Shown piece by piece: positions 1 through 64,000 of a DNA stretch of 64,000 bases. Source of the stretch: Bugulina stolonifera (Eukaryota > Bryozoa > Gymnolaemata > Cheilostomatida > Bugulidae); NCBI GenBank assembly GCA_935421135.1, contig OW285196.1, positions 14,691,001 through 14,755,000 of the forward strand, in the 5' to 3' direction. The translations under genes were made by a program, and so were the position numbers. How positions within the stretch are numbered: the stretch's first letter is position 1; the number at the start of each line of letters is the position of its first letter. A model generated the notes under the pieces. That model ran no database searches. It was not told the DNA's origin and saw nothing but the letters and a program-made list of their open reading frames with translations.

Positions 1-629
1 AAGAATAGATCAGTCTTTTAATGCATGGTGCTAGTTAGCTCATAGCAACAGTCAATTTACCAAATGAACCATGTCTCATACACAGTAGCAATGATCATAG
101 AGAAAAAATATCATAATATACATATATATATTTTTACTTGAAGATGTGCGTCACTCAATGCATATTTCAGCAGATTAGTTCAAGTAATTTAAACTAACTT
201 GAGAGAGAATGCACTCACAAAAGTCACATAAATTATCCTATTGAGAGATAAGGCTCATTGTGGGAAATGCAATTGTATATTTACATGTACATGTACTAGC
301 TTGTGGAAACACTGTTTGCTTTTATAAACTGCAAACACTACTCCAACTAAAGAAATTTAAGCACTGTAGTTGTGGTTAGGGGCATTTAAAAGTAATGTCA
401 ACACTCACAGATAATAAGGGTATGGGCTATTTTGTATCAAGTCTCTTGATAGCTATTGGGTTAAAATTGGGATATTAATGCATTCTACACTGCTTTCTAC
501 CCAATCTAAACATCAGTGATATTGCCTATTTCTGAATTTCATGTTATCTCTGTCATATTGTTGGTAATGCTTTATCCTAAGCCATTGTAGGCACTCCATT
601 TGTCTCATATACAATGTAAGTTATTGCTA
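1..629. other. Flank duplicated from the Cys-peptide locus; no gene seen
   Basis: No coding exon is supported here. The first 290 or so bases are a diverged copy of 2700-2950: both carry the strings TTTACCAAATGAACC and GGGAATGC/GGGAATAC in the same order. This places the stretch upstream of another, out-of-window member of the Cys-peptide family, or makes it a leftover duplicate. Confidence 0.5.
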
Positions 630-934
630 TTAACCATGCGCAGATATTCTTCCTGCCATCTGGCAATAATACTGCCCATGCAATGCATCATTATCTAGTC
701 TTTCACTTTCTGCTCTCCTTGTCATGTTCCTTGCATTTCTACTTTGTGATCTATAATTCTTATAGTCACACAAGTTGGCTCTTATAACCTCTCGATGAAA
801 CTCAGTATTTATGTTATTATGGTAATAATATACTGTGTTTGTTTCTGTCTCCATATCCTTGCTACTATGCAAAGTGCTTTCAGCTGAATTCTCGAATCCA
901 ATAGTACAACATAGTATAATTATACAGAAAGGAT

Positions 935-940
935 TTTATT
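935..940 (-). terminator. Poly(A) signal of Cys-peptide locus 1
   Basis: AATAAA on the minus strand, downstream of the Cys exons. The surrounding sequence aligns with the same signal downstream of locus 2 (14409-14414), so the 3' UTR was duplicated together with the gene. A nearer AATAAA lies at about 1169-1174 on the same strand. Confidence 0.45.
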
Positions 941-1256
941 GAACGCCATCAAAAAACTATTTTTTACTTGCAAAAATATTAGCCTCACAATATAGCAACT
1001 TGAATGGTACTGTACTATAATTGGCACATTATAGAATGCTGGGAGTGGAATAAAGAACAAATCTGCCTAAATAGAACTGTGAACTCAATTTAATATTTAG
1101 CTTGCCTTATGTAAACATAATTTGATGAATTAGACAGTAAATCAGTCAATTTGTGGAACATAAAACTTATTTATTATTATGCTGGTCTGCTTAAGTCGTT
1201 CAGTAGATGATTCACTTATATCTGCCATAAAGACTGAGTTAGTTGTTTGGATAGCT

Positions 1257-1387
1257 TTAAGGTGTGACAGTCGTTGTTGTGGTTGTAGTCCTTCGGCATT
1301 CATCTCTACACTTCTGCGAGTTATCCCTTCTACATTGTCGATTAGGCTGCTCACCACATTCTCTGATGATGCAGTCACGCATGCATC
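1257..1387 (-). CDS. Alternative last exon b of Cys-peptide locus 1
   Basis: A second Cys exon lies 200 bp downstream of exon a. Acceptor TTTTACAG at 1388-1395 opens a 131-nt exon ending in TAA at 1257-1259. It has the same CX3CX4CX7CX7CX3C frame, then a run of Thr (RRTTTTTTTVTP). Joined to the locus 1 signal exon (2076-2151) it stays in frame (76 + 131 = 207 nt, 68 aa). By position and by its Thr-rich tail it is the true counterpart of the single Cys exon in locus 2. Exon a would then be the extra duplicate. No separate signal exon lies between a and b, so b is expressed by skipping a or is a relic. Confidence 0.6.
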
Positions 1388-1587
1388 CTGTAAAATGTTG
1401 AGAAAAGAAAATATTTAAACTTAAATGTTTTGAGTGAAAATTATAGAACTTCACCTAATCATGAAGGGATGAACAGGATACTAGTTTTGATTAGAATAAG
1501 TCTGCTGTGAGACAAATTAAAAGATAAACTTTTCCATCTGTGCAGTTTTAAGGCGTCTACGTGCAATAAGTTGACATTAGCACACTA

Positions 1588-2151
1588 TTAAACATTGTGA
1601 TTCTCACGCATAAAAGCAAGTCGTTCAGGTCCACCAGCACCAGGCCCACCAGGACCATGGTTTCCCATTCCATCAGTTATGGTACTTCGGCATTCATCTC
1701 TGCACTTTTGCATATTATCATTTCTACACTGTAGATCAGGCTGCTCACCACATTGTCTAATGATGCAGTCACGCATACATCCTGTGAAACGTTGAGAAAA
1801 ATGAGATTTTGACTTGAATGTTTATGGTGATAATTACTAAACCTTACTTAATACTGGCTAGACAGTCTAAACAAAACATGCAGGAACACGATTTTTGCAT
1901 CTTGAATCGGAATAAGCTATGCTGGGAGGTAGTGAAGGATTAAGTTCCCTTCTATGGAATTTTTAAAATATTACATCGTAGGATGATTTGATTATTTTGA
2001 TGTAGAAATAAGATTTGAGTGGCATTTAATGTCAAAGAATTCACCACTAAATGTTATAGTAGCTTTAGTTCTTACTAGGGGGTCCAGGAATCGCCAGTCC
2101 AACTGAAACGAGGCTGCAGATGAGCAGAGCCGCAAGTGCTGAGATCCTCAT
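1588..2151 (-). CDS. Secreted six-cysteine peptide, locus 1, isoform a (two exons)
   Basis: Exon 1 is 2151-2076 and exon 2 is 1781-1588. They join in phase 1 with donor GTAAGA and acceptor CACAG, giving 270 nt and 89 aa. Exon 1 encodes a classic signal peptide: MRIS, then a run of Ala, Leu, Ile and Val, then GLAIPGPP. Exon 2 carries six cysteines spaced CX3CX4CX7CX7CX3C, followed by a Gly/Pro-rich linker and the C-terminus ENHNV. The mature peptide would be about 65 residues, secreted, and probably held by three disulfides. The paired CX3C motifs suggest a helical hairpin. I do not recognise a described family and assign no function. The exon repeats at 14.7 kb and 20.9 kb with identical cysteine spacing. 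Confidence 0.72.
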
Positions 2152-2510
2152 ATTTTCTTAGAATTTATCTAAAATGTAGAATAAATAAAATCAATAAATA
2201 TATACATTCAGATGTGCATTTATATATTATTAGTGCACACACATTTTTTTTAACTTGAATAACACTTTTATTTGTGAAACTGCAATATGCACCCATGAAC
2301 CTCGTTGACAATTTCCACATTTTTATACAGCAAACTATGAAGTTAATACAACAATTTCCTCTCTCTGAATTTTTTATTCGACAGACCATCCAATAAAATA
2401 TCCCCTAAGACTGCATGAACTCTAGTGTTCGGTCTATAAAAATTTGATGAAAGAACTAACTGTAAAAAACATTCACCAGTGGCTAATAAATACTTTTCCT
2501 AGTGACTTAC

Positions 2511-2565
2511 CTTTGATGATTTCAATGCAGATATTAGTGCAGTTATTCTTCCACAAGCAAGAGTG
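2511..2565 (-). other. Non-coding 5' exon of Cys-peptide locus 1
   Basis: The exon ends at 2511 with ATCAAAG|GTAAGT. The 342-nt 5' UTR intron closes at CATTTTAG (2169-2176), leaving 2168-2152 as leader before the ATG. The upstream limit is a guess of about 30 nt after the TATA box. The same leader, donor and intron recur at loci 2 and 3. Confidence 0.55.
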
Positions 2566-2590
2566 GGTTGCTGTGTAGTAGCATCTTCCT

Positions 2591-2598
2591 TTTATATA
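2591..2598 (-). promoter_or_regulatory. TATA box of Cys-peptide locus 1
   Basis: TATATAAAAGG on the minus strand, about 80 nt upstream of the 5' UTR donor. It is conserved at locus 2 (15733-15740) and in degenerate form (TATATAGAAAAGG) at locus 3 (21719-21726). A focused TATA promoter suggests a strongly induced or tissue-restricted gene. Confidence 0.65.
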
Positions 2599-2809
2599 CA
2601 CAAGTTACGTAAGTTATGCCTCAGCATTTGATTTATGAGCATCACCATCTATATCTATGAACAGTTCACTCTTCTCATGGATGAAACTAATTGACTAGAA
2701 AGTGATAGCTCATTTACCAAATGAACCGTGTTATACAATAGTGAATCTAGACATAATGTCTGTATTTCATACTACGTAAACCATAAAGCTCAACTAAGTA
2801 GCATCATTT

Positions 2810-4080
2810 ATTATGTGTTTCAGCCACATGTAGTTGGTTGACGTATTTTAAGCTGACTTGTGAGGGAATGCACTAACACAAGACACATAAATCATCACAT
2901 TAATGGGGAAGGCTCGGTGTGGGGAATACAATTGTATATTTTAGTGGCTTATAAAGATATACACTGTAAGTTCTTTGTATCAATCCAAAACAGTGCTCTA
3001 ACTAAACGTAAATACTGTAGTGGTTTGTGACATTGAACCAAAGTAAGTACCCGTGGTATAAACAGCGTTATATGATCCAGTTGGTAGCTTAATATTAGAG
3101 TTGTACACTATACCACTCTCTACACATTCTACATAATGGTGCTGTTGCAACTTTCTCAATATATCGCTTCCTTCATATTGCTGATATTGCTTCATCCTGC
3201 CGCACTGTCAGCATTCCTGTCGACTTATGTGTATCTATGCTAGTTATCCACATGTATATAATCTCCTTATTCCCTGTTACTCCCCACCGGTCCTGACCAT
3301 ACAATACCTCATGATACAGTCCTCTACCTTCTGCTTTCCTTGTAGTATTTCTTTCATTTCTATGTTGCTATCAATTCTCGCAGTGTACTACCTCCCCATT
3401 TACATAATTAGTATCAGTATTACCCTGTCACTCCTGTTCCACCCTCATCTCTAGGTAAATACCAATAACAGTGATTGATACATACATGTATTAGTCAAGG
3501 GGCTAAACATCTTATATATAATAATTGTATTTCTTATCATACACATAATTTCTGCTAAAATTCTGATCAATATATACCCGTGTTTTTCAAATTCATACTC
3601 CCCAACCGACATTCATTCTTCTCTGAATATATTTTTCTTGGCTACTGTCCTGTATTACCACTCTTCAATTTAAACATTATTATTAATGTTAGCTAAACCC
3701 ACCATCGTATCATCACAGTTTTCTTTTAAAATCAAATGATCCTACACTCTAAGATCCGTCACTATTCTACACTATTTATTAGGCCGAGCTTTCCGGCATC
3801 CCTCTCCTTCTTGCGTTTGTAGTCACTGTGGCATCATTAATAGTTGTTATTACATTGGTTGTCATTGCTTGCGCCAATAATCTTTCAAGGAAACCAGCAT
3901 AAGGAAATACTTTTTAATCTCAGTGTAAAAGATGGATCATTTAATTACAAGCGCCCATTAATTAGGATTTGAATGAAAAGCTTGTGAAGGGGTATGAAAG
4001 TACCCAGTTTCCATAGACTTGTAAAGGGCTGTAAGTTCTGAGGCTATTATAATCTGAGTGCCTTAATATCAAGCAATAAA
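2810..4080. repeat. Left copy of a 1.27-kb tandem duplication
   Basis: This block aligns over its whole length with 5468-6745, about 2.65 kb to the right. Long shared stretches include the GTTACTCCCCACCGG region and the transmembrane-like exon. It lies directly upstream of the Cys-peptide promoter. No complete gene can be assembled inside it. Confidence 0.75.
3783..3902 (+). pseudogene. Transmembrane-tail exon, copy 1 (orphan)
   Basis: After acceptor TTTATTAG the frame encodes 39 residues. FVVTVASLIVVITLVVIAC forms a hydrophobic helix, the short basic tail NNLSRKPA follows, and then comes a stop. AATAAA lies at 4075-4080. This resembles the last exon of a single-pass membrane protein. No upstream exon with a compatible open frame was found, and the second copy needs a different frame. 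I treat it as an orphan or decayed exon. Confidence 0.35.
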
Positions 4081-4509
4081 AGCTAAATATGGTGATCTGA
4101 AGCTGTGGACATTCATTAGCAACAGATTAATGTGACAGATTATTGTGCGAATCTCTTCTGTTGTTGGTTTTGCAAACTTATGAGAGTATGACTTCTCAAC
4201 ATAAAAAAACAGTCACATCAAAGGGAGCCTGCAAGAGAGATTATTAGCTGAGTAAAGTAGAGTAGGTTAGGATTCATAGGAAGCATAGAACAGTTATTCA
4301 TTAGAATGTAAAACTATTTGAATGACAGTAGTTTAACCAAGCAAGCAGTGTGGATAGGTTACAGGTCATTCACTCGCACCAAAGGTAGAAGACAGCACAT
4401 AAATACAATCATGTATACTTATCTGAATTTTTAACGTGCAGAACATTTTGGATTATATATTCATTAGATATAGAATATTTTTTAACATGATTGTATTGTA
4501 AAGCACAAA

Positions 4510-4715
4510 TTACCAAAATTAAATACACTATATTTTCCCTAATAAATAATATAAAATTTATAATAATAGTAAGCAAATCAATCAATTACCGTTGCAATAA
4601 ATTTATAATAGATTCGATTTTATTATAAATTTATTGTAGTGGAATGACCAGGGTTAATTGATCGATTTACTGATTACTAAGAAAAATATGGTGTATTTTG
4701 ATAAAAATAAATTTT
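4510..4715. mobile_element. Palindromic MITE-like element
   Basis: An almost complete hairpin. The core is a perfect 16-bp inverted repeat (4595-4610 and 4621-4636, CAATAAATTTATAATA) around a 10-bp loop. The arms continue outward as imperfect matches, for example AAATCAATCAATTACC against GGTTAATTGATCGATTT, to roughly 4510 and 4715. It has no coding capacity. Confidence 0.6.
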
Positions 4716-5467
4716 AAATTCAATTCAATTTTTTCCTTTTGAAAACCATCGGTTATAAATAAAATATTATTCCATGTAGTTATACCTGATTTTGAACTTT
4801 CTGTTTTCTTTCCATTTCACCTGCTATTAGTGCCCTGTCTTCTTTTCCCAAGCAGGAGTATGATTTTCATTTACAGTGTTGTTAGAACAACTAACTTCAA
4901 CTCAAACTAAAACTCAACTAACTTTAGCTGACAAGTTTAGAAATTAATCTTTTCGTGTTGGATTGGCACCATTCAACAATATTCCTGAAAGAATCTGTTT
5001 CTTTTACCAAAGCTTAAAATATCAATATTTCATTGTCTTCTACGAAGCAACCATGATAGCTAACAGTTTTGAAAAGAGAATTAAAACTAGATTTATGCTA
5101 CTCAACAATTCATAAAATCCTCCAATGGAAACATGCACTTGCAGTCGACCTTCTGAACCCACGATAGATTCTTTCCCACAAACCCTGCGAACCACTTTGA
5201 ATGAACTATTCCATACTTCGCAGCAATGACTCGCTTCACATGGCTTCGTACCGGTCATTCGTACCGGTCATTCGAAGCAAAAAATCATACAAAGTCATTC
5301 GCAGTATCCCATTCCATGCTTCGCAGGGACAGACAATTCGAAGTACTTCGAAGCATCGAAAGCCAGTGTATGTGAATATTCAAACAGAGGCCAAATAACC
5401 TCTTTATTTTAAACTGCATAAAATATAAAGTTCCACTCATTAGCATACATGTAATTTAATATTTATT

Positions 5468-6745
5468 GATTTCAGCTACATGCAGTTGGTTGACGTATTT
5501 TAAGCTGACTTGTGATGGAGTGAACTAGCACAAGACACATAAATCATCCCATTAATGGAGAAGGCTCAGTGTGGGGAATACAAAAAATATATATATATTT
5601 TAGTGGCTTATGAAAATATAATTTCTGTGTATCAATCCAAAACAGCACTCTAACTACATGTAAATACTGTAGTTGTTTGGGGCATTCAAAGCAAAGAAGG
5701 TACCCGTGGTTTAAAGTGTTTGATATTATACCTGTTGGTAGTATATATACTACTAATTGTTTGCAAAATATTGGGATTGCACATTATACTGCTCTCTACA
5801 CGGTCTACATAATGGTGCTGTCACCACTTTCTCAATATATTGTTTCCTTTATATTGTCGGTATTGCTTCATCCTGTCCCATTGTCAGTATTCCTGTCGTC
5901 TCATATAAATACATGCTAGTTATCCACCTGTATATAATATCCTTATTCCCTGTTACTCCCCACCGGTCCTGATCATACAATACCTCATGATACAGTCCTC
6001 TACCTTCTGCTTTCCTTGTAGTATTTCTTTCATTTCTATGTTGCTATCAATTCTCGCAGTGTACTACCTCCCCATTTACATAATTAGTATCAGTATTACC
6101 CTGTCACTCCTGTTCCACCCTCATCTCTAGGTAAATACCAATAACAGTGATTGATACATACATGTATTAGTCAAGGGGCTAAACATCTTATATATAATAA
6201 TTGTATTTCTTATCATACACATAATTTCTGCTTCTGGTCAATGTTAGTATACCTGCGTTTTTCAAATTCATGCTCCCCAACCCACATTCATTCTTCTCTG
6301 AATGTTTTTCTCTTGGCTACTGTCCTGCATTATCCCACTATTTAATTTGAATATCATTATAACTAGTGTTAGCAGAATCCACCATGGTATCATCACAATT
6401 TTTTTACCATCAAACCATTCCACACTCTAATATCCGTCTCTATTCTACACCATTTATTAGGCAGGGCTTTCCGGCATCCCTCTCCAACTTGCGTCTTTTC
6501 GTAGTCACTGTGGCATCATTAATAGTCATTATTACATTGGTTATTATTGCTTGCGTCAATAATCGTTCAAGGAAACCAGCAAGGAAATAATTTTTAATCT
6601 CAGTTTAAAAGATGGATCATTTAATTACAGACGCCCAATAATAAGGATTTGAATGAACAGCTTGTGAGGGGCATGAAAGTACCTAGTTTCCCATAGCTCG
6701 TAGAGAACTGTGAGTCTTGAGGCTATTAAAATATGAGTGCCATTA
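5468..6745. repeat. Right copy of the 1.27-kb tandem duplication
   Basis: Aligns with 2810-4080. The copies are nearly identical around 5940-6210 and differ more towards the ends. The right copy lacks the AATAAA found in the left. Confidence 0.75.
6461..6590 (+). pseudogene. Transmembrane-tail exon, copy 2 (orphan)
   Basis: The second copy of the membrane-anchor exon encodes FVVTVASLIVIITLVIIAC, then NNRSRKPARK and a stop. Relative to copy 1 it has a small insertion before the helix, so the helix now reads from the other phase of the same acceptor. The conserved hydrophobic helix with V/I exchanges hints at past coding function. No partner exons were identified. Confidence 0.35.
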
Positions 6746-8774
6746 CGTTCTCCCATTTAACTTACTGCTCAGTACCTATTAATCAAAACTTCATGTGCAA
6801 CCTCATGACAGCTTCTACAGTGACTCAGACACCTTTGTAAATAACCTGACTTGGGTTTTGTTTTCGATTTTCCATATCTCAAAAAAATAAGAAACTGGTG
6901 ATATACACACATTTATCCACTATAATTGGAGAGATGTTGGTTGGCTTTGCCTATACATGCTAAGTATCACTGTTCAATGGACTATCTAGGTTTATTTAAA
7001 AACAACCTTTGACGTTCTGTCTTGTCCCGCAACAGAATTTCTGATTATCAGTAAGGTACAGTGGAACTCTCTCAATTCAGACTCAAAAGGACCGCCATTT
7101 TTGGTTTGAATTAGGCCTGAGTTTGATTTATATCACCTAATTTTTTCTGCATTAAATTTTGTATCGGTATTTTTTACGCATGGTACTATTCCTATTCCCA
7201 TAATACTATTCCTATTGTACATGTAGGCCTAGTCGTATGTACATGCATGCATGCATGAGTTTGCATTTGCTTCGACTGTGAATATACATATAATATAAGG
7301 GATGCAATGTTTATCTTGAAAGGTTCCTGGTTAATATAACTGGTACTATTTATTACGGTCAAAACTACAACGCTGCAGATTGGCAGGCTACAAGTAAGGG
7401 ACCAAATGTACAGGATAACAGTATGAAACTAATTGGGAGGATAACTTCAAATTTGAGATACAATGAAAATTATGGAGGATAACTTCATTACTTCAAGCTC
7501 TAGCTATGCCAGAGCCAGATATGTCTATGGACATAACACTGTTATTTTACGACGAATATGTTCTAGACTATTTTAGACCAGTGTTCGAAGTGTGGTTATA
7601 CAGGAGTATACGGCGTGTATCCACCTCAACTTTGGTGGGTATACGTTCAACAGGTGTGTACCCTTATTGTAATTGGCCAGTTTGATTGATAACAGCGTGT
7701 TAGGCTAATTCCGAAATGTCAAAGTAAGTTGATAGTAGCTTGCACCAGCTACCTGCACGCAAATAAATTCTTCTGCTTTACTAACAAAGTTAGTCATTGT
7801 ATCAATGGATTCATAGGACTTGAATATGGGTTCCACGTTCTATAATATTTTTCCAGGTTTCCAAACGCGTTTGCAGAGCAATGAAAACTTTTTGATAAGG
7901 GCAATGGCCAACCAGTTGAATTTAAAACGTTTTTTAGCACTAAACCTAAATCTCAAAAGTAAATTATTTTACTCTGTTGGAATTTTAAGTTTGAGTGAGT
8001 GATAAATATCTTACTTTACTGGTAATAGTGGTTTTGTTTAGTTACCAATAAAATAATATTTATAAATATAAAATCAAAAATAAATATAAGTAGAATCATG
8101 ATATTGTACATAAAAAATAACATGAATATTAGTATTTACTGGATTGCTACCAGAGAAAGTCTGTATTCAATACCATATCATATAGATGATAAATCTAACA
8201 TATATTATTTGTATAAATAAATAAATAATATAAACTTAATGATTGTTATTGTAATAGAAGTGAATCAATAGAATTAGATATAATCAAATGACAATCATAA
8301 TGATAATCATATTTATTTATATTTTCATCGATTTTGTATGAAATGAACTATTCTAATGATAATTGTTGTAGCAATAGGCCTACATCAAGTATAAATAAAA
8401 ATATTGCTTACTGGATTGTCACAAGAACAAGACGTGTGTGTCAATATTCAATAAATAAAAATTGAAATATAAAATAGAAATGAATCGTTTTTGATAGAAC
8501 AAGAGATTAGATAATTAATTTATGTTTATTAGATACGTTATTTTTAATGATCTTTATTGTATTGAATATTTAATGTACATGTAAATAATATGGTATTGCA
8601 ATTGTTGTGTTGTTTTATATAAAATATTTAAATATAGCGTTTATATTTTTTATTCTAGAATAGGTAGGAATACTATTTGTTTTTGCACATAGCATTGAAT
8701 TTCAACAGCTATAGGTATTGCTCTACTATTGCAAACTACTTCCAAGTTTAGTAAGTGAGGCAAAGAGTGAGGTT
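6746..8774. other. AT-rich intergenic stretch
   Basis: No gene is supported. TACAGTGGAACTCTCTCAATT at about 7057 resembles a pogo/Tc1-type terminal repeat, but no matching right end was found. From about 8040 to 8680 the sequence is extremely AT-rich. Confidence 0.5.
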
Positions 8775-9505
8775 ATGACAAATTCACAGAGAGCTAAGAA
8801 GAATCCTGTCATTGTTTATAGACTAGATGGTACTAGTAGAAAATGTGTATTTGGATTGAGCTTTGTTTAACTGGTTGACTGCAATTAAAGTAATCATTTT
8901 GTTTGTTTTCTCTATTTTTGTTGAATTGAGGTGCTTCTTTGCTTTCAGAAGTCCAAAAGAAGACCACAGGTAATGAAGTTGCATACTGCCTATTAGTGTA
9001 CTTGCATGCTGCCTGGTAGTGTACTTGCATGCTGCCTATTAACTTACATGCATGATAGTTTGTTGAGTATTTTAGGTAGTTGAATAGTCTTTTTTAAGCA
9101 ATACTAAATCTTTAGTTTACTTTGAGTTTACTGTCAGTTTGATTTGATATTTCTTGCTAAGGTTATATTCGGCCATAGATTTAACTTTGAGGCCAGTTTT
9201 TACTGGGGCTACTAATTTGTAAAACGTTTAGCATTTTTGGAAGATGTTGTCACAAGTGGTGAGGATGCTTGTAATACAGTGTTTAGTGATCCAAAGGAAA
9301 CTGGTGAGGAAATTAATTTTGCAAAAATATTACTCTAATTTATATTTTTCATATCTACTGCTCGCTGGTGAAGCTGTCTTTTTCTAACATTGCTGTACTG
9401 GTGTTGTGGCAATGTCTCTTGTTCACTTTTCCAGGCGATTATGCACCATTGGTTCCAACCCCAGTCAGGGACTGGTTTTTTCATGGATTTGATGCAAGAC
9501 TCTGA
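8775..9505 (+). CDS. Tentative small four-exon gene
   Basis: The exons are 8775-8829, 8949-8969, 9232-9303 and 9435-9505. Every junction is phase 1 and the sum is 219 nt (72 aa). The protein starts MTNSQRAKKNPVIVYRLD, passes through an acidic middle (FLEDVVTSGEDAC) and ends FFHGFDARL. Poly(A) signals follow at 9823-9832. The first donor (GTACTA) is weak and the true 5' end could lie further upstream. There is no signal peptide and no family I recognise. Support rests on three phase-consistent GT-AG junctions plus a well-placed poly(A) signal. Confidence 0.35.
8978..9050. repeat. Three-copy 23-bp tandem repeat
   Basis: About three copies of a unit containing ACTTGCATGCTGCCTATTAG, inside an intron of the tentative small gene. 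Confidence 0.6.
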
Positions 9506-9822
9506 CAGCTCTCACAGATAAATTCCTTTAATTAACAAAATTATAATAATATTAGAAAAAAGCCAGTGGTGCTATATACTAAAATCTACAGGTAGGGTGT
9601 GTGACAAGGGAAATACATGTATTTTATTGTATAATACTCCTGTTCATTATAGCTAGGTTGATAAGCTTCAACTCCTTCCCTTCTCTAATGTTGATGTCAA
9701 TGTCGCAGCTGTTTTGTTGAATTACTATAGTTTTCATACTGTTGTAGTTACATGTTGTTGTTGTTTGTGTTTAATTACTTTTAACAAAATACACTGTAAA
9801 ATGTTGTAGTTCAGCATTTTGT

Positions 9823-9832
9823 AATAAATAAA
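9823..9832 (+). terminator. Double poly(A) signal
   Basis: Two overlapping AATAAA hexamers (9823-9828 and 9827-9832), about 320 nt after the stop of the tentative four-exon gene. Confidence 0.4.
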
Positions 9833-10225
9833 GAAGTTGTTTTCTCTTTGACTACATGACTGTATTGTTATTACAGTGAAAGAAAGATAAGAGAAGTTGT
9901 CATGCTTTAAATAGTGTAGATTTATTCATTCTTGCAATCAATAAAGCAGTAATACAAAACTGCAGGGCACAAAGCAAACTAGTAGTTTGAAATATGAGGA
10001 ATGGTCTACATTGGTACAGTGTACTCTGTGTAATGAGGTTACTCATTAGCTATGAACCATAATTAGAAATTATCCTCTCTTATTTTGTCTTGCTGAAATG
10101 GGAGAACAACTTCTAATTATGATCTGCAGCTTCTGAGTGACCAATGCATCCTTTAGAAAAGGCCCTAAGATTGCAGGTACAGTGTAGGTACCGTGTACCC
10201 ACCTCATTTGTTCCACTTCAAACGC

Positions 10226-11520
10226 CAGGGCTCTCAACTTGATAAAGTGAAAAATCCTAGTAAAATGTTGAATTGAGGAAAAAGATGCCACTGCGGGGCC
10301 TCCGGCCCCGCCAGCCCGCAAAACGGGCTGCCTGGGAGGGCGCGGGAGGGGCGGCGGAGCGCCTTCCCGCGTTTGAAAATTTTTTAACCGTGCTATCTAA
10401 AATGGCACCATTTCATGCAATTCTAGTCATATTTTACTTAAAATGTGCTGTGCTTGGTAGAGGTTGTAACATGCAACTTGTGTGTATTCATTTGGTAGAA
10501 GAAACAAAGATGCAAATAGGGCATACAGTATATACATGTACAGAGTAGATGTAGGTGGTGGAGATAGTGGAAAATATTGTGTATATTATATACAATAACA
10601 GGTAACTGTATGACACCATAATACAGATTTAAACAAAATACAGATATAGCCTATATCTGTATGGCTCCAAGTGGAAGTGGAACAAATGAGATGGGTACAC
10701 AGTGCATGCAAAATGTTTGAAATATTTTGACTTGTCTCCCTTGTTTTCGTGTCAATATCTAAAATGTTATATATTTGTGGGTAAACAGTAGTACTTGGGA
10801 CTTTCTAACATAAAAATATTTGCAAGATATACAATCACATGTGTCTTATGTGTTATTTTGTAAAACCTATTAATATCAGATTGGAAAATACTTTAGACAC
10901 CCATTTGATTCAAATATTAAATTGACTAGGTTAGCGACCTCTCAACCCCCTATTGAATTCATTGGACAGACTTTGTTTGTTTACGGCTTTGGTGCTAGTT
11001 AGCCTACTAGCAAAGGGAGTACTCTCTTTGCTACTAGCAAAGATAGTGGAAGGGAAGATCAGACACTCAGGCCAAAAACTGTCCGTCCCAAAGAGTTGTG
11101 CTGCCTTGTACACAAATACGCTCTTGCTATTGGTGTTCCGCCGGCCAATCAGATAATATTGCTAACAGCGGCATCGAATAGACAGTCTACTTATACAAAC
11201 GATATATTATTAGAAAGAGCGCAACAGTTAACCCGGTGCTTCGCGAAACTAGTCTAGCAGCCATCTAAAAGCTCAACACATTTAAGGCGGGAAGTGGATC
11301 GCGGGACGTCGGGACCGCCAAATTGGGCGTATTTGGTGGGACAGGGTTTTATCATTGAGTGTCCGATCTTCCCCTCCACTATCTTTGCTACTAGTAACAA
11401 ATCCTAAAACAATAGCAAAATCCGAACAGTGAGTGGAATATATGGAAATCCGTCCGAATGCCCAAGAGGGAAGGACAAATCCGAACAATTTGGATTTAAT
11501 CCGAGTAGTTGAGAGCCCTG
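10226..11520. mobile_element. Non-autonomous hAT-like DNA transposon
   Basis: Both ends carry the perfect 14-bp inverted repeat CAGGGCTCTCAACT (10226-10239 and 11507-11520). The flanks are the direct repeat CAAACGC (10219-10225 and 11521-11527), a target-site duplication (TSD) of 7 bp. The CAGGG start fits the hAT superfamily, whose duplications are usually 8 bp. The 1295-bp element has no transposase frame. It contains a strongly GC-rich island (about 10286-10375) and an internal inverted repeat of about 40 bp (11030-11077 against 11358-11399). Confidence 0.8.
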
Positions 11521-11527
11521 CAAACGC

Positions 11528-12359
11528 TGCTTTAGATCAATTTATATGACTTTGAATTTGACCAATAAGCAGGTACAAGTAATGCTTTCAGCTAAACGAT
11601 TGGAACATGGTTTCAGGTTAGGCTAATTCAAATAATCTTGAAGTTTATACTGAATAGTTTATTAGCAGTTTATTTCCAATAAACCGCTATGGATTTTAAA
11701 TTTAATTTGCAGCAGTAGTGAAAGCTCTTTTATTAGTTTATTAGGGAGTTCCTTTCTAATAAACAGCTATGGATTTGAATTTAAATTGGAAGCAGTGATA
11801 AGTGCTCTTGGGGGGGGGGGGGGGGGGGGGAGGGCTTTGTGAAAATAAATTATATTATAACTAAATAAAAAAGCAAGCTGTAGGTGTTTGAATTATACAT
11901 AACAAACTTGAATTACATGTAGCCATTTATATAGTGCTCATCAGGGACCAAGCTTATTAGTTTGAACTATCAAAATATTTAAATTATCCGAGTTTGTCCT
12001 ATAGCAAAATTTGTTTAAGTCCCAAAATTGATGTTTAAGCATATTTCAGCATTAAAACCAAGCTTAGCTAAGCTCTATGTTTACTCAGATTTAAACCCCA
12101 CTTACATACAGTACAAAACTACAGCTGACTCCTATATAGTGCAGTAAGCCCACCTGTGACGTAAAGTAATTACCATAGCTTGTTAAAAAACCCTCTGATT
12201 AAGCTCCTACTCTAGGCTATTTACCAATTATGTTATAGCAAATACTTACTGCTTTGTGAACTATTCAACTATGTATTATATAGCTATATGGAGTAATGCA
12301 CTTGTTTGTGCACTGCTGAATCTCAGACAAAGTGCTCAATGTTTACAACAGAGCTAATT
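11528..12359. other. Intergenic, no gene seen
   Basis: AT-rich DNA with no supportable exon. It includes the poly-G run at 11810-11830. Confidence 0.5.
11810..11830 (+). repeat. Poly-G tract of 21 bases
   Basis: Twenty-one consecutive G, able to form a G-quadruplex. The length is likely to vary between individuals and to be uncertain in assembly. Confidence 0.9.
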
Positions 12360-12786
12360 AATATTTGGTAGAATCTCACTGTTTTGTCTCTTTTATTACT
12401 ATTAGTTTCATGCTACATACTAGAATGAAATATAAAGCAAAAATTGCCACCTATGCGTGACTGAGAAATATTTTATTTTACGCAAACCACGCATGGCCAC
12501 ACTAAATAAACGAAACGAGCTCATATCTACATGCAGACACTCTAGAAAGCACATGCTCAACTATGGAATCACTTGATACACCAAGATTAGTCTTAATCTC
12601 TTTAGCTACATGTATATAGCAGTAAGCCAAACAATCGCTACATATAAAACACCATAACCATGTCCTTGTCCATTAGTAGTTAATTATGTCTCTTTTGTCT
12701 GATGATTGCTTTATACTTCATTCTAGTATATAGCATGAAACTAATAGTAATAAAAGAGGCAAAACAGTGAGATTCTACCAAATATT
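12360..12786. mobile_element. MITE with 81-bp terminal inverted repeats
   Basis: Arms 12360-12440 and 12706-12786 are reverse complements with about three mismatches. They begin AATATTTGGTAGAATCTCAC. TA lies at both outer edges if the element is taken as ATATTTGG...CCAAATAT, which fits Tc1/mariner-type insertion. The 265-bp centre has no coding frame. A right-half copy is at 49117-49308. Confidence 0.75.
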
Positions 12787-13393
12787 ATATAGCTATATAG
12801 CTGCATGTATGGTCTGTTTAAACAAGAAATTATTCAAATCAGTTTGAAAGCAGATATTAATAGCGAAAGTTAAAACTCGCAAAATGTATCTGCTTTTAGG
12901 GTAAGCCAGCTCCTCTACCCCTGTCAAAAATGGTCATGTCATCTGGGCCTTTCTCACAGGGAGCTGGCAGTGCAAGCTGCAAGGGACTGGTCACACCGAG
13001 GAATATAAGCCTGTGAGTTCTCTTCTTTATCCCCCCATGCATAACCAATTTGGTATCACAGGGTACTTTACTTTAAGCAATGCCTCCATCTCATTTCTTT
13101 GATAAAGCTTTAGTCAATAAGACTGATATTTAAATTCAGAGGAACCTCATATGTGTTATGGTGTGATGAGCTCGATTCAGCATTACAAGACAATATTATA
13201 TACAATGACATCATGATTTCACCTCCTGGTTGGTATAACATGTAATATAACAAGCCCACAAGTTGACTATTACAATGTCTGGATGAAACTCAGTACTTAT
13301 TTGCTGTCATGAACATGTACATGTACATGTACATGTGCATGTTCTATGCAGTATTTTCCATTTAACTGTGTTAGTGAGTTTATACCATATGAG
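12787..13393. other. Intergenic, no gene seen
   Basis: No supportable coding exon. An (ACATGT)n run occupies about 13312-13344. Confidence 0.5.
13312..13344. repeat. (ACATGT)n microsatellite
   Basis: About five self-complementary hexamers in a row. The motif is scattered throughout the window. Confidence 0.85.
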
Positions 13394-14135
13394 TAGGGCT
13401 GCAACGATTCACAAAATACTGTTTCGATTTTTTCGATTCTGCCAATTAACTTTTTCGATTTTTTCGATTCGATACTTCATTGCGCAAAATTAACAGAAAA
13501 TACACTAGTGAGGTCAATCAGATCAATAACAGGATCTCACAATTTTACTGAAATAATGTAACTATGTAGTACAGCAATAAATAGGTAAGTATGTTACTGT
13601 AACTCCAAACAAGCAGTGAATGAAGACAATGAGCACAGCTATCAATGTTGCTATTTATTTGAATCATTTACCCTGACACCATTTACATTTCAGTAGCTAT
13701 TCGTAACAGTATTTTCGAACACTGTCAGTTGTTGTACTTGAGTTGATAATTTCATTTTTAGACTCACCAAAAAGAGTAGAATGAGTAGATTCCAGAAGCA
13801 TACCTTTCTATTTGTGTGGAATATCATATACAAATATATTGTATGTTTGGGGCATTTATATAATTATAGACTTATATTAGTAATACACCTTAGTACATGT
13901 ATTTTATAGCTATCCACGTATAGCCAACAGAATTACTAGGAAAAATTGCGCTTCACCGAGATTTGAACCCATGACCCCACGTTTGTAAAGTGAGCGCTCT
14001 GTCACCATGCTATGGTGACAACTTGGCTAAGTATATATTTACCAAGAATTGAAAATTGAGAGCAATAAACCGATACCGAAAATGCTGCAAATTAATCGTA
14101 TCGAGAATTGTTAACGATTTATCGTTGCAAGCCTA
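13394..14135. mobile_element. hAT-like element remnant
   Basis: The left end TAGGGCTGCAACGATT is matched by a right end whose reverse complement is TAGGCTTGCAACGATA. This GCTGCAACGAT type of terminus is familiar from hAT elements (from memory). No clean 8-bp target duplication is visible. The interior holds repeated TTTTTTCGATT motifs and a tRNA-like segment, but no transposase. Confidence 0.5.
13950..14025 (-). repeat. tRNA-like segment (SINE head)
   Basis: On the minus strand an A-box-like TAGCATGGTGACAGAGCGC (14012-13994) is followed by the B-box-like GGTTCAAATCTCGG (13969-13956) at tRNA-like spacing. The acceptor stem does not close, so this is a tRNA-derived repeat rather than a working tRNA. 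Confidence 0.5.
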
Positions 14136-14408
14136 CACAAGTATGAGTGACGTGTGGGAACAGATCATGACTTGTCGGAGTAATTTTTGCATCAACAAGG
14201 TTATGTGGTTACTAGTTGATTCCTTAACCTCAGTAATCAATCAGTGCTTAAACTTCCGCACCAGTGCGTGTAAATAACACACTACATGCTATGTCTAAAC
14301 AGTATGTTGTGTTTGTTTCTGTCCCCGCATCCTTGTTATTATGTAAAGTGCTTTGAGCTGAATTTCCTAATTCAAAATGACAACTTAGTATTATACAGGT
14401 GAAAAGTT

Positions 14409-14414
14409 TTTATT
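14409..14414 (-). terminator. Poly(A) signal of Cys-peptide locus 2
   Basis: AATAAA on the minus strand, about 290 nt after the stop codon. It is positionally homologous to 935-940 at locus 1. Confidence 0.5.
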
Positions 14415-14701
14415 GAAAACGAACAAAAAATACATTTTGATTTACAAAAATAATGTTGACATATTGAGTCGCACAAGTCTTTAGCATGTTGGGAATAAAG
14501 AGTAAATCTCTGCCAACTGAACTGTAAACAAAATTTAACATTTAGTTTGCCTTTTATCAATGTAACTTGATGAATTAAACAGTAAATTAGTCAAATTGTG
14601 AAAAGTAAAACTTATTCATTATTATGCTGGTCTGCTTAAGTCGTTCAGTAGATGATTCACTTATATTTGCCAGAAAGACTGAGTTAGTTTGTTGGGTGAC
14701 C

Positions 14702-15085
14702 TTAAGGTACAACAGTAGTTGTTGTAGTCCTTCGGCATTCATTTCTACACTTCCACAGATTATTCCTTCTACACTGTCGATTAGGCCGCTCACCACATTC
14801 TCTGATGATGCAGTCACGTATACATCCTGTAAAAAGTTGAGAATCAAATATTTAAACTTGATGTTTTCAGTGAAAATCACTAAACCTAACTTAATCATCA
14901 AAGGATGAATTTTCTAATCTTTGCAGTTTTAAAGCGTTTACGGGCAATAAGATCTAGTTGACACAATATTAAATACTAAGATTCTCACTTCTGCGTCCAG
15001 CTCCACCACCACCAGGTCTTCCCATCACTGCTCCAACTAAGACGAGACCGCAGATAAGCAGAGCCATTAGTGCTGAGATCTTCAT
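14702..15085 (-). CDS. Secreted six-cysteine peptide, locus 2
   Basis: Exon 1 is 15085-14989 and exon 2 is 14826-14702. The 162-nt phase-1 intron runs from GTGAGA to TTTTTACAG. The total is 222 nt (73 aa). The signal peptide starts MKISALMALLICGLVLVGAV and is followed by a Gly-rich, Arg-containing segment (GRPGGGGAGRR) that may be a propeptide. The Cys module keeps CX3CX4CX7CX7CX3C exactly and ends in a Thr run. The gene lies in a duplicate (about 14310-16030) of the locus 1 block 820-2880, with the same promoter, 5' UTR intron and 3' UTR. Only one Cys exon is present here. Function unknown. Confidence 0.75.
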
Positions 15086-15652
15086 ATTTTCGTAGAATTT
15101 ATCTAAAATAATGTGTGACATCATTCTCTCAATCACATTACATATGCGACCAATAAGTATAATATACATGCATGTGCATTTACATACAAGGCAGTCACAT
15201 TGACACTCTAAGTGCTGTTAAAGAGGCAACAACGAATGTGCTGAAGGTCGTTTAAAAATCTGAGTTTAAAGGGCACATAGGTTTATGTAAAACTTGTCTC
15301 CAGCAATGTATAGATAGGCGAGGAGACTAGTTTGAAGGTGATGTAGAATAATTTTGTGTAAGTGTTATGGTTCTCCTCTTATAAAACCAGTCCTGGAATA
15401 ACACATTCATCTGTGAACTGAAACTGCAATATACACTCATGAACCTTGCCAACAATTGCCATATGTTGCACAACAAACTATAAAGTTAACACAACTATTT
15501 TCTCTCTCTGAAGATTTTATCCAACAACTCACCCAATAAAATATCCCCTAAGACTGCATGAACTCTAGTGTTTGGTCTATAAAAATTTGATGAAAGAACT
15601 AACTGTAAAAACATTCACCACTGGCTAATAAATACTTTTCCTAGTGACTTAC

Positions 15653-15740
15653 CTTTGATGATTCTAATGCAAATATTAGTGCAGTTATTCTTCCACAAGC
15701 AAGAGTGAGTTGCTGTGTAGTGGCATCTTCCTTTTATATA
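15653..15740 (-). promoter_or_regulatory. TATA promoter and 5' UTR exon, locus 2
   Basis: TATATAAA at 15740-15733, then a leader exon ending ATCAAAG|GTAAGT at 15653. The 5' UTR intron closes at 15103 (TTTTAG). Core promoter and leader are almost identical to locus 1. Confidence 0.6.
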
Positions 15741-16039
15741 CACAAGTTACGTAAGTTATGCCTCAGCATTTGATTAATGAGCGGCACCATCTACAATGTA
15801 TGTCTATGAACAGTTCACTCTTCTAATGGATGAAACTAATTGACTAGAAAGTGGTAGCTCATTTACCAAATAAACCATGTCATACAATAGTGAATCTAGA
15901 CATAACGTCTTCATTTCAAACTACGTAAACCATAAAGCTTCACTAAGTAGCATCATTTACCAAACACGTTGATCTGCTTCAGCTAAACTGACTTGTGACA
16001 GAATGCATAAAAATAAGTAACAAAACCCAGCTCAGTGTG

Positions 16040-18335
16040 AGAATACAAACAATGTATTTAGTAACTTATGAGAATACAATTTATTTGTATAAATCCTAAA
16101 CAGTACTATAACTGGATATTGTATTGATTTGAAGCAGCAGTAGCAGAGTAGGTACATGTATCCGTAGGTATAGGAGTGCAAACAGTTGTACATGATGTGC
16201 ATGACTGTACTATTGATAGTTATATCAGGTCTAATATTGGGTTTTGGGAGGTAAGGTTCGGTATATCCACAACTGCACCAGCACCAGTGTGTTCTTGCAT
16301 TTGACGTGAAGGTAGACATTGCGGTTTTCTTATGCAACGTCTAGATAAATCCAAAGTTACTATTTTAGCTATTTCATCATGTCTTATTTACATGTACATG
16401 AATTATGTACATCTACTTAGTTCTATTTGTCTACATCCACAGAAAAGTGCAGCATTGTATCCTACAAAATAACTGGTCTCCATACAGTACACATAATTAT
16501 GATGTAACCTTCTCTCACTTGATACATATTATGTAGATGTATATCCTTTCCTTCGTCTTGTTAGTAATCAATCCCTCATTCTGAGACACATTAAGTCTTC
16601 TTATCTGAACTTTTTCTCAAATATTCATGGCGTACGGCGCTTGTACGCCTATTCTTCTTTCATCTGGTTTTTCTTAGCTGAGGGTACTTTCACCATCCAG
16701 TCTTCAACCTTCTGCTCCCTGATACTCTACTTGCATTATTTCTACCTATTTTCTTTTGTCCTGATTGATTCTTGTAATTTATCAACAGTTGTCCCCTCTT
16801 TTTAACATAAGTTTGATAATCAGTTGGAAATCTATTCTCACCTGATGCCAATCTGTTTCTACTTCCATCTCTTGGAAAATGTAAATGTCATACAGATTAC
16901 TTTTAGGGATGAAGTATACTACATGTAGTTGCTAGTCAACATTGTTATTGTTTACAATTAAGATTCCTGATTTTTTTCTGTGCCAAGTTATAAATTTCAG
17001 TGTTAGTCTGTTGCTTCTGCAGTTTCATCATGTTTTCTCGCTCACTGAAATATTTCACTATTTGATTCTCAAACAGTTGTACACCTTGATCTCTCCTTAT
17101 CTTTCCACTTGTAACAGTGAGTGCCACACACTTCTGCAGCTATAACTATTCTTTGCTTACATGATTGTGGTGTATTTCAAACATGAATCATTTCCTGAGT
17201 TTGGGTACCAGCACAAAGTTGATGCTTCAACTCAGGGTAATAGACCAACAGAATCACATCAATCAGGACCCATATAACGAGATTGTGGTAGAATGCGAGT
17301 TTTGCTAACGTTATTAAAGATATTAAATTCTTAATGCCATTAGATTTTCCCATCTACATATAAAACAACACCTACCCATAAATCAAAATGTTTATGGCAA
17401 GGGGCCTCTACTTTGACGCAGATTACTTTGAACTTAGGAAATAACTTAGCCTGTTTGCTTACATAACGTAACAGATGTTGAAAAGCATCATTGGTCAAGT
17501 TTTGCCAACAAATTAACAAACAAGATGCACATAAATCATCCATATTTAATTGAAATTCTAGGTAATAATATACTTGTAGTGAGAGTTTAATAGCTTTCTG
17601 GGAAAATCTGTGTAAAGCATGGCAAGTCTAGAGTAATAACCATGTATTTTAGTTTGATTGAAATCTGTATCAAACCAAACCTACATTATAAACGGCAGCT
17701 AAAAAGTACACAGTGCAAGTAGGTGTTCTCTATGACACCGCTGAGAATCTCCTTTATGAAGGTACTTTTGTCTCCAGTGATGAATTTATAATTAAATTAC
17801 TCTGAAAACAGTAATGGCTGAGCTCTATATCCTAGGAAACAAGGAGTTATAGAAGTAGTCATTGATGCACAGAGAGGAGATAACTACATGTAAGTCCTTA
17901 GAACGGTGACTTATTTACCGATTTTGCCTTTATAGTTAGATATTAATTTGTTTACAGTCAAAGTAAAAATGACTGGAGATACGTGTGAAAAGAAATTCTC
18001 TTTTGCGTTTCAAGTAAAGAAAATCCAAATGCTGTGTAGTCTTCCTTAGTAATTTTCCCCTCTCTTGTATGAGCGGGAATGCATTACAGTTAGAAGCCCT
18101 TTCAGCATCTCTTTGATCCTATCCCATTATAATTATAAAGTCCATGTAAATTTTTCAATAAAATGGTGTAATATTGTATACAAGCTTTTACCTACATAAT
18201 GCCTAGTAGTTTAAGATTGTACGAGCAATGATGATATTAAGCTCCAGCTACTGTTACTAAGTTACTGGAGCAAATCTGCTGCACTTTAAATCTTTGGAGA
18301 ATTACAAGAAATACTGCAATGTTTTAGCGTTTATT
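16040..18335. other. Intergenic, diverged duplicate flank
   Basis: 16040-16900 is a diverged relative of the flank blocks at 3-4 kb and 5.5-6.7 kb. No coding exon is supported in it or in the following AT-rich stretch. Confidence 0.45.
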
Positions 18336-18339
18336 TACA

Positions 18340-19900
18340 TGCGGTGCCGAGGGCATGAGCATGGGAAGGGCTTGGAAGTTGGTAGAGCACGACCAAGTGA
18401 CCTTCCACATATTACGTAAAAGAGTGAACAGTTTTTAGGTGCTCTTGCTATTATATATCTGACGTAGGCCGATGCTGAGACTCATTAAAGAGTCTAAGGT
18501 TGACGTAGGTCTTGTAGATTTATACTCCAGAGGAGTACAATGAAAGATCTGGTATTCTTAGATCTTAAGCCCAACGCTAGATTCATATAGAATCCGGGAT
18601 TGACCTAAGTCGTAGAAGTGGTGTAGAGATGTACTTAAACAAGGATGGGGATGAACTCGAGCCGTATGGATCTATGCATCTGCCGGTGGAGTTACCCTCC
18701 TACAAGAGTAAGCCTCTATAATAGGTTTGAGTTAGGAGTTGTTGCTTTATTATAGCGCGATCAACTACTGATTTCATACAGCAAAGGTGCTACCTTATAT
18801 ACTAAATCTACCTCCAGCAAAAAGGGGCTGATAAGGTATCGGACGGCTGATAAGGTATCGGGTTCGGAGCTGATGCAACAACATGGATGGTTCCGCCCGA
18901 TGTCGGCCACAAAAAGGGTCGGCCTTGGCACAAAAGGTGCTTACAATGGTCCAAAATGGAAAGTATATAAGTATGAGCCTATCCCAAGATATCGGCCTTA
19001 AAAAGTATATATGGTAAAAGACTTAGTTTAATCAAGGAGTAAGAAGAGAAGGAGGCTTGTCTATGAAAACCTGTATATTTATGTTACAATGGGCTTCCGG
19101 TGTTCGATGTGCGCCTCGGGTACTTGGTAAAGTCTAAAGAAAAAATGATGAATAATAATTTTTAAAAAAGCAAAATTCACACATTAACTAAAATTGAAAT
19201 ATTATCAATGTCACTAATTGGTAATAGCCTGGTGAACAGATTGACTAAAAACACACTACTTATGTCACTGGGATACGAAAGATATAGCCGAGTAAGATCA
19301 CCATATTTGAAGAAAATTGCGTATCTCTCGATACCAACATTATCAACAAAATAAGCAAAAATAAAACTAATAGATTTAAGTTTGCTACAGTGAATGAGCT
19401 TGAATTCCAAATTTAAACTCTGCTCCATCATAATAAATAAAACGTGCAATCACTTGAATCGCGGTTGAAGTGAGTCAATTTGTGCAACACGTTTCTCAGA
19501 CATCAGGACTCCATAAACTTAGTCTGTTTTATGGCATATAGTTCAGATACTTGTTAAGTTAATAGGCTAGTTTGTGGGCCCTACAAAATGCCCAAACTAA
19601 ATGAAAATAGTGCTCAAACTATTGGCTATCTCAATGAACGATTATGTTTATCTCTCCATAGAAATGATTTTGATTGGGTGCTATAGCTGTGACGTAATAG
19701 GGGCCAGAGCCATCTACATGTGCATTGCTTTTATACCTGTTTAGCAATGAAGAAGCGTATCACGATTCAACGGAGTTGTCTACTCGCTTAATGCCAGCGA
19801 CTCATGTGCTCATATTTTTAAACCGAGGAGCACATCGAACACAAAATTCTCATGGACGAGCTTCCTTCTCTCTCTTACTCTTTGGTTTAATATAATCAGA
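18340..19900. mobile_element. Diverged element with inverted LTR-like ends
   Basis: 19030-19128 and 19815-19895 are diverged inverted copies of one sequence. They share GTTCGATGTGC, CCTCGG and a GAGTAAGAGAGAGAAGG-like stretch. The left arm extends to about 18340 and is less AT-rich than its surroundings, with TATA-like and repeated GATAAGGTATCGG motifs. A 90-codon minus frame (19177-19449) lies between the arms, but I recognise no domain. This is probably two decayed LTR-like copies in opposite orientation, or a foldback element. Confidence 0.35.
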
Positions 19901-20894
19901 TGAGAGAAGATAATTGCTTATAATATGGAGGAAAAACCAAGTGTAATTGCAATAATCTGATTGGAGGATAACAATAATAGAGCACACGATAAGTGGTTGA
20001 TTATAATATTGTATAAGCATGGATGTATAATAATTCTACAAGGTAAGACAATAATGCATGAATGGATAATATGGATAAGTATCACTATGTATGTATATGC
20101 ATAATCATGTAGGCAATGTCAATGTATATAAAGCATAAGAACTCAGTCTATGGCCAGGCAGGCTGTTTCACCGCAACACTATCCACTAGCTTCATCCATT
20201 CATAGGAGTTTATAGGAGAAGTTGCCTCTTTGTATCAAAAGCGTAAAATGAATGAGAAGACTATTCAATAACCTCTTTTAATGGATTACTTAGATGAAAA
20301 TAGACTGTGATCTGTATGTAGCAGATGACATCATCTACTCTTGTACTGGGAGACCTTTTTGCATGGATAGCTCAGGGTAATATTTCTTTCCAACAAGCTA
20401 TTCAGCTCTTTGACTGGCTTTGATCAATTTTATAGTTTCATTCTATCTAATAGCAGGAAAGACATTCATGGTTTTATTGTAAATTAGGTATTTATTTTTA
20501 TTGTGAAGTCAAGAAAAAGATAAGTCGTTTGAGCAGAACCTATTAACTGAAATTTAAGAGATGTCACAAATTAGTGTGGACATGCACATTCTTAAACATC
20601 GATATAGGGCGGCCAGAGTTGTATTATGCCACAACCAGCCGAAAAAAGAGCAGAAAGAAAACTAGCATTACAAAATCTACAAACAGAATTAAATACTTCA
20701 ACTTTTGCATCAGAGATACATGCATGCATTACATTAACTTAGCAAATTGGAAATTAAAACAAGTGGCTTATGAAATAGCAACAAATACAAGATTGGTGAC
20801 CAGTGTGGTCTAATATATTCACTTATTATTCTGCCAAGAAGACAGGTTTTATATTCTTGGTCTGGCATAAGGTGCGATAGAAGGTTATACTATT
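19901..20894. other. Intergenic, no gene seen
   Basis: AT-rich. The longest open frame, at 20574-20813, has no homologue I recognise and no splice support. Confidence 0.45.
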
Positions 20895-21292
20895 TCACTG
20901 GCAGGCATTTCTACAGTCAGGTAAGTTTTCACTTCTACACTGGGGGTCAGGCAGCTCTTGGCATACTCCAGCAATGCAGCGGTCAATACATCCTGTAAAG
21001 CATTGATAATATTTAAGTTTGAACAACTCAAGTAAAGATTTTACAGGTCATTATTATAATATTATACTTATATTTTGCAAATACGTATTTACATAAACTA
21101 AATAGAAAAACAGATACACAATGTCACACAATTCCAATTACTTCATTCACAGAGTCTTTGAGTGTTAAGCTACAAGATGTTATAATTGCTCTGGTTCTCA
21201 CTTTGATAGGCGCGTCCCCCAGGGTTTCCCATTACAGTCCCAAATAAGACGAAACAGGAGATAAGCAGAGCGACAAGTGGTGAAATCCTCAT
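20895..21292 (-). CDS. Secreted six-cysteine peptide, locus 3
   Basis: Exon 1 is 21292-21202 and exon 2 is 20992-20895, joined in phase 1 (GTGAGA to CTTTACAG). The total is 189 nt (62 aa). The signal peptide begins MRISPLVALLISCFVLFGTV. The Cys module differs from loci 1 and 2 at most non-cysteine positions (CIDRCIAGVC...), yet keeps CX3CX4CX7CX7CX3C exactly and then stops at once (NACQ). That combination points to a structural constraint on an otherwise fast-changing mature peptide. It is the most diverged of the three copies. Confidence 0.72.
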
Positions 21293-21640
21293 ATTTTCTT
21301 AGAATTTGTCTAAAATATGTGACAGAATTGTGTTGATTAAATGCATGTGGAAAAATAAAAATATACGTTATGGAAAGTGTTTTGTTTCAAACAAAATGAC
21401 ACATTTATTTGTGAGGGTAAACCATGGGATAGACCCATAAACCTTGTCGTAGATCGCCACGCTTTACACAGCAAACTATGGAGATAATAGAGTTGATGTA
21501 AATATTATCTAATATGGTAGTCACTCATGATGGTATGAACGCAAATTTTAGTTGTATACAATTGATGAAAGCAAGTACAGCAACTGGTAAAAATGACAAC
21601 ATTTACCGCTAGCAAATTACAACGCATCTTCTTCACTTAC

Positions 21641-21726
21641 CCTTGTTGATTCTAAGGCAGGTATCTGTCTGTCTTTCCACAAGAGGAGTAGTAAGTTACT
21701 GATTAAGTCGTCTCCTTTTCTATATA
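21641..21726 (-). promoter_or_regulatory. TATA promoter and 5' UTR exon, locus 3
   Basis: TATATAGAAAAGG begins at 21726. The leader exon ends AACAAGG|GTAAGTG at 21641 and the 5' UTR intron closes at 21310 (TAAAATTAG-like tract ending TTTAG). The leader is diverged but alignable with loci 1 and 2. Confidence 0.5.
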
Positions 21727-21729
21727 TGC

Positions 21730-23830
21730 CAATTACCTACGTCAGTCATAGCTCATCATGTGATTTATGAGCATCACTATCACTATAAACCAGTTGATCA
21801 CTCACCTAACGAATGACATTAGTTGGCTCATGGTAGTATAATCCATGAGCCAATAATAAACCCTGTCTTAAGTAGCAATCCAGGAGCCAATAATAAACCC
21901 TGTGTTAAGGTAGTAATAAATATATACAATGTAACTATATAACTTTCAACTTGGTGACATAATTTATCTTTGTGGATGGATTGATGTATTTTAAACTGAC
22001 TAAATGTACACCGTAGTGAAAAGAATTGCCAACACAAAACACATTAAGCGTACCATTATTAGATAAGGATTCAAGTAGGAAATATTGAGTAACTCGTGAA
22101 AGTACAATTTTTGGTATAGTACACTACATGTAAATGCAAAATTGTACCAGAACTACGTGTAAACACTGTAATAGTCTGTGATCGTTAGAGCAAAGTAACG
22201 GTATAACTGCAGGTATTTAGGGAGTGTAAATATTACCTCCTCAGTATTATATTTCTGCCTCCATCTTGTTGATCACTCATGATGCTGAACCATGGCAGTA
22301 AATGAGGAGCTTGTGCGGTTAGTATGCTGCAAATATAACTCTGTGAAGAGCTGATAGTTTTCCTAACATTATAGATGCAGGCTCTCATTTTCGGACATCA
22401 TACGCACATAGTACTCAGATTAGTACAGCCACCAAAATGAGTAGAGGGAGAGCAGACATCTGAGCTACAATTTCTGGCTTAGGCTTTTGTCTAATCTGTC
22501 TAATCTGAAGATTGTTGCTCCGGTCTTTGCTCTTTGACTACTAGCGTATGGGTCACATAATGTTATTACAATTACTTCCCCAATCTAATGCGCCGCCAAC
22601 GTCTTGTACCAAACATACAACCATAGCAAGCATTCTTCTACTCTTAACTTAGCCTAAACTACACTGTAGCTGTTTACTAAATAGTGGGGCTGAGTACTAA
22701 AGTTGGAGAATTAGAGATAGCCGTGATTCTTCATCAAAAGTGTAGAAGCGAATTTGGGTTTTCCCACGTAGAAATATAACGCTCTGAGGCTAATAGTATT
22801 TCACAAATATTATAGACCTTTTTCTAAAAGTGAGAAGGTGAAAATCTGAAGAGATCCGGCAGGTGTCCCTCGGTCCAAATATTAGCTAGTGGCGTAATGC
22901 AAGCATCATAGTAATATAGCTCAGGAGCATTTTATGTTGGCACATCCATGATTGTATTGTTTGTACCGTAGAAAAATGACTGAATGTCTCAAACTTCCAG
23001 AATATCTGATATGATAGATACAAAATTGATTTAGCTTCATTAGCTTTTCTTAGATACATGTACATGTAGGCTATCTGTAATGACTATCAGCTGAATTCCT
23101 TATTCAATAATTAGCAGAAAAATGAAAGGCATTATTATTTATTGTTCTACCAAATTCTGATGAGGCACTATAATGTATCGTATTGTCTGGTTTGGTTTGT
23201 TTAAATTTCACCAGCTAGCATCAGATTAGCTGTATAATATTACCATACTAGCTACCAGACATACTGTAGCTAGTAAACCATTAGTAGTAACAGCAGTGAA
23301 AGTACTGTAGCTAACTAGCTACTTTATAATAAAGTTAGCTAGTTGATGCAGCTAGAAAAGTTGGCTACCTAAATCCTGGAAAGCTAATAGCCTCTTTGCT
23401 ACAAATAGGTAGTGTAGTCATAGAAAGAGACTGCAGACTTCATCACACCCTTAGACAAGGAACAACACTACAGTGCACAAGGTACATGTAAGTGGAAATA
23501 TATTATTTCTAGTAAAGTTTTTACCTGTGCAATATAAATTGGTGAGTACAGATGTTGTGCTGGTTCGATCCTACGTGTGGTACTAAAGGAATTCAGCCAA
23601 TCACGTATTAGCAACATCCTTCTGTGTATTGTCCTCTTCGAAGCAAATGCTTTTTGTGGTAGCGATAATCAGAACAAAACTTTTTCAGAATGTATTCTAT
23701 ATTATACAGCCATAATTTAATTTTCTGGCATCCATTTTGGATACATTTACATCTACTCTCAAATAGAAAATGATTCATGGTTCTTATTTATCTACAGTAG
23801 TAGTCTATCTTGTAGTATTACAGAAGCACA
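21730..23830. other. Intergenic; start of tandem unit A from about 23150
   Basis: 21730-22500 is the diverged upstream flank of locus 3. From about 23150 the sequence aligns with 34260 onward and 38480 onward (TGTCTGGTTTGGT...CACCAGCTAGCATCAGATTAGC), marking the upstream part of tandem unit A. No coding exon is supported. Confidence 0.5.
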
Positions 23831-24346
23831 ATGGCGGTGGTATACAACTATGAAAGCATGAAGAATCAGTACCCTACAGCTGACTATGAAAATATTGGGA
23901 CCAGAGCCATAGTTTGCAGCAAGTGTGGACATAAGTTTGAGAACGCTGCCTATGAAGGCAAATTCTCTGACGCTGATGAGGATTTTGTGTTTTACTATGG
24001 TTTTGCGAAGTCGGACTTTGAATGTCTATTGGAAGATCCGAAGAGGTATGCTGATGGCCGTCGGAGAAAGTCTTTGATCAAGAAAGTCACTCCACTAGTC
24101 TACTTATTTATGATTGATGAGCTTCCTGAACCCATATGTACATTGTGCCTCGGGAAGCCAAAACCAGAAGAAAAGAGTGACAGAATCAATGAGAGTGTTC
24201 TGCTGAGATTTTGCATCAAGTTGTTGGACAAGGCATTGGTGATAACCAAACCTGGAGCAGACCAGTGTTTCTACAATCTTAGCCATCCGAAAGGGGGTCC
24301 ACCATACACTTCATGGAGAAACCCACTGCGAGTGAAGTGTGCATAT
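23831..24346 (+). pseudogene. CxxC family gene, copy A, 5' part (interrupted)
   Basis: The first 172 codons of the array gene, starting MAVVYNYESMKNQYPTADY in the same ATG context (AAGCACAATGG) as copies B and C. The CSKC and CTLC pairs are present. The frame is broken in the third CxxC region by the transposon at 24347. Continuation past the junction would add about 48 element-encoded residues and then stop. Copy A is closer to copy C than to B. With the element disregarded, the two parts add up to 330 codons like copy C and have no other stop, so the interruption is recent. Confidence 0.8.
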
Positions 24347-25134
24347 GTGACCCCTGCTATCAGAATCAGACATCGGGAGGTACCCAAAGATTTTGAGATA
24401 TGTATGTTTTCAGATATAGAAATTTATGAGGATTTCAAATCTGTTTTCCTTTTTATTCTAGCACCAACGGTTCAATTTTTATCAGGATAATACTGGGTCC
24501 ATATCTGTCGATTTTCATAAAAAGGCGAACTGAGAAAATCTGGTTTAAAGTTTTCGAACCAATAATTTATTGTTTACACTATTCAGAACTTAGCAACGGG
24601 CATATCTAATTGACTTACATTGCTAGTTTTTACTGACTAGGGGTAAGAATGTGTGAGGAATCTGATGAAATAACTAAAAACAATGTAAAAACCATATCTT
24701 GTGTCCCATGGCCACTTAAACAAGAGATACTGATATCGGATTTTCGACAAAAACAGTGAAAATGAACTTGTGCACCAATTGCGATGGACAGGCTGCATTA
24801 ACATAAATTTTAATACAGATTTCCATGCAAGTGAAATAGAAGATACTGCACATCTTGTAACAAGTTAACAAAATGGTCTCTCATATGTGGGTAGCCCTGA
24901 GAAGGGTCTTTGAGGTAGGTAGGTTAGAACTATCCGGATTCCGCCATTCTGGTGAAATAGACCAAATTATGAACTTCATTGAGTTGTAGTCTTTCCATAG
25001 TCCTTCTATTGCGAGATCAGATGGTAGCACCTTAACATCTGTTTTCTTGAATCCTGTTGAGAGTATGTTGTGTATTAATAATTTTGACAGTAAAAAAATA
25101 AGACAAACAAAAACTTAAGCGTAGCAGATGTAGT

Positions 25135-25205
25135 AGACTAGATTTGAACTCTGGACCTCCAGATTACAAACCCACATGCTTAACCATTACCTCACTGTGA
25201 CTTGC
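25135..25205 (-). repeat. tRNA-like segment (SINE head)
   Basis: On the minus strand GTGAGGTAATGGTTAAGC (A-box-like) is followed by an anticodon-like arm with TTTGTAA and by GAGTTCAAATC (B-box-like, 25151-25141). The acceptor stem is not paired. It is a tRNA-derived repeat inside the transposon. Confidence 0.5.
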
Positions 25206-25625
25206 TAGCTATCACAAAACATGTGCAGTCATACAACAAGATACTGAAAGCTGATAGCTAATGTATGCATAGCTTTGCCACAAAGCTTTTTATTGCTAGT
25301 TTTTTGGAAATGATCACTGCACTTTAGTACTTGAAGGAGGAAGGCAGAGGTTATGGGAGACAGATAAAATACATGTAAGTGTATAATACTAGTAGATTCA
25401 AACTATGTGTATGCTTACTACTGCAGTATTAGAGCAATGTGATATATGTATAATAATACAGTGTACCTACGTATTACAATATTTGGGTATGATCTGTAAT
25501 GCGGACGGACTTATGTAATCTGCCTTCATCTTTGCTTTTTAGCAACAGAGGCCCATTCTGGAATCAATGATAATGAAAATTATATCAGGAAGAGAAGGTT
25601 TATTGCCTGTAGAAAGTCAACTTAC

Positions 25626-25849
25626 CTGGAATCCATCCTAGGAGGGCTAGTGCATGGATAGAGCCGACTGCATTCAGGAAGTCCACTATAAGCTTGGCCA
25701 AAGTTGACTGCTTTGATGTTGTAACTTGAAGTCGCTGAAGTTGAAGGGAGTTGTACCACACTCCTTATAATGACTTGACAAGGCTAGAAATAGAGGAGAC
25801 GTCCCACTGCTGTTCATACACATAAAAGCCTGGCAACAGATTGATGTTC
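25626..25849 (-). pseudogene. Decayed coding exon inside the transposon
   Basis: Bounded by acceptor TTTGTAG and donor CCAG|GTAAG, this 224-nt stretch keeps one open frame (start NINLLPGFYVYEQQW, end ALALLGWIP) except for a single TAA at 25765-25767. Another protein-like minus stretch lies upstream at about 26201-26405, reading RDVLTALDQPLLDLLKFI and ending at a GTAAAG donor. These could be remains of the element's own gene or of a captured host gene. I do not recognise the protein. Confidence 0.4.
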
Positions 25850-26909
25850 CTACAAATAGTCATGGATACCTTGGACATGAATTGTTTTACTTAATAACTT
25901 AAGATAAATACATGTACATGTAGATACTCACTTATGTGAGTTTTCAACCTATGTTATTGATTCTAATGCAATGTACATGTGATGCACATTGGTTCCTCAA
26001 ATAGGATAAAGAGGGTAGGATATGTGGTAAGTCACATGTATGTGTAGTACACATGGAGATTGCAGCAGAACTAATTTTGAAGTATGAGCTAAACTTTATC
26101 TTTACTAGTGAAATAGCCTCAGCCTATAATTCAGGTCATAATTCATACTAACCATTTGATTGATGAAATAGTTGCTCACCTTCATAATGGAAATCTTTAC
26201 AAAGTATTTTCTCTTCTTGGCCTTGTGGGAATTAGTAGAAGCAGACAGAATTGACTATTGTGGGAGAGATTTTGCTTAATAAATTTTAGGAGATCTAGTA
26301 ATGGCTGGTCAAGAGCTGTGAGCACATCTCTCACAGATTGAATCATTTCAACAGTAAAACTGGTAATGCTTGGCTTGGTAATAAGCTTGTGCATCCTGAA
26401 ATCACTCAAAAGTCTTTAACAACAGGAATATTGATAATTATAATTTTGAAGAATTTTCACAATTTTTACGCTATTATTATCAATATCTCCCAGTATATCA
26501 GGGCCATCCTGGGCCTCAGGTGTGTGTAGCCACACCTAAATTAATGGCATAAAGCTAGTTTCTTTCCTCTCCTTTACTTTCTTGGTCAGAAAGGTCCTCA
26601 GCAAGATCCATAAAGTAACAATATTGATTTAAATAATCAAAGCGAGTAAAATCCTGGTCCCACCATGTGCCTCCATGATAAGTCACGTGACTCCATTAGC
26701 AACGACTTTGAACGAGGTTTGCACCTATTTATGCTGTACTGATTGCTAATTGGTTAGTAGAAAGTGAAAGAGCATGCTTCAATTAGTATAATAACATTGA
26801 AAGCTGAGAATCAGCATGGTAAGTTTCAGTTTAGCTTTTTGGACTTTGAGCGCTTATTGCGTGGAAGTCAATTCACCGCGCGATGTCCGATTCTGATAGC
26901 AGGGGTCAC

Positions 26910-27390
26910 ATATTGTCCTTTAGAAGCTCCTTCAGGTGGACATACAGATTCTGTTACACCCACAAAGCTGGAGTACAAATATTTCTATCGGTATAGTGAT
27001 ACTGTAATTACGGCTAAAGTTGGCTTGACTCTTGAAACTAACTTCGACAAAACAGATGATCTACCAGAATACCATGCCCCTGCTGGTACACCTGTAATAA
27101 ACATGCTATGCTATGGAGAACATGAAGATGGTATGTATTTCTGCATTCGCCACCTTCCAAGACAGACACTGCTAAACATCCTTGATGAGCTGACACATAA
27201 TTCTCTAATTCATGATCTCAAAACCAGCCAAAACTTCAGATATACTGGGCAAGCTACTGGTAAAAGGAAAACTTTGCCTTCTTGCCTTTCAAGATCCGAA
27301 TCACCAGAACCCCCAAAAGTACCCCGAACACCAGTAAGGATGGCAGCAAGGACGTCGACCAGAACAATGTCTTCATCTTCTCAAAAGTGA
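26910..27390 (+). pseudogene. CxxC family gene, copy A, 3' part
   Basis: Continues copy A after the transposon and its target duplication, reading YCPLEAPSGGHTDSVTP onward to the basic Ser/Thr tail and TGA at 27388-27390. It includes the second half of the third CxxC motif and the conserved LPEYHAPAGTPV block. The frame is intact. A truncated product could start only inside the element. Confidence 0.75.
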
Positions 27391-28096
27391 CAAAGAAAAT
27401 ACCAGCTCTTCATAAAGAAACAATGGACTTTTCTCTTTTATCAGAATTACTTAGTTCTATTTTATTCTACTCATTTCTGGACCATTTGAATGTTTGTTTA
27501 CTGTTTTTTTATTCTTCATGCTTGCTGTATAAAATATTTCTGTGACTAACCAAATATAATGTTGCTGCAAACCTAATAGTAAACCAAGGTAGTTCTGTAT
27601 CAACATAGTAAAACACAGAGTTACTTTTCTGAATGCCGACGCTATTCCTATAGATTATTAATGTTCCAGGTCGAACAGCAAACAGCTAGTGTCAGCTAGT
27701 GATACAAAACAATGAATTATTTTTAAAAATTAAATACACAATCACACTCCAATTCTATGAATCTGACTACAGGTTACTCTGGATTGCTAAAGCAGCAACT
27801 ATTTTACTTAAGATTGTTTCATCAATAGAGATAAATTTCAACCTCATGTTTAACTAAAACTTGATCAAATTTCCTACAATTAAACTGACTATATCTATTC
27901 TGCTGTTACTTGTCAACCTACAGGTAAATGCACTTGGAATCTGAACTGAAGCATTACGGCTGTACATGTGAGCTTGATTGATTGAAATTCTGGTCAAGTT
28001 TCAACTAGAGCTGGTGCTGGTGTAATGTTATTATGCATTAGGAAATGGTAAGGAAATGATAAACTCGACTACAAAGTAGAATGACAAAATAATTAC
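27391..28096. other. 3' flank of tandem unit A
   Basis: Aligns with the downstream flanks of copies B (36251 onward) and C (40384 onward), for example the CTTGCTGTATAAAATATTTC region. No separate gene is seen. Confidence 0.55.
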
Positions 28097-28323
28097 TGTT
28101 ATAATGTTGTATACACTATAAGTTTAGGGAGGAGTTGGTTTTGTGTTTGCTATTTATTCTATGTTCCTACATGATATACATGAATGTTTGACTGTCAGAC
28201 TAAAACTGAAACAGGATGTGTGTGTACAATACCACCAGAAAAACAAGGCTATTAAAATAATATCAGTAGTGTTGTACAAAGCTATTAATACGATATTAGT
28301 AAATAATGTTCTACATTATAACA
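28097..28323 (-). repeat. 3' LTR of the Ty3/gypsy element
   Basis: 227 bp bounded by TGTTATAATG and CATTATAACA. It is identical to the right LTR except at three sites. Confidence 0.92.
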
Positions 28324-28504
28324 TCTCCTTTCTCAAGATAAAAATAATTACTCAACTTAGCTCTAGCATGCATTGCACAACTTGCCAACTAAAATAATAA
28401 AGCTGTATGAGTGAACTAATCATAATGTTTATACACTAGAACTATGCATGATATAAGTGACCAAAAAATGATTGCTTGTTGACAACACTGGTGGTGAACA
28501 AAAT

Positions 28505-30313
28505 CTAGCTGCCATATCTGACAGGTGGCTTGGAGACCCTGCCGGATCTTGTTATAGTGTGTGGACCAGAGTGGGGTTGGGTTTGTACACTAGGGGTATT
28601 ATTGGTGCTGTTACTAACAACTTGTGAGCTAGCGGGTTGGGATCTTTGGCTAGTCTCTAAATTACTGGGAGGGCTAACAGGTATAGCTGACTGGGATGGC
28701 TGTACACTAACTTTCTCACTAGAACTGGTATTGACTGGTTTACGTAGCCTAAGGTATTTCTGATTTCTTCTAAACACCCTGCCATCATTCAACTGTATAT
28801 AGAAACTTCTAGGAGTTTGAGCTACATGTAGCTCAACAATCTCGCCCTCAATCCAATTCCTATGACTTAGCTTCAACCAAACTTTTAAACCAACATAAAA
28901 CTGCACTGCTGGCTTGCCTGTACTACTGTTAAAGGTAGTTCTCGCCTGGCGCTTCATAAAAATGTCCTCAATCTCATTCAAGTTAAGGTGCTTGTGTTTC
29001 AGTTGTGCTGGTGCACAATGTAAGCCACCTCTTAGATTTCTAGCTTGCAAGAGAACTGCTGGTGATGGTAAATTGTCACCAATAGGAGTAGAACGAAGGG
29101 TGAATAACACATCAAACAGAGACTGGTTGGACTCAAAAGCTTTCTGCAAACTGTTCTTTATAGTTTGGTTCATCCTCTCGGCTAATCCATTTGACTGTGA
29201 ATAATATGGACTGGTGGTGACATGCTTAATTTCATTATCCTCCATAAAGCATTTGAATTCATAGGATGTGAAACATGTCGCATTGTCAGAGATGAGAATC
29301 TCTGGCTTCCCAAAGTCTAGGAATTGTCTTCTCAACAAAGAAATCATTTCGCTTGATCTGCCTGTCTTGAGCTCATTGCAACAGGGCCATTTAGAATATC
29401 TATCAACTGTCACCAGATATTGAATACCATTCAACTCAAAAACGTCCATGCTGACAGACTGCATGGGATATTCAGGGATCTCAAAATATTCAAGATTAGT
29501 GGATGCATTGGCCCTCATGTTCTCTTGGCATATTCCACAACCATCGACTAAGTCCTTGATCTGGCTATGGTAACCTGGCCAGTAGACTGCACATTTGGCT
29601 CTTTCAATACACTTACTGGTGCCTAGGTGACCAGCATGTATCAGGTTTGCCACTTCTTTCTGCATTGAAACAGGAATTACAATTTGATTACCTCTCAATA
29701 TCAAACCATCATAAACAGTAAGGTCATGTCTCACTGTCCAATAGGGTTTCAAAATATCTAGACAAAATTTCTTCTGCATAGGCCAACCGTCCTCAATGTG
29801 AGAGATCAATATCTGCATAGTAGGGTCAGATTTTACAGCTGTTTGCAATCTACCCTTAAAGGTTGGACCCGTCAAAATTCCCTGTGTGACTGCTTGAACC
29901 TGTTCAAAATCATTGTTTTGCAACAACTCTGCACCATCACAACTCTGTTCGGCTAGGAATGCACGAGACAAAGTATCAGCCAATACAAGCTCTTTTCCTG
30001 GTTTGTATACTAACGAGTAATCATATATTTGATTTCGCAACCTCATTCTCATCAATCTAGGACTCAAGTCATTCAGACCTTTCTTCACAATGGACAACAG
30101 AGGAAGATGATCTGTCTCCACTATGACATGCTGGCCATAAATGTACTGGTGAAACCTCCGCAGGCCAAATTGAACGGCTAAGAACTCTTTTTCAATCTGA
30201 GCATATCGACGCTGAGTTTCTGTTAATGCACAACTGGCATATTCTACTGGTTGTCCTTCTTGCAGAATGGTAGCTCCCATACCATGCTGACTAGCATCAA
30301 CTGACAATGTCAA
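28505..30313 (-). CDS. pol: Ty3/gypsy pol, RNase H and integrase part
   Basis: This frame of 602 codons carries the downstream half of pol. RNase H comes first (around residues 1-110, with SVDAS and ETDHLPL). The integrase zinc-binding H2C2 region follows (HAGHLG ... CGIC), then a DDE core whose acidic residues are all visible in SMDVFEL, ISDNATCF and GLAERMN. A C-terminal domain and a Ser/Pro-rich tail end in RYGS. The ATG is only the first Met in the fragment. In an intact relative this region would continue directly from reverse transcriptase. Here it is out of frame with the upstream ORF because of the deletion near 30421. Confidence 0.85.
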   Translation of the reverse strand: MTLSVDASQHGMGATILQEGQPVEYASCALTETQRRYAQIEKEFLAVQFGLRRFHQYIYGQHVIVETDHLPLLSIVKKGLNDLSPRLMRMRLRNQIYDYSLVYKPGKELVLADTLSRAFLAEQSCDGAELLQNNDFEQVQAVTQGILTGPTFKGRLQTAVKSDPTMQILISHIEDGWPMQKKFCLDILKPYWTVRHDLTVYDGLILRGNQIVIPVSMQKEVANLIHAGHLGTSKCIERAKCAVYWPGYHSQIKDLVDGCGICQENMRANASTNLEYFEIPEYPMQSVSMDVFELNGIQYLVTVDRYSKWPCCNELKTGRSSEMISLLRRQFLDFGKPEILISDNATCFTSYEFKCFMEDNEIKHVTTSPYYSQSNGLAERMNQTIKNSLQKAFESNQSLFDVLFTLRSTPIGDNLPSPAVLLQARNLRGGLHCAPAQLKHKHLNLNEIEDIFMKRQARTTFNSSTGKPAVQFYVGLKVWLKLSHRNWIEGEIVELHVAQTPRSFYIQLNDGRVFRRNQKYLRLRKPVNTSSSEKVSVQPSQSAIPVSPPSNLETSQRSQPASSQVVSNSTNNTPSVQTQPHSGPHTITRSGRVSKPPVRYGS

Positions 30314-30395
30314 TGGTAGTAGGGGATCAAAAATCCTAAGAGTGGGACATGAGGCTATGACTGATTTTAGATTTTCAAAAGACTGAGCATGTATG

Positions 30396-32411
30396 TCAGT
30401 CCAAGACCACTCGGGGTTGAGGCATATTAACTACAGCCTCTACTTTGGCCGGATCGGCTTGGATTTTCCCCTCACTGATAATGTGCCCAAGGTATTTAAG
30501 TTCAGCCTGCCTAAACTTACACTTGGCTTCATTTAGCTTTAGATTGCTCTCTCTACACCTCTCAAGCACTGCCTTGAGGATAGCATCATGCTCCGTCTCT
30601 GTAGGAGCGTGTATCAAAATGTCATCTACATAGCATTCTACACCTGGGATATCTTCGAACAACTCTGTCACTGTTCTGGAGAATATTTCTGGGCTAGAGG
30701 AGATACCATATGGAAGACGTAAAAATCTATACCGACCAAAAGGCGTGGCAAACGTGGTCAACAAACTGCTCTCATGATCTAGCTCTATCTGCATGAAGCC
30801 AGATGTACAATCAAGTGTAGTGAACACCCTAGATTGACCCAATTTAGCAAAAATCTCAGTTGGAGTGGGTAGAGCATAATGTTCTCTCTTCAGATTTTTA
30901 TTCAACTCCGAAGGATCAAGACAAATTCTGAGAGAACCATTGGGTTTCAACACGTTTACAATGGGATGCACCCAATCAGTAGCCTGCCTTACTTTGGTTA
31001 TCGTGCCTTGGGACACTATGTGATCAAGCGTCTCTCTAAGCTTATCACGGAGACGGAAAGGTACTCTTCGTGCGCTATGAATGACAGGTTTAGGATCAGA
31101 TTTCAACTGTAGAGCATGCCTGCATGGCAACTTGCCAAGACCTTGAAACACATCTGTAAAATCTCTAGCTACCAAATCAGACACCGAATCTGTGACATTA
31201 ACTAATCCTAGTTCCTTACAACTGGGCCGCCCTAATAATGTGGTTTGGCCTGAGCATGTGTCTACTATAACAAATTCTATTGAGTAGAATTTTTTGTGTA
31301 CTTCCACCAGCAGTGTTGTCCTACCTAATACACTTAGTCTGTGACCACTAAATGTCACAAGTGCTTTAGTATGTTTATCAAAAGAAACTGTGCTACATGA
31401 TTTTCTACACAAAAATTCAAAAGTTTTCTTAGGCATAACATTGCATGATGCTCCAGTATCTACTTTCAATTGCAGTGGTAGGTCATTACAAAAAGCATTA
31501 ATACACCATTCATTAGTAGTATTAGGTTTAGTATTTACTGCAAATGTCACTTCATGATCATTCTGCATCTCTGTTAGTTCATTGGTGTTGGTCTTAGAAG
31601 TACTAACTGTCTTACCTGAGCTTCGGCAAGCTCTAGCGAAGTGGTTTGGCTTATGGCAACTTTTACAAACCTTGCCATATGCTGGGCATTGTCCTCTGGG
31701 ATGATCAGTCTTACAGTATTTGCAGTTCTTAACTAAGCCATTGTTAGTGCTTGTAGTCTGTTGTGTAGATTTCTTATCAGGCTTCTGGTAGGTCTGCTTT
31801 CGAGTATGCTGGGTATGCTGCTGTTGTATTGCGTGAACGGACTTCTGGGCTTCGGGTTTCATATCTGACATGTATTGTTTTGTGGCTTCTGCTCTGCGAC
31901 AAAGTTGTATTACTTTATCTAAGTCTGGGTTACCATCCAAGTTAAAAATGTCCTCACGTACTGTTTGTGAAGTTATACCTGCGACAATTCTGTCCATCAA
32001 AGCATTATCTTTTTCATCTTCATGGAAGTTGCAGGTCGTTATGAGACACCTCAGTGCGGTTAGAAAGTCATCAAATGATTCCGTTTGTTGCTGTATTCTA
32101 CTGTGAAATTTAAATCGTTCGAACACTGTTTTTACCTGGGGTGCGAAGTGTGCTGTAAATTTTCCTTTCACGACTGCGACATCCTTTTTCTGATCTACTG
32201 TAAGGTCAAAGGTTCTGTATATCTCCTGACCTTGTGCTCCTAGCAGTGTCAATAGTGTCGCTACTTGTACCTCCCCCGACTTAGCACTCTTCTCCGTTGC
32301 TACCATGTAGTAGTCGAACTGTTCTAACCATTTCGTCCAACTGCGTGAATTCTCACTGGGGTTACCAGTAGAACTAATAAAGTTACCGGGCGGGCGTAAA
32401 CCTTCCGCCAT
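30396..32411 (-). CDS. gag-pol: Ty3/gypsy gag, protease and reverse transcriptase
   Basis: 671 codons. An N-terminal capsid-like region (residues 1-200) is followed by two CCHC-type zinc knuckles (about 230-262, CKYC...C and CKSCHKPNHFARAC), the aspartic protease motif VDTGA (about 315) and reverse transcriptase with YVDD at about 593. The frame stops just after the RT thumb. The connection segment normally found between RT and RNase H is missing, roughly 30 residues by comparison with family architecture, and the reading frame shifts there. Gag and pol lie in one frame, as in several animal Ty3/gypsy lineages. Confidence 0.88.
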   Translation of the reverse strand: MAEGLRPPGNFISSTGNPSENSRSWTKWLEQFDYYMVATEKSAKSGEVQVATLLTLLGAQGQEIYRTFDLTVDQKKDVAVVKGKFTAHFAPQVKTVFERFKFHSRIQQQTESFDDFLTALRCLITTCNFHEDEKDNALMDRIVAGITSQTVREDIFNLDGNPDLDKVIQLCRRAEATKQYMSDMKPEAQKSVHAIQQQHTQHTRKQTYQKPDKKSTQQTTSTNNGLVKNCKYCKTDHPRGQCPAYGKVCKSCHKPNHFARACRSSGKTVSTSKTNTNELTEMQNDHEVTFAVNTKPNTTNEWCINAFCNDLPLQLKVDTGASCNVMPKKTFEFLCRKSCSTVSFDKHTKALVTFSGHRLSVLGRTTLLVEVHKKFYSIEFVIVDTCSGQTTLLGRPSCKELGLVNVTDSVSDLVARDFTDVFQGLGKLPCRHALQLKSDPKPVIHSARRVPFRLRDKLRETLDHIVSQGTITKVRQATDWVHPIVNVLKPNGSLRICLDPSELNKNLKREHYALPTPTEIFAKLGQSRVFTTLDCTSGFMQIELDHESSLLTTFATPFGRYRFLRLPYGISSSPEIFSRTVTELFEDIPGVECYVDDILIHAPTETEHDAILKAVLERCRESNLKLNEAKCKFRQAELKYLGHIISEGKIQADPAKVEAVVNMPQPRVVLD

Positions 32412-32481
32412 TGTTAATTCTTATATTATAGTCCGTTAATACTGTAATCCATGTGAACCAGCTCCCCTCTTCCTGACACCA

Positions 32482-32708
32482 TGTTATAATGTTGTATACA
32501 CTATAAGTTTAGGGAGGAGTTGGTTTTGTGTTTGCTATTTATTCTATGTTCCTACATGATATACATGAATGTTTGACTGTCAGACTAAAACTGAAACAGG
32601 ATGTGTGTGTACAATACCACCAGCAAAACAACGCTATTAAAACAATATCAGTAGTGTTGTACAAAGCTATTAATACGATATTAGTAAATAATGTTCTACA
32701 TTATAACA
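32482..32708 (-). repeat. 5' LTR of the Ty3/gypsy element
   Basis: 227 bp. It should hold the promoter for the minus-strand element. It differs from the left LTR at three positions, all in the segment around 32624-32644. Confidence 0.92.
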
Positions 32709-32713
32709 ATTAC

Positions 32714-35266
32714 CCATAATTTTCTAAAATTAATTGTTGATGATTAATTAACATTTTAACCAAGAATAAATGATTAACGCAAAAAGAAAAACTGGGAACT
32801 TTCATTACAGAGAGGCAGCAACAAGGAAGAGATTCAAGTTTACCAGACTGGTGCATTTCAACACACCCTTTTATTTGATTGCTCAAATGAAAATTTTGCA
32901 ATGATAAGAAAATAACTAAAACCGCTGTACGCCAAGTGATCAAAAATTAATAGAGCCGTCATAAAAGTACATATATGTATGCAATGTCAATGTAATGTAC
33001 ATGTAGTGCTTAAAGAAGTACTATGCAGTATTACATATATCATTATGAGCTGCAATTTTTATTTGACACTGCTTCTATTATAAATGATTGTATAATGTAT
33101 TGAATTTACTAAAATGCTAGGCATATATTTATACACTTTAGTCGCTATCAGGGGGTGAAGTCCCAAGTGCCATATTGCTGTGAAAACGATTACACCTTCA
33201 CCTTATTCAACCTGCAGTGATAGTAAAATATACTTGTTAGCTTATGCCCACCAGAAGGAATTGTCTTCTCAATATCACAACTACACAGGAGAGTACAACT
33301 CCTCAAGTAGCTTTCAACCAGAATTCTTAAGCTCATACATGTAGCTTTTAAGTATACACAAATTTCAACCCTAAGTCACAAGTCGGTTCATGACATCAGA
33401 ATTTAAGCAGCAATATTTTACTATTTTAATATTCGTGACTGGAGTGAAATTATACTGTATCAACTAGAACATACAAAATAAGATTATGTTCTCTCATCTG
33501 TACGTGTAGACTTGTCTGTAGATTGATTCACTATCAATACATGTATAACTAGATGTAGATGTAAATACTGGGGCTGTTTGAGGCAGGTTAAATGTAGATA
33601 GAATGGCAGTGCAAACCATTTTCGTTTTGTACCTAGTATATAATTGATCTAGTGAGATTAGTGTCTAGAGATCAATAGTACATAACACAATCACCTACTG
33701 GGTTGAAGTTATCCAATAGGATTTCTGTACGAGTCTTAGACTTAGAGCATCAGTGAGTTTTGCCATACTGTTAAATTCTGTCTTGTTCAGACTATACCTT
33801 GACTTGACAGACCTACATGAAATGATTCAGACATGTTACTTGTCTCAGACTACGAGGATATGTTACATGTATATATTATTGTTAGCTTCATCAACGCAGC
33901 ATACATATTCATAATTGCAGTTAATAGCTGTGCTACCCACTCAATATCCAACAGAAACATTCATAATAATTTATTGCCTTTGTGACCTCTTGGGCAGACC
34001 CTGGTCACAAATAAAAATCACAAGATAATTGTTCACCCAAACGGCTAATTGGCCTGGAAGTTTGCTCGGCCGGCCAAAACCCCCATAGCTCATCAGCACA
34101 CCTGACCTCTTCCAACAAAAATGACAATTTTGAATTTGACCTAAGCTGGTGTGTTCGCCACACTGTGGTGGATGCATGCGAAAAATATTTTAACAAAGTA
34201 GTGTCTGTCTGCAATTTCGGTCGAGAAGACACCATGTATTACTGAATTTTGATAACGCACTAGACATTATTTTGTCTGGTTTGGTATGTTTTGATCTCAC
34301 CAGCTAGCATCAGATTAGCTGTGTAATGTAAACATACAAGCTACCAGAAAAAGTTAGAAAGACAGTAAATAACAGTAGTGAAAGAAACTACAACAGTGTA
34401 CATAGTAGGTGGCTAATGTATGCAGAGCTACATGTAGGTAGCTGAATATAGCTGAAGGATTCTGTTAGTTTAATCCTACAAAGCAAATAGCCCATTTAGT
34501 ACTACAAATAGGTAGAACAGTTATCGGGTTGACTGCATTCCCTACTACACTCTTATAGGAAGGACACCCTGCAGAGCATAAAGTAAGTGATAATAATGTT
34601 ATCTCTAGTAAAATTTCTACTTGTAAAAGATAAGTTAGTGAGTACAAATGTTGTGTGAGATAATTGGCTTTATCTTACATGTGCATGCGCTGTGTAGGAA
34701 AGTACAATCATAATAATTATTAACAGCATCATCCTGTGTTTTGTACTTTCCTCACCGAGGGACATTTCGAAAAAGACAGTTCACAACAGGACGTTTCACA
34801 ACCAGACAGTTCTAGATTGGACAGTTCGGAACTGTGTGTAGATTATATTTAGAAGAACACAATTCACATATAACCAATTTTAGTTAATTAATCTAATTAT
34901 CTAAATAAAAAAAATTAATATCAAAAATAAAAATTAGTTGAAATCTGGTAGTTGGGGTTTGAGGTTGGGCATTTCGAACTGTCCGGTGTTGAACTGTCCA
35001 CCTTCGAAACGCCCTGTTTCAAACCGTCTTTTTCGAACAGTCGCACATTCGGCAAATGCACCTGTGCCAGAAACAATTAGAGCATTGTACTGTATTTTCA
35101 ATGTATATAATATAGACCCATAATTTGGTCTCAAAGTGTCCACCTTGAACATAATGTGAATTTACATGGAGCACTCCCAAATAGAGATTGAGTCTTGACA
35201 TTCTTGACAAATTGCTTCTTTTTTATCAGCATCTGTTTGTCAATCTTGTAGCATCATAGAAGCACA
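32714..35266. other. Junction of array units A and B; upstream region of copy B
   Basis: 32714-33860 continues the downstream flank of unit A and 34250-35266 is the upstream flank of copy B. 33990-34205 is a dispersed repeat also found inverted at 60841-61015. No coding exon is supported. A conserved AAAGTAAGTGATAATAATG string near 34580 (also near 38785) may be the donor of a 5' UTR exon, with acceptor at TTGTAG or CATAG just before the ATG. Confidence 0.5.
34765..35040. mobile_element. MITE-like foldback in the copy B upstream region
   Basis: About 70-bp imperfect inverted arms (34765-34835 and 34965-35040) carry repeated GGACAGTTC and TTTCGAA motifs around an AT-rich centre. It is absent from the matching place upstream of copy C. 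Confidence 0.55.
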
Positions 35267-36250
35267 ATGGCGGTGATATATAACTATGAAAGCATGAAGA
35301 ATCAGTACCCTACAGCTGACTATGTGGATATTGGCACCAGAGCCATAGCCTGCAGCAAGTGTGGACATGAGTTTGAGAACGTTGCCCATGAAGGCAAATT
35401 CGCTGACGCTGATGAGAATTTTATGTTCTACTATGGCTTTGCAAACTCTCACTTTGAATGTCTACTGGAAAATCCAAAAAGATTTGCCGATGGCCGTCTG
35501 AGAAAATCTTTGATAAAGAAAGATACTCCACTAGTCTATTTATTTATGATTCATGAGCTTCCTGAACCCATATGTACATTGTGCCCCGGGAAGCCAAAAC
35601 CAGAAGAAAAGAGTGACAGAATCAATGAGAGTGTGCTGCTGAGATTTTGCATCAAGTTGTTGGACAAGGCATTGGTGATAACCAAGCCTGGAGCTAACCA
35701 GTGTTTCTACAATCTTAGTCATCCAAAAGGAGGTCCACCATACACCTCATGGAAGAACCCACTGCGAGTGAAGTGTGTATATTGTCCTTTACATTCTCCT
35801 CTTGGTGCACATACTGATTCAGTTACACCCATACAAATGGAGTACAGTTACTTCTATCGGTTTACTGATACCGCGATTACTGCTAGAGTTGGCATAACCC
35901 CTGAAACTACCTTCGAGAAAACAGATCATCTACCAGAATATCATGCTCCTGCTGGTATACCTGTAATAACTATGTTAGTTTTTGGAGATCTTGAAGATCG
36001 ATTGTACTTCTGCGTCCACCACGCTCCAAGAAAGGCATTAATAAACCTTCTAGATCAATTGTTACACAACTTTGTAGTTCGTGACACCAGAACTGGCCTT
36101 TATTTCAGATACAAAGAGCAGGCTGCTGTTAAAAGAAAAACTTTGACTTCCTGTGCTGAATCACCAGAGCGTTCAAAAATACCCCGAACACCAGTAAAGG
36201 AGGCAACTAGGGCTTCGACCAGAACAGCCTCTTCATCTTCACAAAGATGA
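35267..36250 (+). CDS. CxxC family protein, copy B (327 aa, unknown function)
   Basis: An intronless frame starting MAVIYNYESMKNQYPTADY. Visible features are three cysteine pairs (CSKC near residue 29, CTLC near 105, CVYC near 170) that could bind zinc, an aromatic FYYGFA segment, a charged central region (RINESVLLRFCIKLLDKAL), the LPEYHAPAG block and a basic Ser/Thr-rich tail with KRKTL, possibly a nuclear signal. There is no signal peptide or TM segment, so it is probably cytosolic or nuclear. It is one of three copies in direct tandem with near-identical N-termini and diverged C-terminal halves. I recognise no family. The start is supported by the conserved AAGCACAATGG context in all copies. 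Confidence 0.85.
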   Translation: MAVIYNYESMKNQYPTADYVDIGTRAIACSKCGHEFENVAHEGKFADADENFMFYYGFANSHFECLLENPKRFADGRLRKSLIKKDTPLVYLFMIHELPEPICTLCPGKPKPEEKSDRINESVLLRFCIKLLDKALVITKPGANQCFYNLSHPKGGPPYTSWKNPLRVKCVYCPLHSPLGAHTDSVTPIQMEYSYFYRFTDTAITARVGITPETTFEKTDHLPEYHAPAGIPVITMLVFGDLEDRLYFCVHHAPRKALINLLDQLLHNFVVRDTRTGLYFRYKEQAAVKRKTLTSCAESPERSKIPRTPVKEATRASTRTASSSSQR

Positions 36251-39200
36251 TGAAAGGCGCCAGCTCCTCATGAAAAGACCATGGACTTTTTTTTCTTTTA
36301 TCAAAATTATTTAATTCTTTCTTGTGGTGTTCATCACTGGACCATTTTAAATCTTTCCTCTTTTTTTACTGTTTTTTTATTCTTCATGCTTGCTGTGTAA
36401 AATATTTCTGTGACTAACCAAATATAATGTTGCTGTGAACCTAATAGTAACCAGCGTAATCATGTATGAATAATTGAATATGGTAATGCACAACACTATT
36501 ATGGGTCTAACATCAAACAGCCAGTGTCCACTAATGGTACAGAGTCACTTTAATCTTATGATTTACATGAAACGAAACCAGCGCAGTTTATGTGCTCCAG
36601 ATTGCTAAAGCAGCGAGAATTTTACATAATATTGCTAAGAAAGTTGTTCTAGCCTTATCCTAACTTAGGCTCAATAAGATTCCCTTCAACCAAACTAGCT
36701 GTCATCCTGATCCTCTATTCCGCATTTTAACTGTCCACATAAACACATTTGCACTTAAATAGAAAGAGCTTTACATGAACAGTTGAAGTCTGGAAAGAAG
36801 CATCACAGTAAATTTGATTGATGGAAATTCCCGTCAAGCGTTCACTGGAGCTAGATGCCGATATTATGCATTTGGAAATGATATGCAAAACGAAAACTAA
36901 CCAAGAGCAGATAATTACCTATACAAATGTAATTTTCTAAAATTAATCTTGGATATCAATTAAGATTTTAGCCAAGGATAAACTATTAGCACTAAAAAGG
37001 AAGACCTGGAGACCCAGCGTACATGTATCATTATGAGCTGTGATTATTTGACAATGCTTCAACTTTACATGTAGATGTATAATGTATTGCATTTACTAAA
37101 ATACTAGATATATACTATGACTTTAGGTACTATCAGGGGGTGGAGTCCAGTGCCATGTTGTTGTGAAAACTATTACACTTTCATCTTTTCCAACCCGCAG
37201 CCAGACTAATATAAGTTAAGAAATGCTTATGCCTATCAGAAGAAATTGTCTTCTCAATATCACAACTACACAGGAGAGTACAACTCCTCAAGTAGATTTC
37301 AACTCACAGCATACAAATATAACTTTAATCCTGAATTATGAGACAGTTCATGACACTAGAATTTAAAGGGTTTATGTCATGTGTTTTAAGGTGCCATTAA
37401 GAGAATATAATATACATTGTACAATTATATTGAGTGCTTAGATATTTATTATTATAGTACTGTAGTTAGTTATCTTATGTTTGTGCCTTCCAGGCTATAT
37501 TTGGAACAACTAGGCCACAACACATGCATAGCCATTGACATGTAGAAGAAAGCAACAATATAGCAGTCATATGTAGTGTGCTCTGATGTTATACCGGACC
37601 TTAATGGGACCTATCTGGGACCTATCTGGCACCTATCTGGGACCTATCTGGCTCCTATCTGGAACCTATCTAGGACCTATCTGGGACCTATCTGGGACCT
37701 ATCTGGGACCTATCTGAAACCTATCTGGGGCCTATCTGGAACCTATCGTAACAATGCGGCATCTTATTTCTAACAAAAAGAATATCCTTCATCTTGTTCA
37801 ACCTGCAGTCAGACTAATGTGCTTGGTAGCTGAGCTAAAAATTGTTTGTGCCCATCAGAAGAAATTGTCTCCTCAATATTACAACTACAGAAGAGAGTAT
37901 AACTCCTTAACCAGCTTTCAACTAGAGCAAAATATAATTTCAGCTGTAAATTTTAAATCAATGCATAACATTAGAATTTAAGCGGCAATATTTTACTATT
38001 TAATAGTCGTGGCTGGAGTGAAATTATACTGTATCACTTAAACATACAAAATAAGATTGTGCTCCATCATCTGTACGTTTAGACTCGTCTGTAGATTAAT
38101 TCACTACCAATGTAACTACGTGTAGGTGTAAATATTGGGGTGGTTTGAGGCAAGTTAAATGTAGATGCAATGTAGGATAAGGGTGTAAGCAGTATCATTT
38201 TGTACCTAATAATAATATATAATTGACCTCCACGAAACAATTTCAGAGAAGGATTTAATGTTTCAAACTTACAGAATAGGTTACATGTACTTGTACATAA
38301 TTATATTGATTAGCTCCATCAACCCTGCATACATTCGCAATTAGAGAAAATAGCTGGTTTACCTACTCAATATTCAACAGAAAACTCATAATAATTTGTT
38401 AATTTTCTTTGCGACCTCTCAGACGGACCCTGTAAACAAAAACACACTATGTATCACTGAATCCTGATAAAGCACTAGACATTATTTTGTTTGGTTTGGT
38501 CTGTTTTAATCTCACCAGCTAAGATCAGATTAGCTGTGTACATGTAATATAAACATACTAGCTATCAGAAAGAGCTAGAAAGGCAGTAAATAACAGTGGT
38601 GAAAGTAGCTACATGTAGGTAGCTAATGTACACAGAGCTAGGTAGCTGGATATAGCTGAAGGACTTTGTTAGTTTAATCCTACAAAGCAAATAGCCCATT
38701 TACTACAAATAGGTAGGACAGTTATCGGGTTGGGTGCATTCCCTACCACACTCTTATAGGAAGGACACCCTGCAGAGCATAAAGTAAGTGATAATAATGT
38801 TATCTCTAGTAAAATTTCTACCTGTAAAAGATAAGTTAATGAGTACAAATGTTGTAGGAAATGGAGCAACTGGTTTAATACCGAGTAGGAATGGACTTCA
38901 ACCATTCTGCGTCTTTTATTTGGTTCATCAGTCAAATGCATTTGTGTTAGCAATAACCACAATGTACATCACAGCGCTTTCAGAATGTCTTGATCTATAT
39001 TTATATTATAATGTAGACCCATAATTTAGTCTGCAGGCATTCATCTCGGAAAACTTCACTCCTGAATGAATACTAATTCTTGGCACAATAGGCGTTTTAG
39101 GAAACTGTACTAGTTCATATGAGACTGCTTTTAATATCCGAACACAGCTTAAGCGTTAAGGCGACTAATGCTTGATTTCAAGGGGACTCCCCCTTGTTAA

Positions 39201-39390
39201 CAATAAATACCATTACCAGGCACACTAAAGTTAGCGATATTATATTATTATTGAATAAAATAACTTGTTATGACTGCAGATTGCTATTTATAAAGCTTGC
39301 ACGGTGCAGTATTCGAATACGCCTAATGTCTTGTTCATAAGCATCTGTTTGGCAACTCTCTTGTTTGTCTTGTAGTATTATAGAAGCACA
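36251..39390. other. Flank between copies B and C
   Basis: Downstream flank of unit B and upstream flank of unit C. A roughly 130-bp segment (GAAGAAATTGTCTTCTCAATATCACAAC type) occurs twice, at 37230 and 37855, around the 11-bp minisatellite. No coding exon is supported. Confidence 0.5.
37606..37748 (+). repeat. 11-bp minisatellite
   Basis: About 13 copies of GGGACCTATCT with one- or two-base variants. The open frame through it is a by-product of the repeat. Confidence 0.9.
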
Positions 39391-40383
39391 ATGGCGGTGG
39401 TGTACAACTATGAAAGCATGAAGAATCAGTACCCTACAGCTGACTATGAAAATATTGGGACCAGAGCCATAGTTTGCAGCAAGTGTGGACATAAGTTTGA
39501 GAACGCTGCCTATGAAGGCAAATTCTCTGACGCCGATATAGAATTTGTGTTCTACTACGGCTTCGCGAAGTCAGACTTTGAATGTCTATTGGAAGAACCA
39601 AAGAGGTTTTCTGACGGCCGTCGAAGAAAGTCTTTGATAAAGAAAGTTACTCCACTAGTCTATTTATTTATGATTGATGAGCTTCCTGAACCCATATGTA
39701 CATTGTGCCTCGGGAAGCCAAAGCCAGAAGACGAAAGTGACAGAATCAATGAGAGCGTTCTGCTGAGATTTTGCATCAAGTTGTTGGACAAGGCATTGGT
39801 GATAACCAAACCTGGAGCAGACCAGTGTTTCTACAATCTTAGTCATCCAAAAGAGGGTCCACCATACACAGCATGGAGAAACCCACTGCGAGTGAAGTGT
39901 TCATATTGTCCTTTAGAAGCTCCTTCAGGTGGACATACAGATTCAGTTACACCCGCAAAGCTGGAGTACAGTTACTTCTATCGGTTTAGTGATGCCGCCA
40001 TTACTGCTAAAGATGGCTATCCAACTGATGGAGACCTCGACAAAACAGATGATCTACCAGAATATCATGCCCCTGCTGGTACACCTGTAATAAGCATGCT
40101 ATGTTTTGGGGACCATGAAGATGGTATTTATTTCTGCATCCGGCACCTTCCAATTAGAATATTGCATAGCATCCTTGATAAGTTCTCAAATAATTTTTTA
40201 ATTCAAGACCTCAAAACCGGCTGTAACTTCAGATATAACTCACAGGCTGCTGGTAAAATGAAGACAGTGTTCTCTTGTTTTGCAAGGTCGAGCTCTCCAG
40301 AGCCACCCAAACAACTCCGAACACCTGTAAGACAACCACGGAGGACTTCGTCCAGACAAGGATCATCATCTTCACAAAAGTGA
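39391..40383 (+). CDS. CxxC family protein, copy C (330 aa, unknown function)
   Basis: Intact third member of the array, intronless, starting MAVVYNYESMKNQ in the AAGCACAATGG context. It is nearly identical to copy A in the first 170 residues and diverges towards the C-terminus. CSKC, CTLC and CSYC are conserved, as are GGHTDSVTP and LPEYHAPAGTPV. The basic tail ends TSSRQGSSSSQK. The strong match of the first half against a variable C-terminal third suggests gene conversion or constraint at the N-terminal side. No domain is recognised with certainty. Paired CxxC motifs about 70 residues apart fit a zinc-binding fold. Confidence 0.85.
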   Translation: MAVVYNYESMKNQYPTADYENIGTRAIVCSKCGHKFENAAYEGKFSDADIEFVFYYGFAKSDFECLLEEPKRFSDGRRRKSLIKKVTPLVYLFMIDELPEPICTLCLGKPKPEDESDRINESVLLRFCIKLLDKALVITKPGADQCFYNLSHPKEGPPYTAWRNPLRVKCSYCPLEAPSGGHTDSVTPAKLEYSYFYRFSDAAITAKDGYPTDGDLDKTDDLPEYHAPAGTPVISMLCFGDHEDGIYFCIRHLPIRILHSILDKFSNNFLIQDLKTGCNFRYNSQAAGKMKTVFSCFARSSSPEPPKQLRTPVRQPRRTSSRQGSSSSQK

Positions 40384-40999
40384 CAAAGAACACACCAGCT
40401 CTTCAAAAAAAAAAAAATAATGACCTATCTTCTTATTTCAGCATTTATTACATGTAATTCTTTCTTGGTGCCTTAATCTCTCTTTACTGCTTTTTATTTA
40501 TTATTCATGCTTGATTTGTAAAATATTTCAGAGACTAACCAAATATAGTGTTGCTGCTAACTTATTCATGTGAAACCCATTCATAATCTCTCCTCATAAA
40601 CCAAAATTTGCCAATTAATTAAATTTTTTAAAGGGAGAAAAATAATGTCAACTGCATTCAACAATCATTTTTTTCCAATAATTGTAATGGTATTTTCTCA
40701 GTCTGTGATTTTCAAGTATCCAAAGGTATTATCTACGCCTCAGCTTTAGCTTGAACTCACCAGAATTCTGCTTCTCAGCTGTCAAATTAACCTATTACTG
40801 TAACTGTCTACTTGGGATAGTCTTACAGCAGGACAAATTTATGTCCCAGATACAGTTGGACAACGTCTGTGCTCAGACCAATGTGTTGGAAGAACTCTAC
40901 CAGTAACAGGTATAAATTGTGGGAGTACCCTGCTCAGTACTCGGCTGCTACTGATAGGCACAGGGTAGCAGGGTGTGACCTATCGTTGTAGAACATAGG
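40384..40999. other. 3' flank of copy C
   Basis: Alignable with the downstream flanks of copies A and B for the first 200 bases (TTTGTAAAATATTTC, GACTAACCAAATATA). No gene is seen. Confidence 0.5.
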
Positions 41000-41187
41000 T
41001 GTTAAATAGTCAGGTTCGTAATATACTTGGCGTATTTAGGTACGTCTTCACTCACCGAAGTTCATGAAGATAAGGGTGAATAGTCTTCCTGTAGCGTAGT
41101 CTTTCGTTGTCCGGTTAGCCAATCAGCTCCGACCTTTAGCGTAGTCTCTTACGAGACGCTTAGAATAGCCGTAATGACTATATAACA
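41000..41187 (-). repeat. 3' LTR of the gag-only element
   Basis: 188 bp, from TGTTAAATAG to CTATATAACA in plus-strand order. It has a 14-bp deletion relative to the other LTR. Confidence 0.88.
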
Positions 41188-41795
41188 TGCCCTCTTCTCT
41201 TGGGCTTCCTCTGAGCTTTACCAACAACCTAGTAATGAAACTAAACTGGTATTGGATACGGTACAATGATCAACATATACGTAAAGCTTTTAAAAGCTGC
41301 TATATAATATGCCCCCTCTTGGTGTAAACATTACAATCACAATAATGTTCAAGAAGTACATTGAGCATATGCATTTAGTCACACATTGTACATGTGCACA
41401 CAGAAGGGTACAGGTCTTTCTAAGCCCTTTCAGTATTGTACACAGGGCTACTGAAGAAGTCCTTCTAGACATCAAGTCACCATTACCTTGGCTTACCTCT
41501 TTGTAGAGATTCACCTGAAAAGAGTATCACTCTATCTTCTTCCACTGTAGGATAGACTAGCGTTCTCTCCCACTCTTACGTCCTATGACACACTGCCAAA
41601 GGTAGAGATGGCTATGCCAGTCTACTTGAGATTCAGAAACCAACAAGAGGAACTGTAAAGATTCCTCCTCAGAAATCATTTCTGCTTTAGAAATGACTAC
41701 GCATTCTGCAACTTCTCTATGAAGAGTTAGTCGCACCATACATACTTCCTCTCCAGGAGAGTCAGTAAGTCAGTAGCTGTTGCCAAAGCAAGAGC
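41188..41795 (-). other. 3' untranslated region of the gag-only element
   Basis: Between the gag stop and the 3' LTR. Short open frames are present, but no pol remnant can be recognised. Confidence 0.5.
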
Positions 41796-44093
41796 TCAGT
41801 GTAGTGCACAACCACTACTACCACTGTACATCTGATAATACTCAGGTGTCACTATTAACCATGCTCTCTGTAGAAGCAGTGAATCAACCAACGCATTGAG
41901 AAATCCCATCCCTGCCATATTGTCCTTGACAACTTTTTCCTTTTCGCTGGCAGGAGTTCCGTCACTGGCCCACTCTTCTACTGAAGAAGAGCTACCACCC
42001 TGTGCACCCCGCACAGTACTCGCTGGTGTCTCACTAGGAAGCACCATTCTCTGCTGGGCCTGGGGCCCCCTCTCCTCTGCTGGGGCAGAGTCGCTAGCCT
42101 GTGCACCCTGCACAGTCCTTGCTGAAAGCACCACAGGTGTCGCGCTGGGAGACACCTCTTCTTGCACTACTGTGGTGGCTGCAGTGTTGGGCACCACAGT
42201 GGGTGTTGTCTCATGGGGAGACACCACCTTACTCTGAGAGCTAGAGGGGTTCAAGGAACCTGAACTAACACTGGGACGCACTGGTGTTACAGGAGCTGTA
42301 GTAACACCAGACCCGGAACCTTGGGCAAACTGGTTAGCAGCCAGTTCGAGGTTCCTGATGGCTTCCCTGACCGGTTCACCATCATCGTACTCTTTCTGAA
42401 GAGCAGCTCTTTCTCGAGCTATCTCACTCAGACCGAGTTCATACTGGCTCCTAAATGCCAATTCTCTCTCATTGAGAGCCGTACTTCTTCTCGAGAAGTC
42501 GTCAGTAGTCATTGCTGAGCTACTACGTAATCCACTTAAGAAAGTGGAAACCTGAGCAAGGAGAGAAGAGTTTGCACTCATCTCCTTGTCATGGGCCCTC
42601 GGTGCACAAGACACAAGGGGGTCCATGCCCAACCCCTTGGGTGATAGTCCCTCAGCGCGTGTCGGACCAGAAGAGGAGCGTTTCCTCTTCTTGCTATCGG
42701 AGCAACTGGCTCTGCCATAATGCCACTTCTTGCTAATATTATCTATTGACAATTTACAGGTAGGGTCCTGTAACATTGTCTCACATGCTTCCTCCTCTCT
42801 ACAATCAACGTAGGGTGAGGAGGCTATGACAGAACCTATAAATGTTTCTGTCTCACTAGAATCTATTACATCTACACTACTACAAGTAGGATTGACTATA
42901 TTAGATTTATTCTCTAGTTTGCTAGAGAATCTGACTTTTTTTACTCTAGAAGGACTCCATTGGTCCCCTCTAGACCGTTGGCACTGCCTAGACGAACTTG
43001 GAGAGTCCTTGAGATGGCGTTTGTTCCGCCTGGACTGGCAGTCCTTGGTGATGTGACCTTTTCTGTTACATACGTAGCAGGTGACCGTAGGACACTCTCT
43101 GGTATGATGTCCATGCTTACGACAATGATAGCACCGAGAGTCCTCTGAGTTATACCTCCTACAAGGTGAGTACTTTAAAGGACTGTCGTTGCTAGAATCC
43201 CTACGATGGTGGGATTCCCTACTCTCCTCAATACTGCTTCTAGGTCTATACCTAGAATACCTTCTAGAATTGTAACGGCTGTAGGAGCTGTTGCTAGTAT
43301 TGCTATCTCTACTAGTACTTCTAGGTCTATACTTATGACTAGATCTACGTCTAGTTACATTGCCTACAGATGGTTCATCTGATTCATTAATGTTATTTTT
43401 AATTACATTACAATAGCTCGGTTTATTGGAGCTTACATTACCCACTTCCTGTTTAATCACTCTATCAGTACTAGGGGTGTGCTTAAACTGCTTCAGGAGT
43501 GCATCCTCTTTCCTGGCAGTGTCTCTTGCTTTAAGCAAGGCTGTCAAGTCAGCCCATGTGAGTTCAGCTCGCTGGTAAAGTATTTGCCTAAGCGAGCTTT
43601 CACGCAAACCATTAACTGCGACCGAAACAGCGAGGCGTTGTCTATGCACTTCGCCTTGATCGCCAAAATCCAAATCCCTACTCAGTCGTTCTACTCTGAG
43701 TAGGTACATATGAAAATCTTCATCACATGCTTGTGAAGCAGTGACGAATCTACCATGTCTTAAAAAGAAACTATCTTTTTGCTCAAAGTGATCTGTTAAC
43801 ACTTTAAGTGCTCTATCATAGGCATCATCTGCGTTGTCTCGCAGATTGAAGCCTGAGGCAGTGAGGACAGCTTTGCCATCTCTCCCTGCCGCGCTAAGTA
43901 GGGCCAGTAGTTTAGTCCTACCCCTAAACCTATTCACTCTTGCCTCATTGGGTCCTTCTTGACCCATATTAAAGGTGGCTACTTCCACCACTATTTCGAA
44001 ATCTGTTAGCCATTCAGACCAACAGCCACTTACGTCATTCCCTACTATTTTTAATGTAGGGAAGCTATTCAGATCAATACCAGCAGCAGCCAT
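41796..44093 (-). CDS. gag: Gag-like polyprotein of the gag-only element
   Basis: 765 codons. It starts MAAAGIDLNSFP about 600 nt after the 5' LTR. Residues 1-225 look like a retrotransposon capsid region (WSEWLTDFEIVVEVA ... TWADLTALLKARD). A Ser/Arg-rich segment (about 235-315) follows. Two CCHC zinc knuckles are at about 319-352 (CYHCRKHGHHTREC and CYVCNRKGHITKDC). The long C-terminal half is Ser/Thr/Pro-rich and low in complexity. It probably packages element RNA. Gag with an RS-like spacer next to the zinc knuckles is unusual. The C-terminal half has no pol domain and may be an acquired sequence. Confidence 0.85.
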   Translation of the reverse strand: MAAAGIDLNSFPTLKIVGNDVSGCWSEWLTDFEIVVEVATFNMGQEGPNEARVNRFRGRTKLLALLSAAGRDGKAVLTASGFNLRDNADDAYDRALKVLTDHFEQKDSFFLRHGRFVTASQACDEDFHMYLLRVERLSRDLDFGDQGEVHRQRLAVSVAVNGLRESSLRQILYQRAELTWADLTALLKARDTARKEDALLKQFKHTPSTDRVIKQEVGNVSSNKPSYCNVIKNNINESDEPSVGNVTRRRSSHKYRPRSTSRDSNTSNSSYSRYNSRRYSRYRPRSSIEESRESHHRRDSSNDSPLKYSPCRRYNSEDSRCYHCRKHGHHTRECPTVTCYVCNRKGHITKDCQSRRNKRHLKDSPSSSRQCQRSRGDQWSPSRVKKVRFSSKLENKSNIVNPTCSSVDVIDSSETETFIGSVIASSPYVDCREEEACETMLQDPTCKLSIDNISKKWHYGRASCSDSKKRKRSSSGPTRAEGLSPKGLGMDPLVSCAPRAHDKEMSANSSLLAQVSTFLSGLRSSSAMTTDDFSRRSTALNERELAFRSQYELGLSEIARERAALQKEYDDGEPVREAIRNLELAANQFAQGSGSGVTTAPVTPVRPSVSSGSLNPSSSQSKVVSPHETTPTVVPNTAATTVVQEEVSPSATPVVLSARTVQGAQASDSAPAEERGPQAQQRMVLPSETPASTVRGAQGGSSSSVEEWASDGTPASEKEKVVKDNMAGMGFLNALVDSLLLQRAWLIVTPEYYQMYSGSSGCALH

Positions 44094-44708
44094 TTTAGCT
44101 CTGCTGTACTACACTCACGTAGCTACTCTACTTTCTACTCTACTTTCAATTCAATACCCAACTCTACTCTACTCTAACTCTACTTCACTTCTACACTAAC
44201 TCTACTCTAACTCTCCACTAAATCTACTCTAACTCTCCACTAACTCTACTCTAACTCTCCTCTAACTCTCCACTAACTCTACTCTAACTCTACACTAACA
44301 CTCACTTTCCCTTTCTCAACTCTCGCGCAGTCACGTGCCTCTGGTGTGACTACGCTACTACTCTCTTCACTCACGTAGCCACGCTAAACTGACGTGGTTA
44401 CGCTACGGAAACACTTTACTCTCACGTAGCCACGGCACTCTCGTGTGGCTACGCTACAAAAACTCTCTACTCTACCCTCACGTAGTCACGTTGCATTCAC
44501 GTAACTACGCTACCCCTCACGTAGTGCAGTCAAGGACTAGTGAGTCACTAAGTCCTTAAGGCTACACTACGCTACTCACTCACAGTCACTCCTCCTTGAG
44601 TGACTGCTACTCTTCCCCCGAAGGGTGCTCTTGATTATCTCAGTTGTAACCAGTAATACCTTTCAGTTTAACAATAATAATAAAAAAATTATCTTGCCAA
44701 CTGTGCCA
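44094..44708 (-). other. Leader of the gag-only element with two repeat families
   Basis: The 5' untranslated leader between the primer-binding site and gag. 44108-44310 is a pyrimidine-rich array of CTCTACTCTAA-type units. 44320-44600 carries repeated CACGTAGCCACG/CGTGGTTACG motifs, partly palindromic, which could fold as a packaging or dimerisation signal. Confidence 0.6.
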
Positions 44709-44910
44709 TGTTAAATAGTCAGGTTCGTAATATACTTGGCGTATTTAGGTACGTCTTCACTCACCGAAGTTCATGAAGATAAGGGTGAATAGTCTTCCTA
44801 ATCCTCTCGGCTTGTAGCGTAGTCTTTCGTTGTCCGATTAGCCAATCAGCTCCGACCTTTAGCGTAGTCTCTTACGAGACGCTTAGAATAGCCGTAATGA
44901 CTATATAACA
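44709..44910 (-). repeat. 5' LTR of the gag-only element
   Basis: 202 bp. The full-length LTR, containing the expected promoter for the minus-strand element. Confidence 0.88.
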
Positions 44911-47003
44911 ATAGGAGTCCTCAAAATGTACAAGTATATTTAACCGAAGTCTAAGTAATGACTCTGTACAGTCAGTAGATTACAGGCTAAAGGCAAAATG
45001 CTCTTTAGCAGCAGTTGACAAGTGACTGATTTGTAATGCCAAAAATGTGCTACTTGAATGTACATGTATATGGAATTAATGCTTTCTGAGTGAGTAAGAT
45101 CCCAATTATGACATAATAAGAATACACATATTAAATATAATTATACTGTACAAGCCATGTATGACATACTGTAATAACAACACTCAAGTAGGGAAAAGGA
45201 AAAGCTAGGTGGAAGCTAAGAACTATCACAGTAAACCTATTGGAGAGAAATCATGACCAAGTTTTATCTTTGGAGAATAGAGTATACATAGCATAATTTG
45301 CACATGATTGTAGAAGTAATTAGAAAAGGATAAAGTTCACCGGAAGGCAAAAATACAATAAAAAGTTTTGCTTTTAGACCAAGGCCAAAACCATTGCAAC
45401 AAAAAAGACTAGCTAAGAATTCCATAGCAGAGAGACAGCATCAAGGAGGTGAATACAGTCTGTCAGAGGGATAAACCAGAATATTATAAGCTGATTGTTC
45501 AAACAGATCTTCTAACGATTTTAATTATACAATAAATAAGCCTTGATAATAGTATGTACTTTACAGTGTGGTTGAGTGAGTACATGTACATTGTACATGT
45601 GAATATATGCCATAATTAACGTTTGGCACTACAATATACGTGTAAAATTACTGCATTATATATTAATTGCACTACATAACTTATTAAATATATGTAGCTT
45701 GGTTTGATATTAAGTTTATTACTTTCAGTGAGTAGAGCAGAAGCACCAGATTGTTGTGAAAACTATCACATCAAGCTCCACTAATGGTGAAACTAATGTA
45801 TGCAACAAATACACGCATATACAGCTGATGCTCCTCAGAAGAAATTGTCTTCTCAATGTCACAACCACACAAGAGAAAACAACTCCATCAGCAATTTGCT
45901 ACCAGGATTTTTAAGCTCATAGACTAGCTTACGTTATTTATGGTTTCAGTTGTTAACTACTACAGGCCAGTCTATAGCATTAGAATCTAAGCAATAACTG
46001 AATCATGCAGGCTGAGTTTAAAACTATAGTTATTGTATGACTTCAATGGAATGATTGAGCATGCAAAATATTGGCAATAAATCAAACAAATGCCATCATC
46101 TGTTTAGGTTGAAATCACCATCAGAAAATTGACAGAAGAGTAGCTTGAGAGAAAATTCTTGAGTAGTTTGTATATTATTATTAAAAAAACTGCTTTCACC
46201 AGACAATCAACTGAGATAGAATGTAGTACCTCAAATCCTTCATTACAACTTATTCACGTCTATATTTAGTGCAATTTCTATTCGTACCATGACTTTTGTG
46301 TGTAAGTTGCACTGAAGCAGTGAAGTTGCATTATACTGGATCAAACTTTTAGGGGCATTGCTGTGTAGGAGAGAGCCTGCCCATATCTTCAAGTTAAGCT
46401 TAAGCAAAATAAAAATTATACACACTTCTTTGTATTACAACATTATATATTATATATTGATATCATCTGCATACACATTATATTGTATAAAACTATAGCC
46501 AAGGTGGCAAGTATTTGCTAAAACACTAGTATCATGATGAAGTGCAGATATAAACAATGCAGGGAGTGTTTATATTTTTAATGGCGGCTTGTATAAAAAA
46601 ATGCAATCAAGTCTGTACTAGTTGACAGATTATATACATCTAGGCTACACTACAATTACACATTCGTTATATGTAACGTGTAACATATATACATGCGCTA
46701 TCTGCATTTTCGGAAACTGTACTGGCTGATATAGCTTATGCGTTCAGGCTTGACGAATGTTTGATCTGAAGGGGACTCCCCTTGTTAACAACAAATATTG
46801 TTACCAGGCACGCCTAATTTGCCTAACTTAGCAGTATAGTTAGCGTTATATTATTGAATACAATAAATTGTTATTGCTGCAGATTTACGCCTAATCTGCT
46901 CAAGAGAGACTGATTCAACAATCTTCTTAATTTTGAAGAAAATAAAAAGTACAACTTAATGTACTGTGATATGACGTGCCTCTCAGCATTTTAGTTTGCC
47001 AGG
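44911..47003. other. Relic array unit D (flanks only)
   Basis: 45400-46050 aligns with the downstream flanks of units A and B (TCAGAAGAAATTGTCTTCTCAA). 46700-46890 aligns with the region just upstream of copy C (GGGGACTCCCCCTTGTTAACAA, TACCAGGCAC). No CxxC gene follows: the homology ends at ACGCCTAAT and the receptor 3' flank begins. The unit has lost its gene or its end was captured at a duplication boundary. Confidence 0.55.
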
Positions 47004-50000
47004 TTAGAGCAAGGATTCATAGTTGTGATCTGCATTGGCCTCGGCTGATTGGATTAAATCAATATATTCTGACGGGGTTGGATTCCAATAATCTTCTACG
47101 TCACAATCTTCATTCGTGGCAAGTCTTAAAGGAGTTGGTAGATTAGACTGTTGTTTCTGTAACTCCCTGTTGCTAGTGGGTAATTGTGGGACTGGGGGAA
47201 GTGGTCTACGTATGACTGTAAGTGTAAGAGACTAAAATGAATGAACAAAAAAACAGAATGTCCTGCTACCAATACCTCTTGAATTGAATGTCTCTCAACA
47301 ATACTCATTGGTAAAGATAAATGCATGAATTTCTATATAAATATTCAATATTGTTTACCACATACACATAAATGCATATAAGTTCTCAAAACAGAAAATC
47401 TAATACTCGCTGACAATATAAGCAGTATTTACCTCTATTCTTCCAGCGACAGCAGAAAGCGATGACAATGACTATGATGACAATGAGCACTGCAGATCCG
47501 GCTAACGAACCAATGAAAAGAGGTTCACTCTGTAGTGGAATTTTTGTGGTTGATTCCTCAGGTTGACTGGCAGTGAGTGATTCTTCACGAAAATCTTTAT
47601 TTAAACTCCAAGTAATGTACCAGGAGATAATGACATTCTTACCTGCCAAACAATTTCATCATGCGTCACTAACATCTATTAAAACTAACGTAGCCCAAAC
47701 CTAATCGTTGGTCAGAAACTATAATCAAAGATGTCTTCAGGTGAAGAAACATAAATATGGTTGTGTGCTAGTTTATTGGTAGATGTATAAACAAACCGTT
47801 AAACTGTGGTTGCTATTTACCATGCAATAGTATCTACTATTTGTGTGACCATCACGTACTGATAGTTAGTACAGAACAGCATTTACAGACATGGAACTGG
47901 TTGCTTTGACTTCCTTATCAACACGCTAATCAAATGATGAAACCTTCAACAACTTTATTGCTAATCAAGTAAACAGAATGCACTACACTGTCAGTATTAC
48001 ATGTGTAATTCCTATGTTCTTCTGGCTACTAGTCAGTTCACTTACCTATCCCATTCTCCACTTCACAATCAATTCTCTCTGTAGTACTTGTAAGCAAAGG
48101 GGTTAAAACAAGACTACTTGAACTAACATTATTTATTACACCTCTTCTCTTCCATTTGAATGTAGTGGGTTCTGGGTTTCCTGCTACATATTCCGAGCAG
48201 CTCAGCTTGAAACTTGTAAGATTTCTCAGCAGATGCAGTGATATCTCGTGCTCCGCGACAACTTCTAAATCTAAACAGAGTATTTTGGTTTCTGATATAC
48301 AACTCAATTTAGAATACAGTATTGCTGTATGAGATATTGTTTATTCAAGCTTGCTGTCCTTTACTCACATTTGGGAACAACGAGTCTGTATTTATGTGTA
48401 TTCCCGCCTTTCCAGTACTGGTGCTTAGTATCTGTGCAGGAAACGTTTATACCGTCACGATCTTTCCTTTCAGGGGTGTACCTGTTACTGATGGCATCTT
48501 TCCCATTTATACCTGAAAACATGGTTTGTGCAATGATGTTATTATCAACAGACTAACAAGTTAAAATTTTTACTAGTGGACAGCTACAACATGCAATAAA
48601 CTTACCATGCTGTGCTAATTGTGTTGCTGCAGGATGTCGAGGAAAAATCTATATGGTGCATGTTTAGCAAACTTACTATAAACAAATCTAGAAGTAGGAT
48701 GGCCTTCTTCAGAGGTACAGGTAAATGAAAACTCCATTCCTTCTACAGGTTCTTTAGGGTCAATAGACATCTCTAATCTTCTTGGTGCAACTTAAAAATA
48801 TTGAATGTACTCAAAAGCATGCTTGTTTAATACATACATGTACACGTACGCGTACATGTACATGTACATGTACATGTACATGTACATGTACATGTAGGTG
48901 AAAGTTATTTTAAACCCATATTTCTCAAAAAAATACACAATAGTTCCAATATTTAGGTTGATGCAGAATTTTGTCTTGTCAACTGCAGTATAAGCAACAC
49001 AGTCATACAATTTGTTCAATCTGGGTAAAATAAGGTATAAATACTGAAAAACAATCAATTTAAACTACTATAATACAATACATGGAATCACGATAGTTAG
49101 ATAGTTAGATAGTTATAACCCCTTTAGCTACATGTATGTAGCATTCAGCCAAACAATCGCTACATATAAAACACCTTAACCATGTCCTTGTCCATTAGTA
49201 GTATTATGTCTCTTTTATCTAATGATTGCTATATATTTCATTCCAGTATTATAGCATGAAACTAATAGTAATAAAAGAGATAAAACAGTGAGATTCTACC
49301 AAATATTACTATACATCTAATTTTCATATCAACTGCAATGCCATACCTAAATTTATTATGCAAGCATTGTTAGAACAAGTTGTACAGCGTAATCTTTGAT
49401 ATATTTCATATTTTTATTTACCTTTGAGATTATCAAGATAGATATAGCCCGAATTTAAAATGCGACGTAGGTATAAGCCAACAAAACCTTTTGCTTCACA
49501 GTAAAATTTTCCATCTAATGATGCATTTGTGAAAATTACTCTTAGTTCAATTGTGAATCCTTCTTTTCTTCCAATATTGTTGCACGTATTGTTAGACACA
49601 GTTGAAAGTTGACGTAGTCCACCCAGTTGTCCCAAGTTACAAGAGAGTATTTTATGCCAGTTTTCATCAACACTCTCGCATCCATAAGCAGCTTTATTTA
49701 GTCCACCAGCACAGGCAGATCTCCAATTATTTCCAACTTTTCCTGGCTGGTAATAAATCCCAAATTCTGTTAGATTGGTAAAACCCTGGGTTGTACAGGT
49801 AAACAGAATTTGTTGACCTAGATAGAAATCTGTAACAGTCGGCGAGGAATATCCAAAACGCACTTGTGGGGAACCTAAAAAAGAAGCTCATGAAGTTCAA
49901 AAAGATATTATATGAACTCAAAAATGAAAAGTGCAGCCCTCCAGTCTACAGTCAAACTTGTACTGTGCTCGCAAGTTTAGCACCTCTTCATTATGGTACA

Positions 50001-51083
50001 CAGTAAGACAAGGGAAGCTACACATTGTTTATCCTTGATAGAAATATGGTTATAGGGTGAAATACTGCCATTATGTAACTAATTTTATTTCATTTTGTTT
50101 TTATTTTGTTACTGCCGAGTCACTTGACCATCCTATTTAACCTCAAAAATACGATATTTGTATGTGCGACAGGAGCTGGACTCTAAAGGGTATGCTACAC
50201 GGACGCACAACTTTTACGAATATCACAAGTCTAAAAAAATGGAAAAAGTTGTTGGGTGTTACACAGAAGTTGCGTTTTTATTGTAGACAAAAGAAGTGTT
50301 CTACTCAATAATTCAACTTAAGGCAAGAGTAGATAAATCTAAAGAGTTAATGTAGCCTGTAAACCCACAAAATTAATGATAATTGGGGGTTGCGATACAT
50401 TTACATTCAATCTCCTTGGCTTCTATTTTTGAATCAAGGCAGAGGTGGGTCTTTAACGTGCGTGTTTTTTTATGACGACATTACACTGGACCTATTGTAG
50501 CAGGTTCAGTAGTTCAGCAATGTTTAGGGAGCCAGGCTAGCTGAAAGCTTTTTGCCAGAAATGACACAACTGATGTTTGAACTCACAACCCTGGCACCTT
50601 ACATACCTACATGCTGTGCATATTTAATATCTTAATCCTGCGTGTAACTGCTTTAATCCAATCAAAATCATTTGTATCAGCAGTGTAGACATTGTGTTGG
50701 TATGTTCTGCTGCATCAGATTGTTTAATGCGTTGTTTCTTACAATCAATGTCAACCTCCCTCAAAATTTCATGGTAGTAGACATTTCTATACTGCTGAAG
50801 CTCAAGTTATCATACCTTGCAAAGTAAACCAATATTTTAAGACATAATTACCTTCTCTGAGGGTAACTTTTAATTACTGTATAATCAACACTAACAAAGC
50901 CGTTTAAGCAAGAGATGTTTGTCTGCATTTACTAAATAATATATATATATATATAATATATACTTACATGTATAATATATAAAATATATGCTGTATATAC
51001 AATGTATACTAACCAGCTGCATTGGGTGACAGGAGAGAGAAGACTGCATGTATAATTATGAATATCTCCAAACTCATGGCCAT
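47004..51083 (-). CDS. Three-Ig single-pass receptor with ITAM-like tail
   Basis: Seven exons: 51083-51014, 49874-49422, 48790-48677, 48512-48369, 48270-48046, 47642-47433 and 47215-47004. All junctions are phase 1 and total 1428 nt, 475 aa. Residues 1-23 are a signal peptide. Residues 24-174 are a V-like Ig domain (FTC ... DGKFYC, several N-glycosylation sites). 175-260 are an Ig domain split over two exons (FTCTSEEG ... NVSC). 261-335 are a third Ig domain (LSC ... FKWKR ... IDC). A TM helix spans about 377-398, followed by CCRWKNR. The tail holds the SH3 ligand RPLPPVP (409-415), YWNP (448), YIDL (456) and YESL (471). YIDL-x11-YESL fits the ITAM consensus YxxL-x(6-12)-YxxL. Likely a plasma-membrane receptor coupled to Src/Syk-type kinases; ligand unknown. 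Confidence 0.88.
48840..48896. repeat. (ACATGT)n microsatellite in receptor intron
   Basis: About nine hexamers in intron 2 of the receptor gene. It explains an artefactual MYMYMY frame on the minus strand. Confidence 0.9.
49117..49308. mobile_element. Right-half copy of the 12.4-kb MITE
   Basis: Nearly identical to 12603-12786, ending CTACCAAATAT|TA. The left arm is absent. It lies in receptor intron 2, next to a short GATAGTTA repeat. Confidence 0.75.
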
Positions 51084-54000
51084 CCTCCAGTCTTTAGGAA
51101 CAAGAACCTACGTGTAAATTTAGCCAAGAGTTACATAAAAATCTCGGAAGCCAAAGGAGTATGTAAGTACAGTATTTCACCGATATCACATGGCAGGCGA
51201 GTGCTTAGCTGGTGAACACACACATTTAGACTGGATATGTTCTTAGTGATTTAATTTAGCGTGAAAATAAAATAAATTTTAGTTGTTCAGTAGCAAAGAA
51301 TTGCATTTTACAATTGCAATGTCTGTGTAAATATACATGTACATGTATATAACTTATTTACCTGTATATAGTAAAAATCCATCTTGTACTATAGTAGTTG
51401 TTGCTTAGTTGGGCTTTCCCAATTCAAATGAAAAAATATATAAAATTTCCTCAAATTTTAGCAAAACTAGCTTGACACAGGGCTGTTATTTTAATGCACA
51501 TGTATTACCTTTGGCTTTGCAAGATGGGAAACATACTTGATAAACAAACTGTACAAAATTTCTATGATAATACAAGTAATCTTCTAGTAAAACGTCATTT
51601 TAGAATTTTAGTTATCTCATAGATAAAAAAGTGGATGGATAAGCATCAAATGATCATGTGCGTTTCTTTCTCTCCTAGTTACAGAAGCATAATGTCAACG
51701 CCAATTCCCAGAAACATGATTTTCTTAAGCTATTTTGTTAAGCTGGCAACTAAACTCTGCATAAGTATTACACTACATTACCTACCATGTAAGAGTGTGG
51801 CTCAAACAACACAACGATCTAGATGTTTCTACATGTACATGACTTTACAGCTAGCATTAAAATACATTGTACATTCCCAGGCTAGTGCCTTTGCTAACTT
51901 GACATTTTGTAGATGTAAACAAATAAGATATCACTAATCAGATGAGGAATTCAAACCGTAATTATTAGTATAATCAGCAAAACACAGTTCATTTGATTTA
52001 ATGCAGCTAACATTCCTACTAGTCTTTTGCTAGATAAGAAGCTGCTCAAAGGTTCATTACATGTTATATATGTGCATATTTAACGTAGGCTCTCTTTTTC
52101 AGGTTCATTGTACTTGTGCTACTGCTAGGCAGAGTTGTCCACACTTGGTCAGCTAACACTATTCAGTGCAGCCTAGAACGCAACTCTTCAGCTTAAAGCT
52201 TGGGATATTATGTTATTCATTATAATTATGAAAGTCAGAACTGAAGCAAAAAATCTTCCACCAATGAAAATCATGTAGTGGCCATCATCAGTTTGTAGAA
52301 TAAGACAATTTTCACAGCTGTTTTAAACCTTGTAGTGCTAGAGTTGTGATGTAAGCAACACAGGCTATATGACCCATAGAGACTACCAATATTGTTGATC
52401 AAAATATGCTAATGTGAATATCATTGTTAGTAGGTGTATTGTAAAGATCTGGGCACATTGTTAGTTATAAGTGGGAGGGACAAAGAGTGATCTATCAGCT
52501 CTACTCACTCTATATGTGCTGAGTGAGAGATGATGCTGACTAGCATGAGTTATTTATTCTCCTAGTTATGATATAGGAAATACATGTACATACATGTGCG
52601 AGTATTTTCCGGTGCAGTGTTAGATGGTATGTTATCTCTACACCCACCCACCTGGAGTAGAGAATAGCATTAATAAGAATGCTAAATAAATGGACCTGAC
52701 AACTTTTGCTTCAGTGAATTGTCAACGCACTGCTAGGCTATACAGCATTGAGATCCTACAGGCCGTAACAGTTACATGTATATGTACTATACTTGACCTC
52801 TTGATAACTGGATAATCACATGTATGCATGTAATATAGTAAGCCAGTATTCATAGTAATGCTATCCCATACATTAGCTGTATACACGTGATTTATTTATC
52901 ACTAACGCAGCTTTAGACTGCCGTTATACTGACTACTAGCGACAAGAACCACAACTACATTATATGGTGATGTGCTTCAGTGAGGCTGGGGTCAACGAGT
53001 TCAACAAACTGAACTTTAAACCTCATAGCTAAATAACACTGCCAGCTAGTGTAGTTGACCACTTGCTAGTCGTTAGTCGTCAGGTCAGTCTGAAAGCGGT
53101 CTTACTACAGTATAATTAATTTTTGCGAGACAAGTGCCCTTAGGGCTAGGTCTGCAGTATTTTCTCGCAGCATGTATTCATGGCTTGCGGTCTAATCAAT
53201 CACTGCCATGCATGTCTTATACACATGTACAGTAGGTTTCAGACTGCATAGGTTCATGACACTGTAGACATGCATATTTTTTGCAATGCAGCAATTTTTA
53301 ACCACTCCTAAAACAGGTTACATGTAGATATGCAGATTGAGGTATCAAGTAATGCCAACACAATCTGTTCATGGAAATATTCTCAAATTTTCAATGCGGT
53401 CTAACTTTCAACCAGTCTATGATTTTATTGTTTGAGTATATTATTGTCAGCTTTTTCTTGCAGACATATTAATTATTAATGCTTGAATTGCAACACAATG
53501 ACATAAGGCTTACATGAATTTCTTTAATTCATAATAAAGTATTTATGAAATAACATTGACTGGAACATGCATTTTTTACACATTGATAGGCATTAAGGGA
53601 TAAAAACTGCAGGTTATCAGCATGTTTAACAGTACGGTTGACTAGCATCCCATTTATTTGTAACATAACATTCCAAGATTTCTAATTACAGTGCTTTTAG
53701 GCAAAGACTATGGTCACTGCTGTGTAGGAGAGAGCCTGCCCACTTCAGCAAAACAAAAATCATACATACTTCTTTTTACAGCATTACATGTATATACGTG
53801 TAACTTATTATAATGATATAATCTGCATGAGCATTATAATGCATAAAGTTATAGTCAAGGTAGTAAGTATTTGCAGAAAATAATGCCATTATTGTGATGA
53901 ATTGCAGATATAAACACTGCAGTGAGTATTGATTTATTAATGGCAGCTTGTATAAAAATATGCAATCAAGTCTGTACTAATTGACAGATTATATACATCT

Positions 54001-54455
54001 AGGCTACACTATAATTACGCATACGCTATGTATTATATAAATGTTTAAACATACTTGTATATACATGTACTATATGCATTTATATGTCTTATTATGCATA
54101 CAAGTACTATATGCATTTATATATCTTATTATTGATTATTTCTATCAGCTGAATCTTCTATGTTCAATTCAGTGACATTAGGATACAATTACTGGAAGTT
54201 GAAGCTGCTATAATGAGCAAAGTTAAATTTTCTGGTAGGCATAGCTAGCAGTTTAAATTAGATATTAACAATGTTGTTTTGCAAACCGATTAAGAAAATA
54301 GTTGATGATTTTTCCCCAACGAATAATTTTATTGCCAATAGTGAATGCTCAAGAGAGACTGATTCAATAATATTATTCTTAATTTTGAAGAAAATAAAAG
54401 GTACAATTTAATGTACGGTTATATGACTTGCCTTCCAGTGCTCTAGTTTGCCGGG
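51084..54455. other. Region between the two receptor genes
   Basis: 51084-51950 is the 5' flank of receptor 1 and aligns with 57850-58740. 53720-54450 is the 3' flank of receptor 2 and aligns with 46360-47000 (GCTGTGTAGGAGAGAGCCTG). Between these, 52000-53700 shows no supportable gene. Confidence 0.5.
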
Positions 54456-57400
54456 TTAGAACAAAGATTCATAATTGTCATCTGCATTGGCCTCGCCTGA
54501 TTGGATTAAATCAATATATTCTGACGGGGTTGGATTCAAATAATCTTCAGTATCAGGAGCTTCATTGATGACAGGACTTAAATGTGTGCGTTGGCTAGAC
54601 TGTAGCTCTCTGCGGCTGGTAGTAACGTGTGGCACAGTAGGAAGTGGTCTACGTATGACTGTAAGTTCAGTATCTTCAAAGAATGAAAAGGCAGACAGTG
54701 ATTGTATAATATTAATTAACGTCCTGCTACTCCTGGTTTAGGGGCTCTTGGAGTGAATGCATGTTAATTATGCACTTGGGTTCTACATGTTAGACGCTGA
54801 TAACTTTTTTTGCGTAAATACTGAATGCTTTTCATTGCATTAATACATAAGTTAGGCTATTATTTCTGGTTATCACATTATTTTGTGTCTTACAGTGTAG
54901 ATGATACCTTGAAACATAGTGCACATGAATCTACGTGCAATTACAATATTGTTTAATACTGTTGTGTATGTATAAGTTATCATGACTTAGAACGCAATAT
55001 TACACAACAGTATATATGTACATGTACATGTAGGAGTAATATTTACCTCTATTTTTCCATCGGCAGCAAACAGATCCAGCTAGCACGACAATGAGAATTT
55101 GTTTTCTCTGTGATGCATTCCTAGTTGTAGATTCTTCAGGTTGACTGACAGTGAAGGACTCTTGAAGGAAATCTTTATTTATACTCCAGGTAATGTGCCA
55201 GGAAATAACAACTGCTTTGCCTGCCAAATATGCTCACCATGCAATACTAAAAATTATTACAAATAATGCAGCCAGAGCACAATATTTAGACAACTCATAA
55301 AAATTTCAGTTGTATTTCCAGCTGTATAATGCCTTCTTACCCAACTAAACTTACTTTAATTACGCCATCAGATTCAGAAACCGACAAACTTGCCATTATT
55401 TTGATATACACAAGCCCTCTGTGTAGAGGCAATTTAACATGGTTTGAGTGTTGGTCACATACTTCTAAAGAGTTAAGCATTTGCATTTGATTTGCAAACT
55501 TTTACAGCCTTATTGCTTTGACTTCCTTATCAACACACTACTCAAATGATGAAACCTTCAACAACTTTATTACTAATCAATTAAACAGAAAAGACTTTAC
55601 TGCCAGTATTACATTTGTATAATTCCTATGTACTTATGTTTACAAATCATTTCACTTACCTATCCCATTCTCCACTTCACAATCAATTCTCTCTGTAGTA
55701 CTTGTAAGCAAAGGGGTTAAAATAAGACTACTTGAACTAACATTATTTATTACACCTCTTCTCTTCCATTTAAATGTAGTGGGCTTTGGATTTCCAGCTA
55801 CATATTCCGAGCAGTTCAGCTTTAGAATTGTAAGATTTCTCAGCAGATGCATCTCAAGCTCCCCGACAATTTCTAAATCTAAATGTACACACATATTTTT
55901 GTAAATTTAACTTTTTTAGCTTTAAATGTTGTACAACTCAATTTAAAATTGCTGTGTGATAAATTGTGTGTTTATGCTCTCATGTTATTGATTACTTACA
56001 TTTTGGAACAATTTTTTTAGATTTATATGTATCTCTGCCTTTCCAGTACTGGTGCTTAATATCTGTGCAAGACACATTGAGTCCGTCACGGTCTTTTTTC
56101 ATGGGAGTGTACTTGTTAACTTTGGCATTTTTCCCATTTATAGCTGGAAGCATGGTAGGTACATGTAAAATGACGTCACTGTGGACTGACAAATTAGAAT
56201 TCCTACTAGTGGATAATTACGACACACCCAAATAATTACCAAGCTAAGCATTTCTGCATCATATCTAGGAAATTGTCATATAATATGTTTTATGTTTAGC
56301 CAACATACTATAATTATATGTAGAAGTAGGATGGCCTTCTTCAGATGTACAGGTAAATGGGAACTCCTTTCCTTCTACAGGTTCTTTGGGATCAATAGCC
56401 ATTTCCAATCTTTTTGGTTTAACTTGAAAATATAAAATGCGACCATAAGCATCTGCTTGTAGGTGGAAATTATTTTGGAGCAATCATGTCTCAAAGATCC
56501 ACAAGAGTTTTATGTTTTCAACAGCAGTATAATAGCCAAAACTAAGTTTTATAGTTTGGTAATTTTCACTGTTAATGTGGATAAAATATGAGATACTGAG
56601 AAACTGATATACTGACAAAAAAACTAACAAAATACAAATTTCATATACAATGTAAATTACATGTGCACTGTCATACTTAAATTTACGATGCAAGTATAAT
56701 ATTGTTAGACCAACTTGTGCAGTGCAATCACTCATACATTTTATATTTTATAGTTACCTTTGAGAGTGGTAAGATTGATAGATCTCGATTTTACTGGTTC
56801 AGTGTAATACCCACTATCTAGATCATAACCCCCCATTTGACAGTAAAACTTTCCATCTAGAGATGCATTTGTGAAAATTACTCTTAGTTCAATTGTGAAC
56901 CCTTCTCCCTTTCCTAAATTTTCACACAGATAGTCAGATGTGTATATAAGTTGATGTATTCCACCCAATAGCCCAATGTTGCAGGAATTCATTTTACGCC
57001 AGTATCCTGTGCTTAACCAGTTTTTTAAACGATTACATCCATAAACAGCTTTTACTAGCTCGCCAGTGCAAGCAGCACTCCAGTTATTCCCAACTTCTCC
57101 TGGCTCATAATAAATCCCAAGTTCTGTTAAACCAAGTAAACCCCCGGTTGTACACCTAAACACAATCTGTTGATCTAGGTAGATACCTGGAGCATTCGTG
57201 GACTATGACTCAAAATGAAACACCACACGGCGCGGACCTAAAATAGAAATGTATGAAATTTAGCGGTTTATTGTGCAAAATTAGGTAAATATGTCAGAAT
57301 AAAAAATACAGTTGATCTACCAAAGCTTTAGGTCGAGTAGCTCTGCCCTCAGTTTACAATCTATCTCGCACTGTATGTATAGCTTCCTCTCTCCATAATA

Positions 57401-57848
57401 CACAGCATCAAACACATTGTGGTTCAATAATATATTAATGCTTTCAATGTATCTATATTGTGATGCAGTTAAGTTCAGTGTTCAAGTCACAGCTGCTTCT
57501 AACAATAAATGTAAACTTACACTCAAATAAAGACATATCACGCAGTCATTTCTATAATATAACTTTGAATAACTGGTTATTGTAGATGGATTTAGTAGAA
57601 TAAACTAACATTTAAAGGCATAGCTATCTATTTTCTTGGAATTTAAATTTGTAGATACACTAAATCTGACTAATATGTCAGAATGTCAGAATGTAATATC
57701 ATACTTGAGTTTAAATACTGTGTATGTAACTACCAAAAACAGTTTCAGCAAGGGCTTTAATCTTTGTCTCCATTTACTATTTGCATTGTACATAATAGAC
57801 TAACCACTTGCACAGAGAGACGAATGTTATGGTTATCTTCAATTTCAT
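54456..57848 (-). pseudogene. Receptor paralogue with damaged 5' end and short TM
   Basis: The seven homologous exons are 57848-57805, 57237-56758, 56422-56309, 56143-56000, 55878-55660, 55220-55047 and 54658-54456. Exons 2-7 keep phase 1. The Ig2 and Ig3 modules and the tail are open (RRPLPTVP, YLNP, YIDL-x11-YESL). Three lesions are visible. The signal exon is 44 nt and ends in phase 2. An in-frame TAG (57205-57203) sits near the start of Ig1. The helix is cut from about 22 residues to about 12 (ILIVVLAGSV) by an in-frame loss of 36 nt. An alternative acceptor at 57187-57188 would skip the TAG and keep phase 1. The tail conservation argues against old neutral decay. Pseudogene, or expressed from another 5' exon. 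Confidence 0.7.
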
Positions 57849-59147
57849 GGTCACCCTTTAGTCTTGACTAAATTCACCTAAATTTACGGAAGAGTTGTAT
57901 AAAAATTTCAGAAGCGATAACAGTATGTCAGTACAGTCATGTAGTATTTGTGTGACACTCCATGACAGGTGGGTGCTTAACTGGTGAACACACACAATCA
58001 GACCGGATGTGTGCTTAGTAAATTAATATATAGTGTGGAAATGACATAAATTTTAGTTATTCTGTAATTAAGAATTATATTATATACAATTGATATTTCT
58101 ACGTGAAAATAATTCACTGATTTCTATAGTCAAAATTGTCTCAGAATTGCAGTTATTGTGTAGTTGGGCTCGCTGAATTCAAATGATGAATTATAAAGAT
58201 ATTATCCCAAATTTTTATGTTAGCAAAATTGAGTTAATTTTGCCAAAATGAAAATTTAATTAACGCAACACTAGGCAGTTATTTTAATGTTACGTTTTGT
58301 TTGGCTGGTATATAACATCCTGAAAAATACATACAGCAACAACAACGATTAGTTTTTGAGTTACTACCATGAGAACATAAATCCTATAACAAACTACTTG
58401 TATTCAGATGTTTAGTTAAAACGAATTAAATTAGCAACTACAGTCATGTATCTAAGCAGTGCTTTTCTCTGTTACAAGGACATGATCAATTAGGACGCAT
58501 GAACTTTTAAGTGAGTTGGTTAAGCTAGAAACTAAATTCTTTCACTTGTACAGTATTACATAATACTACTTACTGCGTAAAAGTTTGGCTCCAACAATAC
58601 TCTCATGCAGATATACAATGTATGTACATGCAGTTGCCTCTATCTACATGACCTTACAGCTAGCATTAAATTACACGCTCACGCTAATGCTCTTGCAAAC
58701 TTGACATTTGCAGATGTAAACAAATCTAACCAGATGCGGAACTACAACAATGAATATGATCATACATTAAGTATATTAAGTATATTCCTGTAAAATATAA
58801 TCTATAATCATAACTGGCACTTTTGTGCCTGTTTATAAAATTCCTCTGCCTGTGCCTACTTATATATTTAAATTCATACAACTACATATATATAGCAGTA
58901 TGATAATAACAGCAAGCATAAATCAATGCAATGCAATATATTCTTTCACAGATGATGACTTTGGAGTGCTCTTGAAGGAGAATATTGTATATGTAATCAA
59001 ATATTAATATACATATAATATCGATCATCCTAAAAGTATATTATTAACAATGACTCGATTGTTTTCAGTGAATTCAAATAAGTCACTGTTTAAAATTCAG
59101 GTGTCAAATTAACATCTACATCACTGGTCCTTCTATCAGCTTCCGCG
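57849..59147. other. 5' flank of the receptor paralogue
   Basis: Aligns with 51084-51950 up to about 58740 (TTGTTAAGCTGG..., CTAGCATTAAA). No gene is supported in it or in the AT-rich 58750-59100. Confidence 0.5.
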
Positions 59148-59902
59148 ATGAATATACAGAATTACTGCAGTCTGTTCATTGGTAAGAATTTTAGCTTTAA
59201 TACTCTCATCTTTCCTAACTGTTGAAGCCGTTATGGCTAGCTAGGTATTTCAGAGTACATTGTCTCTTATAGACTATTGTGGCTGCCAGAAGAAATTCTA
59301 CCAGAGCTCCCAGACTGACTGTTGTACATAAATATATATAATACTATCTACTAGATGATTATCAGATATAATTATAAAGAATACTCAAGTAGATAGTTTG
59401 TTGGAACACAGGCCTATGTTCTGATGTAGCTTCTATGTCAGTGAGTTAATTAGTTCATGTTTAGATTGTAAATACTTGACTGACAGGTTGCATGGATCAA
59501 AATATACTTTTACACAGGAAATTCCCATACTGCAGTTGTTATTTCTCTTTTCATTAACATGAGCAATTAGAAAGTATGTGGGTAGTATGTTGTTAGTGAG
59601 AGAGCATTTAGTATTAGTTATAAATATATGAATTTATGTTTTTATTCGGCATTAAACGTTTTGAATGTTTTTTAGGATTATTTGCTCTTTCACTCACTGA
59701 GGGCATAGAGCAACAATACTTCCAGAAATTAGAGAAACCTCAGGCGGCATACACTAGCGTTGGAAAGGCTCGTAGTGTGGTAGACTGCGCAGCTCAGGCG
59801 ACAGTTGCGGGGACATTCGTCTGCACGCACACCCGACAAGTGGGGACCAGTTTGACTTGCGGGGTCCGACCCGGTCCCCACAACTGCAACAGGCTCAGTT
59901 GA
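59148..59902 (+). CDS. Small secreted protein gene (two exons, tentative)
   Basis: Exon 1 (59148-59181, MNIQNYCSLFI) joins 59676-59902 in phase 1 through GTAAGA and TTTTTTAG. The total is 261 nt (86 aa). The join makes a plausible signal peptide (MNIQNYCSLFIGLFALSLTEG). The following segment, SVGKARSVVDCAAQATVAGTFVC, loosely recalls a PAN/apple-type loop (weak). The frame then runs into GTGGGGACC-rich DNA that leads to the satellite, so the native 3' end may have been replaced. The alternative is that this exon continues by splicing to something beyond the array, outside the window. Confidence 0.4.
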
Positions 59903-60225
59903 AAGGAAATTTCATTCTGAGCAGATATATACCTAGTTTTGGGTCGGTCCCCACAATGACCATTTTTGATGCACACGCTTTTGCACAAATATTGGGGAGA
60001 TAACAACAGTGCGCAGACGGTGTGTGCATAGGCGTGTGCATGGCCTGGACCCCACACTGTATGTCTTTAGTCAAGCAAAAACGCGGACCCCACTTTAATG
60101 ACGGTTGGCAGGTGGCGGTCCCCACTTTGATAATCTCCTGCAGGTCTCCCCATTGCGCATGGAAATGCAGTTGCGGGTACCGCTTGACAGGAAGTGCTCT
60201 TGTATGTTAGAAGGAAAAAAATATC
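59835..60225. repeat. GTGGGGACC-rich transition zone
   Basis: GTGGGGACC/GGTCCCCAC occurs repeatedly in both orientations, with GCACACGC/GTGTGTGC strings. It shares vocabulary with the 70-bp satellite without regular periodicity. Confidence 0.6.
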
Positions 60226-60572
60226 GTGTTGACTGTGTGCATCTGTTACTTTCCATAAAAGTCATTGTGGGGACCGTTAACCGTTTATTGATATTATATT
60301 GAATGTGTGCATGTGACTCGTTATGTAAAGGTTCTTGTGGGGACCGCCTACTGTATAACGATATTATATTGACTGCGTGCATGTGATGCTTTCAATAATA
60401 GTTATTGTGGGGACCATGAACAGTATAACTACATTGTATATTGGGACCTCTGTGTGCATGTGATACATTGTGTTATAGTTCTTGTGGGGACCGCTCACTG
60501 TGTAGCTATGTTATATTGATTATGTGCATGTGTTACTATCAAGAAGAGTTATTGTGGGGACCGCTAACACTT
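60226..60572 (+). repeat. Diverged left part of the 70-bp satellite
   Basis: About five divergent units, each with ATATTATATTGA, TGTGTGCATGTGA and TTGTGGGGACCG in order. Confidence 0.8.
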
Positions 60573-61479
60573 TCAGCCAAAAGGACGAGTATACTCGCAG
60601 CTATGTTTTTCACAGGGGCCTGAGGAGGAGCATACTCGCAGTTGCAGTCTTTTATTCATAACAGCAAAACTATTGGGTTTGTGGTATAAGTAAAGCCATA
60701 TTTAGTGAGAGCATACTTTTTTGCGTTGACACATAATCTCCAGGATTCTAGTGCTAATACAAATGATTTAATTGGGTGATGAAAACAACTACATTAAATG
60801 TCTTCGTGAACTAAACTTTAGACCTACATGTAGGTCGATCTACAAAAATATTTTCGGGCACACCTGTCACAGGGTCGCAAAGTCCTCATTTTCGCGCGAA
60901 GAAATCAGGTGTGCCGATGAGCTAAGAATGGTTTCGTCCGGCCAAGCAAAATCTCAGGCCAATAGCCCTACTGATCTGAGATGGACGGCCATCTTGTGAT
61001 TTTTATTTGTGAAAACACCTATAGTATATCCTCTGGCCTGGCACTTGCTGTTTAGAGTAAAAATGGCCTCCTTCAGTAGGTTTGATGCTGTCCGTTTGAT
61101 TGATGAAATTATTGGCTGTGAGGGGCCAGAACATGGTTCAAACACTGATCCAAGTACGTTTAGCTAATTTTAGCATGATGTTAACTAAATTTTGATAGGA
61201 AATAGAGTACTTGCTTGGTAAATAATACTATTTTAGTATTGAGTTTTTAGCAGAATGATAACAATAGGTTTTGCCTATCTCGCTGTCATCTAATGGCTAT
61301 GCATGGTGGCTCAGGTTTGTTTCTATTAATAGTTCTGCAGGTGTTAAGCTTCATTTTGATACATAATTTGTATAGGTACAGCAAGGATTAATGTGATTAA
61401 AATGCTGATGGAAAGTAGGGAAAATGGCCAAGACCAGACAGTCTGCCACATAGGAACGCGCTGAGGACTCATAGTATTA
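60573..61479. other. Interruption within the satellite
   Basis: Not satellite sequence. It holds a direct repeat of GAGTATACTCGCAG/GAGCATACTCGCAG (about 60585 and 60628), a dispersed repeat (60841-61015) shared in inverted form with 33990-34205, and the candidate exon at 61063. Confidence 0.55.
61063..61153 (+). CDS. Candidate first exon, partner unknown
   Basis: The ATG in AAAATGGCC opens 30 codons (MASFSRFDAVRLIDEIIGCE ... NTDP) ending in phase 1 at donor CCAA|GTACGT. The sequence looks like a real N-terminus and may belong to a mobile-element protein, since the next exon would lie in or beyond the satellite. No continuation was found before the window ends. Confidence 0.25.
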
Positions 61480-63955
61480 ACCGTCTAACGACATTATATT
61501 GACTGTGTGCAAGTGATACTTTCTATAAAAGTACTTGTGGGGTCCACAAACTGTCTAACTATATTATATTGACTGTGTGCATGTGACACTTTCTATGAGA
61601 GCACTTGTAGGGACCGCTAGCAATTGAACTATGTTATATTGACTGTCTGCGTGTGATACTCTCTATAAGAGTACTCGTGGGGACCGCTACCTGTCAAACT
61701 ATATTATATTGACTGTGTGCATGTGACACTTTCTATTAGAACACCTGTGGGGACCGCTAACTATATTATATTGACTGTGTGCATGTGACACTTTCTATAA
61801 GAGAACTTGTGGGGTCCGCTACCTGTCAAACTATATTATATTGACTGTGTGCATGTGACACTTTCTATAAGAGAACTTGTGGGGTCCGCTACCTGTCAAA
61901 CTATATTATATTGACTGTGTGCAAGTGATACTTTCTATAAAAGTACTTGTGGGGTCCACAAACTGTCTAACTATATTATATTGACTCTGTGCATGTGACA
62001 CTTTCTATAAGAGTACTTGTGGGGTCCGCTAGTATTCAAACTATATTGTATTGACTGTGTGCATGTGACACTTTCTATAAGAGCACTTGTGGGGTCCGCT
62101 ACCTGTCAAACTATATTATATTGACTGTGTGCATGTGACACTTTCTATAAGAGTACTTGTGGGGTCCGCTAGTATTCAAACTATATTATATTGACTGTGT
62201 GCATGTGACACTTTCTATAAGAGCACTTGTGGGGTCCGCTACCTGTCTAACTATATTATATTGACTGTGTGCATGTGACACTTTCTATAAGAGAACTTGT
62301 GGGGTCCGCTACCTGTCAAACTATATTATATTGACTGTGTGCATGTGACACTTTCTATAAGAGAACTTGTGGGGTCCGCTACCTGTCAAACTATATTATA
62401 TTGACTGTGTGCATGTGACACTTTCTATAAGAGCACTTGTGGGGACCACTAACTGTCTAACTGTATTATATTGACTGTGTGCATGTGACACTTTCTATGA
62501 GAGCACTTGTAGGGACCGCTAGTATTCAAACTATATTATATTGACTGTGTGCATGTGACACTTTCTATGAGAGCACTTGTAGGGACCGCTAGTATTCAAA
62601 CTATATTATATTGACTGTGTGCATGTGATACTTTCTATAAGAGTACTCGTGGGGACCGCTACCTGTCAAACTATATTATATTGACTGTGTGCATGTGACA
62701 CTTTCTATAAGAGTACTTGTGGGGTCCGCTACCTGTCTAACTATATTATATTGACTGTGTGCATGTGACACTTTCTATTAGAACACCTGTGGGGACCGCT
62801 AACTATATTATATTGACTGTGTGCATGTGACACTTTCTATAAGAGTACTTGTGGGGTCCGCTACCTGTCAAACTATATTATATTGACTGTGTGCATGTGA
62901 CACTTTCTATAAGAGCACTTGTGGGGACCACTAACTGTCTAACTATATTATATTAACTGTGTGCATGTGACACTTTCTATGAGAGCACTTGTGGGGTCCG
63001 CTACCTGTTAAACTACATTATATTGACTGTGTGCATGTGACACTTTCTATAAGAGCACTTGTGGGGTCCGCTACCTGTTAAACTACATTATATTGACTGT
63101 GTGCATGTGACGCTTTCTATAAGAGCACTTGTGGGGTCCGCTACCTGTTAAACTACATTATATTGACTGTGTGCATGTGACACTTTCTATAAGAGCACTT
63201 GTGGGGTCCGCTTTCTGTCAAACTATATTATATTGACTGTGTGCATGTGACACTTTCTATCAGAGTACTTGTGGGGTCCGCTACCTGTCAAACTATATTA
63301 TATTGACTGTGCGCATGTGACACTTTCTATAAGAGTACTTGTGGGGTCCGCTACCTGTCTAACTATAATATTATATTGACTGCGTGCATGTGACACTTTC
63401 TATAAGAGTAGTTGTGGGGTCCGCTACCTGTCTAACTATATTATATTGACTGTGTGCATGTGACACTTTCTATGAGAGCACTTGTGGGGTCCGCTACCTG
63501 TCAAACTATATTATATTGACTGTGTGCATGTGACACTTTCTATAAGAGCACTTGTGGGGACCGCTAACCGTCTAATTATATAATATTGACTGTGTACATG
63601 TGTCACTTTTTAAAAGAGTAGTTGTGGGGACCGCTAGCAGTCCAACTATGTTATATTGGCTGTGTGTGTGATACTCCTATTGATGGTCATTGTGGGGACC
63701 ACTATCCAACTCAAGTTATTGTATTCGCTGTGTGCATGACATGATTTCTATGGCAGTACTTGTGGGGTCCGCTAGCAGTCTAACTATATTATATTGACTG
63801 TGTGCATGTGATACTTTCTATAAGAGTACTTGCGGGGACCGCTAGCAGTCTAACTATATTACATTGAGTGTGTGCATGTGATACTCTCTATCAGAGTACT
63901 TGTGGGGACCACTCACAGTCCAGTTATGTCTTATTGACTGCCTGCTTAGAATACT
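61480..63955 (+). repeat. 70-bp satellite array
   Basis: About 35 head-to-tail units of 70 bp with the order ACTATATTATATTGACTGTG, TGCATGTGACACTTTCTATA, AGAGCACTTGTGGGGTCCGC, TACCTGTCAA. Central units are near-identical and units at the right end (63560-63955) are diverged. A shorter variant unit with TTCTATTAGAACACC occurs at 61731 and again 1042 bp later at 62773, suggesting duplication of blocks of about 15 units. Confidence 0.95.
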
Positions 63956-64000
63956 TTATTTAGTACATGTAGTTATTGCAGGATCGTTTAGTGGTGAGTC

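Follow-up and report, generated by a model that had tools for sequence, protein, structure and literature searches.

Introduction

The oyster Crassostrea gigas has a lophotrochozoan type I receptor, CgIgIT2, with five immunoglobulin-type (Ig) domains, a single transmembrane (TM) helix and a tail described as an ITAM, for which the excerpted text of PMC11999971 reports microbe binding and ERK signalling while one title cited there calls the receptor inhibitory. In the colonial animal Hydractinia, the Alr proteins form a clustered multigene family of Ig-type receptors with ITAM, ITIM and hemITAM motifs, and 41 members are reported from the allorecognition complex (excerpts of PMC11999971 and PMC12065747). 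Similarly, the receptors encoded at fuhc in Botryllus, a colonial chordate in which the genetics of fusion is known, carry ITIM or hemITAM motifs and are described as candidate recognition receptors tied to Syk/SHP-type signalling (excerpts of PMC12065747). Among vertebrates, ITAM receptors such as FcgammaRIIA signal from their own tail. As excerpted from PMC9731471, two YxxL/I motifs 6-12 residues apart constitute the strict ITAM, the paired YxxL motifs bind the tandem SH2 domains of Syk, and YxxM sites, found in receptors such as PEAR1, bind the tandem SH2 domains of PI3K. Bryozoans are counted among the animals with historecognition in an excerpt of PMC12018476, and no bryozoan Ig receptor family was among the literature matches listed, which is weak evidence of absence.

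The window analysed here, a 64,000-nt stretch of contig C10 (14,691,001-14,755,000), comes from the cheilostome bryozoan Bugulina stolonifera, a lophotrochozoan and a small colonial marine animal. It contains a gene, termed gene A, whose predicted product resembles CgIgIT2 in being a lophotrochozoan type I receptor with Ig domains, one TM helix and an ITAM-like tail, but which has three Ig domains instead of five; the two tails are likened by description only. Homology to CgIgIT2 is not claimed because word-limited searches of 5.8 billion proteins gave no relative of the family, either with gene A (4924 candidates at E 0.001) or with a four-member profile (5873 candidates at E 0.01). Proteins of Bugula and Watersipora are present in the database searched, which leaves three explanations: confinement of the family to close relatives, omission from their annotation, or divergence beyond the reach of a search by words.

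Like Alr, the bryozoan family is clustered, on chromosomes 8 and 10 (C8 and C10), and its members bear tails with tyrosine motifs; yet no relation to Alr emerged at E 0.01 among the 5873 word-sharing candidates, a comparison made through the search and not by direct alignment of Alr sequences. Gene A shares with FcgammaRIIA the two YxxL motifs 6-12 residues apart, and four relatives of gene A share YxxM with PEAR1, but ectodomains and lineage differ, and on the bryozoan side binding is a prediction. Botryllus, by contrast, uses other receptors in a system with known fusion genetics, whereas the bryozoan family has been read from the genes of one haplotype. By its predicted architecture, the family is new but its receptors are of a known kind.

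Results

Gene A encodes a predicted Ig receptor with a strict ITAM in its tail

Gene A lies on the minus strand between 51083 and 47004. As read from the DNA, six phase-1 GT-AG introns separate its seven exons, which encode 475 residues; these comprise a signal peptide, three Ig-type domains, a single TM helix and a tyrosine-bearing tail. Exon 1 (51014..51083) supplies the ATG and the hydrophobic stretch of the signal peptide, and ends in phase 1 at the donor G/GTTAGT. Exon 2 (49422..49874, phase 1-1) encodes Ig1, a domain resembling the V type and carrying a further pair of conserved Cys; its fold is assigned with low confidence. Ig2 is split between exon 3 (48677..48790, phase 1-1) and exon 4 (48369..48512, phase 1-1; DRxG..SCxD..H..WKGGNT), both alignable in three relatives, and Ig3 is encoded by exon 5 (48046..48270). 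Exon 6 (47433..47642) contributes a stalk with a WxIxW motif and the uncharged TM helix (hydropathy 3.1); an alternative acceptor exists at 47594, and 47642 is preferred through the homology of KNVIISWYITW to the relatives. The 70-residue cytoplasmic tail is encoded by exon 7 (47004..47215), and the tail exons of relatives are homologous to it.

Of the three Ig domains, Ig3 scores above the Pfam cut-off (Ig_3, E 3e-8), and Ig1 and Ig2 are weaker. Four Cys of Ig1 are invariant in a nine-member alignment, and the four-member profile gave weak Ig matches to CD22 and CEACAM5 (E 0.0007), while an Ig1 profile returned from PDB only one chance row (E 1). The Ig/TM/tyrosine-tail architecture of the original prediction is thus borne out by a complete open model with phase-1 introns and a Pfam match for Ig3.

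The tail (same strand) carries RPLPPVP (47187..47207), YWNP (47079..47090), YIDL (47055..47066) and YESL (47010..47021), the last two being the halves of an ITAM-like pair in our motif table. The YxxL-x(6-12)-YxxL arrangement predicted earlier proved to be a strict ITAM, YIDL-x11-YESL, with Leu at both +3 positions. Such an ITAM arises in 1.7% of shuffles of the gene A tail, and its x11 gap is near the upper limit for ITAMs; the tighter x6-8 form occurs in none of the seven homologous (class 1) tails considered below. Two further motifs of the prediction held for gene A but not for its family. First, YWNP does contain the proposed YxN, but the Asn is not retained family-wide (YLTP, YLAP), so that YxxP, present in 7/7 class 1 tails, is the conserved form. 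Second, RPLPPVP does match the class I SH3-ligand consensus, but [RK]xxPxxP is found in only two of these seven tails, those of gene A and its tandem copy B.

Gene A belongs to a clustered family

The searched genome comprises 27 contigs (234,951,659 bases). Ig1 of gene A found 29 matches in it, gene A and copy B included, and Ig1 of a chromosome 8 relative found 43 rows, corresponding to 42 exons if two adjacent rows are merged. Approximately 42 Ig1-type exons are therefore distributed over chromosomes 8 (21 exons), 10 (13), 5 (6) and 6 (2); for large families such counts are minimum values. They do not translate directly into a number of genes, because adjacent exons may share one gene and some may be pseudogenes. 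The 13 exons on C10, with those of A and B among them, fall within 14.05-14.75 Mb. This genome-wide survey, together with the tandem copy, substantiates and extends the locally duplicated cluster that had been proposed from the window. Two Ig1 exons at C8:14736977 and C8:14785711, approximately 49 kb apart, have the same protein sequence, which suggests a very recent duplication on this chromosome. Two further loci, L023 and L070, gave weak matches.

We spliced three relatives by hand, M55 and M56 on C10 and M57 on C5, using a script that scanned phase-1 sites only. Such sites were found at every border needed, compatible with the exon borders of gene A, and several of these borders are ambiguous (exons 6 and 7 of M56, exon 5 of M55). 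All three relatives have the split Ig2, the WxIxW stalk and a single TM, and are 33-35% identical to gene A.

Candidate SH2 partners are encoded in the same genome

An SH2 model matched the genome 53 times, in many cases in exon pieces. One locus on C2 (L054) encodes an N-SH2, a C-SH2 and a Syk-type kinase: the top PDB matches of its tandem-SH2 stretch are Syk and ZAP-70, and its kinase stretch matched a chain labelled EGFR in the first row and Syk or ZAP-70 in the following 24. The tandem-SH2 kinase of the Syk type invoked by the original prediction is thus present in the same genome. The attribution of this DNA to a sponge or early animal has to be dropped, however, as the C2 Syk comes closest to SYK of Bugula neritina (75% identity) and to Watersipora subatra (68%), the next match falling to 50%. 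The assignment of this locus to Syk is based on its SH2 stretch and on the match to Bugula neritina.

Segments resembling the p85 inter-SH2 region adjoin SH2 matches at C1:20.638 and 20.647 Mb, in a search in which one of 14 control genomes also matched, below the cut-off. Several other loci were discarded from the roles for which they had been considered: L025 and L039 are SHP2-like and not Syk candidates (the SH2 of L025 providing the SHP2-like domain discussed below), L051 matches SHP2 and RasGAP best in PDB and not Grb2, and L030 matches p85-alpha best and not Crk. An SH2 exon at C4:14697298 (L035) has the B-cell linker protein (BLNK) as its best PDB match, a weak one (E 1.4e-7). In Botryllus, homologs of LAT and slp-76 were not found according to an excerpt of PMC12065747.

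Tails diverge across the family at conserved tyrosines

Because genome searches with single tail sequences yielded few further members, we read the tails from the sequence that follows each of 17 members, a number that counts A and B. This sample is not random: most members are from C10, and L061, L065 and L069 came from tail or TM searches. A homologous class 1 tail is present in seven members (A, B, M55, M56, M57, L061 and L065), and the remaining ten have other or unrecognised tails. L072, L073 and L083 (the last at C10:14512401-14516900) share a second tyrosine-rich class of tail with an SH3-ligand-like PP[QE]LPSR near the end, L069, L071 and L074 have tails outside class 1, and for L075, L082 and L084 the downstream DNA read gave no recognisable tail exon. 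Retroelement frames lie downstream of the Ig exons of L085 (C10:14534701-14539200).

Besides the universal YxxP, class 1 tails have YES or YER (6/7) and a Y-hydrophobic-D-L/M motif (6/7), in which the last residue is Leu in A and B and Met in M55, M57, L061 and L065. Within the distal pair the tyrosines lie 15 residues apart in four of the seven tails (A, B, M55 and M57) and 13 apart in a fifth (L061). The original prediction named a lack of conserved Tyr spacing in other members as counting against it, and the spacing is conserved. The three tail tyrosines of gene A align in M55, M57 and L061, an outcome equalled by 0/1000, 1.1% and 0.4% of 1000 realigned shuffles, respectively; for A versus M56 and A versus L065, two of the five comparisons, the alignment score was no better than that of shuffles. 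Residues at +3 differ: a distal YxxL/YxxL is confined to gene A and the decayed copy B, while the other tails have Met, Val or Ala there, and the distal motif is YVDM or YIDM in four of the five tails other than A and B. In M55 the distal pair is a double YxxM, YVDM-x11-YESM. A proximal pair, Yxx[LI] followed by Tyr at +13, is found in M56, M57 and L061 and not in A or B; M55 has Cys at its second position, and in L061 the pair is itself a strict ITAM, YTAL-x9-YTPI.

On the basis that gene A follows the Syk rule and four relatives the PI3K rule, we interpret the family as receptors with diverging effector choice. Gene A itself would be a type I Ig receptor that signals through phosphotyrosine and belongs to a diversified bryozoan family, with a tail that fits Syk where those of relatives fit PI3K, a reading that we consider somewhat probable. 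Clustering by a ligand would be followed by phosphorylation of YIDL and YESL through a Src-type kinase, which the proline-rich RPLPPVP may hold in place, and SH2 proteins could then dock on the tail. Syk from this genome would engage the YIDL/YESL pair with its tandem SH2 domains, as on a vertebrate ITAM, and YWNP may recruit a second SH2 protein. The YxxM of the four relatives would instead favour PI3K p85, and members, which have the Ig plan of the ectodomain in common, may send different signals since their tail motifs differ in this way.

The same variation at +3 could be taken to mean that the family tail chiefly docks PI3K (p85) and YxxP adaptors, gene A being a divergent member whose YxxL does not make it a Syk receptor. 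YVDM or YIDM in four of the seven class 1 tails, the double YxxM of M55, the p85 segments on C1 and the binding of YxxM receptors by the tandem-SH2 protein PI3K (excerpts of PMC9731471) are all consistent with such a role, but gene A is devoid of YxxM and has the Syk-type residue, Leu, at both +3 positions. We consider this explanation rather unlikely.

We consider it improbable that gene A is an inhibitory receptor in which SEYIDL acts as an ITIM recruiting SHP2 and not Syk. SEYIDL does match [SIVL]xYxx[LIV], the genome encodes an SHP2-like SH2 that is predicted to be a possible recruit, and two titles cited in the excerpted PMC11999971 name oyster IgIT receptors inhibitory. However, 15% of shuffles of the gene A tail match this consensus too, YESL falls outside it, and no tail other than those of gene A and copy B fits it at the distal site, the one further instance (SSYNEL in M56) being located elsewhere.

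Yxx-hydrophobic motifs are also read by AP-2, and the general sorting consensus covers YxxL, YxxM, YxxI and YxxV, all of which occur in these tails. Gene A might then be an adhesion or scavenging receptor with endocytic signals and no tyrosine-kinase pathway, but sorting alone leaves unexplained the repeated spacing of 15 or 13, an acidic residue two positions after the first distal Tyr, and the YES and YxxP motifs, and we regard this possibility as quite improbable.

The tandem copy B is probably a pseudogene

Copy B lies on the minus strand, with an Ig1 exon at 56758..57237 (genome match and A/B comparison), exon 3 at 56309..56422 (87% DNA identity to gene A), exon 4 at 56000..56143 (recognised by DNA similarity to gene A, with borders from the A/B comparison), exon 5 encoding Ig3 at 55660..55878 (91% DNA identity), exon 6 at 55047..55220 (A/B comparison) and a tail exon with YLNP and YIDL-x11-YESL at 54456..54658 (tail search and A/B comparison). 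Since its Ig1 exon contains an in-frame TAG and its exon 6 lacks 12 TM residues, copy B is probably a pseudogene. That gene A is decaying in the same manner, or that its tail exon is unused and the motifs are relics, as the lesions of copy B and the other or unrecognised tails of ten of the 17 members might suggest, is highly improbable given that the reading frame of gene A stays open for 475 codons, that its splice sites and TM are intact, and that dN/dS between A and B is 0.46.

This ratio, determined over 423 codons, indicates that the compared exons were coding for most of their divergence. In Ig1 it is 0.65 and not above 1, and positive selection on Ig1 was therefore rejected. Between A and B, four non-synonymous and two synonymous changes fall in the ITAM block (from EDYWN to the end); dS is 0.11 in this block, whereas the first half of the tail has 1.03. 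The near-identity of the ITAM blocks consequently gives no independent support and cannot serve as proof of selection, because synonymous sites are equally similar; it reflects similarity at the DNA level, probably from conversion or recent exchange.

Implications for recognition in a colonial animal

Returning to gene A as a phosphotyrosine-signalling receptor with a Syk-type tail, we infer that it may have an immune or self/non-self role. Clustered Ig receptors with ITAM- and PI3K-type tails, encoded beside a true Syk, provide concrete recognition candidates in a colonial bryozoan. A bolder proposal, to which we assign only a slim chance, is that the C8 and C10 clusters form a bryozoan recognition complex like the Alr complex of Hydractinia, in which +3 changes at the same Tyr pair would wire members to PI3K (YxxM) or Syk (YxxL) and gene A would act as a Syk-coupled activator in colony fusion or rejection. 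Should colony fusion prove to map genetically to these clusters, one signalling logic built on unrelated receptors would be common to colonial animals from three distant phyla. The conserved Tyr pair with its changing +3 residue would also offer a natural test of receptor switching between Syk and PI3K.

Other features of the window and genome

Elsewhere in the window, four plus-strand segments (23816-24490, 26761-27390, 35252-36250 and 39376-40383) are copies or part-copies of one gene whose product of approximately 335 residues begins MAVxYNYESMKNQYPTADY and has two CxxC pairs; its two full-length frames gave no Pfam match at E 0.01. Two minus-strand regions are of retroelement origin, one at 28505-32420, where 28505-30430 encodes RNase H and integrase domains and a further frame extends to 32420, and the other a gag-like frame with a zinc knuckle at 41796-44108. 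In the genome at large, COX1-like matches occur on four contigs (C26:34375-36051, C12:7199-8926, C16:2-181 and C27:11870-13210), with in-frame TGA on C27, C26 and C12 and split matches on C26 and C12, and C27 may be the mitochondrion.
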